Shown one piece after another: positions 1 to 64,000 of a stretch of 64,000 nucleotides of DNA. Source of the stretch: Limobrevibacterium gyesilva (GTDB lineage: Bacteria > Pseudomonadota > Alphaproteobacteria > Acetobacterales > Acetobacteraceae); contig NZ_JAPDNT010000008.1 of the NCBI RefSeq assembly GCF_025989185.1, forward strand, positions 62,001-126,000. Direction: 5' to 3'. The translations under genes and the position numbers were made by a program. Each line of letters begins with the position of its first letter. Positions within the stretch are counted from its first letter, which is position 1. Under the pieces are notes generated by a model that saw only the letters and a list, made by a program, of their open reading frames with translations, had not been told where the DNA came from and made no database searches.

Positions 1-767
1 AGGAATGCCGTCAGCGCCGTGTTCGCGAGCGTCAGCGGCGTGTCGTAGATGGCGTTCAGCGCCACCGCGGAGAAGTTCTGGATCCCGCCCGTCGACAGCG
101 AAAGCAGCGTGAAGAACGCCACCAGAGCCAGCACCGCGGGCGTCAGCAGCGACCGGCCGTCAACCGGCCGTGCTGCCGCGCGTGCGGGGGCCGCGCCATC
201 GCTGCCGCGCGTCAGCAGCAGGGGCAGGGCGGCCAGCGGCCCGAGCAGGCCGGCCACGATCAGCGCCGCGCTCAGCCCGGCGGTGGCCGCCAGGACCAGC
301 AATGTCGCGGGGGCGATGGCGCCGCCGAAATAGCCGGCGAAGGTGTGCACCGAGAACGCGCGCCCCATCCGTGCCTCGCCGATTCCCTTGGACAGGATGG
401 CGTAGTCGGCCGGGTGGTAGACGCTGTTGGCGATGCCCGCCAACGCCGATGCCGCCAGCAGCCAGGGATAGGTCGGCACCAGCCCGACCGAGATGAACGC
501 CGCCCCGCCCAGGAACAGCCCGAACACCAGCATGCGCCGCGGCCCTACCCGGTCCACGGCGAAGCCCATCGGCGCCTGCGCCAGGGCCGAGACGACATTG
601 TACACCGTCAGCGCCAGGCCCAGCTCCACGAATCCCACCCCCAGCCGGTCCTTCAGCAGCGGGAACAGCGGCGGCAGCACCAGCATGTGGAAATGGCTGA
701 CGAGATGCGCGGCCGAGATCAGCGCCAGCGTCCGCGTCTCGGTCCTCCTGATGGATGGTTCCGGCAT
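1..767 (-). CDS. MFS transporter, Fsr-like (C-terminus off window)
   Basis: This is the N-terminal 255 residues or so of a major facilitator superfamily permease; the gene runs off the left edge. The reverse-strand translation begins [10 protein letters not shown] and is followed by alternating hydrophobic helices. A loop-2 motif-A-like stretch reads [12 protein letters not shown] segment [12 protein letters not shown] resembles the conserved VFHPE region of fosmidomycin-resistance (Fsr) type transporters. The start at 767 is chosen because AGGAGG lies just inside or upstream and the first helix follows at a normal distance. It is divergent from the AGE-type epimerase gene at 972. The substrate cannot be told from sequence; drug or metabolite export is typical of the family. 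Confidence 0.85.
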
Positions 768-971
768 GGTGCTTTTGAATGCCCGTTTTTTGCGGCGGAC
801 CCGCTATTCCGGGCCAACTGGATCAACATGTTACTGGCCGGCTGTCCCGGAATTCGCGGGGTGCCTTGGGCGGACGGACATTAGCAGCAGACGGCAAGAC
901 CCGGAAATCCGCCATCGGCACCGCGGCGGCCGGGCATTGCGGGCCCTGGCAAATCCGTCTTTCCTGCGGCC

Positions 972-2105
972 ATGCGCACGGCGACCTTAACCGACTCCCC
1001 GACTGGCTGGCTGATCGAACAGGCTTGGCCGCTGTGGCTGCAGCATGGCGTGGACTGGGCCGCCGGGGCCTTCCACGAGTCGTTGGACCCGGCGACGCTG
1101 ACCTGTCCCGCCCCCTTCCGCCGCCTGCGCGTGGCCGCCCGCCAGACCTACGTGTTCGCCCAGGCCGCGCGCGCCGGCGTGCCGCGCGCCGAGGCGGCGC
1201 TGCGGCTGGGGATGCATTTCCTGCGCACCCATGCTCGCCAGGAAGATGGCGGCTATGCGTGGCGCTTCGGGCTCGACAACGCGCCGATCGACCAGACCCG
1301 CGACCTCTACGACCACGCCTTCGTGCTGCTGGCCTTCGCCGAGGCGGCGGCGGTGCTGCCCGGCGCCGGCCTGGACGGCGATGCGGCGGCGCTGTCGGCC
1401 TATATCGACCGGCATTTCCCGCACCAAGCCGGCGGCTTCCGCGAATCGCTGCCCGATCGCGCGCCGCGCCGGCAGAACCCGCATATGCACCTGCTCGAAG
1501 CCCTGCTCGCGGCACACGAGACGTTCGGCGGATGCCGCTATCTCGATCGGGCGGAGGCGCTGGTCGCCCTGCTGCTCGACCGGCTGCTGCAGCCGGCCGA
1601 AGGCGCGTTGCCGGAGTTCTTCGATCCGTCGCTGCGGCCGCTGCGCGATGCCCAGGGGCGATTCGTCGTGGAGCCCGGGCATCATTTCGAATGGGTCTGG
1701 CTGCTCGACCGCCATCTGCATTTGTCCCGCGCGGCCGGCCGCGAACCGCCGGCCGCGCCGATCGAGGCCGCCATGCGCCGGCTGATGCAGCATGCCGAGG
1801 CGCACGGCATCGACGCGGCCAGCGGCCTGGTGCTGGCCTCCGTCCACAGCGACGGCACGCTTTGCGACCCCGCCATCCGCCTGTGGCCGCAGACCGAGCG
1901 CCTGAAGGCCGCCGCCGCCCGCCCCGATCTGGCCCGCATCGGCGCGGCGCGCTGCCTGGAACTGCTGGGCCTGCATTTCGCCGGTGCCCCGCCTGGCTTG
2001 TGGCAGGAATGGCTGCGGCCCGGCGGCACCGTCGATCGCTCTCCGGCGCCGGCCAGCAGCCTGTATCATCTCACCTGCGCACTGACGGCGGTTGCGGGGA
2101 GATAA
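972..2105 (+). CDS. AGE family epimerase/isomerase
   Basis: This 377-residue protein belongs to the N-acylglucosamine 2-epimerase / aldose-ketose isomerase (AGE, YihS-like) family, which interconverts sugars or amino sugars on an (alpha/alpha)6 barrel. The fit rests on overall length, repeated helix pairs and family-like stretches such as RLRVAARQTYVFAQ, DLYDHAFVLLAFAE, NPHMHLLEALLAA and VEPGHHFEWVWLL. The last two carry the His residues expected in the active site. It is divergent from the MFS gene and convergent with the dehydrogenase operon ending at 2112. Its substrate may be linked to that operon, but this is inference. Confidence 0.9.
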   Translation: MRTATLTDSPTGWLIEQAWPLWLQHGVDWAAGAFHESLDPATLTCPAPFRRLRVAARQTYVFAQAARAGVPRAEAALRLGMHFLRTHARQEDGGYAWRFGLDNAPIDQTRDLYDHAFVLLAFAEAAAVLPGAGLDGDAAALSAYIDRHFPHQAGGFRESLPDRAPRRQNPHMHLLEALLAAHETFGGCRYLDRAEALVALLLDRLLQPAEGALPEFFDPSLRPLRDAQGRFVVEPGHHFEWVWLLDRHLHLSRAAGREPPAAPIEAAMRRLMQHAEAHGIDAASGLVLASVHSDGTLCDPAIRLWPQTERLKAAAARPDLARIGAARCLELLGLHFAGAPPGLWQEWLRPGGTVDRSPAPASSLYHLTCALTAVAGR

Positions 2106-2111
2106 CCCGCG

Positions 2112-3062
2112 CTACTGCACCCGGTGCAGCAACGCTTCGCCCGCCACCAGGCGCCGGCAGTTCTCGGCGGCGATGGACAGGCTGCGGTCGAAGGTGCCGG
2201 TGGTCAGCCACGCCACATGCGGCGCCACCACCACGTTGGGCAGGCGGAACAGCGCGTCGGACGGATCGGCCGGCTCCTGCGCGAACACGTCCAACCCCGC
2301 CGCCCCCAACCGGAAGCTGGCCAAGGCAGCGGCCAATGCCGCCTGGTCCACCAGCCCGCCGCGTGCCGTGTTCACCAGCACCGCGCCGGGCTTCATGCGC
2401 GCGATCGCGGCGGCGTCGATCATCCGTTCGGTGTCCGCCGTCAGCGGCACGTGCAGCGATACCACATCGCTCTCGGCCAGCAGCGCGTCCAGCGGCCGAT
2501 GCTCGCCCACCGCATCGGGCTTCGGCGTGCGCGCCGCATACAGCACGCGGCAACCCAGGGCCGCCAGCACCGGAGCCAGGATGCGCGGCACCGCGCCATA
2601 GCCCACCAGCCCGACGGTGCGCCCCCCGAGCTCGCCCAACCGGTCCTGCACCGCGGGATCTGCACCCCAGGCGCCCGTGCGCAGGCCGGCATCGAATAGC
2701 GGCAGCCGGCGCAGCGCCGCGAGCATCAGCAGCAGCGCCATTTCCGCCACGGCGCGCGAATTGGTGCCGGGCAGGTTGCACACGGGAATGCCGCGCGCCG
2801 CCGCCGCCGCCAGATCGATGGTGTTCACGCCCACGCCGATCTTCTGGATCAGCCGCAGCCGCGGCGCGGCTGCGATCACGGCGGCCGAGCAGGGCTTCAG
2901 CACGTGCCACAGCACCTCGGCCTCCGCCATCGCCGCCAGGAAGGCCGCATCGTCAGGCTCCGGGCATACCGTCACCCGCAGCCCCGGCAGCGTTGCCATG
3001 CGCGCGGCCAGCACCGGGCCGGCGGCGTAGTGGAACACGACGTTCATCGCCACATCCGTCAT
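2112..3062 (-). CDS. D-2-hydroxyacid dehydrogenase (NAD(P)-dependent)
   Basis: A 316-residue D-isomer-specific 2-hydroxyacid dehydrogenase. It reversibly oxidises a 2-hydroxyacid to a 2-oxoacid, like phosphoglycerate dehydrogenase or hydroxypyruvate reductase. The Rossmann motif GYGAVP is at about 154-159. The catalytic triad is visible: Arg234 (NTARGG), Glu263 (AQEPAD) and His282 (APHVAW). The ATG overlaps the TGA of the upstream enolase-like gene (ATGA), so the two are translationally coupled. A second Met five codons in (MNVVFH) is an alternative start. It is the last gene of a kinase - enolase-like - dehydrogenase operon, which suggests a dedicated catabolic route for a hydroxy acid. Confidence 0.92.
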   Translation of the reverse strand: MTDVAMNVVFHYAAGPVLAARMATLPGLRVTVCPEPDDAAFLAAMAEAEVLWHVLKPCSAAVIAAAPRLRLIQKIGVGVNTIDLAAAAARGIPVCNLPGTNSRAVAEMALLLMLAALRRLPLFDAGLRTGAWGADPAVQDRLGELGGRTVGLVGYGAVPRILAPVLAALGCRVLYAARTPKPDAVGEHRPLDALLAESDVVSLHVPLTADTERMIDAAAIARMKPGAVLVNTARGGLVDQAALAAALASFRLGAAGLDVFAQEPADPSDALFRLPNVVVAPHVAWLTTGTFDRSLSIAAENCRRLVAGEALLHRVQ

Positions 3063-4348
3063 CGGCGCGAGCGGCCCAACATGCTGCCGCCGGCGAAGCG
3101 GCCTTCCGGCCCCAGCGCCTCCTCGATGCGCAGCGCCTCGTTCCATTTCGCCATGCGTTCGCTGCGGGCGAAACTGCCCACCTTGAGCTGCCCGACGCCC
3201 CAGCCGATGGCCAGGTGCACGATCGTCACGTCCTCGGTTTCGCCGGAGCGGGCGGAGACGATGCCGCCGTAGCCGACCTCCTTCGCCGCGTTCCAGGCCG
3301 CCAGCGTCTCGGTCAGCGTGCCGCGCTGGTTCGGCTTCAGCAGCACGGCGTTCGCCGCCCCCTGCGCCGCCGCCTCGCGCACGCGGGCGGCCTCGCTCAC
3401 CAGGAAATCGTCGCCGACCACCTGCACCCGGTCGCCGACCGCGCGGGTGAAGGCGGCGAACCCCTCGGCGTCGTCCTCGGCCAGCGGATCCTCGATGGAG
3501 ACGATGGGATAGCGGTCGATCCAGCCGGTCAGCATCCCGATCATGCCGGCGCTGTCCAGTTCGCGCCCTTCCAGGCCCAGCCGGTAGCGCCCGCCCTTGC
3601 CGAACTCCGAGGCCGCGATGTCGAGCGCGATGGCCACCTGCTGGCCCGGAATCAGGCCCGCCCGCTCGATGGCGCGAACCAGCATTTCCAGCGCCTGCTC
3701 GTTGGTGGTGAAGGCCGGCCACCAGCCGCCCTCGTCGGCGACGCCCTGCAGCGTGCCGGCCTCCTGCATCAGCTTGCCGGCGGCGCGGTACACCTCGGCG
3801 GTCCAGTCCAGCGCCTGCGCGAAGCTGGCCGCAGCCGGGCAGACGATCAGGAAATCCTGGATGTCCACCCGCCGCCCGGCATGCGCGCCGCCGCCGAAGA
3901 TCTGGATCTGCGGCAGCGGCAGCAGCGTGGCGTCGTGGCCGCCGAGATGCCGGTACAGCGGGATCCCCGCATGCGCTGCCGCGGCGTGCGCCGCGGCCAT
4001 GGACACGGCGAGGATGGCGTTGGCGCCCAGCCGCGTCTTCGCCGGCGTGCCGTCCAGCGCGATCAGCGCGGCATCCACCGCCGCCTGGTCGGTGCCGTCC
4101 AGCCCGATCACCGCCTCGGTGATCGCGTCGTTCACGTTCGCGACGGCCCGGGTGACATCATAGCCGCCGAACGACGTCCCGCCGTCGCGCAGATCGAGCG
4201 CCTCGCCGGACCCGGTGGAGGCCCCGGCCGGGGCGATGGCGCGGCCCACCCCGCCACCCGCCAGCATCACCTCCGCCTCCACCGTCGGGCGCCCGCGGCT
4301 GTCCCACACGCGGCGGCCATGGACGAAGACGATCTCGGTGTCGCTCAT
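3059..4348 (-). CDS. Enolase-family protein with altered active site
   Basis: This 429-residue protein is clearly an enolase homologue over its full length. It has SRGRPTVE, APAGASTGSGEALDLRDG, LGANAILAVS, the metal ligands Asp243, Glu286 and Asp313, catalytic Glu206 (ADEGG), Lys338 (LLKPNQ) and Lys389 (QLKVGSFARSER). Two normally invariant positions differ. The His of VSHRSGETED is Ala366, although Arg367 is kept. The Glu of MQEF is Asp165. Canonical enolase uses these residues around the phosphate and the leaving hydroxyl, so this may act on a different phosphorylated acid rather than serve glycolysis. It lies between a kinase and a hydroxyacid dehydrogenase with 4-bp overlaps on both sides, which also argues for a special pathway. 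Confidence 0.9.
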   Translation of the reverse strand: MSDTEIVFVHGRRVWDSRGRPTVEAEVMLAGGGVGRAIAPAGASTGSGEALDLRDGGTSFGGYDVTRAVANVNDAITEAVIGLDGTDQAAVDAALIALDGTPAKTRLGANAILAVSMAAAHAAAAHAGIPLYRHLGGHDATLLPLPQIQIFGGGAHAGRRVDIQDFLIVCPAAASFAQALDWTAEVYRAAGKLMQEAGTLQGVADEGGWWPAFTTNEQALEMLVRAIERAGLIPGQQVAIALDIAASEFGKGGRYRLGLEGRELDSAGMIGMLTGWIDRYPIVSIEDPLAEDDAEGFAAFTRAVGDRVQVVGDDFLVSEAARVREAAAQGAANAVLLKPNQRGTLTETLAAWNAAKEVGYGGIVSARSGETEDVTIVHLAIGWGVGQLKVGSFARSERMAKWNEALRIEEALGPEGRFAGGSMLGRSRR

Positions 4349-5352
4349 GTGGTCAGGTCCTCTCTCCAGGCATCGCGGACCTGGGAAAGCCGGTCCGGCG
4401 GGTCGGCGAGCAGGGCGCGGGCGACGCGGCGCACCCGGTCTCGCCCGGCATCCTCGGTGATGTACTCGGCGGGCGACTTGCCATCCACCCGCGCCAGGAA
4501 CAGGCCGGGCAGCAGCCGCGCGGCACGGCCTTCCAGCGCCGCCGGCGCTTCCCAGTCCACGCCGGACAGGTAGCCGTTCACCAATGCGTCGAAACAGGCA
4601 AGGAACCGCTCGCGCGCGGCGGGCGTCCACAGGCATTTCAGCAGCAGGTGGTTCAGGCAGAAGGCGAGGTCGAAGGCCGGGTCGCCCCACCAGGCGCATT
4701 CCGCGTCCAGGAACACAGGCCCGGCCGGCCCGACCAGGATGTTCTTCGGGCTGACATCGCCATGCACCAGCGCCCGCTTGTTGCCCTGCGTCGCCGCCAC
4801 CAGCGCCAGCAGCGCGTCGGCCCGGTCCGGGTGGCGGCGTGCGGTGGCGACCAGATAGGGCTCCAGCCGGATGTCGTAGAAGATGGTGTCGGTGGGAAAC
4901 TCCGCCGCGACCGACGGGTCGGCGGCCGTTGCGGCGTGGATGCGCACCAGGCTCTGCGCCACCGCGCCGGCAAAGCACGGATCGGCGCGGCCGTCGCGCA
5001 ACTCGGTCTTCCACAGCCTGTATTCGGCCGCCGGCAGGAACTGCATGGCCAGCGACCCGCTTTCCGCGTCCTGGCCGAGCAGCGCCGGCGCCGCGCCGGG
5101 CACCGAAGCGGCGGCCCGCCGCATCCAGCGCGCTTCGTAGAGATTGCGCCCGACCGGCGCGCGCCAATCCGCGGCCACCCGCAGCCTGGCCAGCGCCCGC
5201 TTCACGCAGACCGGCCCCTGCGGCAGGTCGATCCGCCAGATGTCCGACGACACCCCCCCGGTCAGCGGCGCGCCGGCCGGCGTGGCGGCGCCCAGCAGCC
5301 CCATGCGGCGCAGGCCGTCCAGAATTTCTGGTGGTGGCGTTGTCTCTCCCAT
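4345..5352 (-). CDS. APH/choline-kinase-like phosphotransferase
   Basis: A 335-residue aminoglycoside-phosphotransferase-fold kinase. The Brenner motif LVHGDVSPKN puts the catalytic base at Asp199 and Asn at 204. The metal-binding segment FLDAECAWWGDPAFDLAF follows, and Lys51 (VCVKRAL) is the likely ATP-binding lysine. Length and motif spacing fit the methylthioribose/fructosamine-kinase-like branch that phosphorylates small metabolites. The start MGETTPPPE is preferred because an upstream in-frame start would extend into the short divergent promoter shared with the GMC gene at 5414. It is the first gene of the operon, so it plausibly makes the phosphorylated acid that the neighbouring enolase paralogue uses (inference). 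Confidence 0.85.
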   Translation of the reverse strand: MGETTPPPEILDGLRRMGLLGAATPAGAPLTGGVSSDIWRIDLPQGPVCVKRALARLRVAADWRAPVGRNLYEARWMRRAAASVPGAAPALLGQDAESGSLAMQFLPAAEYRLWKTELRDGRADPCFAGAVAQSLVRIHAATAADPSVAAEFPTDTIFYDIRLEPYLVATARRHPDRADALLALVAATQGNKRALVHGDVSPKNILVGPAGPVFLDAECAWWGDPAFDLAFCLNHLLLKCLWTPAARERFLACFDALVNGYLSGVDWEAPAALEGRAARLLPGLFLARVDGKSPAEYITEDAGRDRVRRVARALLADPPDRLSQVRDAWREDLTT

Positions 5353-5413
5353 GGCGGCATCCTGTGCGCCGGCGGGATGCGAGGCAACCCGCGCCAGCAG
5401 GGAGAACCCGGCC

Positions 5414-7033
5414 ATGGACACCATCGAAGCGGACTACATCGTCGTCGGCGCCGGTTCGGCCGGCTGCGTTGTCGCCGCGCGGTTGAGCGAGGACCCCTCC
5501 TGCCGCGTGGTGGTGCTGGAAGCCGGCGGCGAGGACACCAGCCCCTGGATCCACATTCCCCTGGGCTACGGCAAGACCATTGCCGACCCGCGTGTGAACT
5601 GGTGCTACGAGACCGAGGCCGATCCCGGCGTGAACGGCCGCAAGATCTTCTGGCCGCGCGGCAAGGTGCTGGGCGGCTCGTCCAGCATCAACGGGCTGCT
5701 GTATGTGCGCGGCCAGGCCGAGGACTTCGACCATTGGCGCCAGCTCGGCAATGTCGGCTGGTCGTTCGACGACGTGCTTGCCTACTTCAAGCGCTCCGAG
5801 GGCCGCCTGGGCGCTGGCGACGAACTGCGCGGGCGCGGCGGCCCGCTTGCGGTCAGCGACCTCGGCGAGCGCGACAACGAGCTGAACGAGGCCTACATCA
5901 AGGCGGCCGAGGAGGTCGGCATCCCCCGCAACCCCGACTACAACGGCCGGGTGCAGGAAGGGGTCGGCTACTTCCAGGTCACCGCCCGCAACGGCCGGCG
6001 CTGCAGTGCCGCGGTGGCCTTCCTGCGCCCGGCGATGAAGCGGGCGAACCTGCGGGTGATCACCCGCGCGCTGGCCGAGCGCGTGCTGTTCGCCGGCAAG
6101 CGCGCCGTCGGCGTCAGCTTCACCCGGGACGGCGATCGCACCACCGTGCGGGCGACGCGCGAGGTGATCCTGTGCGGCGGCGCCGTCAACTCGCCGCAAT
6201 TGCTGATGCTGTCCGGCGTCGGCCCTGCCGAGCATCTGCAGGCCACCGGCGTCGAGGTCACCTACGACCTGCCGGGCGTCGGCGGCAACCTGCAGGACCA
6301 TTTCCAGACGCGCTTCGTCTACAAGTGCAGGTTCCCGATCACCGTGAACGACATCATGATGAGCAAGGTCAAGATGGCGCGCATGGGGCTGCAATACCTG
6401 CTGTTCCGCAGCGGCCCGTTGACCGTCAGCGCCGGCACGGTCGGCATCTTCACCAGGACGCGGCCGGAGCTTGCCTCGCCGGACATCCAGTTCCACTTCA
6501 TCGGCTTCTCCAGCGACCGGCCGGCCGAAGGGCTGCACAAATTCTCCGGCTTCTCGCAGAACGTGTGCCAGCTCCGCCCCGAAAGCCGCGGCGAGATCCT
6601 GCTGAAATCGCCCGATCCCACGGTGGCGCCGGCGATCCATCCGAACTACCTTGCCACCGAGCTCGATCGCTGGACCCTGGTCGAGGGGCTGAAGCTCGGC
6701 CGGCGCATCGCCGAGCGGCCGGTGATGCAGCATTATATCGAGAGCGAATATCTGCCGGGGGCGGACGTGACGACGGATGACGAGTTGCTGGAATATGCGA
6801 AACAATTCGGCGGCACGATCTACCACCCCTGCGGCACCTGCAAGATGGGCCCGGACCCGATGGCGGTGGTGGACGACCAGTTGCGCGTGCACGGACTGAC
6901 CGGCCTGCGTGTCGCCGACGCCTCGATCATGCCCACCATGGTGTCCGGCAACACCAACGCCGCCTGCATCATGATCGGCGAGAGATGCGCCGACTTCGTG
7001 CGCGGCCAGGCAATGGCGCGAGCGGCGGCGTGA
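5414..7033 (+). CDS. GMC family oxidoreductase (choline dehydrogenase-like)
   Basis: A 539-residue FAD-dependent glucose-methanol-choline oxidoreductase that oxidises a primary or secondary alcohol. The dinucleotide-binding GAGSAG is at 12-17. GMC signature 1 is present (KVLGGSSSINGLLYVRG), as is signature 2 (GAVNSPQLLMLSGVG). The active-site pair is His471 (IYHPCGTCKMG) and Asn513 (SGNTNAA). The start at 5414 follows a GGGAGA stretch. No signal peptide is seen, so it is cytoplasmic. It heads a plus-strand operon with the SelA-like gene, whose GTG overlaps its stop, and it is divergent from the kinase operon. Confidence 0.94.
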   Translation: MDTIEADYIVVGAGSAGCVVAARLSEDPSCRVVVLEAGGEDTSPWIHIPLGYGKTIADPRVNWCYETEADPGVNGRKIFWPRGKVLGGSSSINGLLYVRGQAEDFDHWRQLGNVGWSFDDVLAYFKRSEGRLGAGDELRGRGGPLAVSDLGERDNELNEAYIKAAEEVGIPRNPDYNGRVQEGVGYFQVTARNGRRCSAAVAFLRPAMKRANLRVITRALAERVLFAGKRAVGVSFTRDGDRTTVRATREVILCGGAVNSPQLLMLSGVGPAEHLQATGVEVTYDLPGVGGNLQDHFQTRFVYKCRFPITVNDIMMSKVKMARMGLQYLLFRSGPLTVSAGTVGIFTRTRPELASPDIQFHFIGFSSDRPAEGLHKFSGFSQNVCQLRPESRGEILLKSPDPTVAPAIHPNYLATELDRWTLVEGLKLGRRIAERPVMQHYIESEYLPGADVTTDDELLEYAKQFGGTIYHPCGTCKMGPDPMAVVDDQLRVHGLTGLRVADASIMPTMVSGNTNAACIMIGERCADFVRGQAMARAAA

Positions 7034-8187
7034 TCTACGAAACGCTCGGCGTTCCCACGCTGATCAACGCCGCCGGAACCGTCACACGCCTGTCGGGCGG
7101 CATCATGGCGCCGGAAGTGGCGGAAGCGATGCGCCAGGCGTCGCTGGCCTGTGTGGACATGGTGCAGTTGCAGGCCGCCGCCTGCCGCGTCATTCGCGAG
7201 GCCACGGGTGCGCCGGCAGGGATCGTGACATCCGGCGCGTCCGCCGCCGTGCTGCTGGGCGCGGCCGCCTGCCTCGCTGGCCTCGATCCCGGCCGCATGA
7301 ACCGCCTGCCGGAGGTGCCGGACGGCCGGCGCGCCTTCGTCGTGGTGCGCAGCCAACGCAACATGTACGACCGCGCCCTGGTGGTGGCCGGTGCCCGCAT
7401 CGTCGAAGTCGGCATCCCCGACCGCTACAGCGGCCCCGGCGTGCGCGATGCCGCCGCCTGGGAGATCGAGGAGGCGATCGGTCCGGACACGGCCGGCATC
7501 TACTATCTGGCCCAGGCGCAATCGCGCCCGGCGCTGCGCGATGTCGCCAGCATCGCGCGCCGGCACGGCCTGCCGGTGCTTGTGGACGCCGCGGCGCAGC
7601 TGCCGCCGGCCTGCAACCTGAAGCGCTATCTGGACGAGGGAGCCGACCTGGTCTGCTTCAGCGGCGGCAAGGCGATCGGCGGCCCGCAATCCTCGGGCAT
7701 ATTGTGCGGCCGCGCCGACCTCGTTGCCTCCGCCCTGCTGCAGATGCTCGACCTCGATGTCGATCCCGAAACATGGTCGCCGCCGGCGGAGTTCGCCGCA
7801 CTCGCGCAATTGCGCGGCCTGCCGCATCACGGCATCGGCCGTTCCTGCAAGGTGGGCAAGGAGGAGATCGCCGGCCTGCTGGTGGCGCTGCAACGCTTCG
7901 CCGCCGCCGATCCCGCGGCACGGCGCGAAAGCTGGCGCGCCATCCTGCAGACGATCATGGACGCCGCCGGCGGCGACGACCTGCGGATCGCAAGCGGCCC
8001 GGTGCCGATGCTGGCCTGGGATGTCGGGCCGGCGGCGCGCGGGCTGGCGGCGCGCCTGCTGGCAGGCCAGCCGTCCATCGCCTGCAACATGGGGCGCGCC
8101 GACGACGGGGTGCTGTTGTTTCACCCCATGGCGTTGACGCCGGCCCACGCGCATGAGATCGGCTTGCGGCTGCGCACGCTGCGATAA
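7030..8187 (+). CDS. SelA-like PLP-dependent lyase/transferase
   Basis: A 385-residue PLP enzyme of the selenocysteine synthase (SelA)/DgaE-like family. In bacteria that lack the selenocysteine pathway, such proteins are usually sugar-acid or amino-acid ammonia-lyases. The PLP lysine is predicted at Lys214 in SGGKAIGGPQSSG. Family-type segments include PTLINAAGTVTRLSGG and LVDAAAQLPP. The chosen GTG overlaps the TGA of the GMC gene (GTGA), showing translational coupling; a longer upstream start would run deep into the GMC reading frame. No selB, selD or tRNA-Sec gene is visible, so selenium transfer is unlikely. Confidence 0.85.
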   Translation: MIYETLGVPTLINAAGTVTRLSGGIMAPEVAEAMRQASLACVDMVQLQAAACRVIREATGAPAGIVTSGASAAVLLGAAACLAGLDPGRMNRLPEVPDGRRAFVVVRSQRNMYDRALVVAGARIVEVGIPDRYSGPGVRDAAAWEIEEAIGPDTAGIYYLAQAQSRPALRDVASIARRHGLPVLVDAAAQLPPACNLKRYLDEGADLVCFSGGKAIGGPQSSGILCGRADLVASALLQMLDLDVDPETWSPPAEFAALAQLRGLPHHGIGRSCKVGKEEIAGLLVALQRFAAADPAARRESWRAILQTIMDAAGGDDLRIASGPVPMLAWDVGPAARGLAARLLAGQPSIACNMGRADDGVLLFHPMALTPAHAHEIGLRLRTLR

Positions 8188-8219
8188 TTCAAGGCCGCTG
8201 GCCGGCAAGGAGGAAATGA

Positions 8220-9509
8220 ATGGACGTCACCGACATCGGCAGCACCATGCTGGACCACCGCGTGAAGGGCATGCCCGGCGGCATCGCACCGTTCCGGCTC
8301 GATGCGATCGGCGCCCGGGGCTGGAACGTTCTGCGCGAGGACATGACCCTGCCGCTCGCCGTGCTGAAGGATAGTGCGCTCACCCATAACAGCCACTGGA
8401 TGCGCGACTTCCTGGTGCGCTCCCACGCGGTGATCGCGCCGCACGGCAAGACCACGATGGCGCCGCAGCTGTTCGCGCGCCAGATCGAGGACGGCGCCTG
8501 GGCGATCACGCTGGCCACACCGCAGCAGATCCAGATCGCCCGCGATTTCGGCTTCTCGCGCATCGTGCTCGCGAACCAGCTCGTGGGCCGGCAGGCGATC
8601 CGCTACGTGCTCGACGAGTTGAAGCGCGATCCGGCGCTGGATTTCTACTGCCTCGTGGACTCCGAAGCCGGCGTCGCGCAACTCGCCGAAGCCGCGCGCG
8701 CCGCCAAGGTCGGCCGCCCGCTGCAGGTGCTGCTGGAAGGCGGCATGCCAGGCGGCCGCACCGGCTGCCGCGATCGCGAGTCCGGCCTGCGTGTCGCGCG
8801 TGCGGTGAAGGCGGCCGAGCCGTTCCTGACGCTGCGGGGCGTGGAAGGGTTCGAGGGCATCGCCCGCGGCGCCACCCGTGCGGAAATCGAGACGACGGTG
8901 CGCGGCTTCCTCGACCTGCTGATCGATCTTGCGCGCGCCTGTGAAGCCGAAGACCTGTTCACACCGGGCGAGATCATTCTCTCCGCCGGCGGCTCGGCGT
9001 TCTACGACATGGTGCTGGCGCGCTTCATCCATGCCGGACTCAGCCGCCCCACCCGCGTGGTCACGCGCAGCGGCTGCTACCTCACGCATGATTCCGTGAG
9101 CTACCGCCGCTTGTTCGCCGACATCGTCGATCGCACCCCGGCGGCGGCGGCTGGCGGCGGGCTGCAGCCGGCGCTCGAGGTCTGGGCCTATGTCCAGTCG
9201 CGGCCGGAGCCGAACAAGGTGCTGCTGACCATGGGCAAGCGCGACATCTCCGCCGACGATCCGCCGCTGCCGCAGACCTGGTTCCGCCCGGGCAGAGCCG
9301 CGCCGGAAAATGTCGGGCCGGGCCATGTCGTCACCGGGTTGAACGACCAGCATTGCCACATGACCGTTCCGGCGGACTCGCCGCTGCAGGTGGGCGACAT
9401 GGTCTCGTTCGGCGTGTCGCATCCCTGCCTGACCTTCGACAAATGGCAGGTGATCTGCGTGGTGGACGACGCCTACAACGTGACCTCGGCGGTCCGCACG
9501 TTCTTCTGA
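8220..9509 (+). CDS. D-threonine aldolase / D-serine dehydratase-like PLP enzyme
   Basis: A 429-residue fold-type III PLP protein (alanine racemase N-terminal barrel plus the DSD1/D-threonine aldolase C-terminal domain), often annotated as amino acid deaminase. The PLP lysine is Lys77 in APHGKTTMAP. The C-terminal domain shows the expected metal ligands His378/His380 (DQHCHM) and His401/Cys403 (SHPCLTF). It would split or dehydrate a D-beta-hydroxy amino acid. A strong AAGGAGG ribosome site precedes the ATG. It follows the SelA-like gene by 32 bp and probably shares its operon, so D-amino acid handling is a theme here. Confidence 0.9.
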   Translation: MDVTDIGSTMLDHRVKGMPGGIAPFRLDAIGARGWNVLREDMTLPLAVLKDSALTHNSHWMRDFLVRSHAVIAPHGKTTMAPQLFARQIEDGAWAITLATPQQIQIARDFGFSRIVLANQLVGRQAIRYVLDELKRDPALDFYCLVDSEAGVAQLAEAARAAKVGRPLQVLLEGGMPGGRTGCRDRESGLRVARAVKAAEPFLTLRGVEGFEGIARGATRAEIETTVRGFLDLLIDLARACEAEDLFTPGEIILSAGGSAFYDMVLARFIHAGLSRPTRVVTRSGCYLTHDSVSYRRLFADIVDRTPAAAAGGGLQPALEVWAYVQSRPEPNKVLLTMGKRDISADDPPLPQTWFRPGRAAPENVGPGHVVTGLNDQHCHMTVPADSPLQVGDMVSFGVSHPCLTFDKWQVICVVDDAYNVTSAVRTFF

Positions 9510-9526
9510 CGGAGTCTATGGTTTGA

Positions 9527-9556
9527 CGTCCCTGGCGCTTGACAGTGCCAGGGACG
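9527..9556 (+). terminator. Stem-loop between PLP gene and mlrC
   Basis: A perfect 10-bp inverted repeat CGTCCCTGGC / GCCAGGGACG with a 10-nt loop lies 18 bp after the stop at 9509. No T-run follows, so it may be an attenuator or mRNA stabiliser rather than a full terminator. Confidence 0.5.
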
Positions 9557-9602
9557 CCGCGTGTTGATAGCGCCAACAAACGAGCACCGGAGAGATGCCA
9601 GC

Positions 9603-11072
9603 ATGCGCCTGTTCGCAGCCACGATTGCGACCGAAACGAATACGTTCTCGCCGCTGCCGACCTCCATCGATGCCTACAAGGAAAGCGTCTTCCTGCGCCC
9701 CGGCGAGCACCCGAACGACACGCCGCTGATGTGCACGGCGCCGCTGTGGGTCGCGCGCCGCCGCGGCGCCGCCGAGGGCTTCACCCTGATCGAAGGCAGC
9801 TGCTTCGCCGCGAGCCCCGCGGGCACCACCAACCGCGCCGACTACGAGACCATGCGCGACGAGATCCTGGACCAGGTGCGCGCCGCCCTGCCGCTGGACG
9901 GCGTGCTGCTGGGCCTGCACGGCGCGATGGTTGCGCATGGCTACGACGACGTCGAGGGCGACGTGATCGAGCGGGTGCGCGCACTGGTTGGCAAGGACTG
10001 CGTCATCGGCGTCGAGCTGGACCCGCACTGCCACCTGACGCTGAAGCGCGTCCGCCTCGCCGACATCATCGTCCTGTACAAGGAGTTTCCGCACACCGAC
10101 GTGGTGGACCGGGCCGAGGACCTGCTCGACCTCGTGCTGAAGACGTTGCGCGGACAGGTGAAGCCGGTGATGGCGATGTATGATTGCCGGCAGATCGGCA
10201 GCTACCCGACCACCCTGCCGCTGATGCGCGCCTTCGTCGACCGCATGATGGCGATGGAGGGCAAGGATGGCGTTCTGTCCGTCTCTATCGGCCACTGCTT
10301 CCCCTATGCCGACGTGCCGGAAATCACCGGGCGCATCCTGGTCGTCACCGACGGCGACAAGGCCAAGGCCGATCGCCTGGCTACCGAGATCGGCCAGGAA
10401 TTCATCTCCATGCGCGGCAAGACCGCCCCTGACTACCTGGAGGTGGACGCGGGCATCACCGCCGCCGTCGCTGCCAACGCCGCGCCCGTGGTGCTGGCCG
10501 ACCCCGCCGACAATGCCGGCGGCGGCGCACCCTCGGACAACACCACCATCCTGCGCCGCCTGATCGAGCGCGGCGTGCAGGAGGCGGCGATCGGCCCGAT
10601 CTGGGATCCCATCGCCGTGCGCCTGTGCTTCGACGCCGGCCTGGGCGCCGAGTTCCCGCTGCGCTTCGGCGGCAAGATCGGCCCCACCTCCGGCGCGCCG
10701 GTCGATGCCAAGGTGATGGTCACCGGCCTCGCGCGCGATTGCTGGCAAAGCTTCGGGCCCACCCAGGTGCCGCTGGGCGATTGCGCCTGCGTCAAGGTCG
10801 GCGGCGTGGAAGTGGTGCTGATCTCGAACCGCACCCAGGCGCTGGGGCTGGAACTGTTCCGCAATGTCGGCGTCGAGCCGACCGAGCGGAAGCTGGTGGT
10901 GGTGAAATCGACCAACCATTTCATGGCCGCGTTCGGTCCGATCGCCAAGAAGGTGATCTACATCGACAGCGACGGCCCGCTCAGCCGCGACTATCGGCGC
11001 ATTCCCTACACGAAGATCCAGCGCCCGGTCTGGCCGCTCGACGAACAGACGTCGCCCGGCCTGATTTTCTGA
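9603..11072 (+). CDS. M81 family metallopeptidase (MlrC/microcystinase C-like)
   Basis: A 489-residue MlrC-type protein (DUF1485 plus MlrC C-terminal domain). Its family includes the linear-microcystin peptidase, but most members act on unknown small peptides or modified amino acids. Likely zinc-binding stretches are GLHGAMVAHG, ELDPHCHLT and YKEFPHTD. The C-terminal half begins near VVLADPADNAGGGAPSDNTT, a family hallmark. The start at 9603 follows GGAGAG. A longer start 42 bp upstream would overlap the stem-loop region and is less likely. It is the last gene of the operon and is followed by a strong terminator hairpin. Confidence 0.92.
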   Translation: MRLFAATIATETNTFSPLPTSIDAYKESVFLRPGEHPNDTPLMCTAPLWVARRRGAAEGFTLIEGSCFAASPAGTTNRADYETMRDEILDQVRAALPLDGVLLGLHGAMVAHGYDDVEGDVIERVRALVGKDCVIGVELDPHCHLTLKRVRLADIIVLYKEFPHTDVVDRAEDLLDLVLKTLRGQVKPVMAMYDCRQIGSYPTTLPLMRAFVDRMMAMEGKDGVLSVSIGHCFPYADVPEITGRILVVTDGDKAKADRLATEIGQEFISMRGKTAPDYLEVDAGITAAVAANAAPVVLADPADNAGGGAPSDNTTILRRLIERGVQEAAIGPIWDPIAVRLCFDAGLGAEFPLRFGGKIGPTSGAPVDAKVMVTGLARDCWQSFGPTQVPLGDCACVKVGGVEVVLISNRTQALGLELFRNVGVEPTERKLVVVKSTNHFMAAFGPIAKKVIYIDSDGPLSRDYRRIPYTKIQRPVWPLDEQTSPGLIF

Positions 11073-11108
11073 AGCATGGCCGGTGCTTCCATCGGCACCG
11101 GCCATGCT
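11073..11108 (+). terminator. Terminator hairpin after mlrC
   Basis: A 14-bp perfect inverted repeat AGCATGGCCGGTGC / GCACCGGCCATGCT with an 8-nt loop begins directly after the stop codon. Its position fits transcription termination of the preceding operon, though the downstream T-run is weak. Confidence 0.7.
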
Positions 11109-11153
11109 GCAGCTTTGGCTTTGCCGCGCAATGCTATCGGTTCGGATGTGTCC

Positions 11154-11284
11154 ATCTGATACCAACGGCCCTTGACGATGACCCTTCCATCGTCAAGGGC
11201 CGTTGGTATCGCGCGCCGGGTTGGTGGGCGGCGGCGCGCAAAATAACGACTCGTACCAGCGGCCATTCTTCATGGCCGCTGGTA
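11154..11284. repeat. 131-bp two-hairpin repeat, copy 1
   Basis: This intergenic element has a near-identical copy at 20461-20591. Hairpin 1 has 22-bp arms (11159-11180 and 11188-11209). Hairpin 2 has 13-bp arms (11254-11266 and 11272-11284). Both hairpins carry the core TACCARCGGCC, so the element's outer ends are inverted repeats of each other. A further 10-bp pair CTATCGGTTC / GAACCGATAG (11134-11143, 11286-11295) encloses this copy. It resembles a BIME/REP or small MITE. No transposase lies nearby. Confidence 0.9.
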
Positions 11285-11316
11285 TGAACCGATAGTGCTG
11301 CAGGAAGAGCGTCATG

Positions 11317-12510
11317 CTACGGGTCGGACCTGACCCAGGCGACCCAGGCCAGCGCCAACGCGCCCAGGCCGCACATCGCCATTCCCATCACCGCGGCCAT
11401 CGGCCCGATCCAGTCGGCCAGCGCGCCCACCAGCAGCACGCCCAGCGGCCCGGTGCCGATGCACACGGTGATGAGACCCATCAGCCGCGACCGTACGGCA
11501 ACCGGTGCGCCGGTGATGATCAGCGTTGTCTGCATGTTGCTGAATCCGGCCGTGCCCAACCCGCCCAGCACCAGCACGCCGCACGCCAGCGCATATTCCG
11601 GCGCCAGCGGCATCAGCATCGCCGCCAGCATGAACATCGACGACCCGCCCAGGAACAGCAGGCGCGGCGACATGGCCGGTGTACGCATCGCCAGCGCCAG
11701 ACCGCCGATCAGCGCGCCAAGCGGCTCGGCAGCCGCCAGCAATCCCACCATGGCCGATGACACCTGGAACACCTGGCGGCCGATCGGCGCCACCAGCGCT
11801 GCATAGGAGAAGCCGAACATGTTCATCGCCACCGTCACGGCCAGCACGCTGCGCACCACCGCATCGCGCCGGGCAATGGCGAAACCTTCCGCGAGGTCGC
11901 GTGGCACATGGCCGACCGCCAGACGTTTCGTCACCTGCGCGTGGCGGATAGGTGCCAGCAGCAGCGCCGTCAGCAGCGTGAGACCGATGGAGCAGGCATA
12001 GGTGCCGCCCAGCCCGATCAGGCCGAACGCCGCGGCGCCCAGCATCGGCCCGATCATGCGCGTGAGCGCTCCGGCGAGGCTGTCCAGCGCGATCACCCGC
12101 GAGACGAAAGCGGGTGCCGCCAGTTCGCCCACCATGCGCCGGCGGGTGGACATGTCCGCGGACCAGACGCAACCGCTGACGAACGCGGCCAGCGCGATAT
12201 GCCAGGGCTCCACCACGCCGGCGCGCGCCAGCAGAAACACCGTGACGGAACTGCTGGCGACGATTGCCATGCCCACGGCCTGGATCGTCTTCCGGTTCAC
12301 GGACTCGGACAGCACGCCCGCCAGCGCCCCGAGCAGCAGCAGCGGCAGGGTCCGGGCAGCCGAAACCGCGGCCACCGCGAATCCGGAGCCGGTCTGCTCC
12401 AGTGTGAACAACGCAGCCGCCAGCATCTCCATGAAGCGCACGACGTTGTTCGTGCCGCCGATCGCCCACAGGCGTACGATATCTGGTGTTGCGATCCGCG
12501 GCACTTCCAT
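11317..12510 (-). CDS. MFS transporter (EntS-like exporter)
   Basis: A roughly 397-residue MFS protein with about twelve predicted helices. It has an ESVNRKTIQ loop between helices 2 and 3 and a MSTRRRMVGELAAP loop typical of the enterobactin-exporter-like MFS_3 group. It is probably an efflux carrier of unknown substrate. The start MEVPRIATPD is chosen because the first clear helix follows at once. In-frame starts at 12573 (ATG) and 12600 (GTG) would add a hydrophobic leader and cannot be excluded. It is isolated, with the two-hairpin repeat just beyond its 3' end. Confidence 0.82.
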   Translation of the reverse strand: MEVPRIATPDIVRLWAIGGTNNVVRFMEMLAAALFTLEQTGSGFAVAAVSAARTLPLLLLGALAGVLSESVNRKTIQAVGMAIVASSSVTVFLLARAGVVEPWHIALAAFVSGCVWSADMSTRRRMVGELAAPAFVSRVIALDSLAGALTRMIGPMLGAAAFGLIGLGGTYACSIGLTLLTALLLAPIRHAQVTKRLAVGHVPRDLAEGFAIARRDAVVRSVLAVTVAMNMFGFSYAALVAPIGRQVFQVSSAMVGLLAAAEPLGALIGGLALAMRTPAMSPRLLFLGGSSMFMLAAMLMPLAPEYALACGVLVLGGLGTAGFSNMQTTLIITGAPVAVRSRLMGLITVCIGTGPLGVLLVGALADWIGPMAAVMGMAMCGLGALALAWVAWVRSDP

Positions 12511-12911
12511 CCCCTGCACAGTCTGAGGCCTGCCTGGTGACCCGACCAGGACCAGCGCCGCCATTCCCGTCATTAAAGCGACCAATTCCCATCTCTGCAC
12601 GCAGGCATGTCGTGCCGCCGATGGCGATCGCGCGTCCCGCTACGCGAATGCGAAATGATCCTCGCGGCGCGTTGCACGCGCCGGCCACCGGCCCGCCGCG
12701 ATCCGATCGCTCTCGATCACGTCATGGGCGCCGAAATGGAATCCTGGCAGCGCATTGCCTGAACGTCTCGACAACCCGTCCGGGCGCCGCCTGCCATGTC
12801 ATTTTGATATCGTGATCACCGCCGGCGCGGCCTTGCGCGTGAAATTTCCTGCGAGGCACGTGTTTGCCGGCCCCCTTATGGCGGGGCGCCTGCCTTCGTA
12901 TGCCAGCGGGA
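12511..12911. other. Non-coding stretch, nothing recognised
   Basis: These 401 bp lie between the MFS start and the end of the DUF3096 gene. I find no convincing open frame, RNA gene, repeat or clear operator; short frames here lack ribosome sites. It presumably contains the MFS promoter. Confidence 0.5.
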
Positions 12912-13061
12912 TCAACGAATGAGATTGGGCCACAGGCCAGCAACTCCAATAAATATCAGATATGCTGCTACTATATAGTTCAAGAGACGTGGTTTGGCCA
13001 GAATGAGAACACCGGCGACGAGTGCAATAATCGGTTGCAATGATACTATATGAAGGTGCAT
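12912..13061 (-). CDS. DUF3096 small membrane protein
   Basis: A 49-residue protein that is almost entirely two hydrophobic helices: HIVSLQPIIALVAGVLIL and then LLNYIVAAYLIFIGVAGL, joined by AKPR. This pattern (PLIALIAGILIL.PRLLNYIVAIYLI.IG) is that of DUF3096, a small inner-membrane family of unknown role. GGAG lies eight bases before the ATG at 13061. An upstream in-frame start would add 13 residues not typical of the family. Confidence 0.8.
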   Translation of the reverse strand: MHLHIVSLQPIIALVAGVLILAKPRLLNYIVAAYLIFIGVAGLWPNLIR

Positions 13062-13310
13062 GCGCCCAACTCCGTGAGTTCCAGGGGGCGATATTATCAA
13101 CGATACTCAGTCGTGCCATGATCGGCGGCCGTGCCCTGAAACACATTTGATTGCCGCGGCCGGCCGTCATGATCCGGATGGCCCGGTCGCTACCCGGCCA
13201 CCTGCCGGTGCGGGCAACGCGCTGTCATATCGGTTGTCGAAGGGGCATTATTGCACTTTGACCAGGACAACATCTCAGATTAAATGAGCAAGCGGACATG
13301 GAGGTAAATA

Positions 13311-13832
13311 GTGCCCGAAAATTCCGGCTATTCGAACCTTCTGGCGCTGACCGCCGAAATCGTCTCGGCGCACGTCGCCAACAATAACGTCGCTCCGGAC
13401 AGCCTGCCCGCCCTGATCACTTCGGTGTTCCGGGCCCTCACCAATGTCGGCACTGCCCCGGCCCAGGCCGAGAAGCCCGAGCCTGCCGTTCCCCTGAAGA
13501 AGTCGGTCTTTCCCGACCACATCATCTGCCTGGAGGACGGCAAGAAGCTCAAGATGCTCAAGCGGCATCTCAAGACCGCCTACAACATGACCCCCGACCA
13601 GTATCGCGAGAAGTGGGATCTGCCCGCATCGTATCCGATGACGGCGCCGAACTACGCGAAAACGCGCTCGGCGCTGGCAAAGAAGATCGGATTGGGCAGA
13701 ACGCGCGAGCCTGCCGGCAATGCGCCCGAAGTCCAACCGGATGCCACGCCGAAGGCGCCCGCGGCCGCTCCCAAGGCGACGAGGACGAAGAGAGCCGCGC
13801 CAAAGCGGGCGGCCACGAAGAAGGCCACCTGA
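13311..13832 (+). CDS. mucR: MucR/Ros family transcriptional regulator
   Basis: A 173-residue Ros/MucR protein. Residues about 10-45 form the N-terminal oligomerisation region. Residues 68-130 carry the DNA-binding domain with KMLKRHL, TPDQYREKWDLP and YPMTAPNYAKTRSALAKKIG. The classical zinc ligands are mostly lost: CLED (Cys73, Asp76) replaces CxxC, and after His86 the second His is missing (TAY). This resembles the zinc-free Ros homologues known from Mesorhizobium. The last 40 residues form a Lys/Ala/Pro histone-H1-like tail. MucR proteins act as H-NS-like repressors of exopolysaccharide, motility and horizontally acquired genes. The GTG start follows GGAGGT. Confidence 0.9.
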   Translation: MPENSGYSNLLALTAEIVSAHVANNNVAPDSLPALITSVFRALTNVGTAPAQAEKPEPAVPLKKSVFPDHIICLEDGKKLKMLKRHLKTAYNMTPDQYREKWDLPASYPMTAPNYAKTRSALAKKIGLGRTREPAGNAPEVQPDATPKAPAAAPKATRTKRAAPKRAATKKAT

Positions 13833-13984
13833 CTCCAGGCGTGAGTATCCAGGCGCCGGTCCCGCCTGTCGGCGCGACTCACGCACGGCGCTCCGGCAAG
13901 GACCGGAATTTGCGGAACGTTCCCATGCGGTCGTGCGGCTGGCCGGGGTGAGCTATATAGCTCAAAACACCCGAGGAGATCGCC

Positions 13985-14545
13985 ATGCGGCTGCCGATCA
14001 TCGAACCGGAGCAAATGACTCCGGAACAGCGCCGGGTTCACGACGACACGGTGGCCGGCAAGCGTGGGCGCATGCCGCCACCGGTGCAGGCGTGGCTGCA
14101 TAGCCCCAAGCTGGCCGACCGCGCGCAGCGCCTCGGCGAGTTCGTCCGCTATGAGACCAGCCTGCCGCCGGCCTTGAACGAGATGGCGATCCTGATTACC
14201 GCAAAGCACTGGAACAGCCATTACGAATGGTATGCCCATCGCCCGCTGGCACTTGCAGCCGGGCTGGACCCCGCCATCATTGACGCCATCCGCACTGGCC
14301 GTGACCCCGGCCTGACCGACGCCGGTGCCAGGGCCATTTACGACTACGCCACCACGCTGCACCGCACCCGGGACGTATCGCAGGCGCTGCATGATGCCGT
14401 GGTCGCCGCCTTCGGCGCGCGAGGCGTCGTGGAACTGGTCGGTGTCTGTGGCTATTATACTTTAATTTCAATGACGTTGAACGCATTCGACGTGCCGTTG
14501 CCGCCCGGCGAAACCTCGGAGTTGCAAGCGCCCGCACGTCCCTGA
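13985..14545 (+). CDS. Carboxymuconolactone decarboxylase family protein
   Basis: A 186-residue CMD/AhpD-like protein. It has the helical core PALNEMAILITAKHWNSHYEWYAHRPLA, although the AhpD CxxC pair is absent, so a peroxidase role is not supported. Related proteins are common in aromatic or acyl catabolic clusters. A GAGGAG site precedes the ATG. Twenty bases separate it from the thiolase gene, suggesting one operon with thiolase and acyl-CoA ligase. Confidence 0.85.
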   Translation: MRLPIIEPEQMTPEQRRVHDDTVAGKRGRMPPPVQAWLHSPKLADRAQRLGEFVRYETSLPPALNEMAILITAKHWNSHYEWYAHRPLALAAGLDPAIIDAIRTGRDPGLTDAGARAIYDYATTLHRTRDVSQALHDAVVAAFGARGVVELVGVCGYYTLISMTLNAFDVPLPPGETSELQAPARP

Positions 14546-14564
14546 TCTGCGAAAGGAGCGAACC

Positions 14565-15734
14565 ATGACCGAAGCGTGCATTGTCGGCTGGGCCCATTCC
14601 CCCTTCGGCAAGCTGGAAGACCCGGACGTTGAAAGCCTGATCGGCCGCGTCGCGCGCGCGGCCATCGAGGATGCCGGCGTCGATCCCGCCGAGATCGACG
14701 CGGTGTTCGTAGGCCTGTTCAACAACGGCTTCTCCAAGCAGGATTTCCCGGCCTCGCTGGTGCTGCAATCCGTGCCGGAACTGCGCTTCAAGCGCGCCAC
14801 GCGCTACGAGAACGCCTGCGCCTCCGGCTCGGCCGCGGTGCATGGCGCGCGCGACTTCCTCGCCGCCGGCCGCGGCCGCTTCGCGCTGGTGGTGGGGGCG
14901 GAGAAGATGACCGCCACCCCGGGCGCGCAGGTCGGCGACATCCTGCTCTCCGCCAGCTACCGCAAGGAGGAGGGCGACATCCCCGCAGGCTTCGCCGGCG
15001 TGTTCGGCCGCATCGCCGAGCGCTATTTCCAGCGTTTCGGCGACCAGTCCGATGCGCTGGCGGCGATCGCCGCGAAGAACCACAAGAACGGCGTGGACAA
15101 CCCCTACGCGCAGATGCGCAAGGATCTGGGTTTCGACTTCTGCCGCCAGCTCAGCGACAAGAACCCGTATGTGGCGCCCCCGCTGAAGCGCACCGACTGC
15201 TCGCTGGTGTCCGACGGCGCCGCCGCCCTGGTGCTGGCCGACGAGGAAACCGCGCGTACACTGGGCAAGGCGGTGCGTTTCCGCGCCGCCGTGCAGGTGA
15301 ACGATTTCCTGCCGCTCTCGCGCCGTGACCCCACCGCCTTCGAAGGCGCGGCACGGGCCTGGAACCAGGCGCTGACCGAGGCCGGCCTGGCGCTGGAGGA
15401 CCTGTCCTTTGTCGAGAGCCATGACTGCTTCACCATCGCCGAACTGCTCGAATACGAAGCGATGGGCCTGACCGCGCCGGGGCAGGGCGCACGCGCGGTG
15501 CTGGAGGGCTGGACGGCCAAGGACGGCAAGCTGCCGGTGAATCCCTCGGGCGGGTTGAAGGCGAAGGGCCACCCGATCGGCGCCACCGGCGTGTCGATGC
15601 ATGCCATCACCGCCATGCAACTCACCGGCGAGGCGGGCTCCATGCAGTTGCCCAAGGCCGACCGCGCCGGCGTGTTCAACATGGGCGGCGCCGCGGTGGC
15701 CAACTACGTCTCGATCCTGGAACCGCTGCGATAG
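14565..15734 (+). CDS. Thiolase family protein (SCP-x-like acetyl-CoA acyltransferase)
   Basis: A 389-residue thiolase-fold enzyme that would cleave or condense acyl-CoA. The nucleophile is Cys85 (ENACASGS). A SHDCFT segment replaces the usual NEAF motif, as in SCP2/SCP-x thiolases. The C-terminal GHPIGATG motif is present, although the usual second catalytic Cys near CVGGG appears replaced by NMGGAAV, also typical of that subfamily. AAGGAG precedes the ATG. One base separates its stop from the ATG of the ligase. Confidence 0.92.
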   Translation: MTEACIVGWAHSPFGKLEDPDVESLIGRVARAAIEDAGVDPAEIDAVFVGLFNNGFSKQDFPASLVLQSVPELRFKRATRYENACASGSAAVHGARDFLAAGRGRFALVVGAEKMTATPGAQVGDILLSASYRKEEGDIPAGFAGVFGRIAERYFQRFGDQSDALAAIAAKNHKNGVDNPYAQMRKDLGFDFCRQLSDKNPYVAPPLKRTDCSLVSDGAAALVLADEETARTLGKAVRFRAAVQVNDFLPLSRRDPTAFEGAARAWNQALTEAGLALEDLSFVESHDCFTIAELLEYEAMGLTAPGQGARAVLEGWTAKDGKLPVNPSGGLKAKGHPIGATGVSMHAITAMQLTGEAGSMQLPKADRAGVFNMGGAAVANYVSILEPLR

Positions 15735-15735
15735 G

Positions 15736-17280
15736 ATGATCCCCACCAGCAACCTCGCGCACTTCCTGCTGCAGACGGCCCGGCGCTTCCCCGACCGCGC
15801 CGGCCTGATCCGAGGGGAACATGTCTGGACCTGGGCGGAGGTCGCCGCCCGGGTCCGCGCCGCGGCGGGCGGCCTGCGCGCGTGCGGCGTGGGCAAAGGC
15901 GACCGCGTGCTGGTCCATGCCCGCAACTCCCACGCCATGTTCGAGACGATGTGGGCGAGCTGGATGCTCGGCGCCGTCTGGGTGCCCACCAATGTCCGCC
16001 TGACCCCGCCGGAGGTCGCCTATCTCGCCCAATCCTCCGGCGCCGTCGCCCATGTCTTCGACGACGCGTTCCCCGATCACGAAGCGGCGGCGAGGGACGC
16101 CAATCCGAACGCCACGGTGCATCTGCGCATCGGCGCCGACTGGGACGGGCTGGCGCATCACGGCGCGCCATTGGCCGAAGCCGTCGCCGTCGACCGCGAC
16201 GATCCCTGCTGGTTCTTCTATACCTCCGGCACCACCGGGCGGCCGAAGGCGGCGATGCTGACCCATGGGCAGATGGTCTTCGTCGTCACCAACCATCTCT
16301 GCGACCTCATGCCCGGCACCAGCGAGCACGATGTCTCGCTGGTGGTCGCCCCGCTGTCCCACGGCGCCGGCATCCACGCGCTTGCCCAGGTGGCGCGGGG
16401 GGCGGCGACCGTGCTGATGCCCGGCGAGCGGCTGGATTGTGCGGAAGCCTGGCGCCTGGTGGAGAAGCACCACGTCAGCAACATGTTCACGGTGCCGACC
16501 ATCCTCACCATGCTCACCCGCGACGCCGCCGTGGATCGGGTCGACCATTCCAGCCTGCGCTACGTCATCTATGCCGGCGCGCCGATGTACCGGGCCGACC
16601 AGGTGCACGCCCTGCGCAAGCTCGGCCCCGTCCTCGTGCAGTATTTCGGCCTGGGCGAAGTCACCGGCAACATCACCGTCCTGCCGCCGCATCTGCACAG
16701 CATCGATGACGATCCGGCCTTTCCCATCGGCAGTTGCGGCTATCCGCGCACGGGGATGGAAATCTCCATCCGCGACGGCGAGGGCAGGGGCCTGCCCGCC
16801 GGCGAAACCGGCGAGATCTGCGTGCGCGGCCCCGCGGTGTTCGCCGGCTATTTCGACGATTCCGAGGCCACCGCAAAGGCGTTCGCCGGTGGCTGGTTCC
16901 ATACCGGCGACCTCGGCCATCTCGACGCGAAGGGCTTCCTCTATATCACCGGCCGCGCCTCGGACATGTACATCTCCGGCGGATCGAACGTGTATCCGCG
17001 CGAGATCGAGGAGGCGCTGCTGCTGCACCCCGCGATCGCCGAGGCCTGTGTCGTCGGCATGCCCGATGCGAAATGGGGCGAGAGCGGGGTCGCCGTGCTG
17101 GTGGCGCGCGACGGCAACCCACCGCCGGCCGAAGACGTGCTGCGCCAGCTCGACGGCCGGCTGGCCAGATACAAATGGCCCGCCCGCATCGTGTTCTGGG
17201 ACGCGCTGCCGAAATCCGGCTACGGCAAGGTGACCAAGCGTGACGTCCGCCGGCGGCTTGAGGAAGCCGGCCCCGCCTGA
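15736..17280 (+). CDS. AMP-dependent acyl-CoA synthetase
   Basis: A 514-residue ANL-superfamily ligase that activates a carboxylic acid through an acyl-AMP to the CoA thioester. The P-loop [10 protein letters not shown] is at 162-171. QYFGLGEVTGN follows, then GWFHTGDLGHLDAKGFLYI and GRASDMYISGGSNVYPREIE. The C-terminal catalytic lysine is in SGYGKVTKRDV. It has no separate ribosome site and starts one base after the thiolase stop, so it is translationally coupled. With the thiolase it forms a short acid-degradation module whose substrate is unknown. Confidence 0.93.
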   Translation: MIPTSNLAHFLLQTARRFPDRAGLIRGEHVWTWAEVAARVRAAAGGLRACGVGKGDRVLVHARNSHAMFETMWASWMLGAVWVPTNVRLTPPEVAYLAQSSGAVAHVFDDAFPDHEAAARDANPNATVHLRIGADWDGLAHHGAPLAEAVAVDRDDPCWFFYTSGTTGRPKAAMLTHGQMVFVVTNHLCDLMPGTSEHDVSLVVAPLSHGAGIHALAQVARGAATVLMPGERLDCAEAWRLVEKHHVSNMFTVPTILTMLTRDAAVDRVDHSSLRYVIYAGAPMYRADQVHALRKLGPVLVQYFGLGEVTGNITVLPPHLHSIDDDPAFPIGSCGYPRTGMEISIRDGEGRGLPAGETGEICVRGPAVFAGYFDDSEATAKAFAGGWFHTGDLGHLDAKGFLYITGRASDMYISGGSNVYPREIEEALLLHPAIAEACVVGMPDAKWGESGVAVLVARDGNPPPAEDVLRQLDGRLARYKWPARIVFWDALPKSGYGKVTKRDVRRRLEEAGPA

Positions 17281-17362
17281 GCCGGCGCGCCGGGCGGGAG
17301 CTTCTGTCGCGCGCCGGGCTCGGCTAGCCTCCGCCTGTCGTCCCTCTCGAAGCGAGAATGCC

Positions 17363-18814
17363 GTGTCGAGCCCGTCCACCGCGCCCCTGCCGCTGCGCCC
17401 TGTCCCGTCGCCCGTGCCATCGCAGCGGCCCGCCGCCGATGCCGTGCCGGTGCCGGCCGGTGAGGTCTTCGCGGTGGCCACCGAATATCTCGAAGCCGGC
17501 CGCCTGGACGCGGCCGACCGCATGCTCGGCCACGTCCTGTCGGCGATGCCCAACCAGGCGGATGCGCTGCACCTCAAGGGCATGATCCTGTTCCGCCGCG
17601 GCAAGATCGCCGAGGCCGGGGAGCTGATGGAGCGCGCGATCGCCCTGGGCGGCATCAACGCCACGAATTACCGCAACCTGTCGGAAGTGTTCCGCCTGCA
17701 GGCACGGCTGGACGACGCCATCGTCGCCGCGCGCCGCGCGGTGACACTGGACCCCGCCGACCCGCTGGGCCCGTTCACTCTGGCGATGGCGCATTACGAC
17801 CGGCTGGAGCTGGACGCCTGCGTGTCCGCCACCCGGCACGCGCTGGACATGCGGCCCAACCTGCCGCAGGCGCATATGAAGCTGGCGCAGGCGCTGCTGC
17901 TGAAAGGCGACCTGGGGCCGGGCTGGGACGAGTACGAGTGGCGCTACCAGATCCCTGGCGCCCAGCCGCTGATGCCCAAGACCGACAAGCCGCAATGGAA
18001 CGGCGGGCCGCTGCAAGGCCAGCGCCTGCTGCTGGTCGGCGACCAGGGGTTCGGCGACGTGGTGATGTTCGCCCGCTACATCCCCTGGGTGCTCGCCCGC
18101 TGCCCGGACGTCTCGGTGGCCTGCAGCGGCGAGATGCGACCGATCCTCGCCCGCATGTTCCCCGGCCTGCACCTGTTCAACCGGTGGGACGAGGCGCCGC
18201 CCTTCGCCGCCTTCTGCCCGTTCTCCGGCCTGCCGCGCCTGGCCGGCACGCGCCTCGACACCATCCCCGCCGAGATCCCGTATCTGCGCGCCGATCCGGA
18301 TCGCGTCCGCGCCTGGCGCCAGCGGCTCGACGGGCTGGTGCCGCCCGGCCTGCGCCGCGTCGGGATCGCCTGGGCCGGCCGCCCCACCCACAGCAACGAC
18401 CACAACCGCTCGATCAGCCTGGACACGCTGGCCCCGATCGCCGCCCTCGATGGCATCGCCCTGGTGTCGCTGCAGAAGGGCCCGGCGGTGGCGCAGATTG
18501 CCCAGTACCAGGGCCGCGCGCCGCTGGTCGACCTCGACAAGCAGCTGCAGGACTTCGAGGACACGGCGGCGATCCTGGACGGGCTCGACCTGCTGGTCTG
18601 CGTGGACACGGCCGTCGGGCATTTCGCCGGCGCGATGGGCAAGCCCGCCTGGATGATGCTGCCCTATGCGCCGGACTGGCGCTGGCTGCTGAACCGCGAA
18701 GACTCTCCGTGGTATCCGTCCCTGCGCCTGTTCCGCCATCCGCAGCCGCGGCGCTGGGATCTGCTGGTGCAACAGGTCGCAGCCGAACTGCAAAGGCTTG
18801 TCGCCGGCGATTGA
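17363..18814 (+). CDS. TPR protein with glycosyltransferase-9-like domain
   Basis: A 483-residue protein. Residues about 30-190 form tetratricopeptide repeats (EYLEAGRLDAADRMLGHVL, MLFRRGKIAEAGELMERAI-type units). After WDEYEWRYQIPG comes an ADP-heptosyltransferase-like domain with LLVGDQGFGDVVMFARY, RRVGIAWAGRPTHSNDHNRS and the conserved DLLVCVDTAVGHFAGAMGKPAW. It is probably a cytoplasmic glycosyltransferase, possibly for surface polymer or protein glycosylation. The GTG start is preferred; the ATG upstream at 17240 lies inside the ligase gene. It is a single gene. Confidence 0.85.
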   Translation: MSSPSTAPLPLRPVPSPVPSQRPAADAVPVPAGEVFAVATEYLEAGRLDAADRMLGHVLSAMPNQADALHLKGMILFRRGKIAEAGELMERAIALGGINATNYRNLSEVFRLQARLDDAIVAARRAVTLDPADPLGPFTLAMAHYDRLELDACVSATRHALDMRPNLPQAHMKLAQALLLKGDLGPGWDEYEWRYQIPGAQPLMPKTDKPQWNGGPLQGQRLLLVGDQGFGDVVMFARYIPWVLARCPDVSVACSGEMRPILARMFPGLHLFNRWDEAPPFAAFCPFSGLPRLAGTRLDTIPAEIPYLRADPDRVRAWRQRLDGLVPPGLRRVGIAWAGRPTHSNDHNRSISLDTLAPIAALDGIALVSLQKGPAVAQIAQYQGRAPLVDLDKQLQDFEDTAAILDGLDLLVCVDTAVGHFAGAMGKPAWMMLPYAPDWRWLLNREDSPWYPSLRLFRHPQPRRWDLLVQQVAAELQRLVAGD

Positions 18815-18828
18815 GCGGGGTCGCGGAA

Positions 18829-18840
18829 TGGTATATACCA
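18829..18840. promoter_or_regulatory. HutC/GntR-type operator, site 1
   Basis: The perfect 12-bp palindrome TGGTATATACCA contains GT-N-TA-N-AC, the consensus reported for HutC-subfamily GntR regulators. It ends 28 bases before the ATG of the binding-protein gene. The same 12 bases occur at 23270-23281 before the FrlB-like gene at almost the same spacing. Confidence 0.75.
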
Positions 18841-18868
18841 GCGCCAACAAAAATCGAGGGAGACGAGC

Positions 18869-20389
18869 ATGACCATGACGCGTCGGGTGCTGCTGGGCGC
18901 CGGCCTGACTTTGCCGCTTCTGACCCGCACCGCGCGCGCTGCCCGAACCCCGGGCACGCTCACCTTCGGCCTGTCCAGCTATCCGCCCAGCCTGCTGCCG
19001 TGGAACAACACCGGCACCGCGGCGGTGACGGTGAAATTCCTGATCTTCCGCGGCCTGACCTCCTATGACGCAAAGGGCACCCTGCGCGGGGAGCTCGCGG
19101 AAAGCTGGGCGCGCGACGGCGAGGCCGGCTGGCTGTTCAAGCTGCGTGACGCCACGTTCCACAACGGCGCCAAGGTGACGGCCGACGACGTGAAATGGAC
19201 CCTGGAGCAGGTGGCCGCGGAGAAGTCCACCGCCTTCCTGCGCACCGAGTTCCAGGGCGTTGAACGCATCGAGACGCCGGATGCGAAGACCGTGCGCATC
19301 GTCATGAAGCAGCCCAACGTCATGCTGCCGGAATGGCTCGCCAGCCCGCATATGCCGATCATCGCCAAGGGATCGACCGAGGGCGGCGCCCCGCCGGTCG
19401 GCGCCGGCCCGTTCGTGCTGAAGGCGCAGGAGCGTGGCGTGTCGCTCGACCTCGTAGCCTTCGACAAATACTTCAAGCCCGGCCTGCCGAAGCTGAAAGC
19501 CATCCGCATCGTGGCTTACGCCGACGAGAATCTGCGCGTCGCCGCGTTGCAGGCCGGCGACGTGGACATCATCGAATACGTCCCCTGGCAATCCATGCAG
19601 GCCATCGAGGCCGACCCGAAGCTGAAACTGCAAACCGTCGACGGCCCGTTCATGGCGCTGAGCTTCAACGGCGCCCAGGGTCCGTTCAAGGACAAGCGGC
19701 TGCGCCAGGCCGTCGCCTACGCCATCAAGCGCGACGAGATCGTCAACGCCGCCTTCTTCGGCCGCGGCACGCCGTTGGAAGGCCTGCCCATCGCCAGCTC
19801 CAGCCCGTTCTACAATCCGGCCACGGCGCATCACTGGACCTATGACCCGGCCCGCGCGAAGGCGTTGATGGCTGAGGCCGGCGTGGCCGGCGGCTTCTCC
19901 ACGACGCTGCTGTCCACCGCCCAGTACGGCATGCACAAATCCACCGCCGAAGTGGTGCAGCAGAACCTCGCCGCCATCGGCATCCAGGTGACGCTGAACC
20001 TGCCGGACTGGGCCACGCGGGTGAACCTGGGCAATCGCGGCCAGTACGAGATCTGCGTGCAGGGCACCACCGCCGACAACAACGATTTCGACGGCACCGC
20101 GACCTTGCTGGACGGCGAACTGCCCCCCAACAACGCCCGCAGCGTAGGCATCCGCACGCCCGAGATCCACGCGCTCTATGCCAAGGGCCGCGCCGAGTTC
20201 GACCTGGCGAAGCGGCGCGTGATCTATGCCGAACTGGAGCAGCTGGCGCTCGACCAGTGCCCGATGGTCGGCCTGGCCTGGCGCGCCCAGGGCTACGCCA
20301 TGGCCCGCGACGTGCAAGGCTTCACCAATCTGCCGGGGGCGCTGAACTTCTATTCGGGACTGACGCTGGAAGACACGCATTTCGGGTAG
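18869..20389 (+). CDS. ABC transporter substrate-binding protein, family 5
   Basis: A 506-residue periplasmic solute-binding protein of the DppA/OppA family. A twin-arginine-like leader (MTMTRRVLLGAGLTLPLL, cleavage near ARA) is followed by family segments ELAESWARDG, FHNGAKVTADDVKWTLE, RLRQAVAYAIKRDEIV and YDPARAKALMAEAG. It stands apart from its permeases. The Dpp-type permease and ATPase genes at 28948-32656 lack a binding protein, and both regions lie downstream of identical TGGTATATACCA operators. I therefore infer that this is their partner. Confidence 0.93.
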   Translation: MTMTRRVLLGAGLTLPLLTRTARAARTPGTLTFGLSSYPPSLLPWNNTGTAAVTVKFLIFRGLTSYDAKGTLRGELAESWARDGEAGWLFKLRDATFHNGAKVTADDVKWTLEQVAAEKSTAFLRTEFQGVERIETPDAKTVRIVMKQPNVMLPEWLASPHMPIIAKGSTEGGAPPVGAGPFVLKAQERGVSLDLVAFDKYFKPGLPKLKAIRIVAYADENLRVAALQAGDVDIIEYVPWQSMQAIEADPKLKLQTVDGPFMALSFNGAQGPFKDKRLRQAVAYAIKRDEIVNAAFFGRGTPLEGLPIASSSPFYNPATAHHWTYDPARAKALMAEAGVAGGFSTTLLSTAQYGMHKSTAEVVQQNLAAIGIQVTLNLPDWATRVNLGNRGQYEICVQGTTADNNDFDGTATLLDGELPPNNARSVGIRTPEIHALYAKGRAEFDLAKRRVIYAELEQLALDQCPMVGLAWRAQGYAMARDVQGFTNLPGALNFYSGLTLEDTHFG

Positions 20390-20460
20390 GCGCAGGCCAG
20401 GGAGACGAGCCGGGACAAGGCACGAATTTGCGAGGGGTTCGTCACCTCGCTCCTGACAGG

Positions 20461-20591
20461 ATCTGATGCCAGCGGCCCTTGACGATGACCCTTCCATCGT
20501 CAAGGGCCGCTGGTATCGCGCGCCGGGTTGGTGGGCGGCGGCACGCAAAATAACGACTCGTACCAGCGGTTATTCTTCATGGCCGCTGGTA
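20461..20591. repeat. 131-bp two-hairpin repeat, copy 2
   Basis: Second copy of the element at 11154-11284, same length and orientation, with only a handful of substitutions. In hairpin 1 the A-T pair of copy 1 (11165/11203) is a G-C pair here (20472/20510), a compensatory change. In hairpin 2, CC has become TT, which still pairs as G-U. Structure is therefore preserved while sequence drifts. Confidence 0.9.
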
Positions 20592-20655
20592 CGACAGCGG
20601 CCCCGTGGTATCGTCACCGCCATCGTTCGTGACGACCGCTGGAGGGGATTGGACA

Positions 20656-20955
20656 ATGGTCGCTTACGTGATCTTCACGCGGGAGAAGACCCGCAATCCC
20701 GCGCAGCTCGAAGTCTACAAGGAAAAGGTTCCGGCCGCCTTCGCCGGTCACGCCGTTACATTCCGCGCCCGACATTGCCGGTTCGAGGTGCCGGAAGGGC
20801 CGGCCGCGGAGGACGTTCTGATGCTGGAGTTTCCGTCGTTCGAGGCGGCGAAGGAATGGTATGCCGGTCCGGCGTACCAGGATGCATCTTCGCACCGGTT
20901 TCAGGGCGCGGATTACCGCTGCATCATTGTCGAAGGTTTGGAGCAGCCTGCGTAG
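20656..20955 (+). CDS. DUF1330 domain protein
   Basis: A 99-residue protein of the DUF1330 family (dimeric alpha-beta barrel), function unknown. It shows the usual YVIFTREKTRNPAQLEVY start, the EVPEGPAAEDVLMLEFPSF centre and AKEWYAGPAYQ, with Arg/His near the end. GGAGGGG lies upstream of the ATG at 20656. An in-frame ATG at 20605 overlaps the repeat's downstream flank and lacks such a site. It is a single gene between the repeat and a convergent CAP-domain gene. Confidence 0.85.
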   Translation: MVAYVIFTREKTRNPAQLEVYKEKVPAAFAGHAVTFRARHCRFEVPEGPAAEDVLMLEFPSFEAAKEWYAGPAYQDASSHRFQGADYRCIIVEGLEQPA

Positions 20956-21037
20956 GTTTCGACACCTGCGTGTTCCCGCCGACCAGGACCGGCAATCGCT
21001 CCGCTACGTATCGGAGGCGGCGCAGGGGGAATGGCTG

Positions 21038-21565
21038 CTAATATGGCTTCTGCCCGAAGAAGTTTCCCTGCGGCGAATACCGGCAAACCAGGAAATCATT
21101 CTGCGCATTGCTGGCAATCGCGCACCCCACCCGCGTCGAGGAACGCCACACCATCTGCGTGTAGTGCCCGACACTTTGGAAATTGTCCTCCCAACTGCGT
21201 GCACGCCGGAACGCCGCTTTCTCGGCTGCCCACGTCCCCACCATCTGCTCCACCGGGAAATACCCGCGGCTGCCCATCCAGAGATTCTCGCCCTCCTGGT
21301 TATCCGGCTCCCCCTGCGCGCCCCAATGCACCAGGGCATTGATCCGTGCCAGGTGCCGCGCCCACTGCTCTGCGTCAGTCGCCAGCCGGTCGTCCCAATG
21401 CATCGCCGGCACGCCAACCTCGGTGCGCGCCACGTTATGCGCCGCCAGAAGCCGTGCCTGGATCTCGCGCGGCAGCATCGCCGAAGCCGCGCTCGGCATG
21501 ACCAAGGCGGCCGTCAACGCCGGCCAAATGACGGCATATGGCCGCAGAAATTTCCCAATCCTCAT
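21038..21565 (-). CDS. Secreted CAP (SCP/PR1) domain protein
   Basis: A 175-residue exported CAP-domain protein. A signal peptide (about residues 1-29, cleaving after SAASA) precedes the CAP core. Visible CAP motifs are LLAAHNVARTEVGV, MHWDDRLATDAEQWA, GENLWMG, VGHYTQMVWRSSTRVGCA and LVCRYSPQGNFFGQ. The cavity residues His (HNVAR), Glu (GENLW) and His (GHYTQ) are present. Bacterial CAP proteins are extracellular and mostly uncharacterised. GAGG six bases before the ATG at 21565 supports this start over an upstream GTG. Confidence 0.9.
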   Translation of the reverse strand: MRIGKFLRPYAVIWPALTAALVMPSAASAMLPREIQARLLAAHNVARTEVGVPAMHWDDRLATDAEQWARHLARINALVHWGAQGEPDNQEGENLWMGSRGYFPVEQMVGTWAAEKAAFRRARSWEDNFQSVGHYTQMVWRSSTRVGCAIASNAQNDFLVCRYSPQGNFFGQKPY

Positions 21566-21731
21566 GCCAACCTCATCAAATCGGGTCACGCCCTGCTCGG
21601 GCGCTCAAAGCAGCGGTACATTGCCCACCGATCGGGGCATTTCCGTGACCGCCGCATGCGTCCCGAACGCAGCGCAATGACGCCTTCGCGGTGCTCGCAA
21701 GGGCACCGCAAAGATCATCGTAAATTCATCC

Positions 21732-21790
21732 GCTCGTGTCCTGAATCTGAAGTTCGCATAGGTGGCGAACTTCAGATTCAGGACACGAGC
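21732..21790. repeat. 26-bp perfect inverted repeat
   Basis: The arms 21732-21757 and 21765-21790 are exact inverse complements around a 7-nt loop, with core GTGTCCTGAATCTGAAG. It lies upstream of the CAP gene and downstream of the FAD-oxidase gene, both on the minus strand, so it could terminate the oxidase transcript. It may also be a mobile-repeat remnant, because a related 22-mer follows at 21839. Confidence 0.75.
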
Positions 21791-21838
21791 CCCTTGTTTT
21801 CAGTGGCCTGCTGGCCCCTGCGTCCGCCGCAAGATGCG

Positions 21839-21860
21839 GCGAACTTCGGGGGCAGGACAC
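21839..21860. repeat. Degenerate third copy of the inverted-repeat arm
   Basis: This 22-mer matches the arm at 21765-21786 at both ends (GCGAACTTC and CAGGACAC) and differs only in the central five bases (GGGGG for AGATT). It ends at the stop codon of the FAD oxidase. Confidence 0.6.
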
Positions 21861-23179
21861 TAGCTTGCCTTCTTCCACGACCCGTCGACGAATCGTGCAT
21901 ACCGATACGGATGCGGATCGACAGCCGGCGTATCACCGGCCACAAGATCGGCGGCAAGCTTGCCGGCGCCCGGCCCGATCCCGAAGCCATGCCCCGAGAA
22001 GCCGGTGGCCAGGAAGAAGCCGGGCAGGGTGGCGACCGGCGAGATCACCGGCACCGCATCGGGCGTCACGTCGATCAGCCCGCCCCAGCTTTCCGCGATC
22101 TGCATCTGCCGGAACGCGGGAAAGGCGCGGCCCAGGTTTTCGCGTGCTTCCGCCAGCGTCTTTTCCACCGGCATCGGGTCCAGCACGCGCACCTGCTCGA
22201 ACGGCGTTGTCTGATCAAGCGACCAGCTTCGCGGGATGCGCCATTCCTCCAGGAAGCGGGAGCCGATGCGCAGCCGCAACTCGCGCCAGCTCGTGCGCAG
22301 GTTGGGCAGGAAGTCGAAGAACAGGCGGAAGCTGTCGGGCGTGATATCGCTGGTGCTGGCGTTGCGCCGCGCCACCGTATAGCCGCCGTCGAGCCGCTTG
22401 CGGAAAGCGAAGTTGCCGCCGCCCGCCGTGGTTTCGGGCGCGCCGTCCAGTGGCTGGGTGCGCAGCACCGAGCCCAGCACCTTCAACTGCGGCAGATGCA
22501 GGTTCATGTTGCCGCAGAACAGCCGCGACCACGCGCCCCCCGCCAGCACCACGCTGTCGCAGTCGATGCGCCCTGTCTCCGTCACCACGCCGCTGATATG
22601 GCCGGCCTTGGTTTCCACGCCGCGCACCGCGCACCCGGTCAGGATGGTGGCACCCAGGCGCCGCGCAGCTTCGGCGATGGCAGGCGCGGCCTTGGTCGGT
22701 TCCGCGCGGCCGTCGCTGGGCGTGTGCAGCGCGCCGGCCCAGGGAACGGCGGAGCCGGGCAGCACGCGATCGATCTCGCCGGGGGCGAGCAGGCGGGAAT
22801 CGAGCTGGAACGGCCGCGCATGCTCCAGCCATTCCTCGTATTTCTCCACCTCGGCCCTGGTTTCGCACAGATAGACGATGCCGGCCTGGCGAAAACCCGT
22901 CTCCGCGCCGGTGATGTCGTTCATCCGGCGCCACAGCTTCAGGCTTTCCATCCCCAGCGGGATTTCCTTGGGGTCGCGGCCCATCACCCGCGTCCAGCCC
23001 CAATTGCGGCTGGACTGCTCGGCGCCGATGCGGCCCTTTTCGCAAAGCACCACGGGGATGCCCTTCTCGGCCAGGAACAGCGCCGTGCTGACGCCGACAA
23101 TGCCGCCGCCGATCACGACCACCGAGGTCTTGTGGGGAACGGTCTCGCTGCTCGTCACGGGATCGACGCGGGGCGCCAT
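21860..23179 (-). CDS. FAD-dependent oxidoreductase, DAO/SoxB family
   Basis: A 439-residue glycine/D-amino-acid oxidase-like flavoprotein. The N-terminal FAD motif is VVVIGGGIVGVSTALFLAEKG. A C-terminal FSGHGFGIGPGAGKLAADL closes the FAD site. It would oxidise the C-N bond of an amino acid or N-substituted amino acid. The divergent position next to the FrlB-like deglycase, across the HutC-type palindrome, suggests action on an Amadori compound or the amino acid released from it; SocD-like amadoriases belong to this fold. AGGAGAG precedes the ATG. Confidence 0.88.
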   Translation of the reverse strand: MAPRVDPVTSSETVPHKTSVVVIGGGIVGVSTALFLAEKGIPVVLCEKGRIGAEQSSRNWGWTRVMGRDPKEIPLGMESLKLWRRMNDITGAETGFRQAGIVYLCETRAEVEKYEEWLEHARPFQLDSRLLAPGEIDRVLPGSAVPWAGALHTPSDGRAEPTKAAPAIAEAARRLGATILTGCAVRGVETKAGHISGVVTETGRIDCDSVVLAGGAWSRLFCGNMNLHLPQLKVLGSVLRTQPLDGAPETTAGGGNFAFRKRLDGGYTVARRNASTSDITPDSFRLFFDFLPNLRTSWRELRLRIGSRFLEEWRIPRSWSLDQTTPFEQVRVLDPMPVEKTLAEARENLGRAFPAFRQMQIAESWGGLIDVTPDAVPVISPVATLPGFFLATGFSGHGFGIGPGAGKLAADLVAGDTPAVDPHPYRYARFVDGSWKKAS

Positions 23180-23269
23180 GCGATTCTCTCCTGTCGTTTC
23201 ATGCTAGCGGGCGGCGGATTCGTGCTCTTGTCCAGACGCTACTTTTGTGAGTTGTAATGGTATAGAGAG

Positions 23270-23281
23270 TGGTATATACCA
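23270..23281. promoter_or_regulatory. HutC/GntR-type operator, site 2
   Basis: TGGTATATACCA again, identical to 18829-18840, ends 27 bases before the ATG of the FrlB-like gene and 90 bases before the divergent FAD oxidase start. A half-site TGGTATA lies just upstream. The probable regulator (GntR/HutC family) is not encoded in the window. Confidence 0.75.
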
Positions 23282-23308
23282 ATCAACAATCACGATCCGG
23301 GGGAAAGC

Positions 23309-24322
23309 ATGGCTTCGACGGTCGATCGCGCCGCAATCGTGGACGGATTGGCGCAGGCATCCGCCTTGCTGCCGGAGGCGATGACCCTGGGCCGCACCCT
23401 GGCACCGCATATCGACCGCATCTATCTCGTCGCCGCCGGCTCCGCCAACCGCGCGATGCTGGGCCTGCAATACTGGATCGAGCGCGACAGCCCCTCGCTG
23501 GAAGTGCGCCGCTATTTCCCCGCCGAACTGATGGCGCAGGACCCACGCCGGCTGGACCCGCGCACGCTGGTGCTGCTGGCCAGCAAGTCCGGCACCACGC
23601 CGGAGACGGTGGCCGCCGCCGAATGGCTGCGCGGCACCCCGTGCCGCACCGTCGGCTTCACCCAGCGGGAGGACAGGCCGCTCGCCGGCCTCGTCGACCA
23701 CCGCTTCATCATCGGCGAGACGGCGGAAAGCTTCACCGGCCTGTTCATGGCCATGCAGAGCCTGGTTGGCGGGCTGCTGGCGGCGAAGGACGGCTGGGCG
23801 CTCGCCGACACGCTGCTGACTTCCCTGCAGGCACTGCCCGGCGCCATCGCCGATGCGGCGGCGGCGAACGAAGCCCGCGGCGCGGCCGAGGCGCAGGCGC
23901 TGCGGGACCAGCGCGTGCTCTATCACGTCGCTTCCGGCCCCGGCTTCACCACCGCCTATGTCTTCGGCGTGTGCATCGTCATGGAGATGCTGTGGCTGCA
24001 CAGCACCCCGCTGGAGGCCGCCGAGTTCTTCCACGGCCCGTTCGAGGTGGTGGACGCGGACACGCGCCTCGTCCTGCTGCTGGGCGAGGACCCGAGCCGG
24101 CCGCTGATGGAACGCGTGGTGCGATTCTGCCGCAAGCACACGGATCATCTGATGATCTACGATTCCCGCGACTACGCCATGCCCGGCATCGACCCGGCGA
24201 TCCGCCCGATCGTCGCGCCCTATGTGCTGCAGGCCGCGCTGAAGCGGATCTCCGCGAACCTGTCCGACCTTCTCGGCAAGCCGCTGGGCGAGCGCCGCTA
24301 CATGTGGAAGACCGAGTACTAA
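23309..24322 (+). CDS. frlB: FrlB-like SIS-domain deglycase
   Basis: A 337-residue double SIS-domain protein related to fructoselysine-6-phosphate deglycase (FrlB) and the GlmS isomerase domain. Such enzymes split a 6-phosphorylated Amadori product into glucose 6-phosphate and a free amino acid. SIS features are VAAGSANRAMLG, LLASKSGTTPETVAAAEWLRG and, near residue 236, EAAEFFHGPFE with the catalytic Glu and His of the FrlB/GlmS type. It is too short for GlmS and lacks the glutaminase domain. It is followed after one base by the FrlD-like kinase, the same gene pair as in E. coli frl. The exact substrate is not known. Confidence 0.85.
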   Translation: MASTVDRAAIVDGLAQASALLPEAMTLGRTLAPHIDRIYLVAAGSANRAMLGLQYWIERDSPSLEVRRYFPAELMAQDPRRLDPRTLVLLASKSGTTPETVAAAEWLRGTPCRTVGFTQREDRPLAGLVDHRFIIGETAESFTGLFMAMQSLVGGLLAAKDGWALADTLLTSLQALPGAIADAAAANEARGAAEAQALRDQRVLYHVASGPGFTTAYVFGVCIVMEMLWLHSTPLEAAEFFHGPFEVVDADTRLVLLLGEDPSRPLMERVVRFCRKHTDHLMIYDSRDYAMPGIDPAIRPIVAPYVLQAALKRISANLSDLLGKPLGERRYMWKTEY

Positions 24323-24323
24323 G

Positions 24324-25199
24324 GTGGCGGTCCGCCTGCTCGGGCTGGGCGACAACACCGTCGACACCTATGTCGACCAGGCGATGCAGTATCCCGGCGG
24401 CAATGCCGTGAATGTCGCGGTGCTCGCACACCGGCTGGGGGCGGACACGGGCTATCTCGGCTGCCTCGGCACCGATGCGGCCGGCGACCTTCTGTTCAAT
24501 GCGCTGTCCACCGAAGGCGTGGACCTCAGCCATTGCCGGCGGATCGAAGGCGCGAATGCGCGCGCCTTGATCGCGCATCGCGACGGCGACCGCCGCTTCC
24601 TCGGATCGTCGCCGGGCGTACGCGGCCGCTATGCGCTGGCTGACGTCGACCTTGCCTATGTCGCCGGCTTCGACATCGTTCACAGCAGCATATACAGCGA
24701 GATCGAGCCCGACCTCGCGCGCATCCGCGCAGTCGCAAAACGCCTCTCGTTCGATTTCTCCGACAAATGGTCCGACGCCGTGTTCGCCCGCGTGCTGCCG
24801 CAGATCGACATCGCCTTCCTTTCCTGCCCTGGCCGCACCGACGCGGAGTGCGCCGCGGTCCTGCATGGCTGCGCCCGCTCCGGCGTGCGGCTTGCGGTGG
24901 CCACGCGGGGCGCGGATGGCGCGATGGCGCTGGCCGACGGCGTGCTGCACCGGCAGGGAATCGCGAGCGCCCCGGTCATCGACACGCTCGGCGCCGGCGA
25001 CGGCTTCATCGCCGCCTTCCTGACCGCCCGGCAGGCAGGCGGCGGCGTTCCCGCGGCCCTGGCGCACGCCGCCCGTTTTGCCGCGCGCGTCTGCGGCTGG
25101 CAGGGCGCGTTCGGCCACGGTGCGCCCTGGGCAGACGACAATGGCGTGCTAGCATCGCGCCCGGTTGCGGCGGGCGCGGTGACGCATGGCCCGAATTGA
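24324..25199 (+). CDS. frlD: FrlD-like PfkB-family sugar kinase
   Basis: A 291-residue ribokinase/PfkB-family kinase, closest by motif to fructoselysine 6-kinase (FrlD). It has GDNTVDTYVDQ, PGGNAVNVAVLAHRLGA, the diagnostic FDFSDKWSD and the anion-hole/catalytic DTLGAGDGFIAAFL with Asp near residue 226. It would phosphorylate the sugar 6-position of an imported Amadori compound, making the substrate of the preceding deglycase. The GTG start follows the deglycase stop by one base; AAGG just upstream overlaps that stop. Confidence 0.88.
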   Translation: MAVRLLGLGDNTVDTYVDQAMQYPGGNAVNVAVLAHRLGADTGYLGCLGTDAAGDLLFNALSTEGVDLSHCRRIEGANARALIAHRDGDRRFLGSSPGVRGRYALADVDLAYVAGFDIVHSSIYSEIEPDLARIRAVAKRLSFDFSDKWSDAVFARVLPQIDIAFLSCPGRTDAECAAVLHGCARSGVRLAVATRGADGAMALADGVLHRQGIASAPVIDTLGAGDGFIAAFLTARQAGGGVPAALAHAARFAARVCGWQGAFGHGAPWADDNGVLASRPVAAGAVTHGPN

Positions 25200-25242
25200 C
25201 GGGACAGTCGAAAACCAACGAGACTCATTGAGGGTTCAGCGA

Positions 25243-27294
25243 ATGGTCTGGCGTATTGGCGTGGATTCCGGCGGCACGTTCACCGATGTCTGCCTGTTCG
25301 AGCAGGAAACCGGGCGCGTCGAGGTCTGGAAGGTGCCCTCCACCCCCGACGACCCGTCACGCGGCATCGCCCAGGGCATCGAGGAAGGGATCGGCCGCGT
25401 CGGCGCCGCCCCGGCCGATGTCGGCTATTTCGGCCATGGCACCACCGTCGCCACCAACGCGCTGATCCAGCATCGCGGCGTGCGCACCGGCCTCATCACC
25501 ACCGACGGCTTCCGCGACCTGCTGGAGATCGGCCGGCAGAAGCGGCCCGAGCTGTACGACATGCAGGCCGACAAGCCAGAGACTCTGGTCAGCCGCGACC
25601 TGCGCCTGGAAGTGCCCGAGCGGGTCCGCCACGACGGAACGGTCGAAACCGCGCTGGACGAGGAGGCGTTGCGCGCCGCCGTGCGCCGCCTGCGCGCTGA
25701 CGGCGTGAAAGCGGTGGCGGTGTGCTTCCTTTACGGCTTCGTGCGCACCGACCACGAGGAAGCGGCGATGCGCATCATCGCCGAGGAGTTCCCCGAAGCC
25801 TTCGCCTGCGCCTCGCACCAGGTCGCCCCCGAGTTCCGCGAGTTCGAGCGGCTCTCCACCGCTGTCGTGAACGCCTATCTGGGCCCGGTGATGCAGGGCT
25901 ACATCCGCAAGCTCGGCGACCGCGTGCGCGGCCTCGGCGTCACCGCCACGCCGCATCTCACCCAATCCAATGGCGGCGTCATCGGCTTCGACGCGGCCGC
26001 GCGCCTGCCGGTGCGCACCGTGCTGTCGGGCCCCAGCACCGGCGTGGTCGGCGCGCAGGCGATCGGCAGGCTTGCCGGCATTCCCGACATGATCACCTTC
26101 GACATGGGCGGCACCAGCTCCGACGTGGCGCTGCTGTCCAACGGCGAATGCCGCCTGGCCAGCGAAGCGCAGGTGCACGGCTATCCCATCAAGGCGCCGA
26201 TGCTGGACATCCACACCGTGGGCGCCGGCGGCGGCTCCATCGCCTATGTCGATTCCGGCGGGCTCCTGAAAGTGGGCCCGCGCAGCGCCGGCGCCGCACC
26301 CGGCCCGGTCTGCTACGACCTCGGCAATACCGAGCCCACGGTCACCGATGCCAATGTTGTGCTGCAGACGCTGAACCCGCACTACCTGCTGGGCGGCCGC
26401 ATGAAGGTGCGCCAGGATCTGTCCAATGCCGCGATCGGGCGGCTCGCGGCGGAGCTGGGCATGGACACACTGGCGACCGCGCAGGGAATCCTGTCGGTGG
26501 TGACAGCGAACATGGCGAAGGCCATCCGCGTCATCTCGGTCCAGCGCGGCCACGATCCGCGCGACTACACGCTGGTCGCGTTCGGCGGCGCCGGCCCGCT
26601 GCATGCCGCGCGCCTGGCCAAGGAGCTGGACATCAGCCGCATCCTGGTGCCGCGCAACCCCGGCATCCTCTGCGCCGTGGGCCTGCTGCTGACCGACCTG
26701 CGCGCCGACTTCGCCTATACCCGCCTGACCACGTTGGGTGCCGCCGCCATTCCCCAGATTTCCGCGGCCTTCGACACGCTGCAGGCCCGCGCCGAGGCAT
26801 GGTTCGCGGAGGAGCATATTCCCGCCGTCGCCCGCCGCGTCACCCGCACGGTGGACATGCGCTATGCCGGCCAGAACTACGAACTCGCAGTGCCGCTGCC
26901 GGAAGGCGAGGTCAGCCAAGCCACGCTCGACGCACTGGCCGAGGGCTTCGCCGCCGCACACAAGCGCATGTACGGCTTCATCGCCGAAGGCGAGACGGTG
27001 CAGCTCGTCACCTTCCGCGTGGAGGCGGCCGGCGTGGTGCAGAAGGCCGCGTTCAAGCCGCGGCCGGACGTGGGCCCCGATCCCTCCGCCGCCCTGATCG
27101 GCAAGCGCGACGTCTGGCTGCCGGAAGCCGGCGGCTTCGTCTCCTGCCCGGTCTACGAGCGCGACAAGCTGGACTCCGGCAACCGCATCGCCGGCCCGGC
27201 CATCGTCGAGCAGATGGACGCCACCACCGTGATCCTGCCGGGCATGGTCGCGCGCGTCGAACCCTACATGAACCTGATCCTGGAGGCAGCATGA
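25243..27294 (+). CDS. hyuA: Hydantoinase/oxoprolinase subunit A (HyuA)
   Basis: A 683-residue HyuA-type protein that opens a cyclic amide (hydantoin, 5-oxoproline or related lactam) at the expense of ATP, together with HyuB. The N-terminal phosphate-binding motif is GVDSGGTFTDVCLF. Later segments are GHGTTVATNALIQ, TFDMGGTSSDVAL, HTVGAGGGSIAYVD and FGGAGPLHAARLAKEL. The ATG at 25243 follows GAGGG. Its stop overlaps hyuB (ATGA). In this operon it may act on the lactam form of a glutamine- or glutamate-derived moiety after deglycation; that is inference from context. Confidence 0.93.
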   Translation: MVWRIGVDSGGTFTDVCLFEQETGRVEVWKVPSTPDDPSRGIAQGIEEGIGRVGAAPADVGYFGHGTTVATNALIQHRGVRTGLITTDGFRDLLEIGRQKRPELYDMQADKPETLVSRDLRLEVPERVRHDGTVETALDEEALRAAVRRLRADGVKAVAVCFLYGFVRTDHEEAAMRIIAEEFPEAFACASHQVAPEFREFERLSTAVVNAYLGPVMQGYIRKLGDRVRGLGVTATPHLTQSNGGVIGFDAAARLPVRTVLSGPSTGVVGAQAIGRLAGIPDMITFDMGGTSSDVALLSNGECRLASEAQVHGYPIKAPMLDIHTVGAGGGSIAYVDSGGLLKVGPRSAGAAPGPVCYDLGNTEPTVTDANVVLQTLNPHYLLGGRMKVRQDLSNAAIGRLAAELGMDTLATAQGILSVVTANMAKAIRVISVQRGHDPRDYTLVAFGGAGPLHAARLAKELDISRILVPRNPGILCAVGLLLTDLRADFAYTRLTTLGAAAIPQISAAFDTLQARAEAWFAEEHIPAVARRVTRTVDMRYAGQNYELAVPLPEGEVSQATLDALAEGFAAAHKRMYGFIAEGETVQLVTFRVEAAGVVQKAAFKPRPDVGPDPSAALIGKRDVWLPEAGGFVSCPVYERDKLDSGNRIAGPAIVEQMDATTVILPGMVARVEPYMNLILEAA

Positions 27295-28943
27295 GCACCG
27301 CGCTCGCGCCGGCGTCCGCGCCCGCGATCGACCCCATCACCGTCGAGGTGATCGGCAGCGCCTTCGCCTCGATCGCCGAGGAGATGGGCGAGGCGCTGGT
27401 CCGCGCCAGCTATTCCACCAACATCAAGGAACGCCGCGACTGCTCCACGGCGCTGTTCGACACCGCGGGGAACACGCTGTGCCAGGCCGAGCACATCCCC
27501 ATGCACCTGGGCAGCTTCATCGGCATCCTGCCGCATATCCTCAAGCGGCATCCGCTGGAGCAGATGCGCCCCGGCGACGTGTTCGTGGGCAACGACGCCT
27601 ATGAAGGCGGCGGCACGCATCTGCCCGACATCGTGCTGGCCGAGCCGATCTTCGTCGATGGCAGCATCGTCGGCTGGGCGGTCAACACCGCGCACCACGC
27701 CGACTTCGCCGATCGCGGCCACGCCCATATCTACCAGGAAGGCCTGCGCATCCCGCCGATCCGCCTGTACCGCGCGGGCGAGCTGCAGGCCGACGTGCAG
27801 GAGCTGATCCTGCTCAACTGCCAGGTGCCGCGCGAACGCCTGTCCGACCTGCGCGCGCAGATGGCCGCCAACCGCATGGGCGTGGAGCGCATGCAGGCGC
27901 TGTGCGCGAAATACGGCAGCGCCACCGTGCTGGCCGCCGGCCGCGCGCTGCAGGACTATGCCGAACGCAAGATGCGCGCCGGCATCGCCGCCATCCCCGA
28001 CGGCACCTATCGCTTCGCCGACCGCTTCGACAATCCGGAGCTGGACGGCGAGCTCGAATTCGCCTGCGAGATCACCGTCGCCGGCGACACGATGCACCTG
28101 CATTTCGACAGCCCGCCGCAGGTGCGCGCCGGCCTCAACATGGTCTATACCGCGCTGCTTTCCACGGTCTACTACGCCGTGAAAACGGTGGTGGACCCGA
28201 CCATCCTGCCGAATGCCGGCCTCGCGCGGCCGCTGACGGTGACGGCGCCGGAAGGCACCGTGCTCAACTGCAGCCACCCCGCCGCGGTGAACGGCCGTGT
28301 CGCCACCTGCCAGCGCGTGGTCGACCTGATCCACGGCGCGCTGGCCCAGGCGGTGCCCGATCGCGTCATCGCCGCCTGCAACGGCTCCTGCGCCTCGGCC
28401 ACCTTCATCGGCACGAGCCCCAAGGACGGCAGTCTCTGGGTGTACCTGGAGACGATCGGCGGCGGCTCCGGCGCACGCGCCACCAAGGACGGGCTGGACG
28501 GCGTGCACGTCCACCTCACCAACACCTCGAACCTGCCGGCCGAGGCGCTGGAGCTGGAATACCCGCTGACCTTGCTGCGCTACGAGCTGGTGGACGGGTC
28601 CGGCGGCCCTGGCGCGCAGCGTGGCGGCATGGGGCTGCGGCGCGTCTACCGTGCCGAAGCCGAGTGCCGGCTGCGCGTCGATGGCTCGCGGCTGCGCTCG
28701 GCGCCATGGGGGCTGAACGGCGGCCTGGAAGGCGGGAAGGGCACGTTCGTCTACGGCGACGGCGTCACCCCGTTCGACCACGGCAACGGCGTGCTGAAGC
28801 CCGGCCAGATCGTCGAGATCATCACGCCTGGGGCCGGCGGCTATGGTCCGCCGTCGAAGCGCGACCCGGCCGCGGTGAAGCGCGATCTGGCGGAAGGCCG
28901 GATCGACGCCGAAACCGTGCGTCGCGTCTACGGGATGAGCTGA
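27291..28943 (+). CDS. hyuB: Hydantoinase/oxoprolinase subunit B (HyuB)
   Basis: A 550-residue HyuB-type protein, the partner of HyuA. Family segments are LVRASYSTNIKERRDCS, AEHIPMHLGSF, PGDVFVGNDAYEGGGTHLPD, NTAHHADFADRGH, ETIGGGSGARATKDG and PGAGGYGPP near the C-terminus. Its ATG overlaps the hyuA stop. Length and motif order are normal, so the pair looks functional. It is followed after four bases by the transporter permease gene. Confidence 0.94.
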   Translation: MSTALAPASAPAIDPITVEVIGSAFASIAEEMGEALVRASYSTNIKERRDCSTALFDTAGNTLCQAEHIPMHLGSFIGILPHILKRHPLEQMRPGDVFVGNDAYEGGGTHLPDIVLAEPIFVDGSIVGWAVNTAHHADFADRGHAHIYQEGLRIPPIRLYRAGELQADVQELILLNCQVPRERLSDLRAQMAANRMGVERMQALCAKYGSATVLAAGRALQDYAERKMRAGIAAIPDGTYRFADRFDNPELDGELEFACEITVAGDTMHLHFDSPPQVRAGLNMVYTALLSTVYYAVKTVVDPTILPNAGLARPLTVTAPEGTVLNCSHPAAVNGRVATCQRVVDLIHGALAQAVPDRVIAACNGSCASATFIGTSPKDGSLWVYLETIGGGSGARATKDGLDGVHVHLTNTSNLPAEALELEYPLTLLRYELVDGSGGPGAQRGGMGLRRVYRAEAECRLRVDGSRLRSAPWGLNGGLEGGKGTFVYGDGVTPFDHGNGVLKPGQIVEIITPGAGGYGPPSKRDPAAVKRDLAEGRIDAETVRRVYGMS

Positions 28944-28947
28944 TCCC

Positions 28948-29894
28948 TTGGCCTGGGTGCTGAGGCGGATCGGCGTGTCCATCGTCCTGGTCTGGGTGGT
29001 CGCCACCGTCGTGTTCATGGCGATCCATCTGGTTCCGGGCGATCCCGCCGAGCTTCTGCTCTCGCAGGGCGGCGCCGCGCCCGATCCGGGCGTGGTCGCC
29101 GACCTGCGCACCCAGCTCGGGCTCGATCGGCCCCTGCTCGCGCAATATGCCGACTACATGCTGCGGCTGCTGCACGGCGATCTCGGCCAGTCCATGCAGG
29201 ACGACAGCCCGGTGACCGCCGAGATCGTCCGTCGCCTGCCGCGCACGCTGGAGCTGCTGCTGGTCGCCGCCCTGTTCAGCGTCGCCGTGGGCCTGCCCGC
29301 GGGCACGGCGGCGGCGATGCGGCGCGGCAGCGCGTTCGACCGCATCAGCTCCGCCACGGCCGGGCTGGCCCTGGCGGTGCCGGTCTTCGTGCTGGGCACG
29401 CTGATGGTGATGCTGTTCGCGCAGATGCTGCGCTGGGTGCCCGCCGGCGGCTATGTCGCCTTCGCCCGCGACCCGCTGCAGCATCTGCTGCTGCTGTCCA
29501 TGCCGGGCCTGACCATCGGTGTCGGCCTCGCCGCCGTGGTGTTCCGCATGACCCGCGCGGCGGTGCTGGACGTGATGCTGCGCGACTACGTGCGCACCGC
29601 CCGCGCCAAGGGCGTCGCGCAACGGCGCATCCTGCTGCGCCATGTCGTGCGCACGGCGCTGATGCCGGTGGTGACGGTGCTGGCGCTGCATCTGGGCACG
29701 CTGCTGGGTGGCACGGTGCTGGTGGAATACGTGTTCAACTGGCCCGGCCTGTCCGGCCTGCTGGTCAGCGCCGTGAACGCGCGCGACTATCCGGAGGTGG
29801 TGGGAATCGTGCTGGTCATCTCCGTGCTGTTCGTAGCGCTCAATCTCGCCGTGGACATCCTCTACGGCGTGCTCGACCCGCGCGTGCGCCGCTG

Positions 29895-29895
<1 letters not shown>
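28948..29895 (+). CDS. ABC transporter permease, DppB/OppB type
   Basis: A 315-residue inner-membrane permease of the peptide/nickel class. It has an N-terminal helix, then LVPGDPAELLL, QLGLDRPLLAQYADYM, several helices and the EAA loop YVRTARAKGVAQRRIL. The C-terminus ends DILYGVLDPRVRR, as is usual. The first codon is TTG four bases after the hyuB stop, so translation is probably coupled. It works with the next two genes and, by inference, with the binding protein at 18869. Confidence 0.94.
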
Positions 29896-31693
<1,798 letters not shown>

Positions 31694-31697
<4 letters not shown>

Positions 31698-32656
31698 ACG
31701 CGCCCCTCGTCCGCGCCGATAGCCTGACCCGGCATTTCGGCACCGCCGGCCTGTTCGGCCGCGGCCGCCCCGTGCAGGCGGTCACCGAAGTGTCGCTGTC
31801 CATCGCCCGCGGCGAGGCTGTCGGCCTCGTCGGCGAAAGCGGCTCCGGCAAGAGCACGGTCGGCCGCCTGCTGCTGGGCCTGCTGCCGGCCACCTCCGGC
31901 CGTGCGCTGTTCGACGGCACCGACCTCGCCCAGGCGAAGCCGGCCGAGCTGCGCGCCCTGCGCCGGCGCATGCAGCTGGTGTTCCAGGACCCCTATGGCA
32001 GCCTCGATCCGCGCCGCACCGTCGGCGCGCAGATCGCGGACGCGCTGGTGATCCACGGCATCGTTCCGCCCCCCGCGCGCGCCGCCCGCGTCGCCGCGTT
32101 GCTGGAACAGGTCGGCCTCGCGCCCGAGCACGCCCAGCGCTATCCGCACGAGTTCAGCGGCGGCCAGCGCCAGCGCGTCGGCATCGCCCGTGCCTTGGCG
32201 ACCGGCCCCGACTTCCTGGTGGCGGACGAGCCGGTGTCGGCGCTGGACGTCTCCGTGCAGGCGCAGGTGCTGGCGCTGCTGGCCGACCTGCGCACGCGGC
32301 TGGGGCTGGCGATGCTGTTCATCAGCCACGACCTGCCGGTGGTCCGCCATCTCTGCGACCGCGTGGCGGTGATGTATCTGGGCCGGGTCATGGAGGAGGG
32401 GCCGGTGGCCCAGGTCTTCGCGTCCCCCCGCCACCCCTACACCCGCGCGCTGCTGTCCGCCGCACCCAGCCTGCACGCCCGGCACCGGCGCACCCGGATC
32501 CTGCTGCAAGGCGAACCGCCCAGCCCGGCCGACCCGCCCTCCGGCTGCGTGTTCCGCACCCGCTGCCCCTACGCCCTGCCGGCCTGCGCCGAACAGATCC
32601 CGGCCCTGCAAGGCACCGAACACCGCGTGGCCTGCATCCGCGACGACATTGATTAG
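31694..32656 (+). CDS. ABC transporter ATPase, DppF/OppF type
   Basis: A 320-residue ATPase that forms the second nucleotide-binding subunit. It has Walker A GESGSGKS, Q-loop FQDPYGSLDPRRT, signature FSGGQRQRV, Walker B FLVADEPVSALD, H-loop ISHDLPVV and the C-terminal oligopeptide-binding cluster CVFRTRCPYALPAC. The ATG overlaps the stop of the fusion gene. It is the last gene of the operon that begins at the FrlB-like gene; a hairpin follows. Confidence 0.94.
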
Positions 32657-32670
32657 CGCGGGCTGAGCGG

Positions 32671-32708
32671 GTCGCCCCGTTGGATGGCCGTTTCGCTGCC
32701 GGGGCGAC
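32671..32708 (+). terminator. Putative terminator after transporter operon
   Basis: A 9-bp inverted repeat GTCGCCCCG / CGGGGCGAC with a 20-nt loop starts 15 bases after the stop codon. No clear T-run follows. Confidence 0.45.
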
Positions 32709-32806
32709 ACGCGCACCGGATGCCCGTTCGATGGGTCTTTCCCGACTTATACGGTTCTGATCACGTCGCGCACGACGCCCAACGCCACAAGATGTAGGCT
32801 GGCGAC

Positions 32807-33139
32807 ATGGCCACCACGGCGATCCGCTCGGCAGCGTTGGCGATTGTCCTCGGCTCCGGGCTGCTTGGCGGCCGCTGCCTGGCCCAGCCCGCTTCCATCT
32901 CGGAAGGCTATCGGCTCGCCGCCGCGCTCTGCGCGCGCTGCCACGTGATTGTGGCAAGCGGGTCCGGCTCCTGGACCGACGCGCCTGCCTTCGAGAGTGT
33001 CGCCAACCGTCCGGACATGACCCCGGGATGGCTCGTGGCGTTCATCCAGAAGCCGCATTTGCATATGATCACCGACATCTACACGCCGGCGCAGGCGAGC
33101 AGCATCGCATCCTACATCCTGAGCCTGCGTCGGAACTGA
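32807..33139 (+). CDS. Small exported c-type cytochrome
   Basis: A 110-residue class I cytochrome c with a signal peptide (cleavage near LAQ, residues 25-27). The haem motif CARCH is at 42-46 and a likely axial Met87 is in KPHLHMITD. The tail IASYILSLR is like that of the cytochrome at 34960, so the two are probably paralogues acting in the periplasm. It is convergent with the GroEL paralogue. I see no FNR box directly upstream, unlike its neighbour. Confidence 0.88.
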   Translation: MATTAIRSAALAIVLGSGLLGGRCLAQPASISEGYRLAAALCARCHVIVASGSGSWTDAPAFESVANRPDMTPGWLVAFIQKPHLHMITDIYTPAQASSIASYILSLRRN

Positions 33140-33205
33140 TGCCATCCAGCCGGGCGTGAGCCATGTGGCTCGAAGCTCCTCGCCTCCGCGCGATGGCCCG
33201 TGCGC

Positions 33206-34828
33206 CTAGATGCCAATCTCCGGCTCCATCTCGCGCTCCTTCCTGGGCTCGGGGATCTCCGTCATCGTCGCTTCGGTGAGCAACAGCACACTCGCCACCG
33301 ATACCGCATTCTCCAGGGCGATGCGCACCACCTTGGTCGGATCGACGATGCCGGCTTCGACCAGGTCGACATACTCCTTGCGTGCCGCATCGAAACCATA
33401 GGCTCCCTGTCCCGCCAGCATGCGCGCAACCACCACCCCGCCATCAACCGCCGAGTTCTCCGCGATCTGACGGGCCGGCCCCTCCAGCGCGCGCCGGAGA
33501 ATCTGTACCCCCGTCCGCTCGTCGCCATCGCATTTGGTTTCTTCCCTGGCGAGCACATCAACGCAGCGGAGCAATGCGAGGCCGCCGCCTGGCACGATGC
33601 CCTCGGCCACCGCGGCCTTGGTTGCGCTGATCGCGTCGTCGAGCGCCTCCTTGCGCGACTTCATCTCCGCCTCCGTCGGCGCGCCGACGCGGATCACCGC
33701 AACGCCGCCCGCAAGCTTCGCCAGCCGCTCCTGCAGCTTCTCGCGGTCATAGTCGGATGTCGTCTCCTCGATCTGCCTGCGGATCTGGTTGCACCGTCCG
33801 TCGATGTCGGCCTTCTTGCCGCCGCCGCTGACAATCGTCGTGTCCTCATTGCTGACGACCACCCGCTTCGCCGTGCCGAGCACCTCGATGGTCGCGTTCT
33901 CAAGCTTGATGCCAACCTCTTCGCAGATCATCTGGCCACCGGTAAGGCTGGCGAGGTCCTCAAGCATCGCCCTTCGGCGATCGCCGAAACCAGGCGCCTT
34001 GACCGCGACCACCTTCAGCCCGCCGCGCAGCTTGTTCACGACCAGCGTGGCGAGTGCCTCGCCCTCGACGTCTTCCGCAACAATCAGCAGCGGGCGGCCG
34101 GATCGCACGATCGCTTCCAGGAGTGGCAGCACCGGCTGCAGCCCGGACAGCTTCTTCTCATGGATCAGGATGTAGGGATCCTCGAGCTCAGCGATCATCT
34201 TCTCGGCATTAGTAATGAAATAGGGCGAGATATAGCCACGGTCGAACTGCATGCCCTCGACCACTTCCAGCGCGGTCTCCGTGGTCTTCGACTCCTCCAC
34301 GGTGATCACACCCTCGCCGCCCACCTTCTCCATGGCTTCGGCGACAAGCTCGCCGATGGCAGGATCGTTATGCGCCGAGATCGTCGCCACCTGGGCCTTC
34401 TCCTTGCGGGTCCGCACCTCGCGCGACATGGCGCGCAGCGCGTCGATCGCGGCCTTTGCCGCACGATCCAGCCCGCGCTTGAGGTCGATCGCGCTGGCGC
34501 CGGCGACCACATTGCGCACCCCGTCGGCGAAGATCGCATGCGCCAGGATCGTCGCCGTGCTGGTGCCGTCGCCCACGCTGTCGCCGGTCTTCTCGGCCGC
34601 CTGCCGCAACATCTGCGCGCCAAGATTCTCCTCGGGGTCCTTGAGGTCGAACTCCTTGGCGATCGTCACGCCGTCATTGCAGACAATCGGCGTGCCCCAA
34701 CTCTTCTGGATCAGCACCGATTTGGACTTCGGGCCCAATGTCACCCGTACTGCGTCGCAGAGCAGCGCGGCCCCGCGCAAGAGCTTTTCGCGAGCCGATG
34801 CACGGAACAGCACTTGCTTATGCGTCAC
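33206..34828 (-). CDS. groEL: GroEL chaperonin paralogue
   Basis: A 540-residue group I chaperonin. It has [13 protein letters not shown], the ATP motif [52 protein letters not shown] and [13 protein letters not shown]. The usual C-terminal GGM repeats are absent; it ends in acidic EPEIGI. No groES lies beside it, so it is likely a secondary chaperonin that uses a GroES made elsewhere. The GTG start follows GGAGG at eight bases. An FNR/FixK box sits about 105 bp upstream of the start, pointing to low-oxygen expression with the flanking cytochrome and dehydrogenase genes. Confidence 0.93.
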
Positions 34829-34926
34829 GGAATGGCCTCCTCTCCCACGCGTCGCAGCGCTGCGCCGGCGATCCAAGCCTGCGCCATCATTGTTGATTTA
34901 CATATCACCGACCGGCTGCGCCGGCA

Positions 34927-34940
34927 TTGATCCAGGTCAA
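34927..34940. promoter_or_regulatory. FNR/FixK box upstream of groEL paralogue
   Basis: TTGATCCAGGTCAA fits the FNR/FixK consensus TTGAT-N4-ATCAA with one mismatch. It lies between the GroEL start (34828) and the end of the upstream cytochrome gene (34960), in position to drive groEL on the minus strand. Confidence 0.75.
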
Positions 34941-34959
34941 TCAGGCCGTGCGCGGGGGC

Positions 34960-35316
34960 TCACGCGTGGCGCAGGCTGAGGATATAGGCGATGAGATCGT
35001 CGATCTCGCCCGGCTTGAGGATCAGATTGGGCATCCGGCTATGCGGCGTCTGCAGAAACGCCCGCAGCGCCAGCGGTGTGGTCGACGGCATGCGCGCGAT
35101 GGCGGCAAATGTCGGAACGTCATTGCCGACACGCTGCGGCGTCGGGCCGATGATGTGGCACGTGCTGCACGACGCCTCGGCCAGGCGCCGGCCCGCCGCA
35201 ACGTCGCCGGTCTCCTGACAGGCCGAGGGCCGCGCGAAGGCGGTCAGCAGGATTGCGCTCAGCAGCTGCATGCCGCGCAACCCGGTCCGGCGACCGCTAT
35301 CCGCGCTGTGCGTCAT
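34960..35316 (-). CDS. Small exported c-type cytochrome
   Basis: A 118-residue class I cytochrome c. An export leader (hydrophobic MQLLSAILLTAFARP, cleavage near SACQ) is followed by CSTCH at 50-54 and axial Met95 in PHSRMPNLI, ending IAYILSLRHA. It resembles the cytochrome at 32807. It may be cotranscribed with the downstream GroEL paralogue, and it shares a divergent promoter region, with an FNR/FixK box, with the acyl-CoA ligase operon. The role is probably electron transfer under low oxygen. Confidence 0.88.
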   Translation of the reverse strand: MTHSADSGRRTGLRGMQLLSAILLTAFARPSACQETGDVAAGRRLAEASCSTCHIIGPTPQRVGNDVPTFAAIARMPSTTPLALRAFLQTPHSRMPNLILKPGEIDDLIAYILSLRHA

Positions 35317-35375
35317 GTGCGGCTCGGCCCTCCCGCAACAATGCAGTCAACGTGGCGACTCATGCCTCCTGGTCG

Positions 35376-35389
35376 TTGATCTGAATCAA
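35376..35389. promoter_or_regulatory. FNR/FixK box in divergent promoter
   Basis: TTGATCTGAATCAA is a full match to TTGAT-N4-ATCAA. It is centred about 66 bp from the cytochrome start (35316, minus) and about 73 bp from the ligase start (35456, plus), so it could activate both directions. Confidence 0.8.
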
Positions 35390-35455
35390 TACACCCGGCG
35401 GCGGCCCACCCTATGTTAAAAACGCATCAGCACCGGCAGACAAAGGAGACCGATC

Positions 35456-37256
<1,801 letters not shown>

Positions 37257-37260
<4 letters not shown>

Positions 37261-38243
37261 CCGAGAAAGTGCATCTCGACCACGCGCATGGCCGCAGCCT
37301 GCTCACGTCCATGCTGCGCATCCGCCGGTTCGAAGAGAAATGCTTCGAACTCTACCAGAGCGAAAAGATCCGCGGCTTCATGCATCTCTACGATGGCGAG
37401 GAGGCTGTCTCGGTCGGCATCATCGCGGCGTTGCGGCCGGAAGACGCCATCGTCGCCACCTATCGCGAGCACGGCCAGGCGCTGGCGCGCGGGATCGGCA
37501 TGGACGCGCTGATGGCCGAGCTCTACGGCAAGCAGCAGGGCTGCTGCCGTGGCCGTGGCGGCTCGATGCACGTCTTCAGCCGCGCGGCGCGATTCTACGG
37601 CGGCAACGCCATCGTGGCCGGCGGCCTGCCGCTGGCCGTCGGCATCGCGATGGGCGACAAGATGCAGGGGCGCAACGCCGTGACCGCCTGCTTCTTCGGC
37701 GACGGCGCGGTCGACGAAGGCGCGTTCCACGAGAGCATGAACCTCGCCTCGCTCTGGAACCTGCCGGTCCTGTTCGTCTGCGAGAACAACCTCTACGCCA
37801 TGGGCATGGCCCTGGAACGCGCCGAGGCGGAGACGGACATCGCCCGCAAGGCCGCCGGCTACCGCGTGGCGAGCGAGGCGGTGGACGGCATGAACGTCGT
37901 CGCCGCGGAAGTGGCGGCGCGGCGGGCGATCGCGCAGATCCGCGAGACGGGCAAGCCCTTCCTGCTGGAATGCCGCACCTACCGCTTCCGCGCGCATTCG
38001 ATGTTCGATGCGCAACTCTATCGCAGCAAGGAAGAGATCGAGACCTGGCGCAAGAAGGACCCGGTTCAACAATTGCAGTCATGGCTGCAGCAGGCCGGCC
38101 TGCTGCATGCCGACGAAATCGCCCGGATCGAGGCCGACATCGCCGCCGAGATCGACGCGGCCGTCGCTTTCGCCGAGGCCGGCACCTGGGAGCCGGTCGA
38201 GGACCTGGAGCGCTTCACCCTCATGGACAAGGTGCCGCAATGA
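37257..38243 (+). CDS. 2-oxoacid/acetoin dehydrogenase E1 alpha subunit
   Basis: A 328-residue thiamine-diphosphate E1 alpha subunit of the pyruvate/acetoin/branched-chain dehydrogenase class. It has [35 protein letters not shown] and the ThDP/Mg motif [17 protein letters not shown] ending CENN. The phosphorylation-type loop is [10 protein letters not shown]. The ATG overlaps the ligase stop. It forms a decarboxylating complex with E1 beta and E2 next door. No E3 (lipoamide dehydrogenase) gene is present in the cluster. Confidence 0.94.
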
Positions 38244-39247
38244 GCGCCTCAGCGAGCGTGCCGATGCCGCAAGCCATGACGTACCGCGAGGCATGCAAGC
38301 AGGCGATCCGCGCCGCCATCATCGCCGACCCGCGTGTGTTCCTCATGGGCGAGGACGTCGCGCGCTACGGCGGCTGCTACGCGGTGACCAAGGGTCTGGC
38401 CGGCGAACTGGGCGAGGAGCGGATTCGCGACACGCCGCTCTCCGAGGTCGGCTTCGTCGGCGCCGGGATCGGTGCGGCGATTGCAGGGATGCGCCCGATC
38501 ATCGAGATCATGACAGTGAATTTCAGCCTTCTGGCACTGGACCAGATCGTCAACAACGCCGCGACCATCGCGCATATGTCGGGCGGCCAGTTCGCCGTGC
38601 CGCTGGTGATCAGCATGTCCACCGGCGCCGGCCGCCAGCTTGCCGCGCAACATTCGCACAGCCTGGAAGGCTGGTACGCGCACATCCCCGGCCTGAAAGT
38701 GTTGGCCCCCGCAACCGTCGAGGATGCCCGGCACATGCTGCAGCCCGCGCTCGACGATCCCAATCCGGTGCTGATCTTCGAGCATGTGATGCTGTACAAC
38801 CGCGAAGACGTCCTGGATCCGAACGTGACCGAAGTGGACATCGTCTCGGCGAAGATCCGCCGCCCGGGCCGCGACATCACGCTGGTCACCTATGGCGGCA
38901 GCCTGTTCAAGACTCTCGAAGCAGCAACGGCCCTGCAGCAGGACGGCATCGAGGCGGAGGTGATCGACCTGCGCGTCCTGCGCCCGCTGGACATGGCCAC
39001 CGTGATCGCCTCGGTCGCCCGCACGCGGCGGCTGGTGATCGTCGACGAAGGCTGGAAGTCCGGCTCCCTGTCTGCCGAGATCGCGACCCGCGTCGTCGAG
39101 GAGGCGTTCTTCGAACTCGACGCGCCGATCCGTCGCGTCTGCGCGCGCGAGGTGCCGATTCCCTATGCGGCGCATCTCGAACAGGCCGCCCTGCCGCAAA
39201 CCGCCGCCATCGTCGCCGCGGCGCGGGGGCTGGTGAGGGGTGCATGA
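38240..39247 (+). CDS. 2-oxoacid/acetoin dehydrogenase E1 beta subunit
   Basis: A 335-residue transketolase-like E1 beta subunit. It has [75 protein letters not shown] and [13 protein letters not shown]. The ATG overlaps the E1 alpha stop (ATGA) and its stop is followed closely by the E2 start, also overlapping. The motif set does not separate pyruvate from acetoin or other 2-oxoacid substrates. Confidence 0.94.
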
Positions 39248-40383
39248 CCGACTTCCGCATGCCCTCGCTCGGCGCCGACATGGAGGCGGGCACGCTGGTC
39301 GAATGGCGGGTCAAGCCCGGCGCAACCGTGAAGCGTGGCGATGTCGTCGCGGTGGTGGAGACGCAGAAGGGCGCCATCGAGATCGAGATCTTCAACGAAG
39401 GCCTGGTGTCGGAGATTGTCGTGCCGGTGGGCGGGCGCGTTCCCGTCGGCACCGTGCTCGCGCGGCTGGAAGGCGCGGCGGGCGCGCGTGAGCCGGCGGC
39501 CCCGCCACCGCTCCCGCCGCCGGCGCCACCCGTGTCCGCGCTTCCGGTCACGCCCGGCCGCCCGCGCATTTCACCCGCCGCCCGGCGCCTTGCCGCGGCG
39601 CGCGGCATCGATATCCAGCGCGTGGCGGGAACCGGGCCGGCCGGCGCGATCACCGTGGCCGACGTGGAAGCGGTCAGCCCCGCCCCGGGCGCGATGCCGC
39701 CGCAACGGCCCGGCTTCGATCCCGCGGCCATGCGCCAGGCCATCGCCGCGGCAATGAGCCGCTCCAAGCGCGAAATCCCGCACTACTACCTGAGCCAGAC
39801 CGTGGACGCCTCGGCGGCGCTGGCCCGGCTGGAGCGGATGAATCGCGAGCGCCCGCCGCCCGAACGCCTGCTGCCGGCGGCACTGTTCCTGCGCGCAACC
39901 GCCCTGGCGGTGGCGAAGACGCCGGAGCTGAACGGCGTCTGGGAGGACGGGCGCTTCCGCCCGGGCGACGGCGTGCATATCGGCTGGGCCATCGCCCTGC
40001 GCGGCGGCGGCCTGGTGGCGCCGGCGATCCGCAACGCCGATCGCCGCCCGCTCGATGACCTGATGGCGGCACTGCGCGACCTCGTTCTGCGCGCGCGCAG
40101 CTTCGCTTTGCGCAGCTCCGAGCTGAGCGACCCGACGATCACCGTCACCAGCCTCGGCGATCGCGGGGCGGACGCCGTGTTGCCCATCATCTACCCCCCG
40201 CAGGTGGCGATGATCGGCATCGGCCGCATCGTCACCCGCCCCTGGGTGATCGACGGCACACTCGGCCCGCGCCCGATCGTCGCGATCACACTGGCTGGCG
40301 ATCATCGCGCCAGCGATGGCCATCGGGGCGGGCTGCTGCTGGCAGAGATCGACCGCCTGTTGCAGGAGGCGGAGACGCTATGA
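39244..40383 (+). CDS. Dihydrolipoamide acyltransferase (E2)
   Basis: A 379-residue E2 component. Residues 1-77 are one lipoyl domain with the lipoylated Lys42 (ETQKGAIE; the usual Asp before Lys is Gln). A Pro/Ala linker follows. The peripheral subunit-binding domain is at about 97-137 ([31 protein letters not shown]). The catalytic domain ends with HRASDG, giving His354 and Asp358. It is on the short side but complete. The ATG overlaps E1 beta and the stop overlaps the ACP gene, so five genes from ligase to ACP are translationally coupled. Confidence 0.94.
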
Positions 40384-40616
40384 ACGCAGCCGAGGCGAAG
40401 CGCCTGGTGTTCGACGTGCTGTCCCGCATCGCCCCGGAAGCGGATCTCGCGGTCCTGCCCGGCGCGGCGCATATGCGCGAGGAGCTCGATCTTGATTCGA
40501 TGGACTTCCTCAACTTCATTTCCGCCCTGCACGAACGCACGCGGGTCGACATTCCCGAGGCGGACTACCCGAAGTTGTTCACGCTGGACGGCGCCGTCGC
40601 CTATCTCAGCCGCTGA
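40380..40616 (+). CDS. Acyl carrier protein
   Basis: A 78-residue acyl carrier protein. Ser40 in LDLDSMDFLNF is the 4'-phosphopantetheine site, and the four-helix ACP pattern continues with FISALHERTRVDIPEADYPKLFTLDGAVAYL as separate helices. It has a 4-bp overlap with E2. It is not next to fatty-acid or polyketide genes, which is unusual. The context suggests it accepts an acyl group from the E2 or from the ligase; that is inference. Confidence 0.9.
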   Translation: MNAAEAKRLVFDVLSRIAPEADLAVLPGAAHMREELDLDSMDFLNFISALHERTRVDIPEADYPKLFTLDGAVAYLSR

Positions 40617-40727
40617 CGGCGGATGCCGGGCACGACACCGCCCGGGAAAAAGCCGCGTGGCAAGGTAATCAACCGGCTCGTCGCCCGAACCTGGAACCCT
40701 GACAACTTCCCGCAACGGAGAGCGCGC

Positions 40728-41534
40728 ATGCCCGAACTGCCGGATGTCGAGATCTTCAGGCGGCTGGTGCAACGGCACGGAGTCGGCCACCTCATCTCCC
40801 ACGTGGCCGTCCACGACCCCGACAGCCTGGAGGGCGCGTCCGCCGCGTCGCTGCAGCGGCGGCTGAACGGCAAGCGCCTGCATTCGTGCCGGCGTCACGG
40901 CAAGCACCTGTTCATCGATATCGCCGACGCCGGCGCGCTCGCCATGCATTTCGGCACCAACGGCTCGCTGCAACACCTCGGGCGGGACCAGGCCGACCCG
41001 CCCTCCGTCCGGCTGAGCCTCGATCTCGCCGATGACGGTCGCCTGGCCTACGTCAATCCAAGGCGCATCGGCCGCGTGCGCCTGGTGGACAGCACCGAAG
41101 CCTTCATCGCCGAATCGCAACTGGGGCCCGACGCGCTCGATCCCGCATTCGATGCGGCGGAATTCGCGGCTTCCCTTGCCGGCCGCAAGCAGGCGATCAA
41201 GGCGGTCCTGATGGACCAGACGCGCATGGCCGGGATCGGCAACATCTATGCGGACGAGATCCTGTTCCAGGCCCGTTTGCACCCCGACACACCCGCCGCG
41301 ACAGTGGATCGCGCCGCGACGCGCCGCCTGTTCGACGCGATGCGGTTTGTGCTGCAGACGGCGATCGATTGCGGCGCGGGGGCCGAGGCCTTCACCGATC
41401 GCCTGCCGCCCGGGTTCCTGCTGCCTCAGCGTCACGCCGGCGGTCACTGCCCACGCTGCGGCACAGCGCTCCAGGTCGACAGGCGCGGCGGCCGCACGGG
41501 CTACCACTGCCCGGCCTGCCAGCCGGGCGGCTGA
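40728..41534 (+). CDS. mutM: Formamidopyrimidine-DNA glycosylase (Fpg/MutM family)
   Basis: A 268-residue base-excision repair glycosylase. It starts MPELPDVE with the catalytic Pro2 and Glu3, has the Lys of CRRHGKHLF, the helix-two-turn-helix segment MAGIGNIYADEILFQA and a C-terminal zinc finger (CPRCG...YHCPAC). The start is fixed by the obligate N-terminal Pro and by GGAG upstream. An ATG further upstream would bury Pro2 and is rejected. It follows the ACP gene by 111 bp and may or may not belong to the low-oxygen operon. It may be an Fpg/Nei-like paralogue rather than the housekeeping enzyme. Confidence 0.92.
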   Translation: MPELPDVEIFRRLVQRHGVGHLISHVAVHDPDSLEGASAASLQRRLNGKRLHSCRRHGKHLFIDIADAGALAMHFGTNGSLQHLGRDQADPPSVRLSLDLADDGRLAYVNPRRIGRVRLVDSTEAFIAESQLGPDALDPAFDAAEFAASLAGRKQAIKAVLMDQTRMAGIGNIYADEILFQARLHPDTPAATVDRAATRRLFDAMRFVLQTAIDCGAGAEAFTDRLPPGFLLPQRHAGGHCPRCGTALQVDRRGGRTGYHCPACQPGG

Positions 41535-41612
41535 TGGCGCCGCGGCCATGGATGATCCGGGTCAATGCGGCCCATCGGCACCCCGGCCGGCGCCGGCCGG
41601 TCCGTCCGCCGG

Positions 41613-41747
41613 TCAGGCGGCCTGGATATGCATCCCGGGCGCGCTGCTGAAAATCGGGCGGGTGGCGGAAGGCGCCAGCGCCGCCGCCAGTACGGCCGCA
41701 ATCGCCAGCGCGAACATCAGGGCGATCGACCTCGACATGTCTGACAT
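41613..41747 (-). CDS. Small hypothetical membrane protein
   Basis: A 44-residue frame with one hydrophobic helix (SIALMFALAIAAVLAAALA) and a short polar tail. A purine-rich AAGGGG lies somewhat far upstream of the ATG. I do not recognise the family. It may be a single-pass membrane peptide or an N-terminally anchored exported peptide. Coding status is uncertain. Confidence 0.45.
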   Translation of the reverse strand: MSDMSRSIALMFALAIAAVLAAALAPSATRPIFSSAPGMHIQAA

Positions 41748-42024
41748 CTGATTCGGATCCCCTTGGTTCGGGCAGGCGCCTCTCGTGGACCGTCCGTCGC
41801 GCCCGCCCGTCGCGGGATCTGGCGGCACCGCAGGTTAAGGTTGCATCAACGGATTGAACGCCGTGGCGGCCGGCAAACCGGGCCGTTGAATTGTGAACGA
41901 ATGTTGTGGAGTTCGGCCCCGCTGTGGCAAATGAGGGGCTTCGGCAGACGCGACGCTACCGGGAGTCCCACGGGATGCCCTGGCGAAGGCGGCACGCCAC
42001 GCCTTCGACGGTTAGGGCAGGGCT

Positions 42025-44673
42025 TTGGCATCAGGCACAGGCGGGCAGGGCTGGGCAATCGCGCCACCGGTGACGGACGACCGCGCCGCGAAGCCACAGG
42101 GCGGCAAGCCGGGCGACCCGGTGCGGCTGTTCGTCGTTGCCGCCGCTGCCTTCCTGTTGTGCCTCCTGACTGCCTGTGGCGTGCTGCTGCTGGGTGAACA
42201 GGCCAGCGCGCGCCGCAGCAGCGCAACCCTCGTTCGCGCCATGGCCGCCACCCTGGCCGCCGAAGTGAAGGCAGGCACCGGCAGAGCCGAGGCCATGCTC
42301 AGCGACTTCGATTCGTCGGCCGATGACCAGGCGCTGGCCCGCCGCATTGCCGGGCGGCCGCTGGTGCGCGCGCTGCTCGTCACCGACGCCTCCGGCATCG
42401 TGGCGCGTGCCTCGGACCCCGTGCTGATCGGGCTCGACCTCGGCGCCAGCCCCTGGTTCGCGCCGTTGCTGGCCGGTGCGTCCGACACCATCGCCGGCAC
42501 GCCGATGCCGGATGCTGCCAACCCCTCCCGCCGGCTGCTGCCGCTGGCCCGCCGCACCGCGCCGCATGGCGCGATCGTGGCACTGCTCGACCCCGCCGCA
42601 CTGCTGTCGGGTCTGCAGGTCGAGGCTGCCTCGCCGGGCCTGGACGTGGCGCTCTATTCCGCGGACAGCGTCCTGCTCGCCGCCACCGACCCCGCCGCCC
42701 CGATCGGCGTGCGCCAGCGCACCGTCTGGTTCGCCCGGCCGCCGGGCGAGAACCACCCTGCCGGCGTCTGGCAGGGGCCCGAGGCCGGCGCCGGCAGCCG
42801 CGACGTGCTCGCTGCCGTTGCCGCGGTCCCCGGCGCCCCGCTGCTGGTGACCGTGGCACGCCCGACCGCCGTCATCCGGACCGAGGCGCGGCAGGCCGCT
42901 CTCCCGGTCATGCTCGGCCTCACTGCCGCCGGGGCCGCGGCGCTGATGGGCATGGCCGGCCTGCTGCGCCAAGCCCTGCACCAACGCCGCCGCGCCGACG
43001 CGCTGGACGCCAGCGAGCGCGCCGCCCAGGCCGCCGGCAGCGCCAAGATGGATTTCCTGGCGTCGATGAGCCACGAGATCCGCACCCCGATGAACGGCGT
43101 GATCGGCATGGCCGGCCTGCTGCTGGACACGCGGCTCGACTCCGAGCAACGGCGCTACACCGAAACCATCCGCAATTCCGGCGAGCACCTGCTGACCGTC
43201 ATCAACGACATCCTCGACTTCTCCCGCCTGGAAGCGCAGGGCATCGAGCTCGAATCCGCCCCGTTCATCGTCGAGGAGGAGGTGGCGAGGGTCGCCGACC
43301 TGTTCGCCCCCGCCGCCGCGGCCAAGGGGGTCGAGATCGTCTGCCGCTTCGCCGACACCCTGCCCGCGACCGTCACCGGCGATCCCGGCCGCTTCCGCCA
43401 AGTGCTGCTCAACCTGGTCGGCAACGCCATGAAGTTCACGGAGAAGGGCTGGATCGAGATCGCCCTTGACGGACGCCCGCAGCCGGAGGGCGGCCTCCTG
43501 CTTGAGTGCGCAGTCACCGACACCGGCATCGGCATCGACCCCGCCCGCCTGCCGCTGCTGTTCGAGCGCTTCAGCCAGGCCGACGCCTCCATCTCCCGCC
43601 AGTTCGGCGGCACCGGCCTCGGCCTCGCCATCTGCCGGCGGCTTGTCACCGCCATGGGCGGCTCGATCAGCGCCGCCCCGCGTCCGCGCGCCGGGTCTGG
43701 CAGCGGCAGCGAGTTCCGCTTCTCGATCCTGGTCCGGCCGGCCGATGGCCCGCCGCCCCCCGAGCTGCTGCCTCTGAGCGGCCGGCGCTGCCTCGTGCTC
43801 GACGACCTGCCGGTCAACCGGGAGGTGCTGACACGCCAGCTCGGCGCCCTCGGCGCCCAGGCCGAGGCGGCGGCAGATGCGCCCACCGCACTTGGCATGC
43901 TTCGCGACGCCCGGGCCAACGGCGCTCCGTTCTGCCTCGTGCTCGTCGACCGCCTGCTGACGCCGGCCGGCGCGTCCGGCATGAACGGCCCCGACTTCGC
44001 CCGCGCCGTCCGCGCCGACCCCGCGCTGGCCGCAACAAGGCTGGTGCTGTGCGCTTCCGGCCAGTCCGCCGGAACGCCGGAACCGTACGCCCAGGCCCCG
44101 TTCGACGCACACCTGCGCAAGCCCGTCCTGATCTCCCGCCTGCGCGCCATGGCCGTCATGCTCGACACCCCCAACACCACCCTTCCCCTCTCCCCGCAAC
44201 GCGGGGAGAGGGAGGGTGAGGGGTCCCCACAGCGGGCGGCTGAGGGACCCCGCACGCTGACCCGGGCCGCCGACACCCCCCTGGCCGGCCTGCGCGTGCT
44301 GCTGGCCGAGGACAACCCCACCAACCAGCTCATCACCCGCACCTTGCTGCAACGGGCCGGCGCCACAGTGGAACTGGTGGCCGACGGCGCCTCCGCCGTC
44401 GCTGCGGCCGGCGCCAGCTCGTTCGACGTCGTGCTGATGGACCTGCAGATGCCCGGCATGGACGGCCTGGAAGCCGCCCGCGCCATCCGCGCCGGCGAGC
44501 CGCCCGGGCGGCGCCTGCGCATCATCGGCCTGACCGCCGCGATCGGCCCGGACACCGAACGCGCCTGCCGCGCCGCCGGCATGGACACGCATCTGGGCAA
44601 GCCGGTGTCGCGCGCCTACCTGCTGCGCACGCTCGCGGATCTGGCGCAGACGACCGGCCCCGACGCGGGATAG
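42025..44673 (+). CDS. Hybrid sensor histidine kinase with two receiver domains
   Basis: An 882-residue inner-membrane kinase. Transmembrane helices lie near 34-57 and 290-312, with a periplasmic sensor domain between them. HisKA follows with phospho-accepting His350 ([12 protein letters not shown]), then HATPase with N, G1 (DTGIGID) and G2 (GGTGLGLAI) boxes, a first receiver (LVLDDLPVN, Asp642) and a second (LLAEDNPTN, Asp806 in [11 protein letters not shown], then GKPV). Between the receivers, residues about 718-740 are encoded by a palindromic repeat. The TTG start is tentative; GTG at 42070 is an alternative. No cognate response regulator adjoins it directly. Confidence 0.9.
44186..44212. 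repeat. Palindromic repeat inside kinase gene
   Basis: CCCTCTCCCCGC / GCGGGGAGAGGG, 12-bp arms with AAC loop, sits in the coding sequence between the two receiver domains and is read as LSPQRGERE. Almost the same palindrome occurs between genes at 58842-58866. Confidence 0.8.
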
Positions 44674-44731
44674 AGCGTGATCGCCACAGGTGGAATCACA
44701 CGGAGGCGTGAATCACGCGATAAAACAAAGA

Positions 44732-44777
44732 CCTAGAGCCTGATCGGAACGCCTATCGGTTCCGATCAGGCTCTAGG
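44732..44777. terminator. Bidirectional terminator hairpin
   Basis: Perfect 19-bp arms (44732-44750, 44759-44777; core GCCTGATCGGAAC) and an 8-nt loop lie between two convergent genes. A stretch TAAAACAAAG before the left arm gives a T-run for the minus-strand transcript. Confidence 0.8.
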
Positions 44778-44851
44778 CCGGGCAATGGCGTTCGACGTCG
44801 TGACGGGCGGCGCCGCTGCTGTCCGGCAGGCGCGCGGTCTGATCCGCCCGC

Positions 44852-46087
44852 CTACGCCGTGCGCGGCAGCATCGCCTTCAGCCTGTTGAACAGCCGGTCG
44901 TCGTCCACCGGCAGGTCAACGTGGTCGGCGCCGCGGTTGGCGGCATTGGGGTCGCGCATCCAGTCCTGCGGGAACAGCGCCACCGTGGTCTCCTTCGTCG
45001 CCCGCTGCGGCACCGGGAAGGCATTGGTCACCGCCGCCAGCAGCGCCGTGCACAGATCGCCGCCGGCGAGCCGGCCGAGATGGCTCAGTGGTGTAGGGCG
45101 GGCGTTGAACTTCAGGAACCACAGCTTGTTGGAGGCCTCGTCGCGCACGAAGTCGATTCCGCCGAAGCCGGTGAAGCCGAGCCGGCCCACCAGCTTGCGC
45201 GACGTGTCCGCCATGGTCCGGTCGTTGACCAGCCGCACCACGGTGCTCGCGCCCGTGCCGGGCGGGTGCACCACCTCGGCCACCGCGGCGATGCCGGCCA
45301 GCGCGCGGCCGTCATAGGCGACCACCGTGTATGTGGCGGGCCGGCCCGGCACATGCGCCTCGATCGCCAGCAGCGGCCCGTCCTGCAACGGTCTGGTCAG
45401 GTCACCGGCCAGGTGGAACCCGGTCAGCACGCTCCACAACGGGTAACGCACGGCCCTGCCCAGCCAGTGCGGCACGTCCTCCGGCTGGGTCAGGTCGCTG
45501 TAGGCGGCATGCAGTTCCGCCTGGTCGGCACACACGCGCACGCGGTCGCCGCCGGTGCGCCCCTCGCGGGTCAGCACCACCGGCCAGCCATGGTCGCGCG
45601 CGAACGCCTCCGCCACCTGCAGATAGGGCACGGGGGCGCTGGGCGGCGCCGCGATGCCCAGCGTCGCCGCCAGCTTGCGCGCCAGCGGCCGGCTGCTGCG
45701 GGCAGCGAAGCTGCGCGCCTCGCCCAGCGAGCGCAACAGGATCTCGCGCACCAGCGGCGGCATCGGCACCCGCAACTGCCCGCCCGGCCCGCGCGCGCCG
45801 TCCCAGGCATTGGCCAGGTTCTGCAGCAGGTGCACCGCCGCTTCGTCGCAGGGCACCACGATGCGCGGCTGGAATTCCAGGATGGTGCGCAGCACCGGCC
45901 GCAGCACGCCCAGGCGGACAAGCCCGGCCGACAGCGCGAAGCGGTATTCGATGTGGCTGGATTGCGCCAGCAGCCCGTCCGGGTCGGCGAGCACGCCGAC
46001 CTCGAAGCCCGCCTCGCGCAGGGCCCGGGGAAGGCGGGTGGGGCCGAACCAGTCGGCGAGGGCGACGAGCAGAATCCTGGGACGCAT
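44852..46087 (-). CDS. ATP-grasp domain protein
   Basis: A 411-residue ATP-grasp protein. The N-terminal part (RPRILLVALADWFGPTRLPRALREAGFEVGVL) is a pre-ATP-grasp fold. The middle carries VVLTREGRTGGDRV. The C-terminal metal/ATP site is GFGGIDFVRD, then LWFLKFNARPTPLSHLG (with Asn-Ala-Arg replacing the common ExNPR). Such enzymes ligate a carboxylate to an amine, for example in polymer or peptide modification. The start at 46087 is preferred over an upstream in-frame one, because that would cross into the sigma-54 promoter region of the divergent STAS gene. It is divergent from the STAS operon. Confidence 0.8.
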   Translation of the reverse strand: MRPRILLVALADWFGPTRLPRALREAGFEVGVLADPDGLLAQSSHIEYRFALSAGLVRLGVLRPVLRTILEFQPRIVVPCDEAAVHLLQNLANAWDGARGPGGQLRVPMPPLVREILLRSLGEARSFAARSSRPLARKLAATLGIAAPPSAPVPYLQVAEAFARDHGWPVVLTREGRTGGDRVRVCADQAELHAAYSDLTQPEDVPHWLGRAVRYPLWSVLTGFHLAGDLTRPLQDGPLLAIEAHVPGRPATYTVVAYDGRALAGIAAVAEVVHPPGTGASTVVRLVNDRTMADTSRKLVGRLGFTGFGGIDFVRDEASNKLWFLKFNARPTPLSHLGRLAGGDLCTALLAAVTNAFPVPQRATKETTVALFPQDWMRDPNAANRGADHVDLPVDDDRLFNRLKAMLPRTA

Positions 46088-46214
46088 GACCTCTGACAGT
46101 CCGGAACAATCATTTCGTATCACAAAGTCGTGGTCGGGGGAATTTTCTGGTGAAATCAGCCTCGCAGGCTGCATTGCATTCTGCGGCCATCCCACTGCAA
46201 ACTGCCGGTGTCGC

Positions 46215-46230
46215 TGGCGTGACTATTGCA
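46215..46230 (+). promoter_or_regulatory. Sigma-54 promoter of STAS-HPt-RR operon
   Basis: TGGCGTGACTATTGCA matches the -24/-12 consensus TGGCACG-N4-TTGCA, with GG and GC exactly ten bases apart. It lies 35 bp before the STAS start codon. Confidence 0.75.
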
Positions 46231-46265
46231 CCGTCAAAGCGAAACCAGTGGCCGGAGTGCGGAAG

Positions 46266-46619
46266 ATGTTCGAGCGGATCGCGAGCGAGAACGGGCGGGT
46301 TCGCCTGCAGCTGAAAGGCGCCCTCGACGCCGAAAGCTGGCTCGCGCTGCGCGACGGCTTCGCGGCGCTGGCCGCCGCGCCGGAAGGCGAGGTGGTGCTG
46401 GACCTGACCAATGTCAGCTTCATCGACGGCCCCGCCATCGGCGCCATCGCCTTCCTGTTCAAGCGCCTGCGCGCCAAGGGCCGCCGCCTCGTCGTCACCG
46501 GCGTGTCCGGGCAGCCACTGGCGCTGCTGCGCGAGCACGGGCTGGACGAGGTGCTCGGCCTGTCCGGCGACGACGCGCATGCGCGCCGCCGCTTCGGCCT
46601 GTCCTGGGTGGCGCCGTGA
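46266..46619 (+). CDS. STAS domain protein
   Basis: A 117-residue single STAS domain (anti-sigma-factor antagonist fold). The core VVLDLTNVSFIDGPAIGAI aligns with the SpoIIAA site, but the Ser that is normally phosphorylated (DSSG) is replaced by Gly-Pro (Asp54-Gly55-Pro56). It therefore probably binds a partner without Ser phosphorylation control. The ATG follows a GGAG-rich stretch. Its stop overlaps the HPt start (GTGA), so STAS, HPt and the response regulator form one coupled operon. Confidence 0.85.
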   Translation: MFERIASENGRVRLQLKGALDAESWLALRDGFAALAAAPEGEVVLDLTNVSFIDGPAIGAIAFLFKRLRAKGRRLVVTGVSGQPLALLREHGLDEVLGLSGDDAHARRRFGLSWVAP

Positions 46620-46959
46620 CCGGGACGCGCGGCTTCGCGGCCCAGCTTGCCGAGGATCTCGGCCCGGAGGACCTGCGCCATGTGCTGAACGTGTTCCGCG
46701 GCGACCTGGACCGGCTCAGCGAGGTGCTGCGCGTGTCCGCCGCCGCCGGCGATGGCGCCAGCTTCCGTCGCGCCGCCCACAGCCTGGCCGGGGCGGCGGG
46801 AGCGGTGGGCGCGCAGGCGCTGGAACAGGCCTGCCGGCTGGCGATGACCCGCGCCGATATCGGCGCCGCCCAGATGCCCGGCGTCGCCGCCGACATCGCT
46901 GCGCTGTGCCAGGGCGCCCTGGCCGAGCTTGCCGCCTTCGCCGGCGGGCTCGACCGCGC

Positions 46960-46963
<4 letters not shown>
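46616..46963 (+). CDS. Histidine phosphotransfer (HPt) protein
   Basis: A 115-residue free-standing HPt domain. The phospho-accepting His55 lies in RAAHSLAGAAGAVGAQ, the usual AHxLKGxAxxxGA pattern. It would relay phosphate between a hybrid kinase and the NtrC-type regulator encoded next, which its start overlaps. Candidate donors are the hybrid kinases at 42025 and 50009. The latter's own HPt-like tail lacks His, so an external HPt is needed. Confidence 0.88.
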
Positions 46964-48474
<1,511 letters not shown>

Positions 48475-48480
48475 GCGCCG

Positions 48481-49077
48481 CTACGCGCCTGCGCCCTGGC
48501 GGCGCCGGAGCAGCGCCAGGCCGGCGAGGCCCGCGGCGAGCACCGCCATCGCGGCGGGCTCGGGCACCGCTTGTGCCACCGAGGCGGTGACGATGCCCTG
48601 GGTGTAGGGGAGCACGCCGCCGTCCACCGGGCCGCTGATCGCGATGCCTGCCCCGCCGAAGTCTAGTGGGGAAAAAAAGGCCCCGAACCCCGACGCGGAA
48701 AAGGGCGTGGGGTCGCTGCCGCTGAACAGGACGCCGTCGACGCTATCGGCGATCAGGTAGAAAAGGCCGAGGTCGCCGGTGACATCGAGCATGGCGGTGA
48801 ACTCCGTCAGGTCGGCCGCCGTGAAGTCGTATTGCATGGTGTTGGCGCCACCGGCATCGCTTACCCACAAGGTGAAGCTGAACGACAACGGGTCGAATTC
48901 ATTCGAATTCGGATTGCCGGCGAAGGTGAACTGGCCGATGCCGGTGGCGATGCCGAGCGGCCCGTAATCGGCGTTGCCGTAGCCGTTGTAGCTGAAATCG
49001 ACGGTGGTCTGTGCTCGCGCGCTGCCGGCGCCCAGTGCCAGCGCCGCGACGAATGCCAGGCCGAGAATCCGCATCAT
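48481..49077 (-). CDS. PEP-CTERM sorting domain protein
   Basis: A 198-residue exported protein. It has a signal peptide (cleavage near ARA, residue 22), a low-complexity Gly/Asp/Ser-rich body and a C-terminal PEP-CTERM tripartite tail: VPEPAAMAVLAAGLAGL and then RRRQG. Such proteins are processed by exosortase and tied to exopolysaccharide. No exosortase is visible here. The neighbouring sugar transferase and sigma-54 activator resemble the PrsR-type control known for PEP-CTERM/EPS systems. Confidence 0.9.
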   Translation of the reverse strand: MMRILGLAFVAALALGAGSARAQTTVDFSYNGYGNADYGPLGIATGIGQFTFAGNPNSNEFDPLSFSFTLWVSDAGGANTMQYDFTAADLTEFTAMLDVTGDLGLFYLIADSVDGVLFSGSDPTPFSASGFGAFFSPLDFGGAGIAISGPVDGGVLPYTQGIVTASVAQAVPEPAAMAVLAAGLAGLALLRRRQGAGA

Positions 49078-49263
49078 ATCGTTCCGTTCCCTGATCCCGG
49101 GCCTCGACGTACGATGACGATCCCGTGAGCAAAGTTAACGTGCCTGTCAGGGCGAGAACAAGCTCAGACACGGGGCTTATTAATATTACGTTAACATTCA
49201 AAAGATTGCTCATTATTGCAAGAACGGCGCATCGCAAGGCGCCTCGCAAAATGCAAATCCGGC

Positions 49264-49279
49264 TGGCCCGGCATTTGCA
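49264..49279 (+). promoter_or_regulatory. Sigma-54 promoter of sugar transferase
   Basis: TGGCCCGGCATTTGCA matches TGGCACG-N4-TTGCA with one mismatch, GG and GC ten bases apart. It ends 39 bp before the ATG. The upstream stretch 49130-49260 is AT-rich and holds two GTTAAC palindromes (49134, 49190). Confidence 0.78.
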
Positions 49280-49318
49280 CACATCTGCGTTATCACCGCG
49301 ATGCAACGGAGTGAGCAG

Positions 49319-50005
49319 ATGTCCAACCGCAAGATGACCCGCGACGCGATCCCGGCCGCGGCACTGTTCGCGGGCAGCTACATCCCCGCATCCGTCGCCG
49401 GTACCAAGCGGGCGCTGGACATTTTCGCCGCACTGGTGCTGCTGCTGGTGACTGCGCCGCTGTGGCCGCTGATCGCGCTGGCCATCAAGCTCGACAGCCG
49501 CGGGCCGGTCATCTACCGGCAGATGCGGGTGGGCCGGGCCATGGCGGACCGGACCGAGCTGTTCATGATCCTCAAGTTCCGCTCCATGCGCGCCGACGCC
49601 GAGGCGCGCAGCGGCGCGGTGTGGGCGAGCCGGCGCGACCCGCGCATCACCCGCGTCGGCAGTGTCCTGCGCAAGACCCGGCTGGACGAGATCCCGCAGC
49701 TCGTCAACGTGCTGCGCGGCGACATGTCGCTGATCGGCCCGCGGCCGGAGCGGCCCGCCTTCTATCGCCGCCTCGAGCGGATCGCGCCGTTCTTCGCCGA
49801 CCGCACCGTGGGCCTGCGCCCCGGCATCACCGGGCTGGCCCAGGTGCGCCAGGGCTATGACAGCTGCGACGCCGACGTCGTGCGCAAGGTCGGGTTCGAC
49901 GCGGCCTATGCCATGCGGCTGTCCGACTTCCGCATCTGGGTGGTGTCGGACATCTCGATCATCCTGCGCACCTGCATCGTGATGGTGAGCGGCCGCGGCC
50001 AGTAG
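49319..50005 (+). CDS. Exopolysaccharide sugar transferase (undecaprenyl-phosphate type)
   Basis: A 228-residue bacterial sugar transferase that starts a polysaccharide repeat by loading sugar phosphate on the lipid carrier. An N-terminal helix (ALVLLLVTAPLWPLIALAI) anchors it. Then follow SRGPVIYRQMRVGR, ILKFRSMRADAEA, KTRLDEIPQLVNVLRGDMSLIGPRPERP (as separate motifs) and GLRPGITGLAQV. GGAG precedes the ATG at 49319. A sigma-54 promoter lies just upstream. No other polysaccharide genes are in the window apart from the PEP-CTERM neighbour. Confidence 0.93.
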   Translation: MSNRKMTRDAIPAAALFAGSYIPASVAGTKRALDIFAALVLLLVTAPLWPLIALAIKLDSRGPVIYRQMRVGRAMADRTELFMILKFRSMRADAEARSGAVWASRRDPRITRVGSVLRKTRLDEIPQLVNVLRGDMSLIGPRPERPAFYRRLERIAPFFADRTVGLRPGITGLAQVRQGYDSCDADVVRKVGFDAAYAMRLSDFRIWVVSDISIILRTCIVMVSGRGQ

Positions 50006-50008
50006 CAC

Positions 50009-52879
50009 CTACATGCCGGCCGGCGGGTGCCAGTTGCCTAGCTCGTCGATGCCGGCCTGGAGCAGGGCGTGCAAGTCGTGCACCTGCTCGGCGATGTCCT
50101 CGCCGCTGCCAGCGTCCTCCAGCACGGCGGCGGCGTGGCTGACCCGCATCAGGCCGAGATTGGCGGCGGTGCGGCCCAGAGCGCCGGCCTCGCGCATCAG
50201 CTCGGCGCGGCGGCCGGCTTCGGCGTGCGCCAGCAGGTCGGCGGTCTGGCGCAGGCCGGTCTCGATGAACAGGCGGACCACGTCGGCCGCGGCGCCGGGC
50301 CCGAGGTCGCGCACCATGGCATCGAGCATGGCCGGGTCGAAGCCGCGGTTCTCGACCACGGCGGCGCGGCGGCCATGCGCCCCCTCCGGGGTGGCTTGCG
50401 GTGGCCGCCTGGCGGTGGCGGCGGCGATCGCCTCGGCCAGCCGGTCGCCGGTGATCGGCTTGGTGGCATACTCGTCCATGCCGGCGGCGAGGCACGCGGC
50501 CTCGTCGGTGGGCATGGCGCTGGCGGTGAGGCCGACAATGGCGAGGCGCCCGCGCTCCCCCGGCATGGCGCGGATCGCCCGGGTGGCGGCGAGGCCGTCC
50601 ATCTCCGGCATCATCACGTCCATCAGCACGAGGTCGTAGTCGCGGCTCGCCACGGCGTCCACCGCCTCGCGGCCGTTGGTCACCGCCTCGACGCGGTGGC
50701 CCAGGCGTTCGAGCATGCGCGTGACCACCAGGCGGTTGGTGGCGTTGTCCTCGGCGACCAGGGCGCGCAGCCCGGCGGCCTGGGCGAAGGCGGCGTCGTC
50801 GCTGGCGCGGCGGGAGCGCAGCTTCACGTCGAAGCGGAAGATGCTGCCCAGGCCCGGCGCGCTTTCGACCTCGATGCTGCCGCCCATGCGCTCGATCAGC
50901 CGGCGGCTGATGGCGAGCCCCAGGCCGCTGCCGCCGAAACGGCGTGAGATCGAGCTGTCGGCCTGGGTGAACTCGTCGAACAGGCGGCTCTGCGCTTCCG
51001 GCGCGATGCCGATGCCGGTGTCGGCGACGGTGAAGCCGAGGCGGACGGCGCCGGGCTCGCGCGCCTGGCGGGTGACGCTGACGCGCACGTGGCCGGCCTC
51101 GGTGAACTTCACGGCGTTGCCGATCAGGTTGAGCAGGATCTGGCGCAGCCGGCGGGCGTCGCCGGCCGCGCGCAGCGGCACGTCGTCGGCGATGTCGATC
51201 TCGAGCGCGAGGCTCTTGGCGGCGGCGGCGGCGGCGAGCATGTCGATGGCGCCGCGCAGCAGGCCGCGTATGTCGAAGCTCGCCACCTCCAGCTCCAGCT
51301 TCCCGGACTCGAGGCGGGAGAAGTCGAGGATGTCGTTGATCATCTGCAACAGGTGGTTGCCGCTGTCGAGGATGATGCGGACATAGTGCTGCTCGGCCGC
51401 CCCCAGCTTCATGTCGAGCAGCAGGCTGGCGGCGCCGATGATGCCGTTCATGGGGGTGCGGATCTCGTGGCTCATCACCGCGAGGAATTCCGAGCGCGCG
51501 CGCCCGGCCACTTCGGCCGCGTCGCGGGCGGCGGCGAGCGCGGTCTCGGTGCGCTTGCGCTCGGTGACGTCGGTGTAGGTGCGCACCGCACCGCCGCCGG
51601 CCATCTCCTGGGTGCGGATCTCCAGCGCCCGGCCATTGCCGCGCAGCCGCTCGTAGACGCCGTATTCGCTGCTGATTCCGCCGCTCTCGACGAAGTGCAG
51701 GAAGGCGGGATCGACGGTCTCCGGCGGACCGAACTCGCCCTGGGCGAGCTGCCAGCGCAGGATGTCGCGGAAATAGGGGATGCCCTGCATCAGCGAGTCC
51801 GGCAGCTCCAGCAGTTCCATGACGCGGCGGTTGGCGACCGGGACGCGGCCCTCGGCATCGACCATCAGGATGCCCTGGCTGATGTTCTCGAGCGTGGCGG
51901 CGAGGGCTTCGCGCGAGCGGGCGATACGGCGGTGCTGGCGCACCAGAAGAGTGCCGAACAGGGCGGCGACGACGCCGATCAGCGTGCCGAGGATGAGCAG
52001 CCGGGTGCGCTGGCGCTGCCACTCGGCGAACACCTCGGCCTCGTCGAGGCCGACGGCGACCAGCAGCGGGTAGCCGGCGACCCGGCGGAAGCTTTCGATG
52101 CGGGCGGCGCCGTCGACGGGGCTGACGGTATGGAAGCTGCCCTGCTCGGCGCTGGACAGCAGGGCGGTCGCCTCGGCGCCTGCGAGCCTGGTGCCGATGA
52201 CGCCGTCGCGCAGCGGCGCGTGGGCGCGGATGACGCCGTCCTCGCCCACGAGCAGCACGTCGCCGTTGCCGATGTCGAGCGACTCGTAGAACCGCGTGAG
52301 GTAGCCGATGTCGACGGAGACGACGACGGTACCGCCATAGCTGCCGTCCGGCCTGCCGATGCGGCGGGTGACGTTGATCGACCACTTGCCTGAGAGGCGG
52401 CCGAGCACCGGTGCGCTGATGAACATGCGGTCTTCGGTCGCCTCCTTCTGGACCCGCACATGCTCGCGGTCGGACAGGTCGACGCGGCTGGTGACCGGGC
52501 CGAGATTGGTCATCAGCACGATGCCCTCGGCGTCGATGATGGTGAGCTGGATGGTCAGGCCATGGGTGAACTGGCGGCTGCGGGCCCAGGTCGTGAGGTC
52601 GAAACGCGTGGGATCGCGCTGGTAGGATTCGCGCGCGAACAGCAGGGTCTGGTCGATCGCGTCGAAGGCGCGGGAAATGTTTTCGCTGAAGCCGCGGGCG
52701 AGGTTGGTGGTGTCCTGCACGGCACCCTGCAGGGCCTGGCGGTATTCCTGGCGCAGGTGCACGACGATGCCGGCCCAGGCCATGATCACCAGCCCCAGGA
52801 CCAGCCCCAGGTAACCGGTCTCCGTCCGGAGCACCTTGCGGCGCAGCCACGCAAGCGGCGGCGTCTTCGGTGCCGGCAT
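50009..52879 (-). CDS. Hybrid histidine kinase with Cache, PAS, receiver and degenerate HPt
   Basis: A 956-residue membrane kinase. TM1 lies near 20-42 and TM2 near 290-315, with a double-Cache-like periplasmic sensor between. A PAS domain follows (about 330-450). HisKA carries His471 ([12 protein letters not shown]), then HATPase with DTGIGIA and GGSGLGLAI, and a receiver with Asp754 ([11 protein letters not shown]) and TKPI. A C-terminal HPt-like helical bundle (about 870-956) has Gly899 where the phospho-accepting His should be ([14 protein letters not shown]). AGGAGA precedes the ATG. It is convergent with the sugar transferase. Confidence 0.92.
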
Positions 52880-52987
52880 GTCGGGTTCTCCTGTTGTGGC
52901 GCGGCGGTGCAACTGTCGCGGTCGATGCAGGCATGTCAAGGATTCCGGGCCTGGGATGAGGCCCGGTCGGCGCACCGGAGTGTGGGG

Positions 52988-53003
52988 TGTGATCTAGCTC
53001 ACA
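52988..53003. promoter_or_regulatory. Consensus CRP-type site
   Basis: TGTGATCTAGCTCACA is a perfect palindrome matching TGTGA-N6-TCACA. AT-rich promoter-like sequence follows (53004-53035). It lies 109 bp before the divergent kinase and 73 bp before the zinc-ribbon gene. Confidence 0.7.
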
Positions 53004-53076
53004 TCATAAAAAAATCGTTATTGATATGTTAATACCACCCGATCGCCACCGGCCGGTCGATCGGGGCGGGGTATTC

Positions 53077-53316
53077 ATGACAGGTATCGAACGTGGCGGT
53101 TGGGATTCTTGCGACTATTGCAGGCGAGGTCAGGTGGTCATCCAGCAGACGGAGTTGCGGTTCCGCCGGGTGACCGACCGCGGAGTCATCCAGTGCCAGG
53201 TGAGCGTGCCCGTCGGCTATTGCGACCAGTGCGGCTTCCGGCATGTCGATGCGGCCGCCGATGCGGCGATCGAGGCGGCGGCGCGCCGGGCCTATGAGGA
53301 ACTCGGGGCGAAATAG
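53077..53316 (+). CDS. YgiT-type zinc-ribbon protein
   Basis: A 79-residue protein with paired CxxC knuckles (CDYCRRG and CDQCGFRH) on either side of a beta-rich segment, then a charged helix (AIEAAARRAYEEL). This is the MqsA/YgiT N-terminal zinc-binding layout. The helix-turn-helix antitoxin domain is missing and no toxin gene adjoins. The function is unknown. The ATG at 53077 is preferred because upstream frames run into the AT-rich promoter. Confidence 0.7.
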   Translation: MTGIERGGWDSCDYCRRGQVVIQQTELRFRRVTDRGVIQCQVSVPVGYCDQCGFRHVDAAADAAIEAAARRAYEELGAK

Positions 53317-53432
53317 GGGATGATGCGCGGCTGGTGCCCCCGCCGCCCTCGGCGTGCGGTTGCCGGTCGCGCATGCCCGGTGTTACGCACACGATCCAGG
53401 GTGATGAACAACCAGACATGGGAGCGACGCCG

Positions 53433-54203
53433 ATGAAACTGTTCGACCTGACCGGCAAGGTGGCGATTGTCACGGGCGGCAATGGCGGGATCGGGCTGGG
53501 CATGGCCAAGGGCCTGGCCGGCGCGGGGGCGCGCGTGGTGCTGGCCGGCCGCAATGCCGCCAAGGGCGCGAAGGCGGCCGCGGAGCTGGGCGGGGCGGCG
53601 GTGTTCATGGCCGCCGATGTCACGAAGAAGGCCGATTGCGAGAAGCTGGTGGCCGACACGGTGGCGCGGTTCGGCCGGCTGGACATCCTGGTCAATAACG
53701 CCGGCACGGCGATCCGCAAGAACCCGCAGGACTACACCGAGGCCGAGTGGCACAAGGTGATGGACACCAACATGACCAGCGCCTTCCTGTGCAGCCAGGC
53801 GGCGTATCCGCATCTGGTGGCATCGGGCGCCCGCAACGAGGGCGGGGCGAAGGTGGTGAACATCGGCTCGGTGATGAGCCTGTTCGGCGCCCCGCATGCG
53901 GCCCCCTATGCCGCGAGCAAGGGCGCGATCATGCAGTTCACCAAGGCGATCGCGACGGCCTGGGCGAAGGACAACATCCAGTGCAACGCCGTGCTGCCGG
54001 GCTGGATCGACACCGAGCTGACGATGAGCGCGCGCGAGCAGGTGGCCGGGCTGAACGAGGCGGTGCTGGCGCGCACGCCGGCGGCGCGCTGGGGCGTGCC
54101 GGAGGACCTTTCGGGGATCGCGGTGTTCCTGGCCTCGCCCGGGTCGGACTTCGTGACGGGGACGGCGATTCCGTGCGACGGGGGGTGTTGCGCGCGGGCC
54201 TGA
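53433..54203 (+). CDS. Short-chain dehydrogenase (gluconate 5-dehydrogenase-like)
   Basis: A 256-residue classical SDR. The cofactor motif is GGNGGIGLGMA. NNAG is at about 90, with catalytic Ser in NIGSVMSLFG and Tyr/Lys in YAASKGA. The C-terminus is AIPCDGGCCARA. It is similar in layout to 2-deoxy-gluconate or gluconate dehydrogenases. The start at 53433 follows GGAG; an ATG 15 bases upstream is possible. It is a lone gene, so the substrate stays open. Confidence 0.9.
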   Translation: MKLFDLTGKVAIVTGGNGGIGLGMAKGLAGAGARVVLAGRNAAKGAKAAAELGGAAVFMAADVTKKADCEKLVADTVARFGRLDILVNNAGTAIRKNPQDYTEAEWHKVMDTNMTSAFLCSQAAYPHLVASGARNEGGAKVVNIGSVMSLFGAPHAAPYAASKGAIMQFTKAIATAWAKDNIQCNAVLPGWIDTELTMSAREQVAGLNEAVLARTPAARWGVPEDLSGIAVFLASPGSDFVTGTAIPCDGGCCARA

Positions 54204-54294
54204 GGGATTGGTGCGGCGCCTGGTGTTGCAAGGGGGCGGGGTGGCGGCCGTCGGGCCGTTTGCCGGTGGCTTCGTTGGCGGTTGATGGGACCGG

Positions 54295-55230
54295 ATGAAG
54301 AACGTTCTCTGGCTTCTCGTCGGGCTGCTCGCCGCCTGCACGGCGCCGTCGCCGCGAACCGGCCCACAGGGCTGCGACATCCGCAAGGACGCCGAGATCC
54401 CCATCACCTTCGAGCGGGGTCTCATCGGCGCGCCCGCCATGATCGAGGGCAATCCCGTCACCCTGCTGATCGATACGGGATCGGAAGCGTCCCTGGTCAC
54501 GCCCGCAGCCATGGCGGCCCTGCACCTGCAGACCGACCGGCGCAGGCGTACCACCATCCAGGGCACGGGGGGCGCCATCACGACGCAGAACGCCGCGTTG
54601 CAGTCCTTCGGGATTGGCGGCATGGAAATGCTGGACCAGAGCACGGCCGTCGGGCCGCTGCCGGGGGTGCGGAATGTCAGACTGGCCGCCTCCGGCCTGG
54701 TAGGCGCCGACTGGCTCAGGGATTTCGACGTCGAGCTGGATCTTCCGCATCGGCGCGTTGCACTTTACCGGGTGCAGGGATGCAGCGGGGCGTATGTTCC
54801 GTGGCAGGGTCCGACGACCCCGGTTCCTGTTCAGATCTACCGGCGCGGCCTCGTCCTGTTGCCGGTCAAGCTGGATGGCCAATCCGTGACGGCATTGCTC
54901 GACAGCGGGGCGAACCGTTCGATCCTGAGCGAGACTGCCGCGACGCGGGTCGGGGTCGGCGGGTCGACGCCCGCTTCGGACAGGCCGGGGACGGCGATCG
55001 GCATCGATGGGGCGATGCAAGCGACCCGCGGCCACCGCTTCGGAGTGCTTCGGGTCGGCGGTGCCGAATACAGGGGGCCGCTGATCGGCGTCGGCCCGCT
55101 GCAACTTCCGATGGCCGACATGCTGCTCGGCACGGATTGGCTGCGGGTGAACCGGGTATGGATCTCGTACGCGGCGCGCCGGGTGACCATCCAGCCCGTT
55201 CGCCCGGTTGGCGATACCCGGGCCGAATAG
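54295..55230 (+). CDS. Lipoprotein with two retropepsin-like aspartic protease domains
   Basis: A 311-residue predicted lipoprotein (lipobox LAAC, lipidated Cys15). It holds two retropepsin-like halves, each with an Asp-(Thr/Ser)-Gly motif: LLIDTGSEASLV (Asp60) and ALLDSGANRSIL (Asp203). Each is followed by a hydrophobic-Gly region (LVGADWLRDFD and LLGTDWLRVN). Bacterial retropepsin-like domains usually dimerise; here two lie in one chain, so it may be a pseudo-dimeric periplasmic protease. No neighbour gives a clue to its target. Confidence 0.82.
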   Translation: MKNVLWLLVGLLAACTAPSPRTGPQGCDIRKDAEIPITFERGLIGAPAMIEGNPVTLLIDTGSEASLVTPAAMAALHLQTDRRRRTTIQGTGGAITTQNAALQSFGIGGMEMLDQSTAVGPLPGVRNVRLAASGLVGADWLRDFDVELDLPHRRVALYRVQGCSGAYVPWQGPTTPVPVQIYRRGLVLLPVKLDGQSVTALLDSGANRSILSETAATRVGVGGSTPASDRPGTAIGIDGAMQATRGHRFGVLRVGGAEYRGPLIGVGPLQLPMADMLLGTDWLRVNRVWISYAARRVTIQPVRPVGDTRAE

Positions 55231-55312
55231 GGGCGGGGAAGGGCCCGCTGAAGTCTGCTTGCTCCTCACCCGCCCTGCGTGCTGCACTTGCGGGAAACAG
55301 GGGAGAAAGGTC

Positions 55313-56899
55313 ATGGGTGGCAACAGGGTCCTGCGTCGGTTCCTGCTGGCCGGAGCGGCCGCATTGCTGGCCGGCGCGGGGATTGCGTCCGGCGCCAAGG
55401 CGCAGACCAAGGTGCTGCGGGTGATCCCGCACGCGGACCTCACCATGCTCGATCCGGTCTTTGTCCCGATCGTCATCACCCGCGAGTACGGGCTGATGGT
55501 GTATGAACAGCTGTTTGCCTGGGACAGCAATCTGCGGGCGAAGCCGCAGATGGTCGAGACGTGGAGCACCTCGCCCGACGGGCTCACCTGGCGCTTCACC
55601 TTGCGCGACGGGCTGAAGTTCCATGACGGTCAGCCGGTGACGACGGCCGATGTGGTCGCGTCGCTGAAGCGCTGGATGGGGCGCGATCCGGTGGGCGCGA
55701 AGGTCGCGGCCGTCATGGCGTCGCTGGACCCGGTGGACGGCAAGACGCTCGAGCTGAAGCTCAACAAGCCCTATCCGATGATGCTGTTCTCGCTGGGCTC
55801 GGCGGTCGGGCAGATCCCCGTGATCATGCGCGCGGGCGACCTGCAGGACCCGGACAAGCCGGTGACGACGGCGATCGGCTCGGGCCCGTATCGCTTCAAC
55901 CATGCCGAGCGGATCAGCGGCGCGCGCGTGGTGTTCGACCGCAACCAGGACTACGTGCCGCGCAAGGAGCCGGCGGACGGGCTGACCGGGGCGCGGCTGG
56001 CCAAGGCCGACCGGGTGGAGTGGCGCATCGTTCCCGATGCCGCGACCGCGGCGGCCGCGCTGCAGAACGGCGAGGTGGATATCTGGGAGCAGCCCGCGCT
56101 GGATCTGCTGCCGCTGCTGTCAAAAACCCCGCAGGTGAAGCTGCAGAAGCTGACCGAGCTGAGCAACATGGTGATGCTGCGGCCGAACACGCTGTATCCG
56201 CCTTTCGACAACCCGAAGGCGCGCCTCGCGCTGGCCTACATGATCGACCAGGGCGACGAGATGGCGGCGGGCTTCGGCGATGAGAAATACTGGAAGCGCT
56301 GCAATGCCTATTACATCTGCGGCGGGCCGTACGGCACCGAGGCCGGGACGGAGGATTTCAGGCCCGATTTCGACAAGGCGCGGCGCCTGCTGGCGGAAGC
56401 CGGCTACAAGGGCGAGAAGATCGTGTTTCCGACGACGAACGAGATCGCCTGGATCGGCCGCATGTCCGAAGTGGCCGCGGATGCCATGCGCAAGGCGGGG
56501 ATGAACGTGGACCTGGTGTATGCGGACTGGGGCACCACGGCGGGGCGCCAGCGCAACCAGGGGCCGCCCTCGGCCGGCGGGTGGAACATCCTGCTGACCG
56601 GCGCTTCCGGGCCGACCATGCACCATCCGCTGACCAATATCGGCACCAACATGGCCTGCGACCGCAAGAACTTCGCCGGCTGGCCGTGCGACGAGGAGGC
56701 GGAGCGGCTGCGCCAGGCGTTCCTCGATGCCGACGACGCCGGCCGGGCCGCGGCATTGGACAAGCTGCACCGGCATCTCGCGCAGGTGCAGCCGTATCGT
56801 GTGCTCGGGCAGTACGACCAGCCCGTCGCGATGCGTGCGAATGTGACGGGGCTGCTGTCCGCGCCGGTGATCGTCTACTGGAACATCGACAAGAACTGA
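55313..56899 (+). CDS. ABC transporter substrate-binding protein, family 5
   Basis: A 528-residue DppA/OppA-type binding protein with a signal peptide (RRFLLAGAAALLAGAG, cleavage near AKA). It has MVETWSTSPDGLTWRFTLRDGLKFHDGQ (as adjoining family motifs), TAIGSGPYRF, ARLALAYMIDQ and RRLLAEAGYKG. GGGAGAAAGG precedes the ATG. No permease or ATPase gene is beside it. The RpiR regulator at 56928 is convergent. It probably feeds peptides or similar solutes to a transporter encoded elsewhere. Confidence 0.92.
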   Translation: MGGNRVLRRFLLAGAAALLAGAGIASGAKAQTKVLRVIPHADLTMLDPVFVPIVITREYGLMVYEQLFAWDSNLRAKPQMVETWSTSPDGLTWRFTLRDGLKFHDGQPVTTADVVASLKRWMGRDPVGAKVAAVMASLDPVDGKTLELKLNKPYPMMLFSLGSAVGQIPVIMRAGDLQDPDKPVTTAIGSGPYRFNHAERISGARVVFDRNQDYVPRKEPADGLTGARLAKADRVEWRIVPDAATAAAALQNGEVDIWEQPALDLLPLLSKTPQVKLQKLTELSNMVMLRPNTLYPPFDNPKARLALAYMIDQGDEMAAGFGDEKYWKRCNAYYICGGPYGTEAGTEDFRPDFDKARRLLAEAGYKGEKIVFPTTNEIAWIGRMSEVAADAMRKAGMNVDLVYADWGTTAGRQRNQGPPSAGGWNILLTGASGPTMHHPLTNIGTNMACDRKNFAGWPCDEEAERLRQAFLDADDAGRAAALDKLHRHLAQVQPYRVLGQYDQPVAMRANVTGLLSAPVIVYWNIDKN

Positions 56900-56927
56900 T
56901 TGCCGGTGGGGTGGGGGCGGGGTTGGG

Positions 56928-57821
56928 TCACCGCCTTGTGCCGCCGATGGCCCCCCGCAGTTCATCCAGCCGTTCGAGAGTGGCGATGGTCTCGTGCTCG
57001 GCGGAGGCGGCCAGGGCGAGGACGAGGGCTTCGAGGCACACGAGGGTGATGCCGTGCAGGGCGAAGTGCTCGGCGCGGCCGCGCGGGGCCTGGATGCTCA
57101 GGCTGGCGCGTCCGGCGATGTCCGGATCGGGCGTGTCGGTGACCAGGACGACGGGGATGCCGAGGCGCTCGGCTTCGTCCAGGACGGCGATGACCTCGCG
57201 ATAGGCAGGGCCGTAGGCGAGGATCAGCAGGGCATCCGTTCGCGACAGGGCCAGCATCTGGTCGGCGAGTTCGGTGCCCGTGCGGTCGAGTGTCTCGGCC
57301 TTCCGGCCGGTGCGCCGGAGCAGGAAGGCGGCGTACTGCGCGATCGGGGCGGACGGTCCGATCCCGAAGACGATCAGGCGTTCCGCTGGGTGGAGCAGGG
57401 CGGCGGCGGCGCCGATCTGTGTGCGGATCGCGGGGGATGAGAGCTGTTTCAGGCCGTCCGCTGAGGTTTCAAGCACGGTTGCGATGGCGCGCCCGGCATT
57501 GTGCCCGGCCTCGGCGAGGGTGCGGCGCATGCCCGTGACGGGTGTCGCGCCGGGTTGAAGCGATGTTGTGAGCACCTGGCGAAGCTCGGGCAGGCCGCTG
57601 AAGCCGAGGGTCTGGACGGCGCGGATGACGGTCGCATCGGACGTGCGGGTGCGGCGTGCGAGCTCGGCGGCCGAGCTGGCCAGCGCGACGACACGGTTCT
57701 CGTCGATGAAGCGTAGCACGCGCAGCATGGCGTCGGTCAGGTCGTCGCGATGCTCGCGCAGCCGTCGGGCGTACGGGTCGTCGCGGTCGGGGTGGGCGCG
57801 TTCGGTCTTGTTGTGTGGCAT
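56928..57821 (-). CDS. MurR/RpiR family transcriptional regulator
   Basis: A 297-residue regulator with an N-terminal RpiR helix-turn-helix (ASSAAELARRTRTSDATVIRAVQTLGFSGLPELRQ, as successive helices) and a C-terminal SIS sugar-phosphate-binding domain (IVFGIGPSAPIAQYAAFLLRRTG, LILAYGPAYREVIAVLDEA). It probably senses a phosphosugar and controls either its own divergent neighbour at 57901 or the binding protein at 55313. The intergenic region 57822-57900 has GCTACAT twice and GTAG-N6-CTAC, possible operator elements. Confidence 0.9.
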   Translation of the reverse strand: MPHNKTERAHPDRDDPYARRLREHRDDLTDAMLRVLRFIDENRVVALASSAAELARRTRTSDATVIRAVQTLGFSGLPELRQVLTTSLQPGATPVTGMRRTLAEAGHNAGRAIATVLETSADGLKQLSSPAIRTQIGAAAALLHPAERLIVFGIGPSAPIAQYAAFLLRRTGRKAETLDRTGTELADQMLALSRTDALLILAYGPAYREVIAVLDEAERLGIPVVLVTDTPDPDIAGRASLSIQAPRGRAEHFALHGITLVCLEALVLALAASAEHETIATLERLDELRGAIGGTRR

Positions 57822-57900
57822 TTGCTACATTATATTCGATGACGTAGTTTACGCTACATCAATCGGTCTCGTCGTGGCGCTTCAGGCAAGGGGACGGTGA

Positions 57901-58626
57901 ATGAACTGGGCGATCTTCGCATCGAGCTTTCTGGCGGCGACGGTGGAGTGGGTCGAAGCCTATACCATCGTCCTTGCCGTAAGCCTGACCATCGGGTGGT
58001 CGGCGGCGCTGGGTGCTGTGGCCGCGGCATTGGCGACGCTCGGGGCGCTGACCGCGGTGACCGGCGGGGCGCTGCAACTGGGCGTCGGGGTCGAGTGGCT
58101 TCAGTTCGTGATCGGGGTGTTCCTGCTGCTGTTCGGCGTGCGCTGGCTGGCGAAGGCGATCGCTCGCGCGGCGGGGCTGGTCGCGCTGCACGACGAGGCG
58201 GCTGAATTCCGGGCGACCCGGACGCTGCTGCGGGGCGAGGACGGGCGGGCGGCGTGGCTGGTTGCCTACAAGGGCGTGCTGCTCGAGGGCTTGGAGGTGT
58301 GGCTGGTGGTTGTCGCCCTGGGGGCCGGCGGGGTTGGCCTGGTCAGCAGCACGTGGGGTGCGATCGCTGCCCTGGTGCCAGTGGCGGTGGCGGGTGCGCT
58401 GTTGCAGGCGCCGCTTCGGCGGGTGCCGGAGAACGCGATCAAGTTCGTCGTGGGCGCGATGATCGTGGCCTTCGGGACGTTCTGGACGCTGGAGGCCATG
58501 GGAGGTGCTGCGGCGTGGCCGTTGGGGGATTGGTCGCTGGTCGGGTTGGTCCTGTTTTACCTGCTTGGCGGGTTGTTGCTGGCCGTGGCGTTGCGCCGGC
58601 ATCTGGTGAAGGGAGTTGTGCGGTGA
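57901..58626 (+). CDS. Predicted transporter-like membrane protein (COG4280-like)
   Basis: A 241-residue integral membrane protein with six or seven helices. Two similar acidic motifs, VEWVEAYTIVLAV (residues 15-27) and LLEGLEVWLVVVAL (about 127-140), lie in hydrophobic helices, an internal repeat like that of small two-repeat cation or LysE-type carriers. I place it with COG4280 predicted membrane proteins. The substrate is unknown. Its stop overlaps the next small gene. Confidence 0.75.
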   Translation: MNWAIFASSFLAATVEWVEAYTIVLAVSLTIGWSAALGAVAAALATLGALTAVTGGALQLGVGVEWLQFVIGVFLLLFGVRWLAKAIARAAGLVALHDEAAEFRATRTLLRGEDGRAAWLVAYKGVLLEGLEVWLVVVALGAGGVGLVSSTWGAIAALVPVAVAGALLQAPLRRVPENAIKFVVGAMIVAFGTFWTLEAMGGAAAWPLGDWSLVGLVLFYLLGGLLLAVALRRHLVKGVVR

Positions 58627-58811
58627 GGGCCTTCCTGAAGACGCTGTTTGGCGACTTGCGGAATTGCGGTGTGGTGGTCGTGCTGATTGCGGTGGAGGCA
58701 GGGTTGGTGCGGGCGGGGCTCGCGCATGTGGCGCCGCTGGTGCTGCCGCCGCTGTGTCTTGTCGGGGTGTCGTGGCTGGCGTGGTCGGGGCGGCGGGTGG
58801 TTCGGGGGTAG
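58623..58811 (+). CDS. Small membrane protein coupled to COG4280-like gene
   Basis: A 62-residue protein with two hydrophobic helices (VVVVLIAVEAGLVRAGL and VLPPLCLVGVSWLAWSG). The GTG overlaps the TGA of the preceding gene (GTGA), which strongly suggests coupled synthesis, perhaps as a small subunit. I know no named family for it. A palindromic repeat follows. Confidence 0.7.
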   Translation: MRAFLKTLFGDLRNCGVVVVLIAVEAGLVRAGLAHVAPLVLPPLCLVGVSWLAWSGRRVVRG

Positions 58812-58841
58812 TTTGCGGTTTTGGCGGCTTGCGTGGGGGTG

Positions 58842-58866
58842 CCTCTCCCCGCAAGGCGGGGAGAGG
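58842..58866. repeat. Palindromic repeat, intergenic (terminator-like)
   Basis: CCTCTCCCCGC / GCGGGGAGAGG with AAG loop lies 30 bases after the small membrane gene and just before the convergent His-tract gene. It matches the palindrome inside the kinase gene at 44186-44212. It may serve as a terminator. Confidence 0.75.
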
Positions 58867-58893
58867 GGCAGAGATTTTCATTTCGGCTGGTTG

Positions 58894-59274
58894 TCAGGCG
58901 GCGCTGGCGGTTTGGCTGTAGGCGTTGATGGCTTGGGCCAGGTCGGGGGACAGCGTGCTGCTGAGCGAGGATTGGTCGGCGTTGGTGCCGGATGCCGCTT
59001 CGTGGTGATGATGGTGGTGATGCGCCTTTGCCGTGCCTGATGTCGTGGTCGCGCTGGCGGACTGCGGATCGTTGGCTTGCTGCTGGGTGAGCCAGGCCTG
59101 CAGGTCCGACGAGAGGGACTGGAACGGGTCGGTGGGGCCCGCGGGCTGGTTCGGTTGCGACGGCCTGGCGCGCTGGGGCTTCGGGTCGGCGGCGGAGACC
59201 GTGTCGGGCGTGGGCGGGGCCAGCGCCGTGGCGGCGGAATGCCAGATGTTCGAGGCGATGCTGCTGATCGACAC
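58894..59274 (-). CDS. Hypothetical protein with a seven-histidine tract
   Basis: A 126-residue hydrophilic protein, Pro/Ser/Thr/Gln-rich, with HHHHHHH near residue 90 (AKAHHHHHHHEA). Family-like pieces are SISSIASNIWHSA at the start, SSDLQAWLTQQQ in the middle and LSPDLAQAINAYSQTA at the end. There is no signal peptide. The GTG start follows GGAG. The His run suggests metal binding. It is a single gene downstream of metY. I cannot assign a function. Confidence 0.7.
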   Translation of the reverse strand: MSISSIASNIWHSAATALAPPTPDTVSAADPKPQRARPSQPNQPAGPTDPFQSLSSDLQAWLTQQQANDPQSASATTTSGTAKAHHHHHHHEAASGTNADQSSLSSTLSPDLAQAINAYSQTASAA

Positions 59275-59414
59275 GTCCTGTGCTCCTGTGACGGTGGATG
59301 CCGTCGTTGTGGAAGCAAACGGCGTGCCGGAGCGGGAATGGCGGAATTCCGCGCGTGGCCAGGGGGTGGCGGCCGGCAGATCCTGCCTTGGGTGGCAGGA
59401 TCTGCCGGGTTGCG

Positions 59415-60707
59415 TCAGGCGCTGGCGGCGTCGAGGGCCTGGCCGAGATCGGCGAGGATGTCGTCGATGTGCTCGATGCCGATGGACAGGCGGACATAGC
59501 CGGGGGAGACGCCGGTGGCTTCCTGCTCGGCCTCGTTGAGCTGGGAGTGGGTGGTGGTGCCGGGATGGATGGCGAGGCTGCGGGCGTCGCCGATATTGGC
59601 GACGTGGTAGAACATCTTCAGCGCCTCGATGAACTTGCGGCCGGCGGCGGCGCCGCCCTTCAGCTCCATGCCGACCAGGCCGCCCATGCCGTGCGGGAGG
59701 TATTTCGCGGTCCAATCCGCCGCCTGGCCGGTGAGGGTGGAGGGGTGGATGACGCGCGCGACGTCCTTGCGCTCGCCGAGATACCTGGCGACCGCCAGCG
59801 CGTTGTCGCTGTGCGCGCGCATGCGCAGCGCGATGGTCTCGACGCCCTGCAGGATCAGGAAGGCGTTGAACGGGCTGATGGCGGCGCCGAGGTCGCGCAG
59901 CAGGGTGACGCGCATCTTGAGGATGTAGGCGATCGGGCCGAGCGGCTTCACCGCCTGCGACCAGACCGCGCCGTGGTAGCTGGGATCGGGCGTGTTCAGC
60001 GCGGGCTGGCGGGCGGCGTGGGCTTCCCAGTCGAAATTGCCGCCGTCGATGACGGCGCCGCCGATGGAGGTGCCGTGGCCGCCGAGATACTTGGTGAGGG
60101 AGTACATCACCACCGCGGCGCCGTGGTCGAACGGGCGCACCAGCAGGGGCGCGGCGGTGTTGTCCATGATCAGCGGGATGCCGAAGCGGCGGCCGATGGC
60201 GGCGACCTCGGCGATCGGGAAGACGCGCAGCTTCGGGTTGGGCAGGGTTTCCGCGTAGTAGGCGCGGGTGCGCTCGTCGGTGGCGCGGGCGAAGGCCTCG
60301 GGGTCGGCGGGGTCGACGAAGCGGGTCTCGATGCCCTGGTCCTTCAGCGTGTTGGCGAAGAGATTCCAGGTGCCGCCGTAGAGGTCGGTGGAGGAGACGA
60401 TGTTGTCGCCGGCGCGGGCGAGGTTCTGCACGGACAAGGCGCTGGCGGACTGGCCGGAGGCGACGGCGAGGGCGGCGACGCCGCCTTCGAGGGCGGCGAG
60501 CCGCTTCTCCAGCACGTCCGTCGTCGGGTTCATGATGCGCGTGTAGATGTTGCCGAGCGCGCGCAGGCCGAACAGGTCGGCGGCATGGTCGGGGCTGTCG
60601 AACTGGTAGGACGTGGTCTGGTAGATCGGCACGGCGACGGCGGTGGTGGCCTCGTCGCGGCGCCAGCCGGCGTGCAGCGCGAGGGTCTCGGGGTGCTTGC
60701 TGGTCAT
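59415..60707 (-). CDS. metY: O-acetylhomoserine sulfhydrylase (MetY-like)
   Basis: A 430-residue PLP enzyme of the Cys/Met metabolism family. It would make homocysteine from O-acetylhomoserine and sulfide. It has PIYQTTSYQFDSPDHAADLF, YTRIMNPTTDVLEKRLAALEGG, the PLP lysine in YSLTKYLGGHGTSIGG and a long C-terminal NIGDARSLAIHPGTTTHSQL (NIGD.RSL.IHPA.TTH pattern). Length favours MetY over MetB/MetC. AGGAGAG precedes the ATG. A perfect palindrome lies 55 bp upstream. I see no SAM riboswitch. Confidence 0.92.
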   Translation of the reverse strand: MTSKHPETLALHAGWRRDEATTAVAVPIYQTTSYQFDSPDHAADLFGLRALGNIYTRIMNPTTDVLEKRLAALEGGVAALAVASGQSASALSVQNLARAGDNIVSSTDLYGGTWNLFANTLKDQGIETRFVDPADPEAFARATDERTRAYYAETLPNPKLRVFPIAEVAAIGRRFGIPLIMDNTAAPLLVRPFDHGAAVVMYSLTKYLGGHGTSIGGAVIDGGNFDWEAHAARQPALNTPDPSYHGAVWSQAVKPLGPIAYILKMRVTLLRDLGAAISPFNAFLILQGVETIALRMRAHSDNALAVARYLGERKDVARVIHPSTLTGQAADWTAKYLPHGMGGLVGMELKGGAAAGRKFIEALKMFYHVANIGDARSLAIHPGTTTHSQLNEAEQEATGVSPGYVRLSIGIEHIDDILADLGQALDAASA

Positions 60708-60762
60708 GTGGGCTCTCCTGGGGCTTCGGGGTCTTGAAGCCCATTTCACGCGGCAAGACAAG

Positions 60763-60783
60763 GTATCGTATATATTACGATAC
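60763..60783. promoter_or_regulatory. Palindrome upstream of metY
   Basis: GTATCGTA / TACGATAC, 8-bp arms and a TATAT spacer, inside an AT-rich stretch (60750-60805) of an otherwise GC-rich region. Position fits a repressor site overlapping the metY promoter. Confidence 0.5.
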
Positions 60784-60847
60784 GAATACGTATATCGTGT
60801 CGCCGGAGGGACCGCGCCGGCAAGGAGACGTGCCGGCGCGGTGCGGG

Positions 60848-62272
60848 TCAGGCGGCGGCGCGGGGCCTGAGCGGCGGCGTCACGTCGTCGGGCAGCGGGC
60901 AGACATAGGGATTGGTCTCGGTGCGGGCGGCGTAGTCGGCCTTCGCCTTCTCGACCAGGGCCGGGTCCTTCAGCGCATCGACAGCGGTCGAGGCCATGAC
61001 CTTGGCGACGTGGATCATGCCCTTGTGCGCCAGTGCCGACTTGCCCTGCGCGGTGAGCTGCCAGGAATGACCGGGCGTGCCGATGGCGTAGGTGGCGCCG
61101 CGGGCCTGCACGGTGGGGACGACCCAGCTGACGTCGCCGACATCGGTGGAGCCCATCATCGGCGCGCCCTTGGCGTCGAGTGGCACGACGGTGTCGCAGA
61201 GCGGCGTGTCCTTCTTCACCGGCAGGCCGACGCGGCGATAGGCGCTGCTGATGTCCTCGTCGGACAAGGTCGCCTGGAACTGCGCCGCGAGGGCCCGGTC
61301 GGCGTCGTCGAAAGGCGGCGGGCCGAGGCGGGTGAGGGCGTCGTACATGGTCTTTTCCAGCGGCGTGTTGCCGAGCAGGTTGGAGACCGCGCTGACGACC
61401 TTGATCGCGACCTGCGTCTCGGTCATCAGGGCCGCGCCCTGGGCCACTTTCTTGACCCGCTCGATCAGCGGCCAAAGCTCGGTGAGGTCGCGGGCGCGGA
61501 TGGCGTAGCGGACTTTCGCGGTGGCCTGCACCACGTTCGGGGCGACGCCGCCGCCGTCCAGCAGCGCGTAGTGGATGCGGGCGTCGCTGGGCATGTGCTC
61601 GCGCATGTAGTTGACGCCGACATTCATCAGCTCCACCGCGTCGAGCGCGCTGCGGCCGAGATGCGGGGCGGCGGCGGCGTGGCTGGCGCGGCCGGTGAAG
61701 GTGAAGTCGACGCGCATGTTGGCGAGCGACATCCCGTCGTTCACGCCGGAGAAGGCGGCGGGGTGCCAGGAGATGGCGATGTCCACGTCCTTGAAGCAGC
61801 CTTCACGCACCATGAACGCCTTGGCCGCGCCGCCTTCCTCGGCCGGGCAGCCATAGTAGCGGACGCGGCCGGGCAGGCCGTTGGCGGCGAGCCAGTCCTT
61901 CACCGCGGTGGCGGCCAGCAGCGAGGCGCTGCCGAGCAGGTTGTGGCCGCAGCCATGGCCCATGCCGTCGCCCGCGAGCGGCTTCGGCTCGGCGATGCCG
62001 GCTTCCTGGCTGAGGCCGGGGAGTGCGTCGTATTCGCCGAGGATGGCGATGACCGGGCCGCCTTCGCCGGCCTCGCCCATCACGGCGGTGGGGATGCCGG
62101 CGAGGTTCTCGGTGACGCGGAAGCCTTCGTCGCGCAGCATCTTCGTGTGCTCGGCGCAGGATCTGTATTCGTTGTAGGCGATTTCCGGCATGTCCCAGAT
62201 GCGGTCGCTGAGCTCGACGTAGTCGTCGCGCTTGGCGTCGACCAGGCGCCAGATCTGTTCTTCGTTCTGCAT
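60848..62272 (-). CDS. M20 family amidohydrolase (AbgB-like)
   Basis: A 474-residue M20 zinc amidohydrolase, closest in layout to p-aminobenzoyl-glutamate hydrolase subunit B. It has ILGEYDALPG, the metal motif GMGHGCGHNLLG, YGCPAEEGGAAK, ISWHPAAFSGV and a lid domain with GRASHAAAAPHLGRSALDAV. It would release an amine from an N-acyl or peptide-like substrate in the cytoplasm. It follows the alpha/beta hydrolase gene by 25 bp on the same strand, and a binding protein precedes that, so it likely hydrolyses the imported solute. Confidence 0.9.
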   Translation of the reverse strand: MQNEEQIWRLVDAKRDDYVELSDRIWDMPEIAYNEYRSCAEHTKMLRDEGFRVTENLAGIPTAVMGEAGEGGPVIAILGEYDALPGLSQEAGIAEPKPLAGDGMGHGCGHNLLGSASLLAATAVKDWLAANGLPGRVRYYGCPAEEGGAAKAFMVREGCFKDVDIAISWHPAAFSGVNDGMSLANMRVDFTFTGRASHAAAAPHLGRSALDAVELMNVGVNYMREHMPSDARIHYALLDGGGVAPNVVQATAKVRYAIRARDLTELWPLIERVKKVAQGAALMTETQVAIKVVSAVSNLLGNTPLEKTMYDALTRLGPPPFDDADRALAAQFQATLSDEDISSAYRRVGLPVKKDTPLCDTVVPLDAKGAPMMGSTDVGDVSWVVPTVQARGATYAIGTPGHSWQLTAQGKSALAHKGMIHVAKVMASTAVDALKDPALVEKAKADYAARTETNPYVCPLPDDVTPPLRPRAAA

Positions 62273-62297
62273 GTGGGGCTCCGTTGGGGTCAGGGTG

Positions 62298-63143
62298 TCA
62301 GTTCGCGGCGGCGTGCAGGGCGGCGGCGAGGATGGGGGCGGCGGCGGCGGACATGAGCTTGCCGTCGTGGCCGACATCCGGGACGTCGATGATGGTCCAG
62401 GCGCAGGGCTCGCCGCGCGCGCCGGCGGCGGCGCGGGCGGTGGCGATGTAGCGGTGGGCGCGTTCGTAGCGCGTGCCGCCCTGGCGCATGGCCGGCGCTT
62501 CCTTGGGGAAATGCTCGCTGGTGGCGTCGATGTCGGCGGTGCCGGCCATGACGGTAAGGCGGAAGGCGAGCAGGGCCTGCAGGGCCGCGTCGTCCATGCC
62601 GGTGGCGCCGAGGCCGTAGGGGAACTCGGTGTCGAGGTCGGGCATGGCGTAGGTGCCGGCATTGGCGGTGACGGCGGCGGCGACGTTGTCGCGGAAGCCG
62701 AGCGAGATCAGGCGGTGCACGAACTGGCCGCCGGCGGAGTGGCCGAACAGGCCATAGCGCCGCCGGTTGGTCACGCCCTGCGCCTGCAGTGCCGCGAAGA
62801 TGCGGCCGGGGACGGCGTAGGTCCATTCCGCGCGGGGCTTGGGGCGGCCCAGCGCGTCGGCGCGGTTGCCGAAATTGTACCAAAGTGAGCCGGGGAAGGA
62901 GTCGTTCGGGAACTGCGGGGCGATCACGAGCAGGCCGGCCTCGTCCACCAGCGGGAGCCAGAAGTCGCGGTAGTCGTCGCCGTTGCGCAGGACGCCGTGA
63001 TGCACGAACAGCACGGGCGTGTCGGGGGCGTAGTGGCGCGGGCGGGCGCTGCGCAGGGTGAGACCCCGCCCGGGCAGGGCGGGGTCCTCGTAGGGAACGT
63101 CGTTGGCGCCCGGCCGGGCGACAAGGGCACGCAGGTCGGTCAT
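62298..63143 (-). CDS. Alpha/beta hydrolase
   Basis: A 281-residue alpha/beta-fold hydrolase. VLFVHHGVLRNGDDYRD contains the HG oxyanion region, GLFGHSAGGQFVHRL the nucleophile elbow (GHSAGG) and PDVGHDGKLM the catalytic His region. There is no signal peptide. It would act as an esterase or amidase. It lies in a minus-strand operon with a peptide-type binding protein upstream (13 bp gap) and an M20 amidohydrolase downstream. Confidence 0.88.
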   Translation of the reverse strand: MTDLRALVARPGANDVPYEDPALPGRGLTLRSARPRHYAPDTPVLFVHHGVLRNGDDYRDFWLPLVDEAGLLVIAPQFPNDSFPGSLWYNFGNRADALGRPKPRAEWTYAVPGRIFAALQAQGVTNRRRYGLFGHSAGGQFVHRLISLGFRDNVAAAVTANAGTYAMPDLDTEFPYGLGATGMDDAALQALLAFRLTVMAGTADIDATSEHFPKEAPAMRQGGTRYERAHRYIATARAAAGARGEPCAWTIIDVPDVGHDGKLMSAAAAPILAAALHAAAN

Positions 63144-63156
63144 TGCGGCGAAGGTC

Positions 63157-64000
63157 CTATTTCAGGGAGAGGCCGTCCGGATCGGTCGCCTGGTCGACGC
63201 GGCCGACATAGGTGTAGCGGTCCTTGAAGGCCCAGACGGTGGTTTCCCAGTAGAGCGGGATCAGCGCGTGGTCCTGCAGGGCGATGGTCGTTGCCTTCTC
63301 GAGATGGGCGCGGCGGCTGGCCTCGTTCATGTCCTCGAGTGCCGGGAGGAAGGCGGCGTCGAAGGCGTCGCTGTGGTAGCGGCCATAGTTGGAGGTGCCG
63401 ATCCCGCGGTCGGGGAAGGGGCTGACGACGAAGTAGCGCAGCAGCGTGGCCTCGCCGGTGCCGTTGCCCCAGCCGCCGAGCCCGAGGCTGAACTCGCGCT
63501 TGGCGCGGCGGGGGAAGAACATGGTCTGGGTCATCGCGTCCACGGTGGTGCGGATGCCGATGCGGGTGAGGTACTGGCCGATCGCCTGGGCCACCTGCGC
63601 GTCGTTGATGTAGCGGTCGTTGGTGGCGGAGAGGGTGAGCGCGAAGCCGTCGGGGTAGCCGGCCTCGGCCAGCAGGGCGCGGGCGCGGGCGGGGTCGTAG
63701 TCGCGCGCGGGCGGGGTGGCGAGCGAGGAGAACATGCCCGGCGTGACGTACTGGTCGGCGGGGACGGCGAGGCCGTCCATCAGCCGGGTGGCGATGGTCT
63801 TGCGGTCGATGGCCAGCGACAGGGCCTGGCGGACGCGGACGTCCTGCAGCGGGTTGCGGCCGTCCTTGGTGGTGATCAGCGGCGTTTGCGGGCGGCCGAT
63901 ATCCGGCTGCAGGAACATGATGCGGTCGGACGGGGTGACGGTCCAGGCAAGGCCGCCCTTCGCCTTCAGCACCGGCAGATCCTGCGAGGAGGGGTTCTCG
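63157..64000 (-). CDS. ABC transporter substrate-binding protein, family 5 (N-terminus off window)
   Basis: The C-terminal 280 residues of a DppA/OppA-type binding protein that continues beyond the right edge. It has VRVRQALSLAIDRKTIA, MFSSLATPPARDYDPARARALLAEAGYPDGF (adjoining motifs), QAIGQYLTRIGI and TIALQDHALIPLYWETTVWAFKDR (adjoining motifs). It is the first visible gene of an operon with the hydrolase and M20 genes, which probably process what it captures. Confidence 0.92.
   Translation of the reverse strand, partial: ENPSSQDLPVLKAKGGLAWTVTPSDRIMFLQPDIGRPQTPLITTKDGRNPLQDVRVRQALSLAIDRKTIATRLMDGLAVPADQYVTPGMFSSLATPPARDYDPARARALLAEAGYPDGFALTLSATNDRYINDAQVAQAIGQYLTRIGIRTTVDAMTQTMFFPRRAKREFSLGLGGWGNGTGEATLLRYFVVSPFPDRGIGTSNYGRYHSDAFDAAFLPALEDMNEASRRAHLEKATTIALQDHALIPLYWETTVWAFKDRYTYVGRVDQATDPDGLSLK

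What the first reader, a model, noticed from the sequence alone, without database searches (positions are those of the whole stretch)
23309..28943. FrlB/FrlD combined with HyuA/HyuB: possible degradation of glycated lactam-forming amino acids
Known frl operons do not normally carry an ATP-dependent lactam hydrolase. Deglycation of a fructosyl-glutamine or pyroglutamate-type compound could release a cyclic amide for HyuAB to open, and the divergent DAO-family flavoprotein could oxidise a variant substrate. This would be a new branch of Amadori or opine-like catabolism.
Basis: inference. Interest (0 to 1): 0.62.

Follow-up and report, generated by a model that had tools for sequence, protein, structure and literature searches.

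The report
Operon for degrading sugar-capped pyroglutamate
A bacterium carries one co-regulated gene set that looks built to import a sugar attached to a ring-closed glutamate, open the ring with ATP and then split off the sugar, joining two breakdown routes known separately from plant-tumour opines and from browned (Maillard) sugar-amino acids.

Summary
The genes are real: FrlB (SIS deglycase), FrlD (PfkB kinase), HyuA, HyuB and ABC-transporter genes form one operon, with a divergent DAO flavoprotein and a binding-protein gene nearby. The linkage is not chance: 25 of 80 FrlB relatives retrieved have HyuAB close by (23 directly behind FrlD), all in one FrlB clade; two Sphingobium-type loci use a different HyuAB under the same operator. 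The palindrome TGGTATATACCA occurs exactly twice in the 5.37 Mb assembly, before frlB and before the binding-protein gene. HyuA falls in the clade of the Ti-plasmid agropinic-acid genes (HyuA 68%, HyuB 70% identical), the DAO is AgaE-like (61%), and the binding protein's best solved relative is AgaA. Agropinic acid is the lactam of N-mannityl-glutamate (recalled). Best reading: a lactam of a glycated glutamate or glutamine, most likely N-fructosyl-pyroglutamate, is imported, opened by HyuAB, then deglycated by FrlD/FrlB and/or AgaE. No activity was measured and the substrate is inferred. New variant of a known kind.

The parts
18829..18840 (.). palindromic operator TGGTATATACCA, 28 bp before the binding-protein gene
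   Evidence: one of exactly 2 sites in the assembly; spacing
18869..20389 (+). AgaA-like solute-binding protein (SBP_bac_5) of the ABC importer
   Evidence: Pfam; best PDB relative 6HLX AgaA 361.6 bits, next 148; 41% identical to Ti-plasmid RS365, which holds the 6HLX fragment
21860..23179 (-). AgaE-like FAD enzyme (DAO family), divergent
   Evidence: Pfam DAO; 60.7% identical to the FAD enzyme beside HyuAB on the Ti plasmid; best PDB relative L-amino acid deaminase 5FJM
23270..23281 (.). second palindromic operator, 27 bp before frlB, 91 bp from the DAO start
   Evidence: kept with 0-1 mismatch in 23 of 25 HyuAB-positive relatives
23309..24322 (+). FrlB-like SIS deglycase
   Evidence: Pfam SIS, 3EUA 186 bits, E226 and H242 kept in all rows of A1 and A2
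24324..25199 (+). FrlD-like PfkB kinase
   Evidence: Pfam PfkB; NCBIfam fructoselysine 6-kinase 204.9 bits, below cut-off; GAGD motif
25243..27294 (+). HyuA / AgaF-type ATP-dependent lactamase subunit (longest frame from 25186)
   Evidence: Pfam; 68.1% identical to the Ti-plasmid HyuA; AgaF clade in tree
27291..28943 (+). HyuB / AgaG-type lactamase subunit
   Evidence: Pfam; 70.1% identical to the Ti-plasmid HyuB
28948..29895 (+). ABC permease
   Evidence: Pfam BPD_transp_1; 44.7% identical to a permease beside Ti-plasmid AgaA
29895..31697 (+). fused ABC permease and ATPase
   Evidence: Pfam BPD_transp_1 + ABC_tran
31685..32656 (+). second ABC ATPase
   Evidence: Pfam ABC_tran + oligo_HPY

Best explanation
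The cluster is a regulated catabolic pathway for a lactam of a glycated glutamate or glutamine, most likely N-(1-deoxyfructosyl)-pyroglutamate. Inferred steps: (1) an AgaA-type ABC importer takes up the intact lactam; (2) HyuA/HyuB open the pyroglutamate ring with ATP to give fructosyl-glutamate; (3) FrlD phosphorylates the sugar at C6, before or after step 2; (4) FrlB splits the 6-phosphate into glucose 6-phosphate and glutamate; (5) the AgaE-like flavoprotein is an alternative, oxidative deglycation of the opened compound. A GntR/UTRA regulator acting at TGGTATATACCA controls importer and enzymes together. Shown here by sequence: gene identity, conserved linkage, clade membership of HyuA, shared operator sequence. 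Inferred: substrate, order, activities, binding of regulator to operator.
For: Linkage: HyuAB near 25 of 80 FrlB relatives, 23 directly downstream of FrlD. One FrlB clade of 31 rows (30 distinct loci, since L159/G428 is the same contig as L032): 25 distinct loci with AgaF/AgaG-type HyuAB (in Terrarubrum about 10 kb downstream), 2 with another HyuAB, 2 cut short, 1 with none. Non-orthologous replacement: L044/L047 carry a 42-43% identical HyuA with the operator (at most 1 mismatch) before both frlB and hyuA. In Pseudoxanthomonas and Luteimonas the linked HyuA is the only match at E <= 1e-50 in the genome. Opine kinship: HyuA 68%, HyuB 70%, DAO 61% to the Ti-plasmid trio; HyuA clade SH-aLRT 99; binding protein's best solved relative AgaA 6HLX. 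Operator only twice in the assembly, control 0. A SIS/PfkB pair on pAoF64/95 maps to mocD/mocE (my mapping), and its authors state that a mocD mutant cannot degrade deoxyfructosyl-glutamine (PMC6341043, passages). N-fructosyl-pyroglutamate was assigned by LC-MS in honey (PMC12114437, passages).
Against: No activity data. The role of AgaF/AgaG in opening agropinic acid is recalled (Lyi et al. 1999, not held). G285 has a 73/75% identical HyuAB with a like importer but no FrlB or AgaE match at the cut-offs used. L035 has FrlB, FrlD and AgaE but no HyuAB in its 6.2 kb downstream. 9 of 25 HyuAB-positive loci show no AgaE-like gene in the flank held. In L031 and L054 the hyuA frame holds one stop. 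The operator is not specific to HyuAB loci: 9 of 55 other FrlB loci have it too. The fructosyl rather than mannityl sugar rests on FrlBD and on the lack, in the 64 kb window only, of the SDR that stands beside AgaE elsewhere; the rest of the genome was not searched for it, and an SDR 33% identical to a Ti-plasmid SDR lies near the GntR gene. FrlB and FrlD fall below the NCBIfam cut-offs. In 15 stretches fetched around FrlB-like genes of the order of Neobacillus (16 of the 20 places) no HyuAB was found, so the Priestia plasmid is alone there.
Confidence: 0.6

Rival explanations
1. The substrate is agropinic acid or another mannityl opine itself: HyuAB and AgaE form the route, and FrlBD takes care of a fructosyl intermediate.
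For: AgaA-, AgaE-, AgaF- and AgaG-like genes are all present. 8 of 11 Bosea-type loci (L026-L029, L033, L037, L045, L071) and Terrarubrum also carry the SDR that stands beside AgaE in opine clusters and could oxidise mannityl to fructosyl (role inferred).
Against: No such SDR in the window at 1e-10. The Xanthomonadaceae and sphingomonad loci have FrlBD with HyuAB but, in the flanks held, neither that SDR nor an AgaE-like nor an AgaA-like gene. Agropinic acid is a tumour compound of narrow occurrence (recalled).
Confidence: 0.19
2. One reading: FrlD/FrlB deglycate first and HyuAB then opens the free lactam (pyroglutamate or a hydantoin).
For: Same gene content; the HyuAB family includes 5-oxoprolinases (recalled; Pfam names).
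Against: Deglycation at an amide nitrogen is chemically unfavourable (established chemistry). HyuA sits with AgaF in the tree and scores 954 bits against the Ti protein (blastp) versus 430-541 bits against the solved caprolactamase and N-methylhydantoinase (phmmer; different programs).
Confidence: 0.1
3. Two pathways share one regulon: FrlBD handles open Amadori compounds, HyuAB an unrelated hydantoin or lactam from the same habitat.
For: G285 has HyuAB and importer without FrlBD; L035 has FrlBD without HyuAB.
Against: Operon order FrlB-FrlD-HyuA-HyuB with short gaps, a different HyuAB lineage under the same operator in L044/L047, and a single HyuA match in two genomes.
Confidence: 0.11

Closest known systems
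Agropinic/mannopinic-acid catabolic region of octopine-type Ti plasmids (AgaA-G; gene names other than AgaA recalled)
   Same: binding protein AgaA-like, DAO AgaE-like, HyuA in the AgaF clade, HyuB 70% identical
   Different: the Ti trio is FAD-HyuA-HyuB with no FrlB/FrlD beside it; in the window the FAD gene is divergent and FrlB-FrlD precede HyuA-HyuB
Mannopine genes mocC/mocD/mocE (pAoF64/95)
   Same: mocD = SIS and mocE = PfkB by my mapping, for deoxyfructosyl-glutamine; FrlB 34%, FrlD 44% identical
   Different: other importer type and no HyuAB in that operon
frl operon of B. subtilis (frlBONMD)
   Same: deglycase plus kinase pair; FrlB closest in PDB to 3EUA; the B. subtilis enzymes prefer alpha-glycated amino acids (PMC12632257, passages)
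   Different: oligopeptide-type importer, HyuAB and AgaE-like gene in the window; 'hydantoinase' occurs in none of the 15 papers listed
Salmonella fra locus (fructose-asparagine)
   Same: an extra amide-cleaving enzyme in a frl-like locus tells which Amadori compound is used: the asparaginase led to F-Asn (PMC4072780, passages)
   Different: asparaginase instead of an ATP-dependent lactamase; other transporter
Caprolactamase CapAB / N-methylhydantoinase
   Same: same HyuA/HyuB families
   Different: HyuA only 430-541 bits to the solved ones; below the NCBIfam caprolactamase cut-offs

Membership tests
FrlB (fructosamine-6-phosphate deglycase) | SIS domain over the cut-off and closest solved relative a deglycase | tested here: met
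   Pfam SIS 32.6 vs 25 bits; 3EUA 185.8 bits
FrlB (fructosamine-6-phosphate deglycase) | catalytic Glu and His (roles recalled) | tested here: met
   E226 and H242 invariant in A1 and A2, 6 rows each; a solved variant of a relative carries Ala at the Glu
FrlB (fructosamine-6-phosphate deglycase) | NCBIfam equivalog for fructoselysine 6-phosphate deglycase | tested here: not met
   111.4 vs 430 bits: not the E. coli-type fructoselysine enzyme
FrlD (fructoselysine 6-kinase) | NCBIfam equivalog cut-off | tested here: not met
   204.9 vs 247 bits, best model; called FrlD-like only
AgaF/AgaG (opine-type HyuA/HyuB) | HyuA in one clade with the Ti-plasmid protein, apart from own-genome paralogues | tested here: met
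   clade of 33 rows, SH-aLRT 99; 7 of the own genome's 10 paralogues were in the tree, all outside (quick tree). HyuB by identity only, no tree
AgaF/AgaG (opine-type HyuA/HyuB) | opens the lactam of an N-glycosyl pyroglutamate | not testable with these tools
   needs an assay
AgaE (fructosyl amino acid oxidase-like) | close sequence and beside HyuAB | tested here: met
   60.7% to the Ti FAD protein
AgaE (fructosyl amino acid oxidase-like) | fructosyl amino acid oxidase activity (title of Hirokawa & Kajiyama 2002, seen in a reference list) | not testable with these tools
   paper not held
AgaA (agropinic-acid binding protein) | closest solved relative AgaA by a wide margin | tested here: met
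   6HLX 361.6 bits, next 148; a 6HLX fragment is identical to Ti RS365
AgaA (agropinic-acid binding protein) | binding of agropinic acid | not testable with these tools
   pocket residues were not compared
Mannityl-opine catabolic system | SDR beside AgaE (or MocC) that could make the fructosyl from the mannityl compound | tested here: not met
   no hit in the 64 kb window at 1e-10; rest of the genome not searched
Caprolactamase CapAB | NCBIfam equivalog cut-offs | tested here: not met
   CapA 599.6 and CapB 263.9 vs 1000 bits
frl operon (B. subtilis type) | FrlONM-type importer beside frlB/frlD | tested here: not met
   importer is of the SBP_bac_5/oligopeptide type

The most novel reading that the evidence does not exclude
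Lactam Amadori compounds such as N-fructosyl-pyroglutamate are a common plant- and decay-derived nutrient with a dedicated bacterial pathway (AgaA-type importer, ATP-dependent HyuAB, FrlD/FrlB), and the agropinic-acid genes of Ti plasmids were recruited from this older pathway, so that the opine is a reduced mimic of a natural Amadori lactam.
Probability: 0.3. Interest if true: 0.75.

Novelty: new variant of a known kind. Interest (0 to 1): 0.58.

Why it matters
It would give a gene set for the catabolism of lactam-form Amadori compounds, explain what a clade of HyuAB 'hydantoinases' does, and offer a natural pathway from which opine catabolism could have come. It makes one substrate (N-fructosyl-pyroglutamate) directly testable, with culturable species such as Bosea, Luteimonas or Pseudoxanthomonas that carry the module.

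Tried and rejected
Chance neighbours: rejected. HyuAB as caprolactamase: below cut-offs, and HyuA far below its score to the Ti protein. DAO as a fungal-type fructosyl oxidase: only weak PDB matches; the closest solved one is an L-amino acid deaminase. My first label 'Moa' for the Ti binding protein RS365 was wrong: its sequence holds the 6HLX (AgaA) fragment; the label should be read so. Gamma-glutamyltransferase (GGT) as proof of a glutamyl substrate: GGT lies near 4 of 25 HyuAB-positive and 0 of 50 negative FrlB loci (5 cut loci left out, Fisher p 0.010, relatedness not corrected) and near Terrarubrum's, but the own genome alone has 13 GGT matches, about 11 genes, and three of the four share one arrangement, so it is only suggestive. 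Bacillota as a second centre of the linkage: none in the 15 stretches fetched. A fused 5-oxoprolinase in the own genome that would make HyuAB redundant: the frame in L001 did not settle it and the claim was dropped. The HyuA tree is a quick one, and its FrlBD-linked clade (SH-aLRT 95) rests on rows found through FrlB or beside it; G285 is not in the tree and may break its exclusiveness. For L039 the binding-protein spacing comes from a 53-residue match at the locus end and was left out of that count.

Papers: passages of PMC6341043, PMC8262997, PMC12114437, PMC12632257, PMC4072780, PMC6683767, PMC5132102 and PMC4231840 were seen; of PMC9609667 one reference; of PMC7312611 no passage. Other papers were seen as search listings. 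Lyi 1999 is recalled; Kim & Farrand 1996, Hirokawa & Kajiyama 2002 and Marty 2019 were seen in reference lists only.
Full report
What is there. The finding's coordinates hold four intact genes in one direction: a FrlB-like SIS protein, a FrlD-like PfkB kinase, HyuA and HyuB. HyuA most likely starts at 25243, where the similarity to its relatives begins; the gaps are then 1, 43 and -4 bp. The operon runs on through a permease, a fused permease-ATPase and a second ATPase to 32656. The DAO flavoprotein is divergent at 21860-23179, and a family-5 solute-binding protein lies at 18869-20389, beyond a DUF1330 and a CAP-domain gene.

Is the linkage real. A search of the species genomes with a FrlB alignment found 396 relatives and kept the best 80. 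HyuA and HyuB both lie within the held flanks in 25 of 80: 23 have HyuA 0.8-1.0 kb behind FrlB, just after FrlD, and 2 have a 42-43% identical HyuA about 5.9 kb upstream of the end of FrlB; 50 have none and 5 have under 3.5 kb downstream. In 2 of the 23 (L031, L054) the hyuA frame holds one stop. Taxa are Rhodospirillales and Acetobacteraceae, Bosea, Methylobacteriaceae, sphingomonads and Xanthomonadaceae, several of them metagenome assemblies. On a FrlB tree of 96 rows one clade of 31 (SH-aLRT 100) holds 26 rows with AgaF-type HyuAB (the window, Terrarubrum, the 23, and L159, which is the same contig as L032), both Sphingobium-type ones, 2 cut contigs and 1 without (L035); outside it only the Priestia plasmid pBEH4 has HyuAB, at 44-45% identity. 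In Terrarubrum HyuAB lies about 10 kb downstream on the same strand. FrlB is rare: at the cut-offs used, 1 of 200 genomes of the order (the own one) and 4 of 385 of the class. In a search of 385 class genomes for HyuA, three have a match of 70% or more; two (the own one and G428, which is L032's contig) have FrlB and FrlD beside it and one (G285) has not. In the ten genomes checked with the linked pair the linked HyuA is 70-100% identical and the next best HyuA at most 48%; in Pseudoxanthomonas and Luteimonas there is no other match at E <= 1e-50.

One regulon. TGGTATATACCA lies 28 bp before the binding-protein gene and 27 bp before frlB, and nowhere else in the 5.37 Mb held; the reversed control pattern gave 0. 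Within 160 bp before frlB it is kept with at most one mismatch in 23 of 25 HyuAB-positive loci and in 9 of 55 others, so it marks FrlB regulation more widely; letter-shuffled upstream stretches reach this in 0.02%. Before the binding-protein gene it is kept within 200 bp in 13 of 15 loci with such a gene (L039, a partial match, left out). In L044 and L047 it stands, with at most one mismatch, before frlB and also before the non-orthologous hyuA. A GntR gene lies beside frlB in 23 of the 25 HyuAB-positive loci (not in L021 and L024, whose layout is the window's). The own genome has one orthologue of it, 64% identical, on the same contig about 74 kb away (next best 27%), with GntR and UTRA domains. 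That it binds the palindrome is inferred.

What the parts resemble. The closest described neighbours are not frl operons but opine genes. On the octopine-type Ti plasmid NC_002377 an FAD enzyme, HyuA and HyuB stand in a row between two peptide-type ABC importers. The window's proteins are 60.7, 68.1 and 70.1% identical to them. Their names AgaE, AgaF and AgaG, and the role of AgaF/AgaG in opening agropinic acid, are recalled (Lyi et al. 1999, not held). The binding protein's best solved relative is 6HLX, named AgaA, at 361.6 bits against 148 for the next, and a fragment of 6HLX is identical to the Ti binding protein that is 41% identical to the window's. In the HyuA tree the 25 FrlBD-linked rows form one clade (SH-aLRT 95) within a clade of 33 with the opine-plasmid-type proteins (99); seven own-genome paralogues, the Priestia and the Sphingobium-type HyuA lie outside (quick tree, long branches warned of). 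FrlB and FrlD also have opine counterparts: on pAoF64/95 a SIS gene and then a PfkB gene end 498 bp before a LuxR-like gene, and the paper places tmsP about 500 nt behind mocE, the last conserved gene of the mannopine transport and catabolism operon (PMC6341043). So mocD is the SIS and mocE the PfkB gene by my mapping; the authors state that a mocD mutant cannot further degrade deoxyfructosyl-glutamine.

How it most likely works. Agropinic acid is the lactam of N-mannityl-glutamate (recalled). An importer of the AgaA type and a lactamase of the AgaF/AgaG type therefore point to an N-glycosyl pyroglutamate. FrlD and FrlB point to a fructosyl rather than a mannityl sugar, and the window shows no SDR of the kind that stands beside AgaE in opine clusters; that SDR's role is inferred, the rest of the genome was not searched for it, and an SDR 33% identical to a Ti-plasmid SDR lies near the GntR gene. 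N-fructosyl-pyroglutamate fits both clues; it was assigned by LC-MS in buckwheat honey (PMC12114437), and 36 papers hold such a name, the 15 listed being mostly about plant, food and herbal extracts. Because FrlB needs an amine nitrogen, ring opening should come before deglycation (chemical inference). The AgaE-like protein could oxidise the opened compound; [quoted passage not shown] The smaller version in Xanthomonadaceae and sphingomonads shows, in the flanks held, no AgaE and no AgaA-type importer, but TonB-receptor and MFS-transporter genes and, in three loci, GGT genes. The logic is that of the Salmonella fra locus, where an asparaginase in a frl-like operon led to fructose-asparagine (PMC4072780).

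Against it. No activity is measured. G285 has HyuAB and importer without a FrlB or AgaE match; L035 has FrlB, FrlD and AgaE without HyuAB in 6.2 kb downstream; 9 of 25 positive loci show no AgaE-like gene in the flank held. The NCBIfam cut-offs for fructoselysine-6-phosphate deglycase, fructoselysine 6-kinase and caprolactamase are not met. No HyuAB was found in 15 stretches around FrlB-like genes of the order of Neobacillus. The 80 loci are related, so their number is not a number of independent events: on the FrlB tree the presence of HyuAB needs 3 changes.

Novelty. In the held library, searches for hydantoinase with fructosamine and deglycase (20 of 40 listed), with opine terms (6 of 6) and with frlB, fructoselysine and Amadori (15 of 35) listed no paper that counts hydantoinase together with fructosamine-pathway terms; most subscription papers are not held. 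I rate it a new variant of a known kind: known enzyme families, an unreported combination as far as these searches reach, and a predicted substrate class of its own.

Noticed in passing
G000:C78:10531-11262 (L198:8520-9293, -): GntR/UTRA regulator 64% identical to the one beside frlB in Terrarubrum, next to an amidase gene; the likely but unlinked regulator of the window's regulon.
   Followed up: partly
G000:C1:683548-684843 (L199:7549-8877): A second AgaE-like protein (66%) among oligopeptide-type ABC transporter genes.
   Followed up: partly
L167, L170, L187: HyuA 49-57% identical to the window's lie, with HyuB, beside histidine-degradation genes on Sodalis pHS1, on pRi1724 and in G254; perhaps for lactams of histidine compounds or of mikimopine.
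   Followed up: no
L015:10049-17007 (Priestia filamentosa pBEH4): SIS-HyuA-HyuB-PfkB-GntR behind two MFS genes on a Bacillota plasmid, with HyuAB of another lineage: a separate joining of the two modules.
   Followed up: partly
L186 (G285:C220:1-20000): HyuAB (73/75%) with an AgaA-like importer but no FrlBD or AgaE; a pentapeptide-repeat and a D-2-hydroxyacid dehydrogenase gene upstream of it.
   Followed up: partly
L022, L023, L038, L028, L010, L164: Gamma-glutamyltransferase genes near the module or near AgaF-type HyuAB.
   Followed up: partly
L031 (hyuA 11808-13874) and L054 (hyuA 5057-7147): One stop inside the hyuA frame in each; assembly error or broken gene, not settled.
   Followed up: no
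window 32807-33139 and 34960-35316: Two small CxxCH-containing proteins without a Pfam match on either side of a GroEL-like gene at 33206-34876.
   Followed up: no
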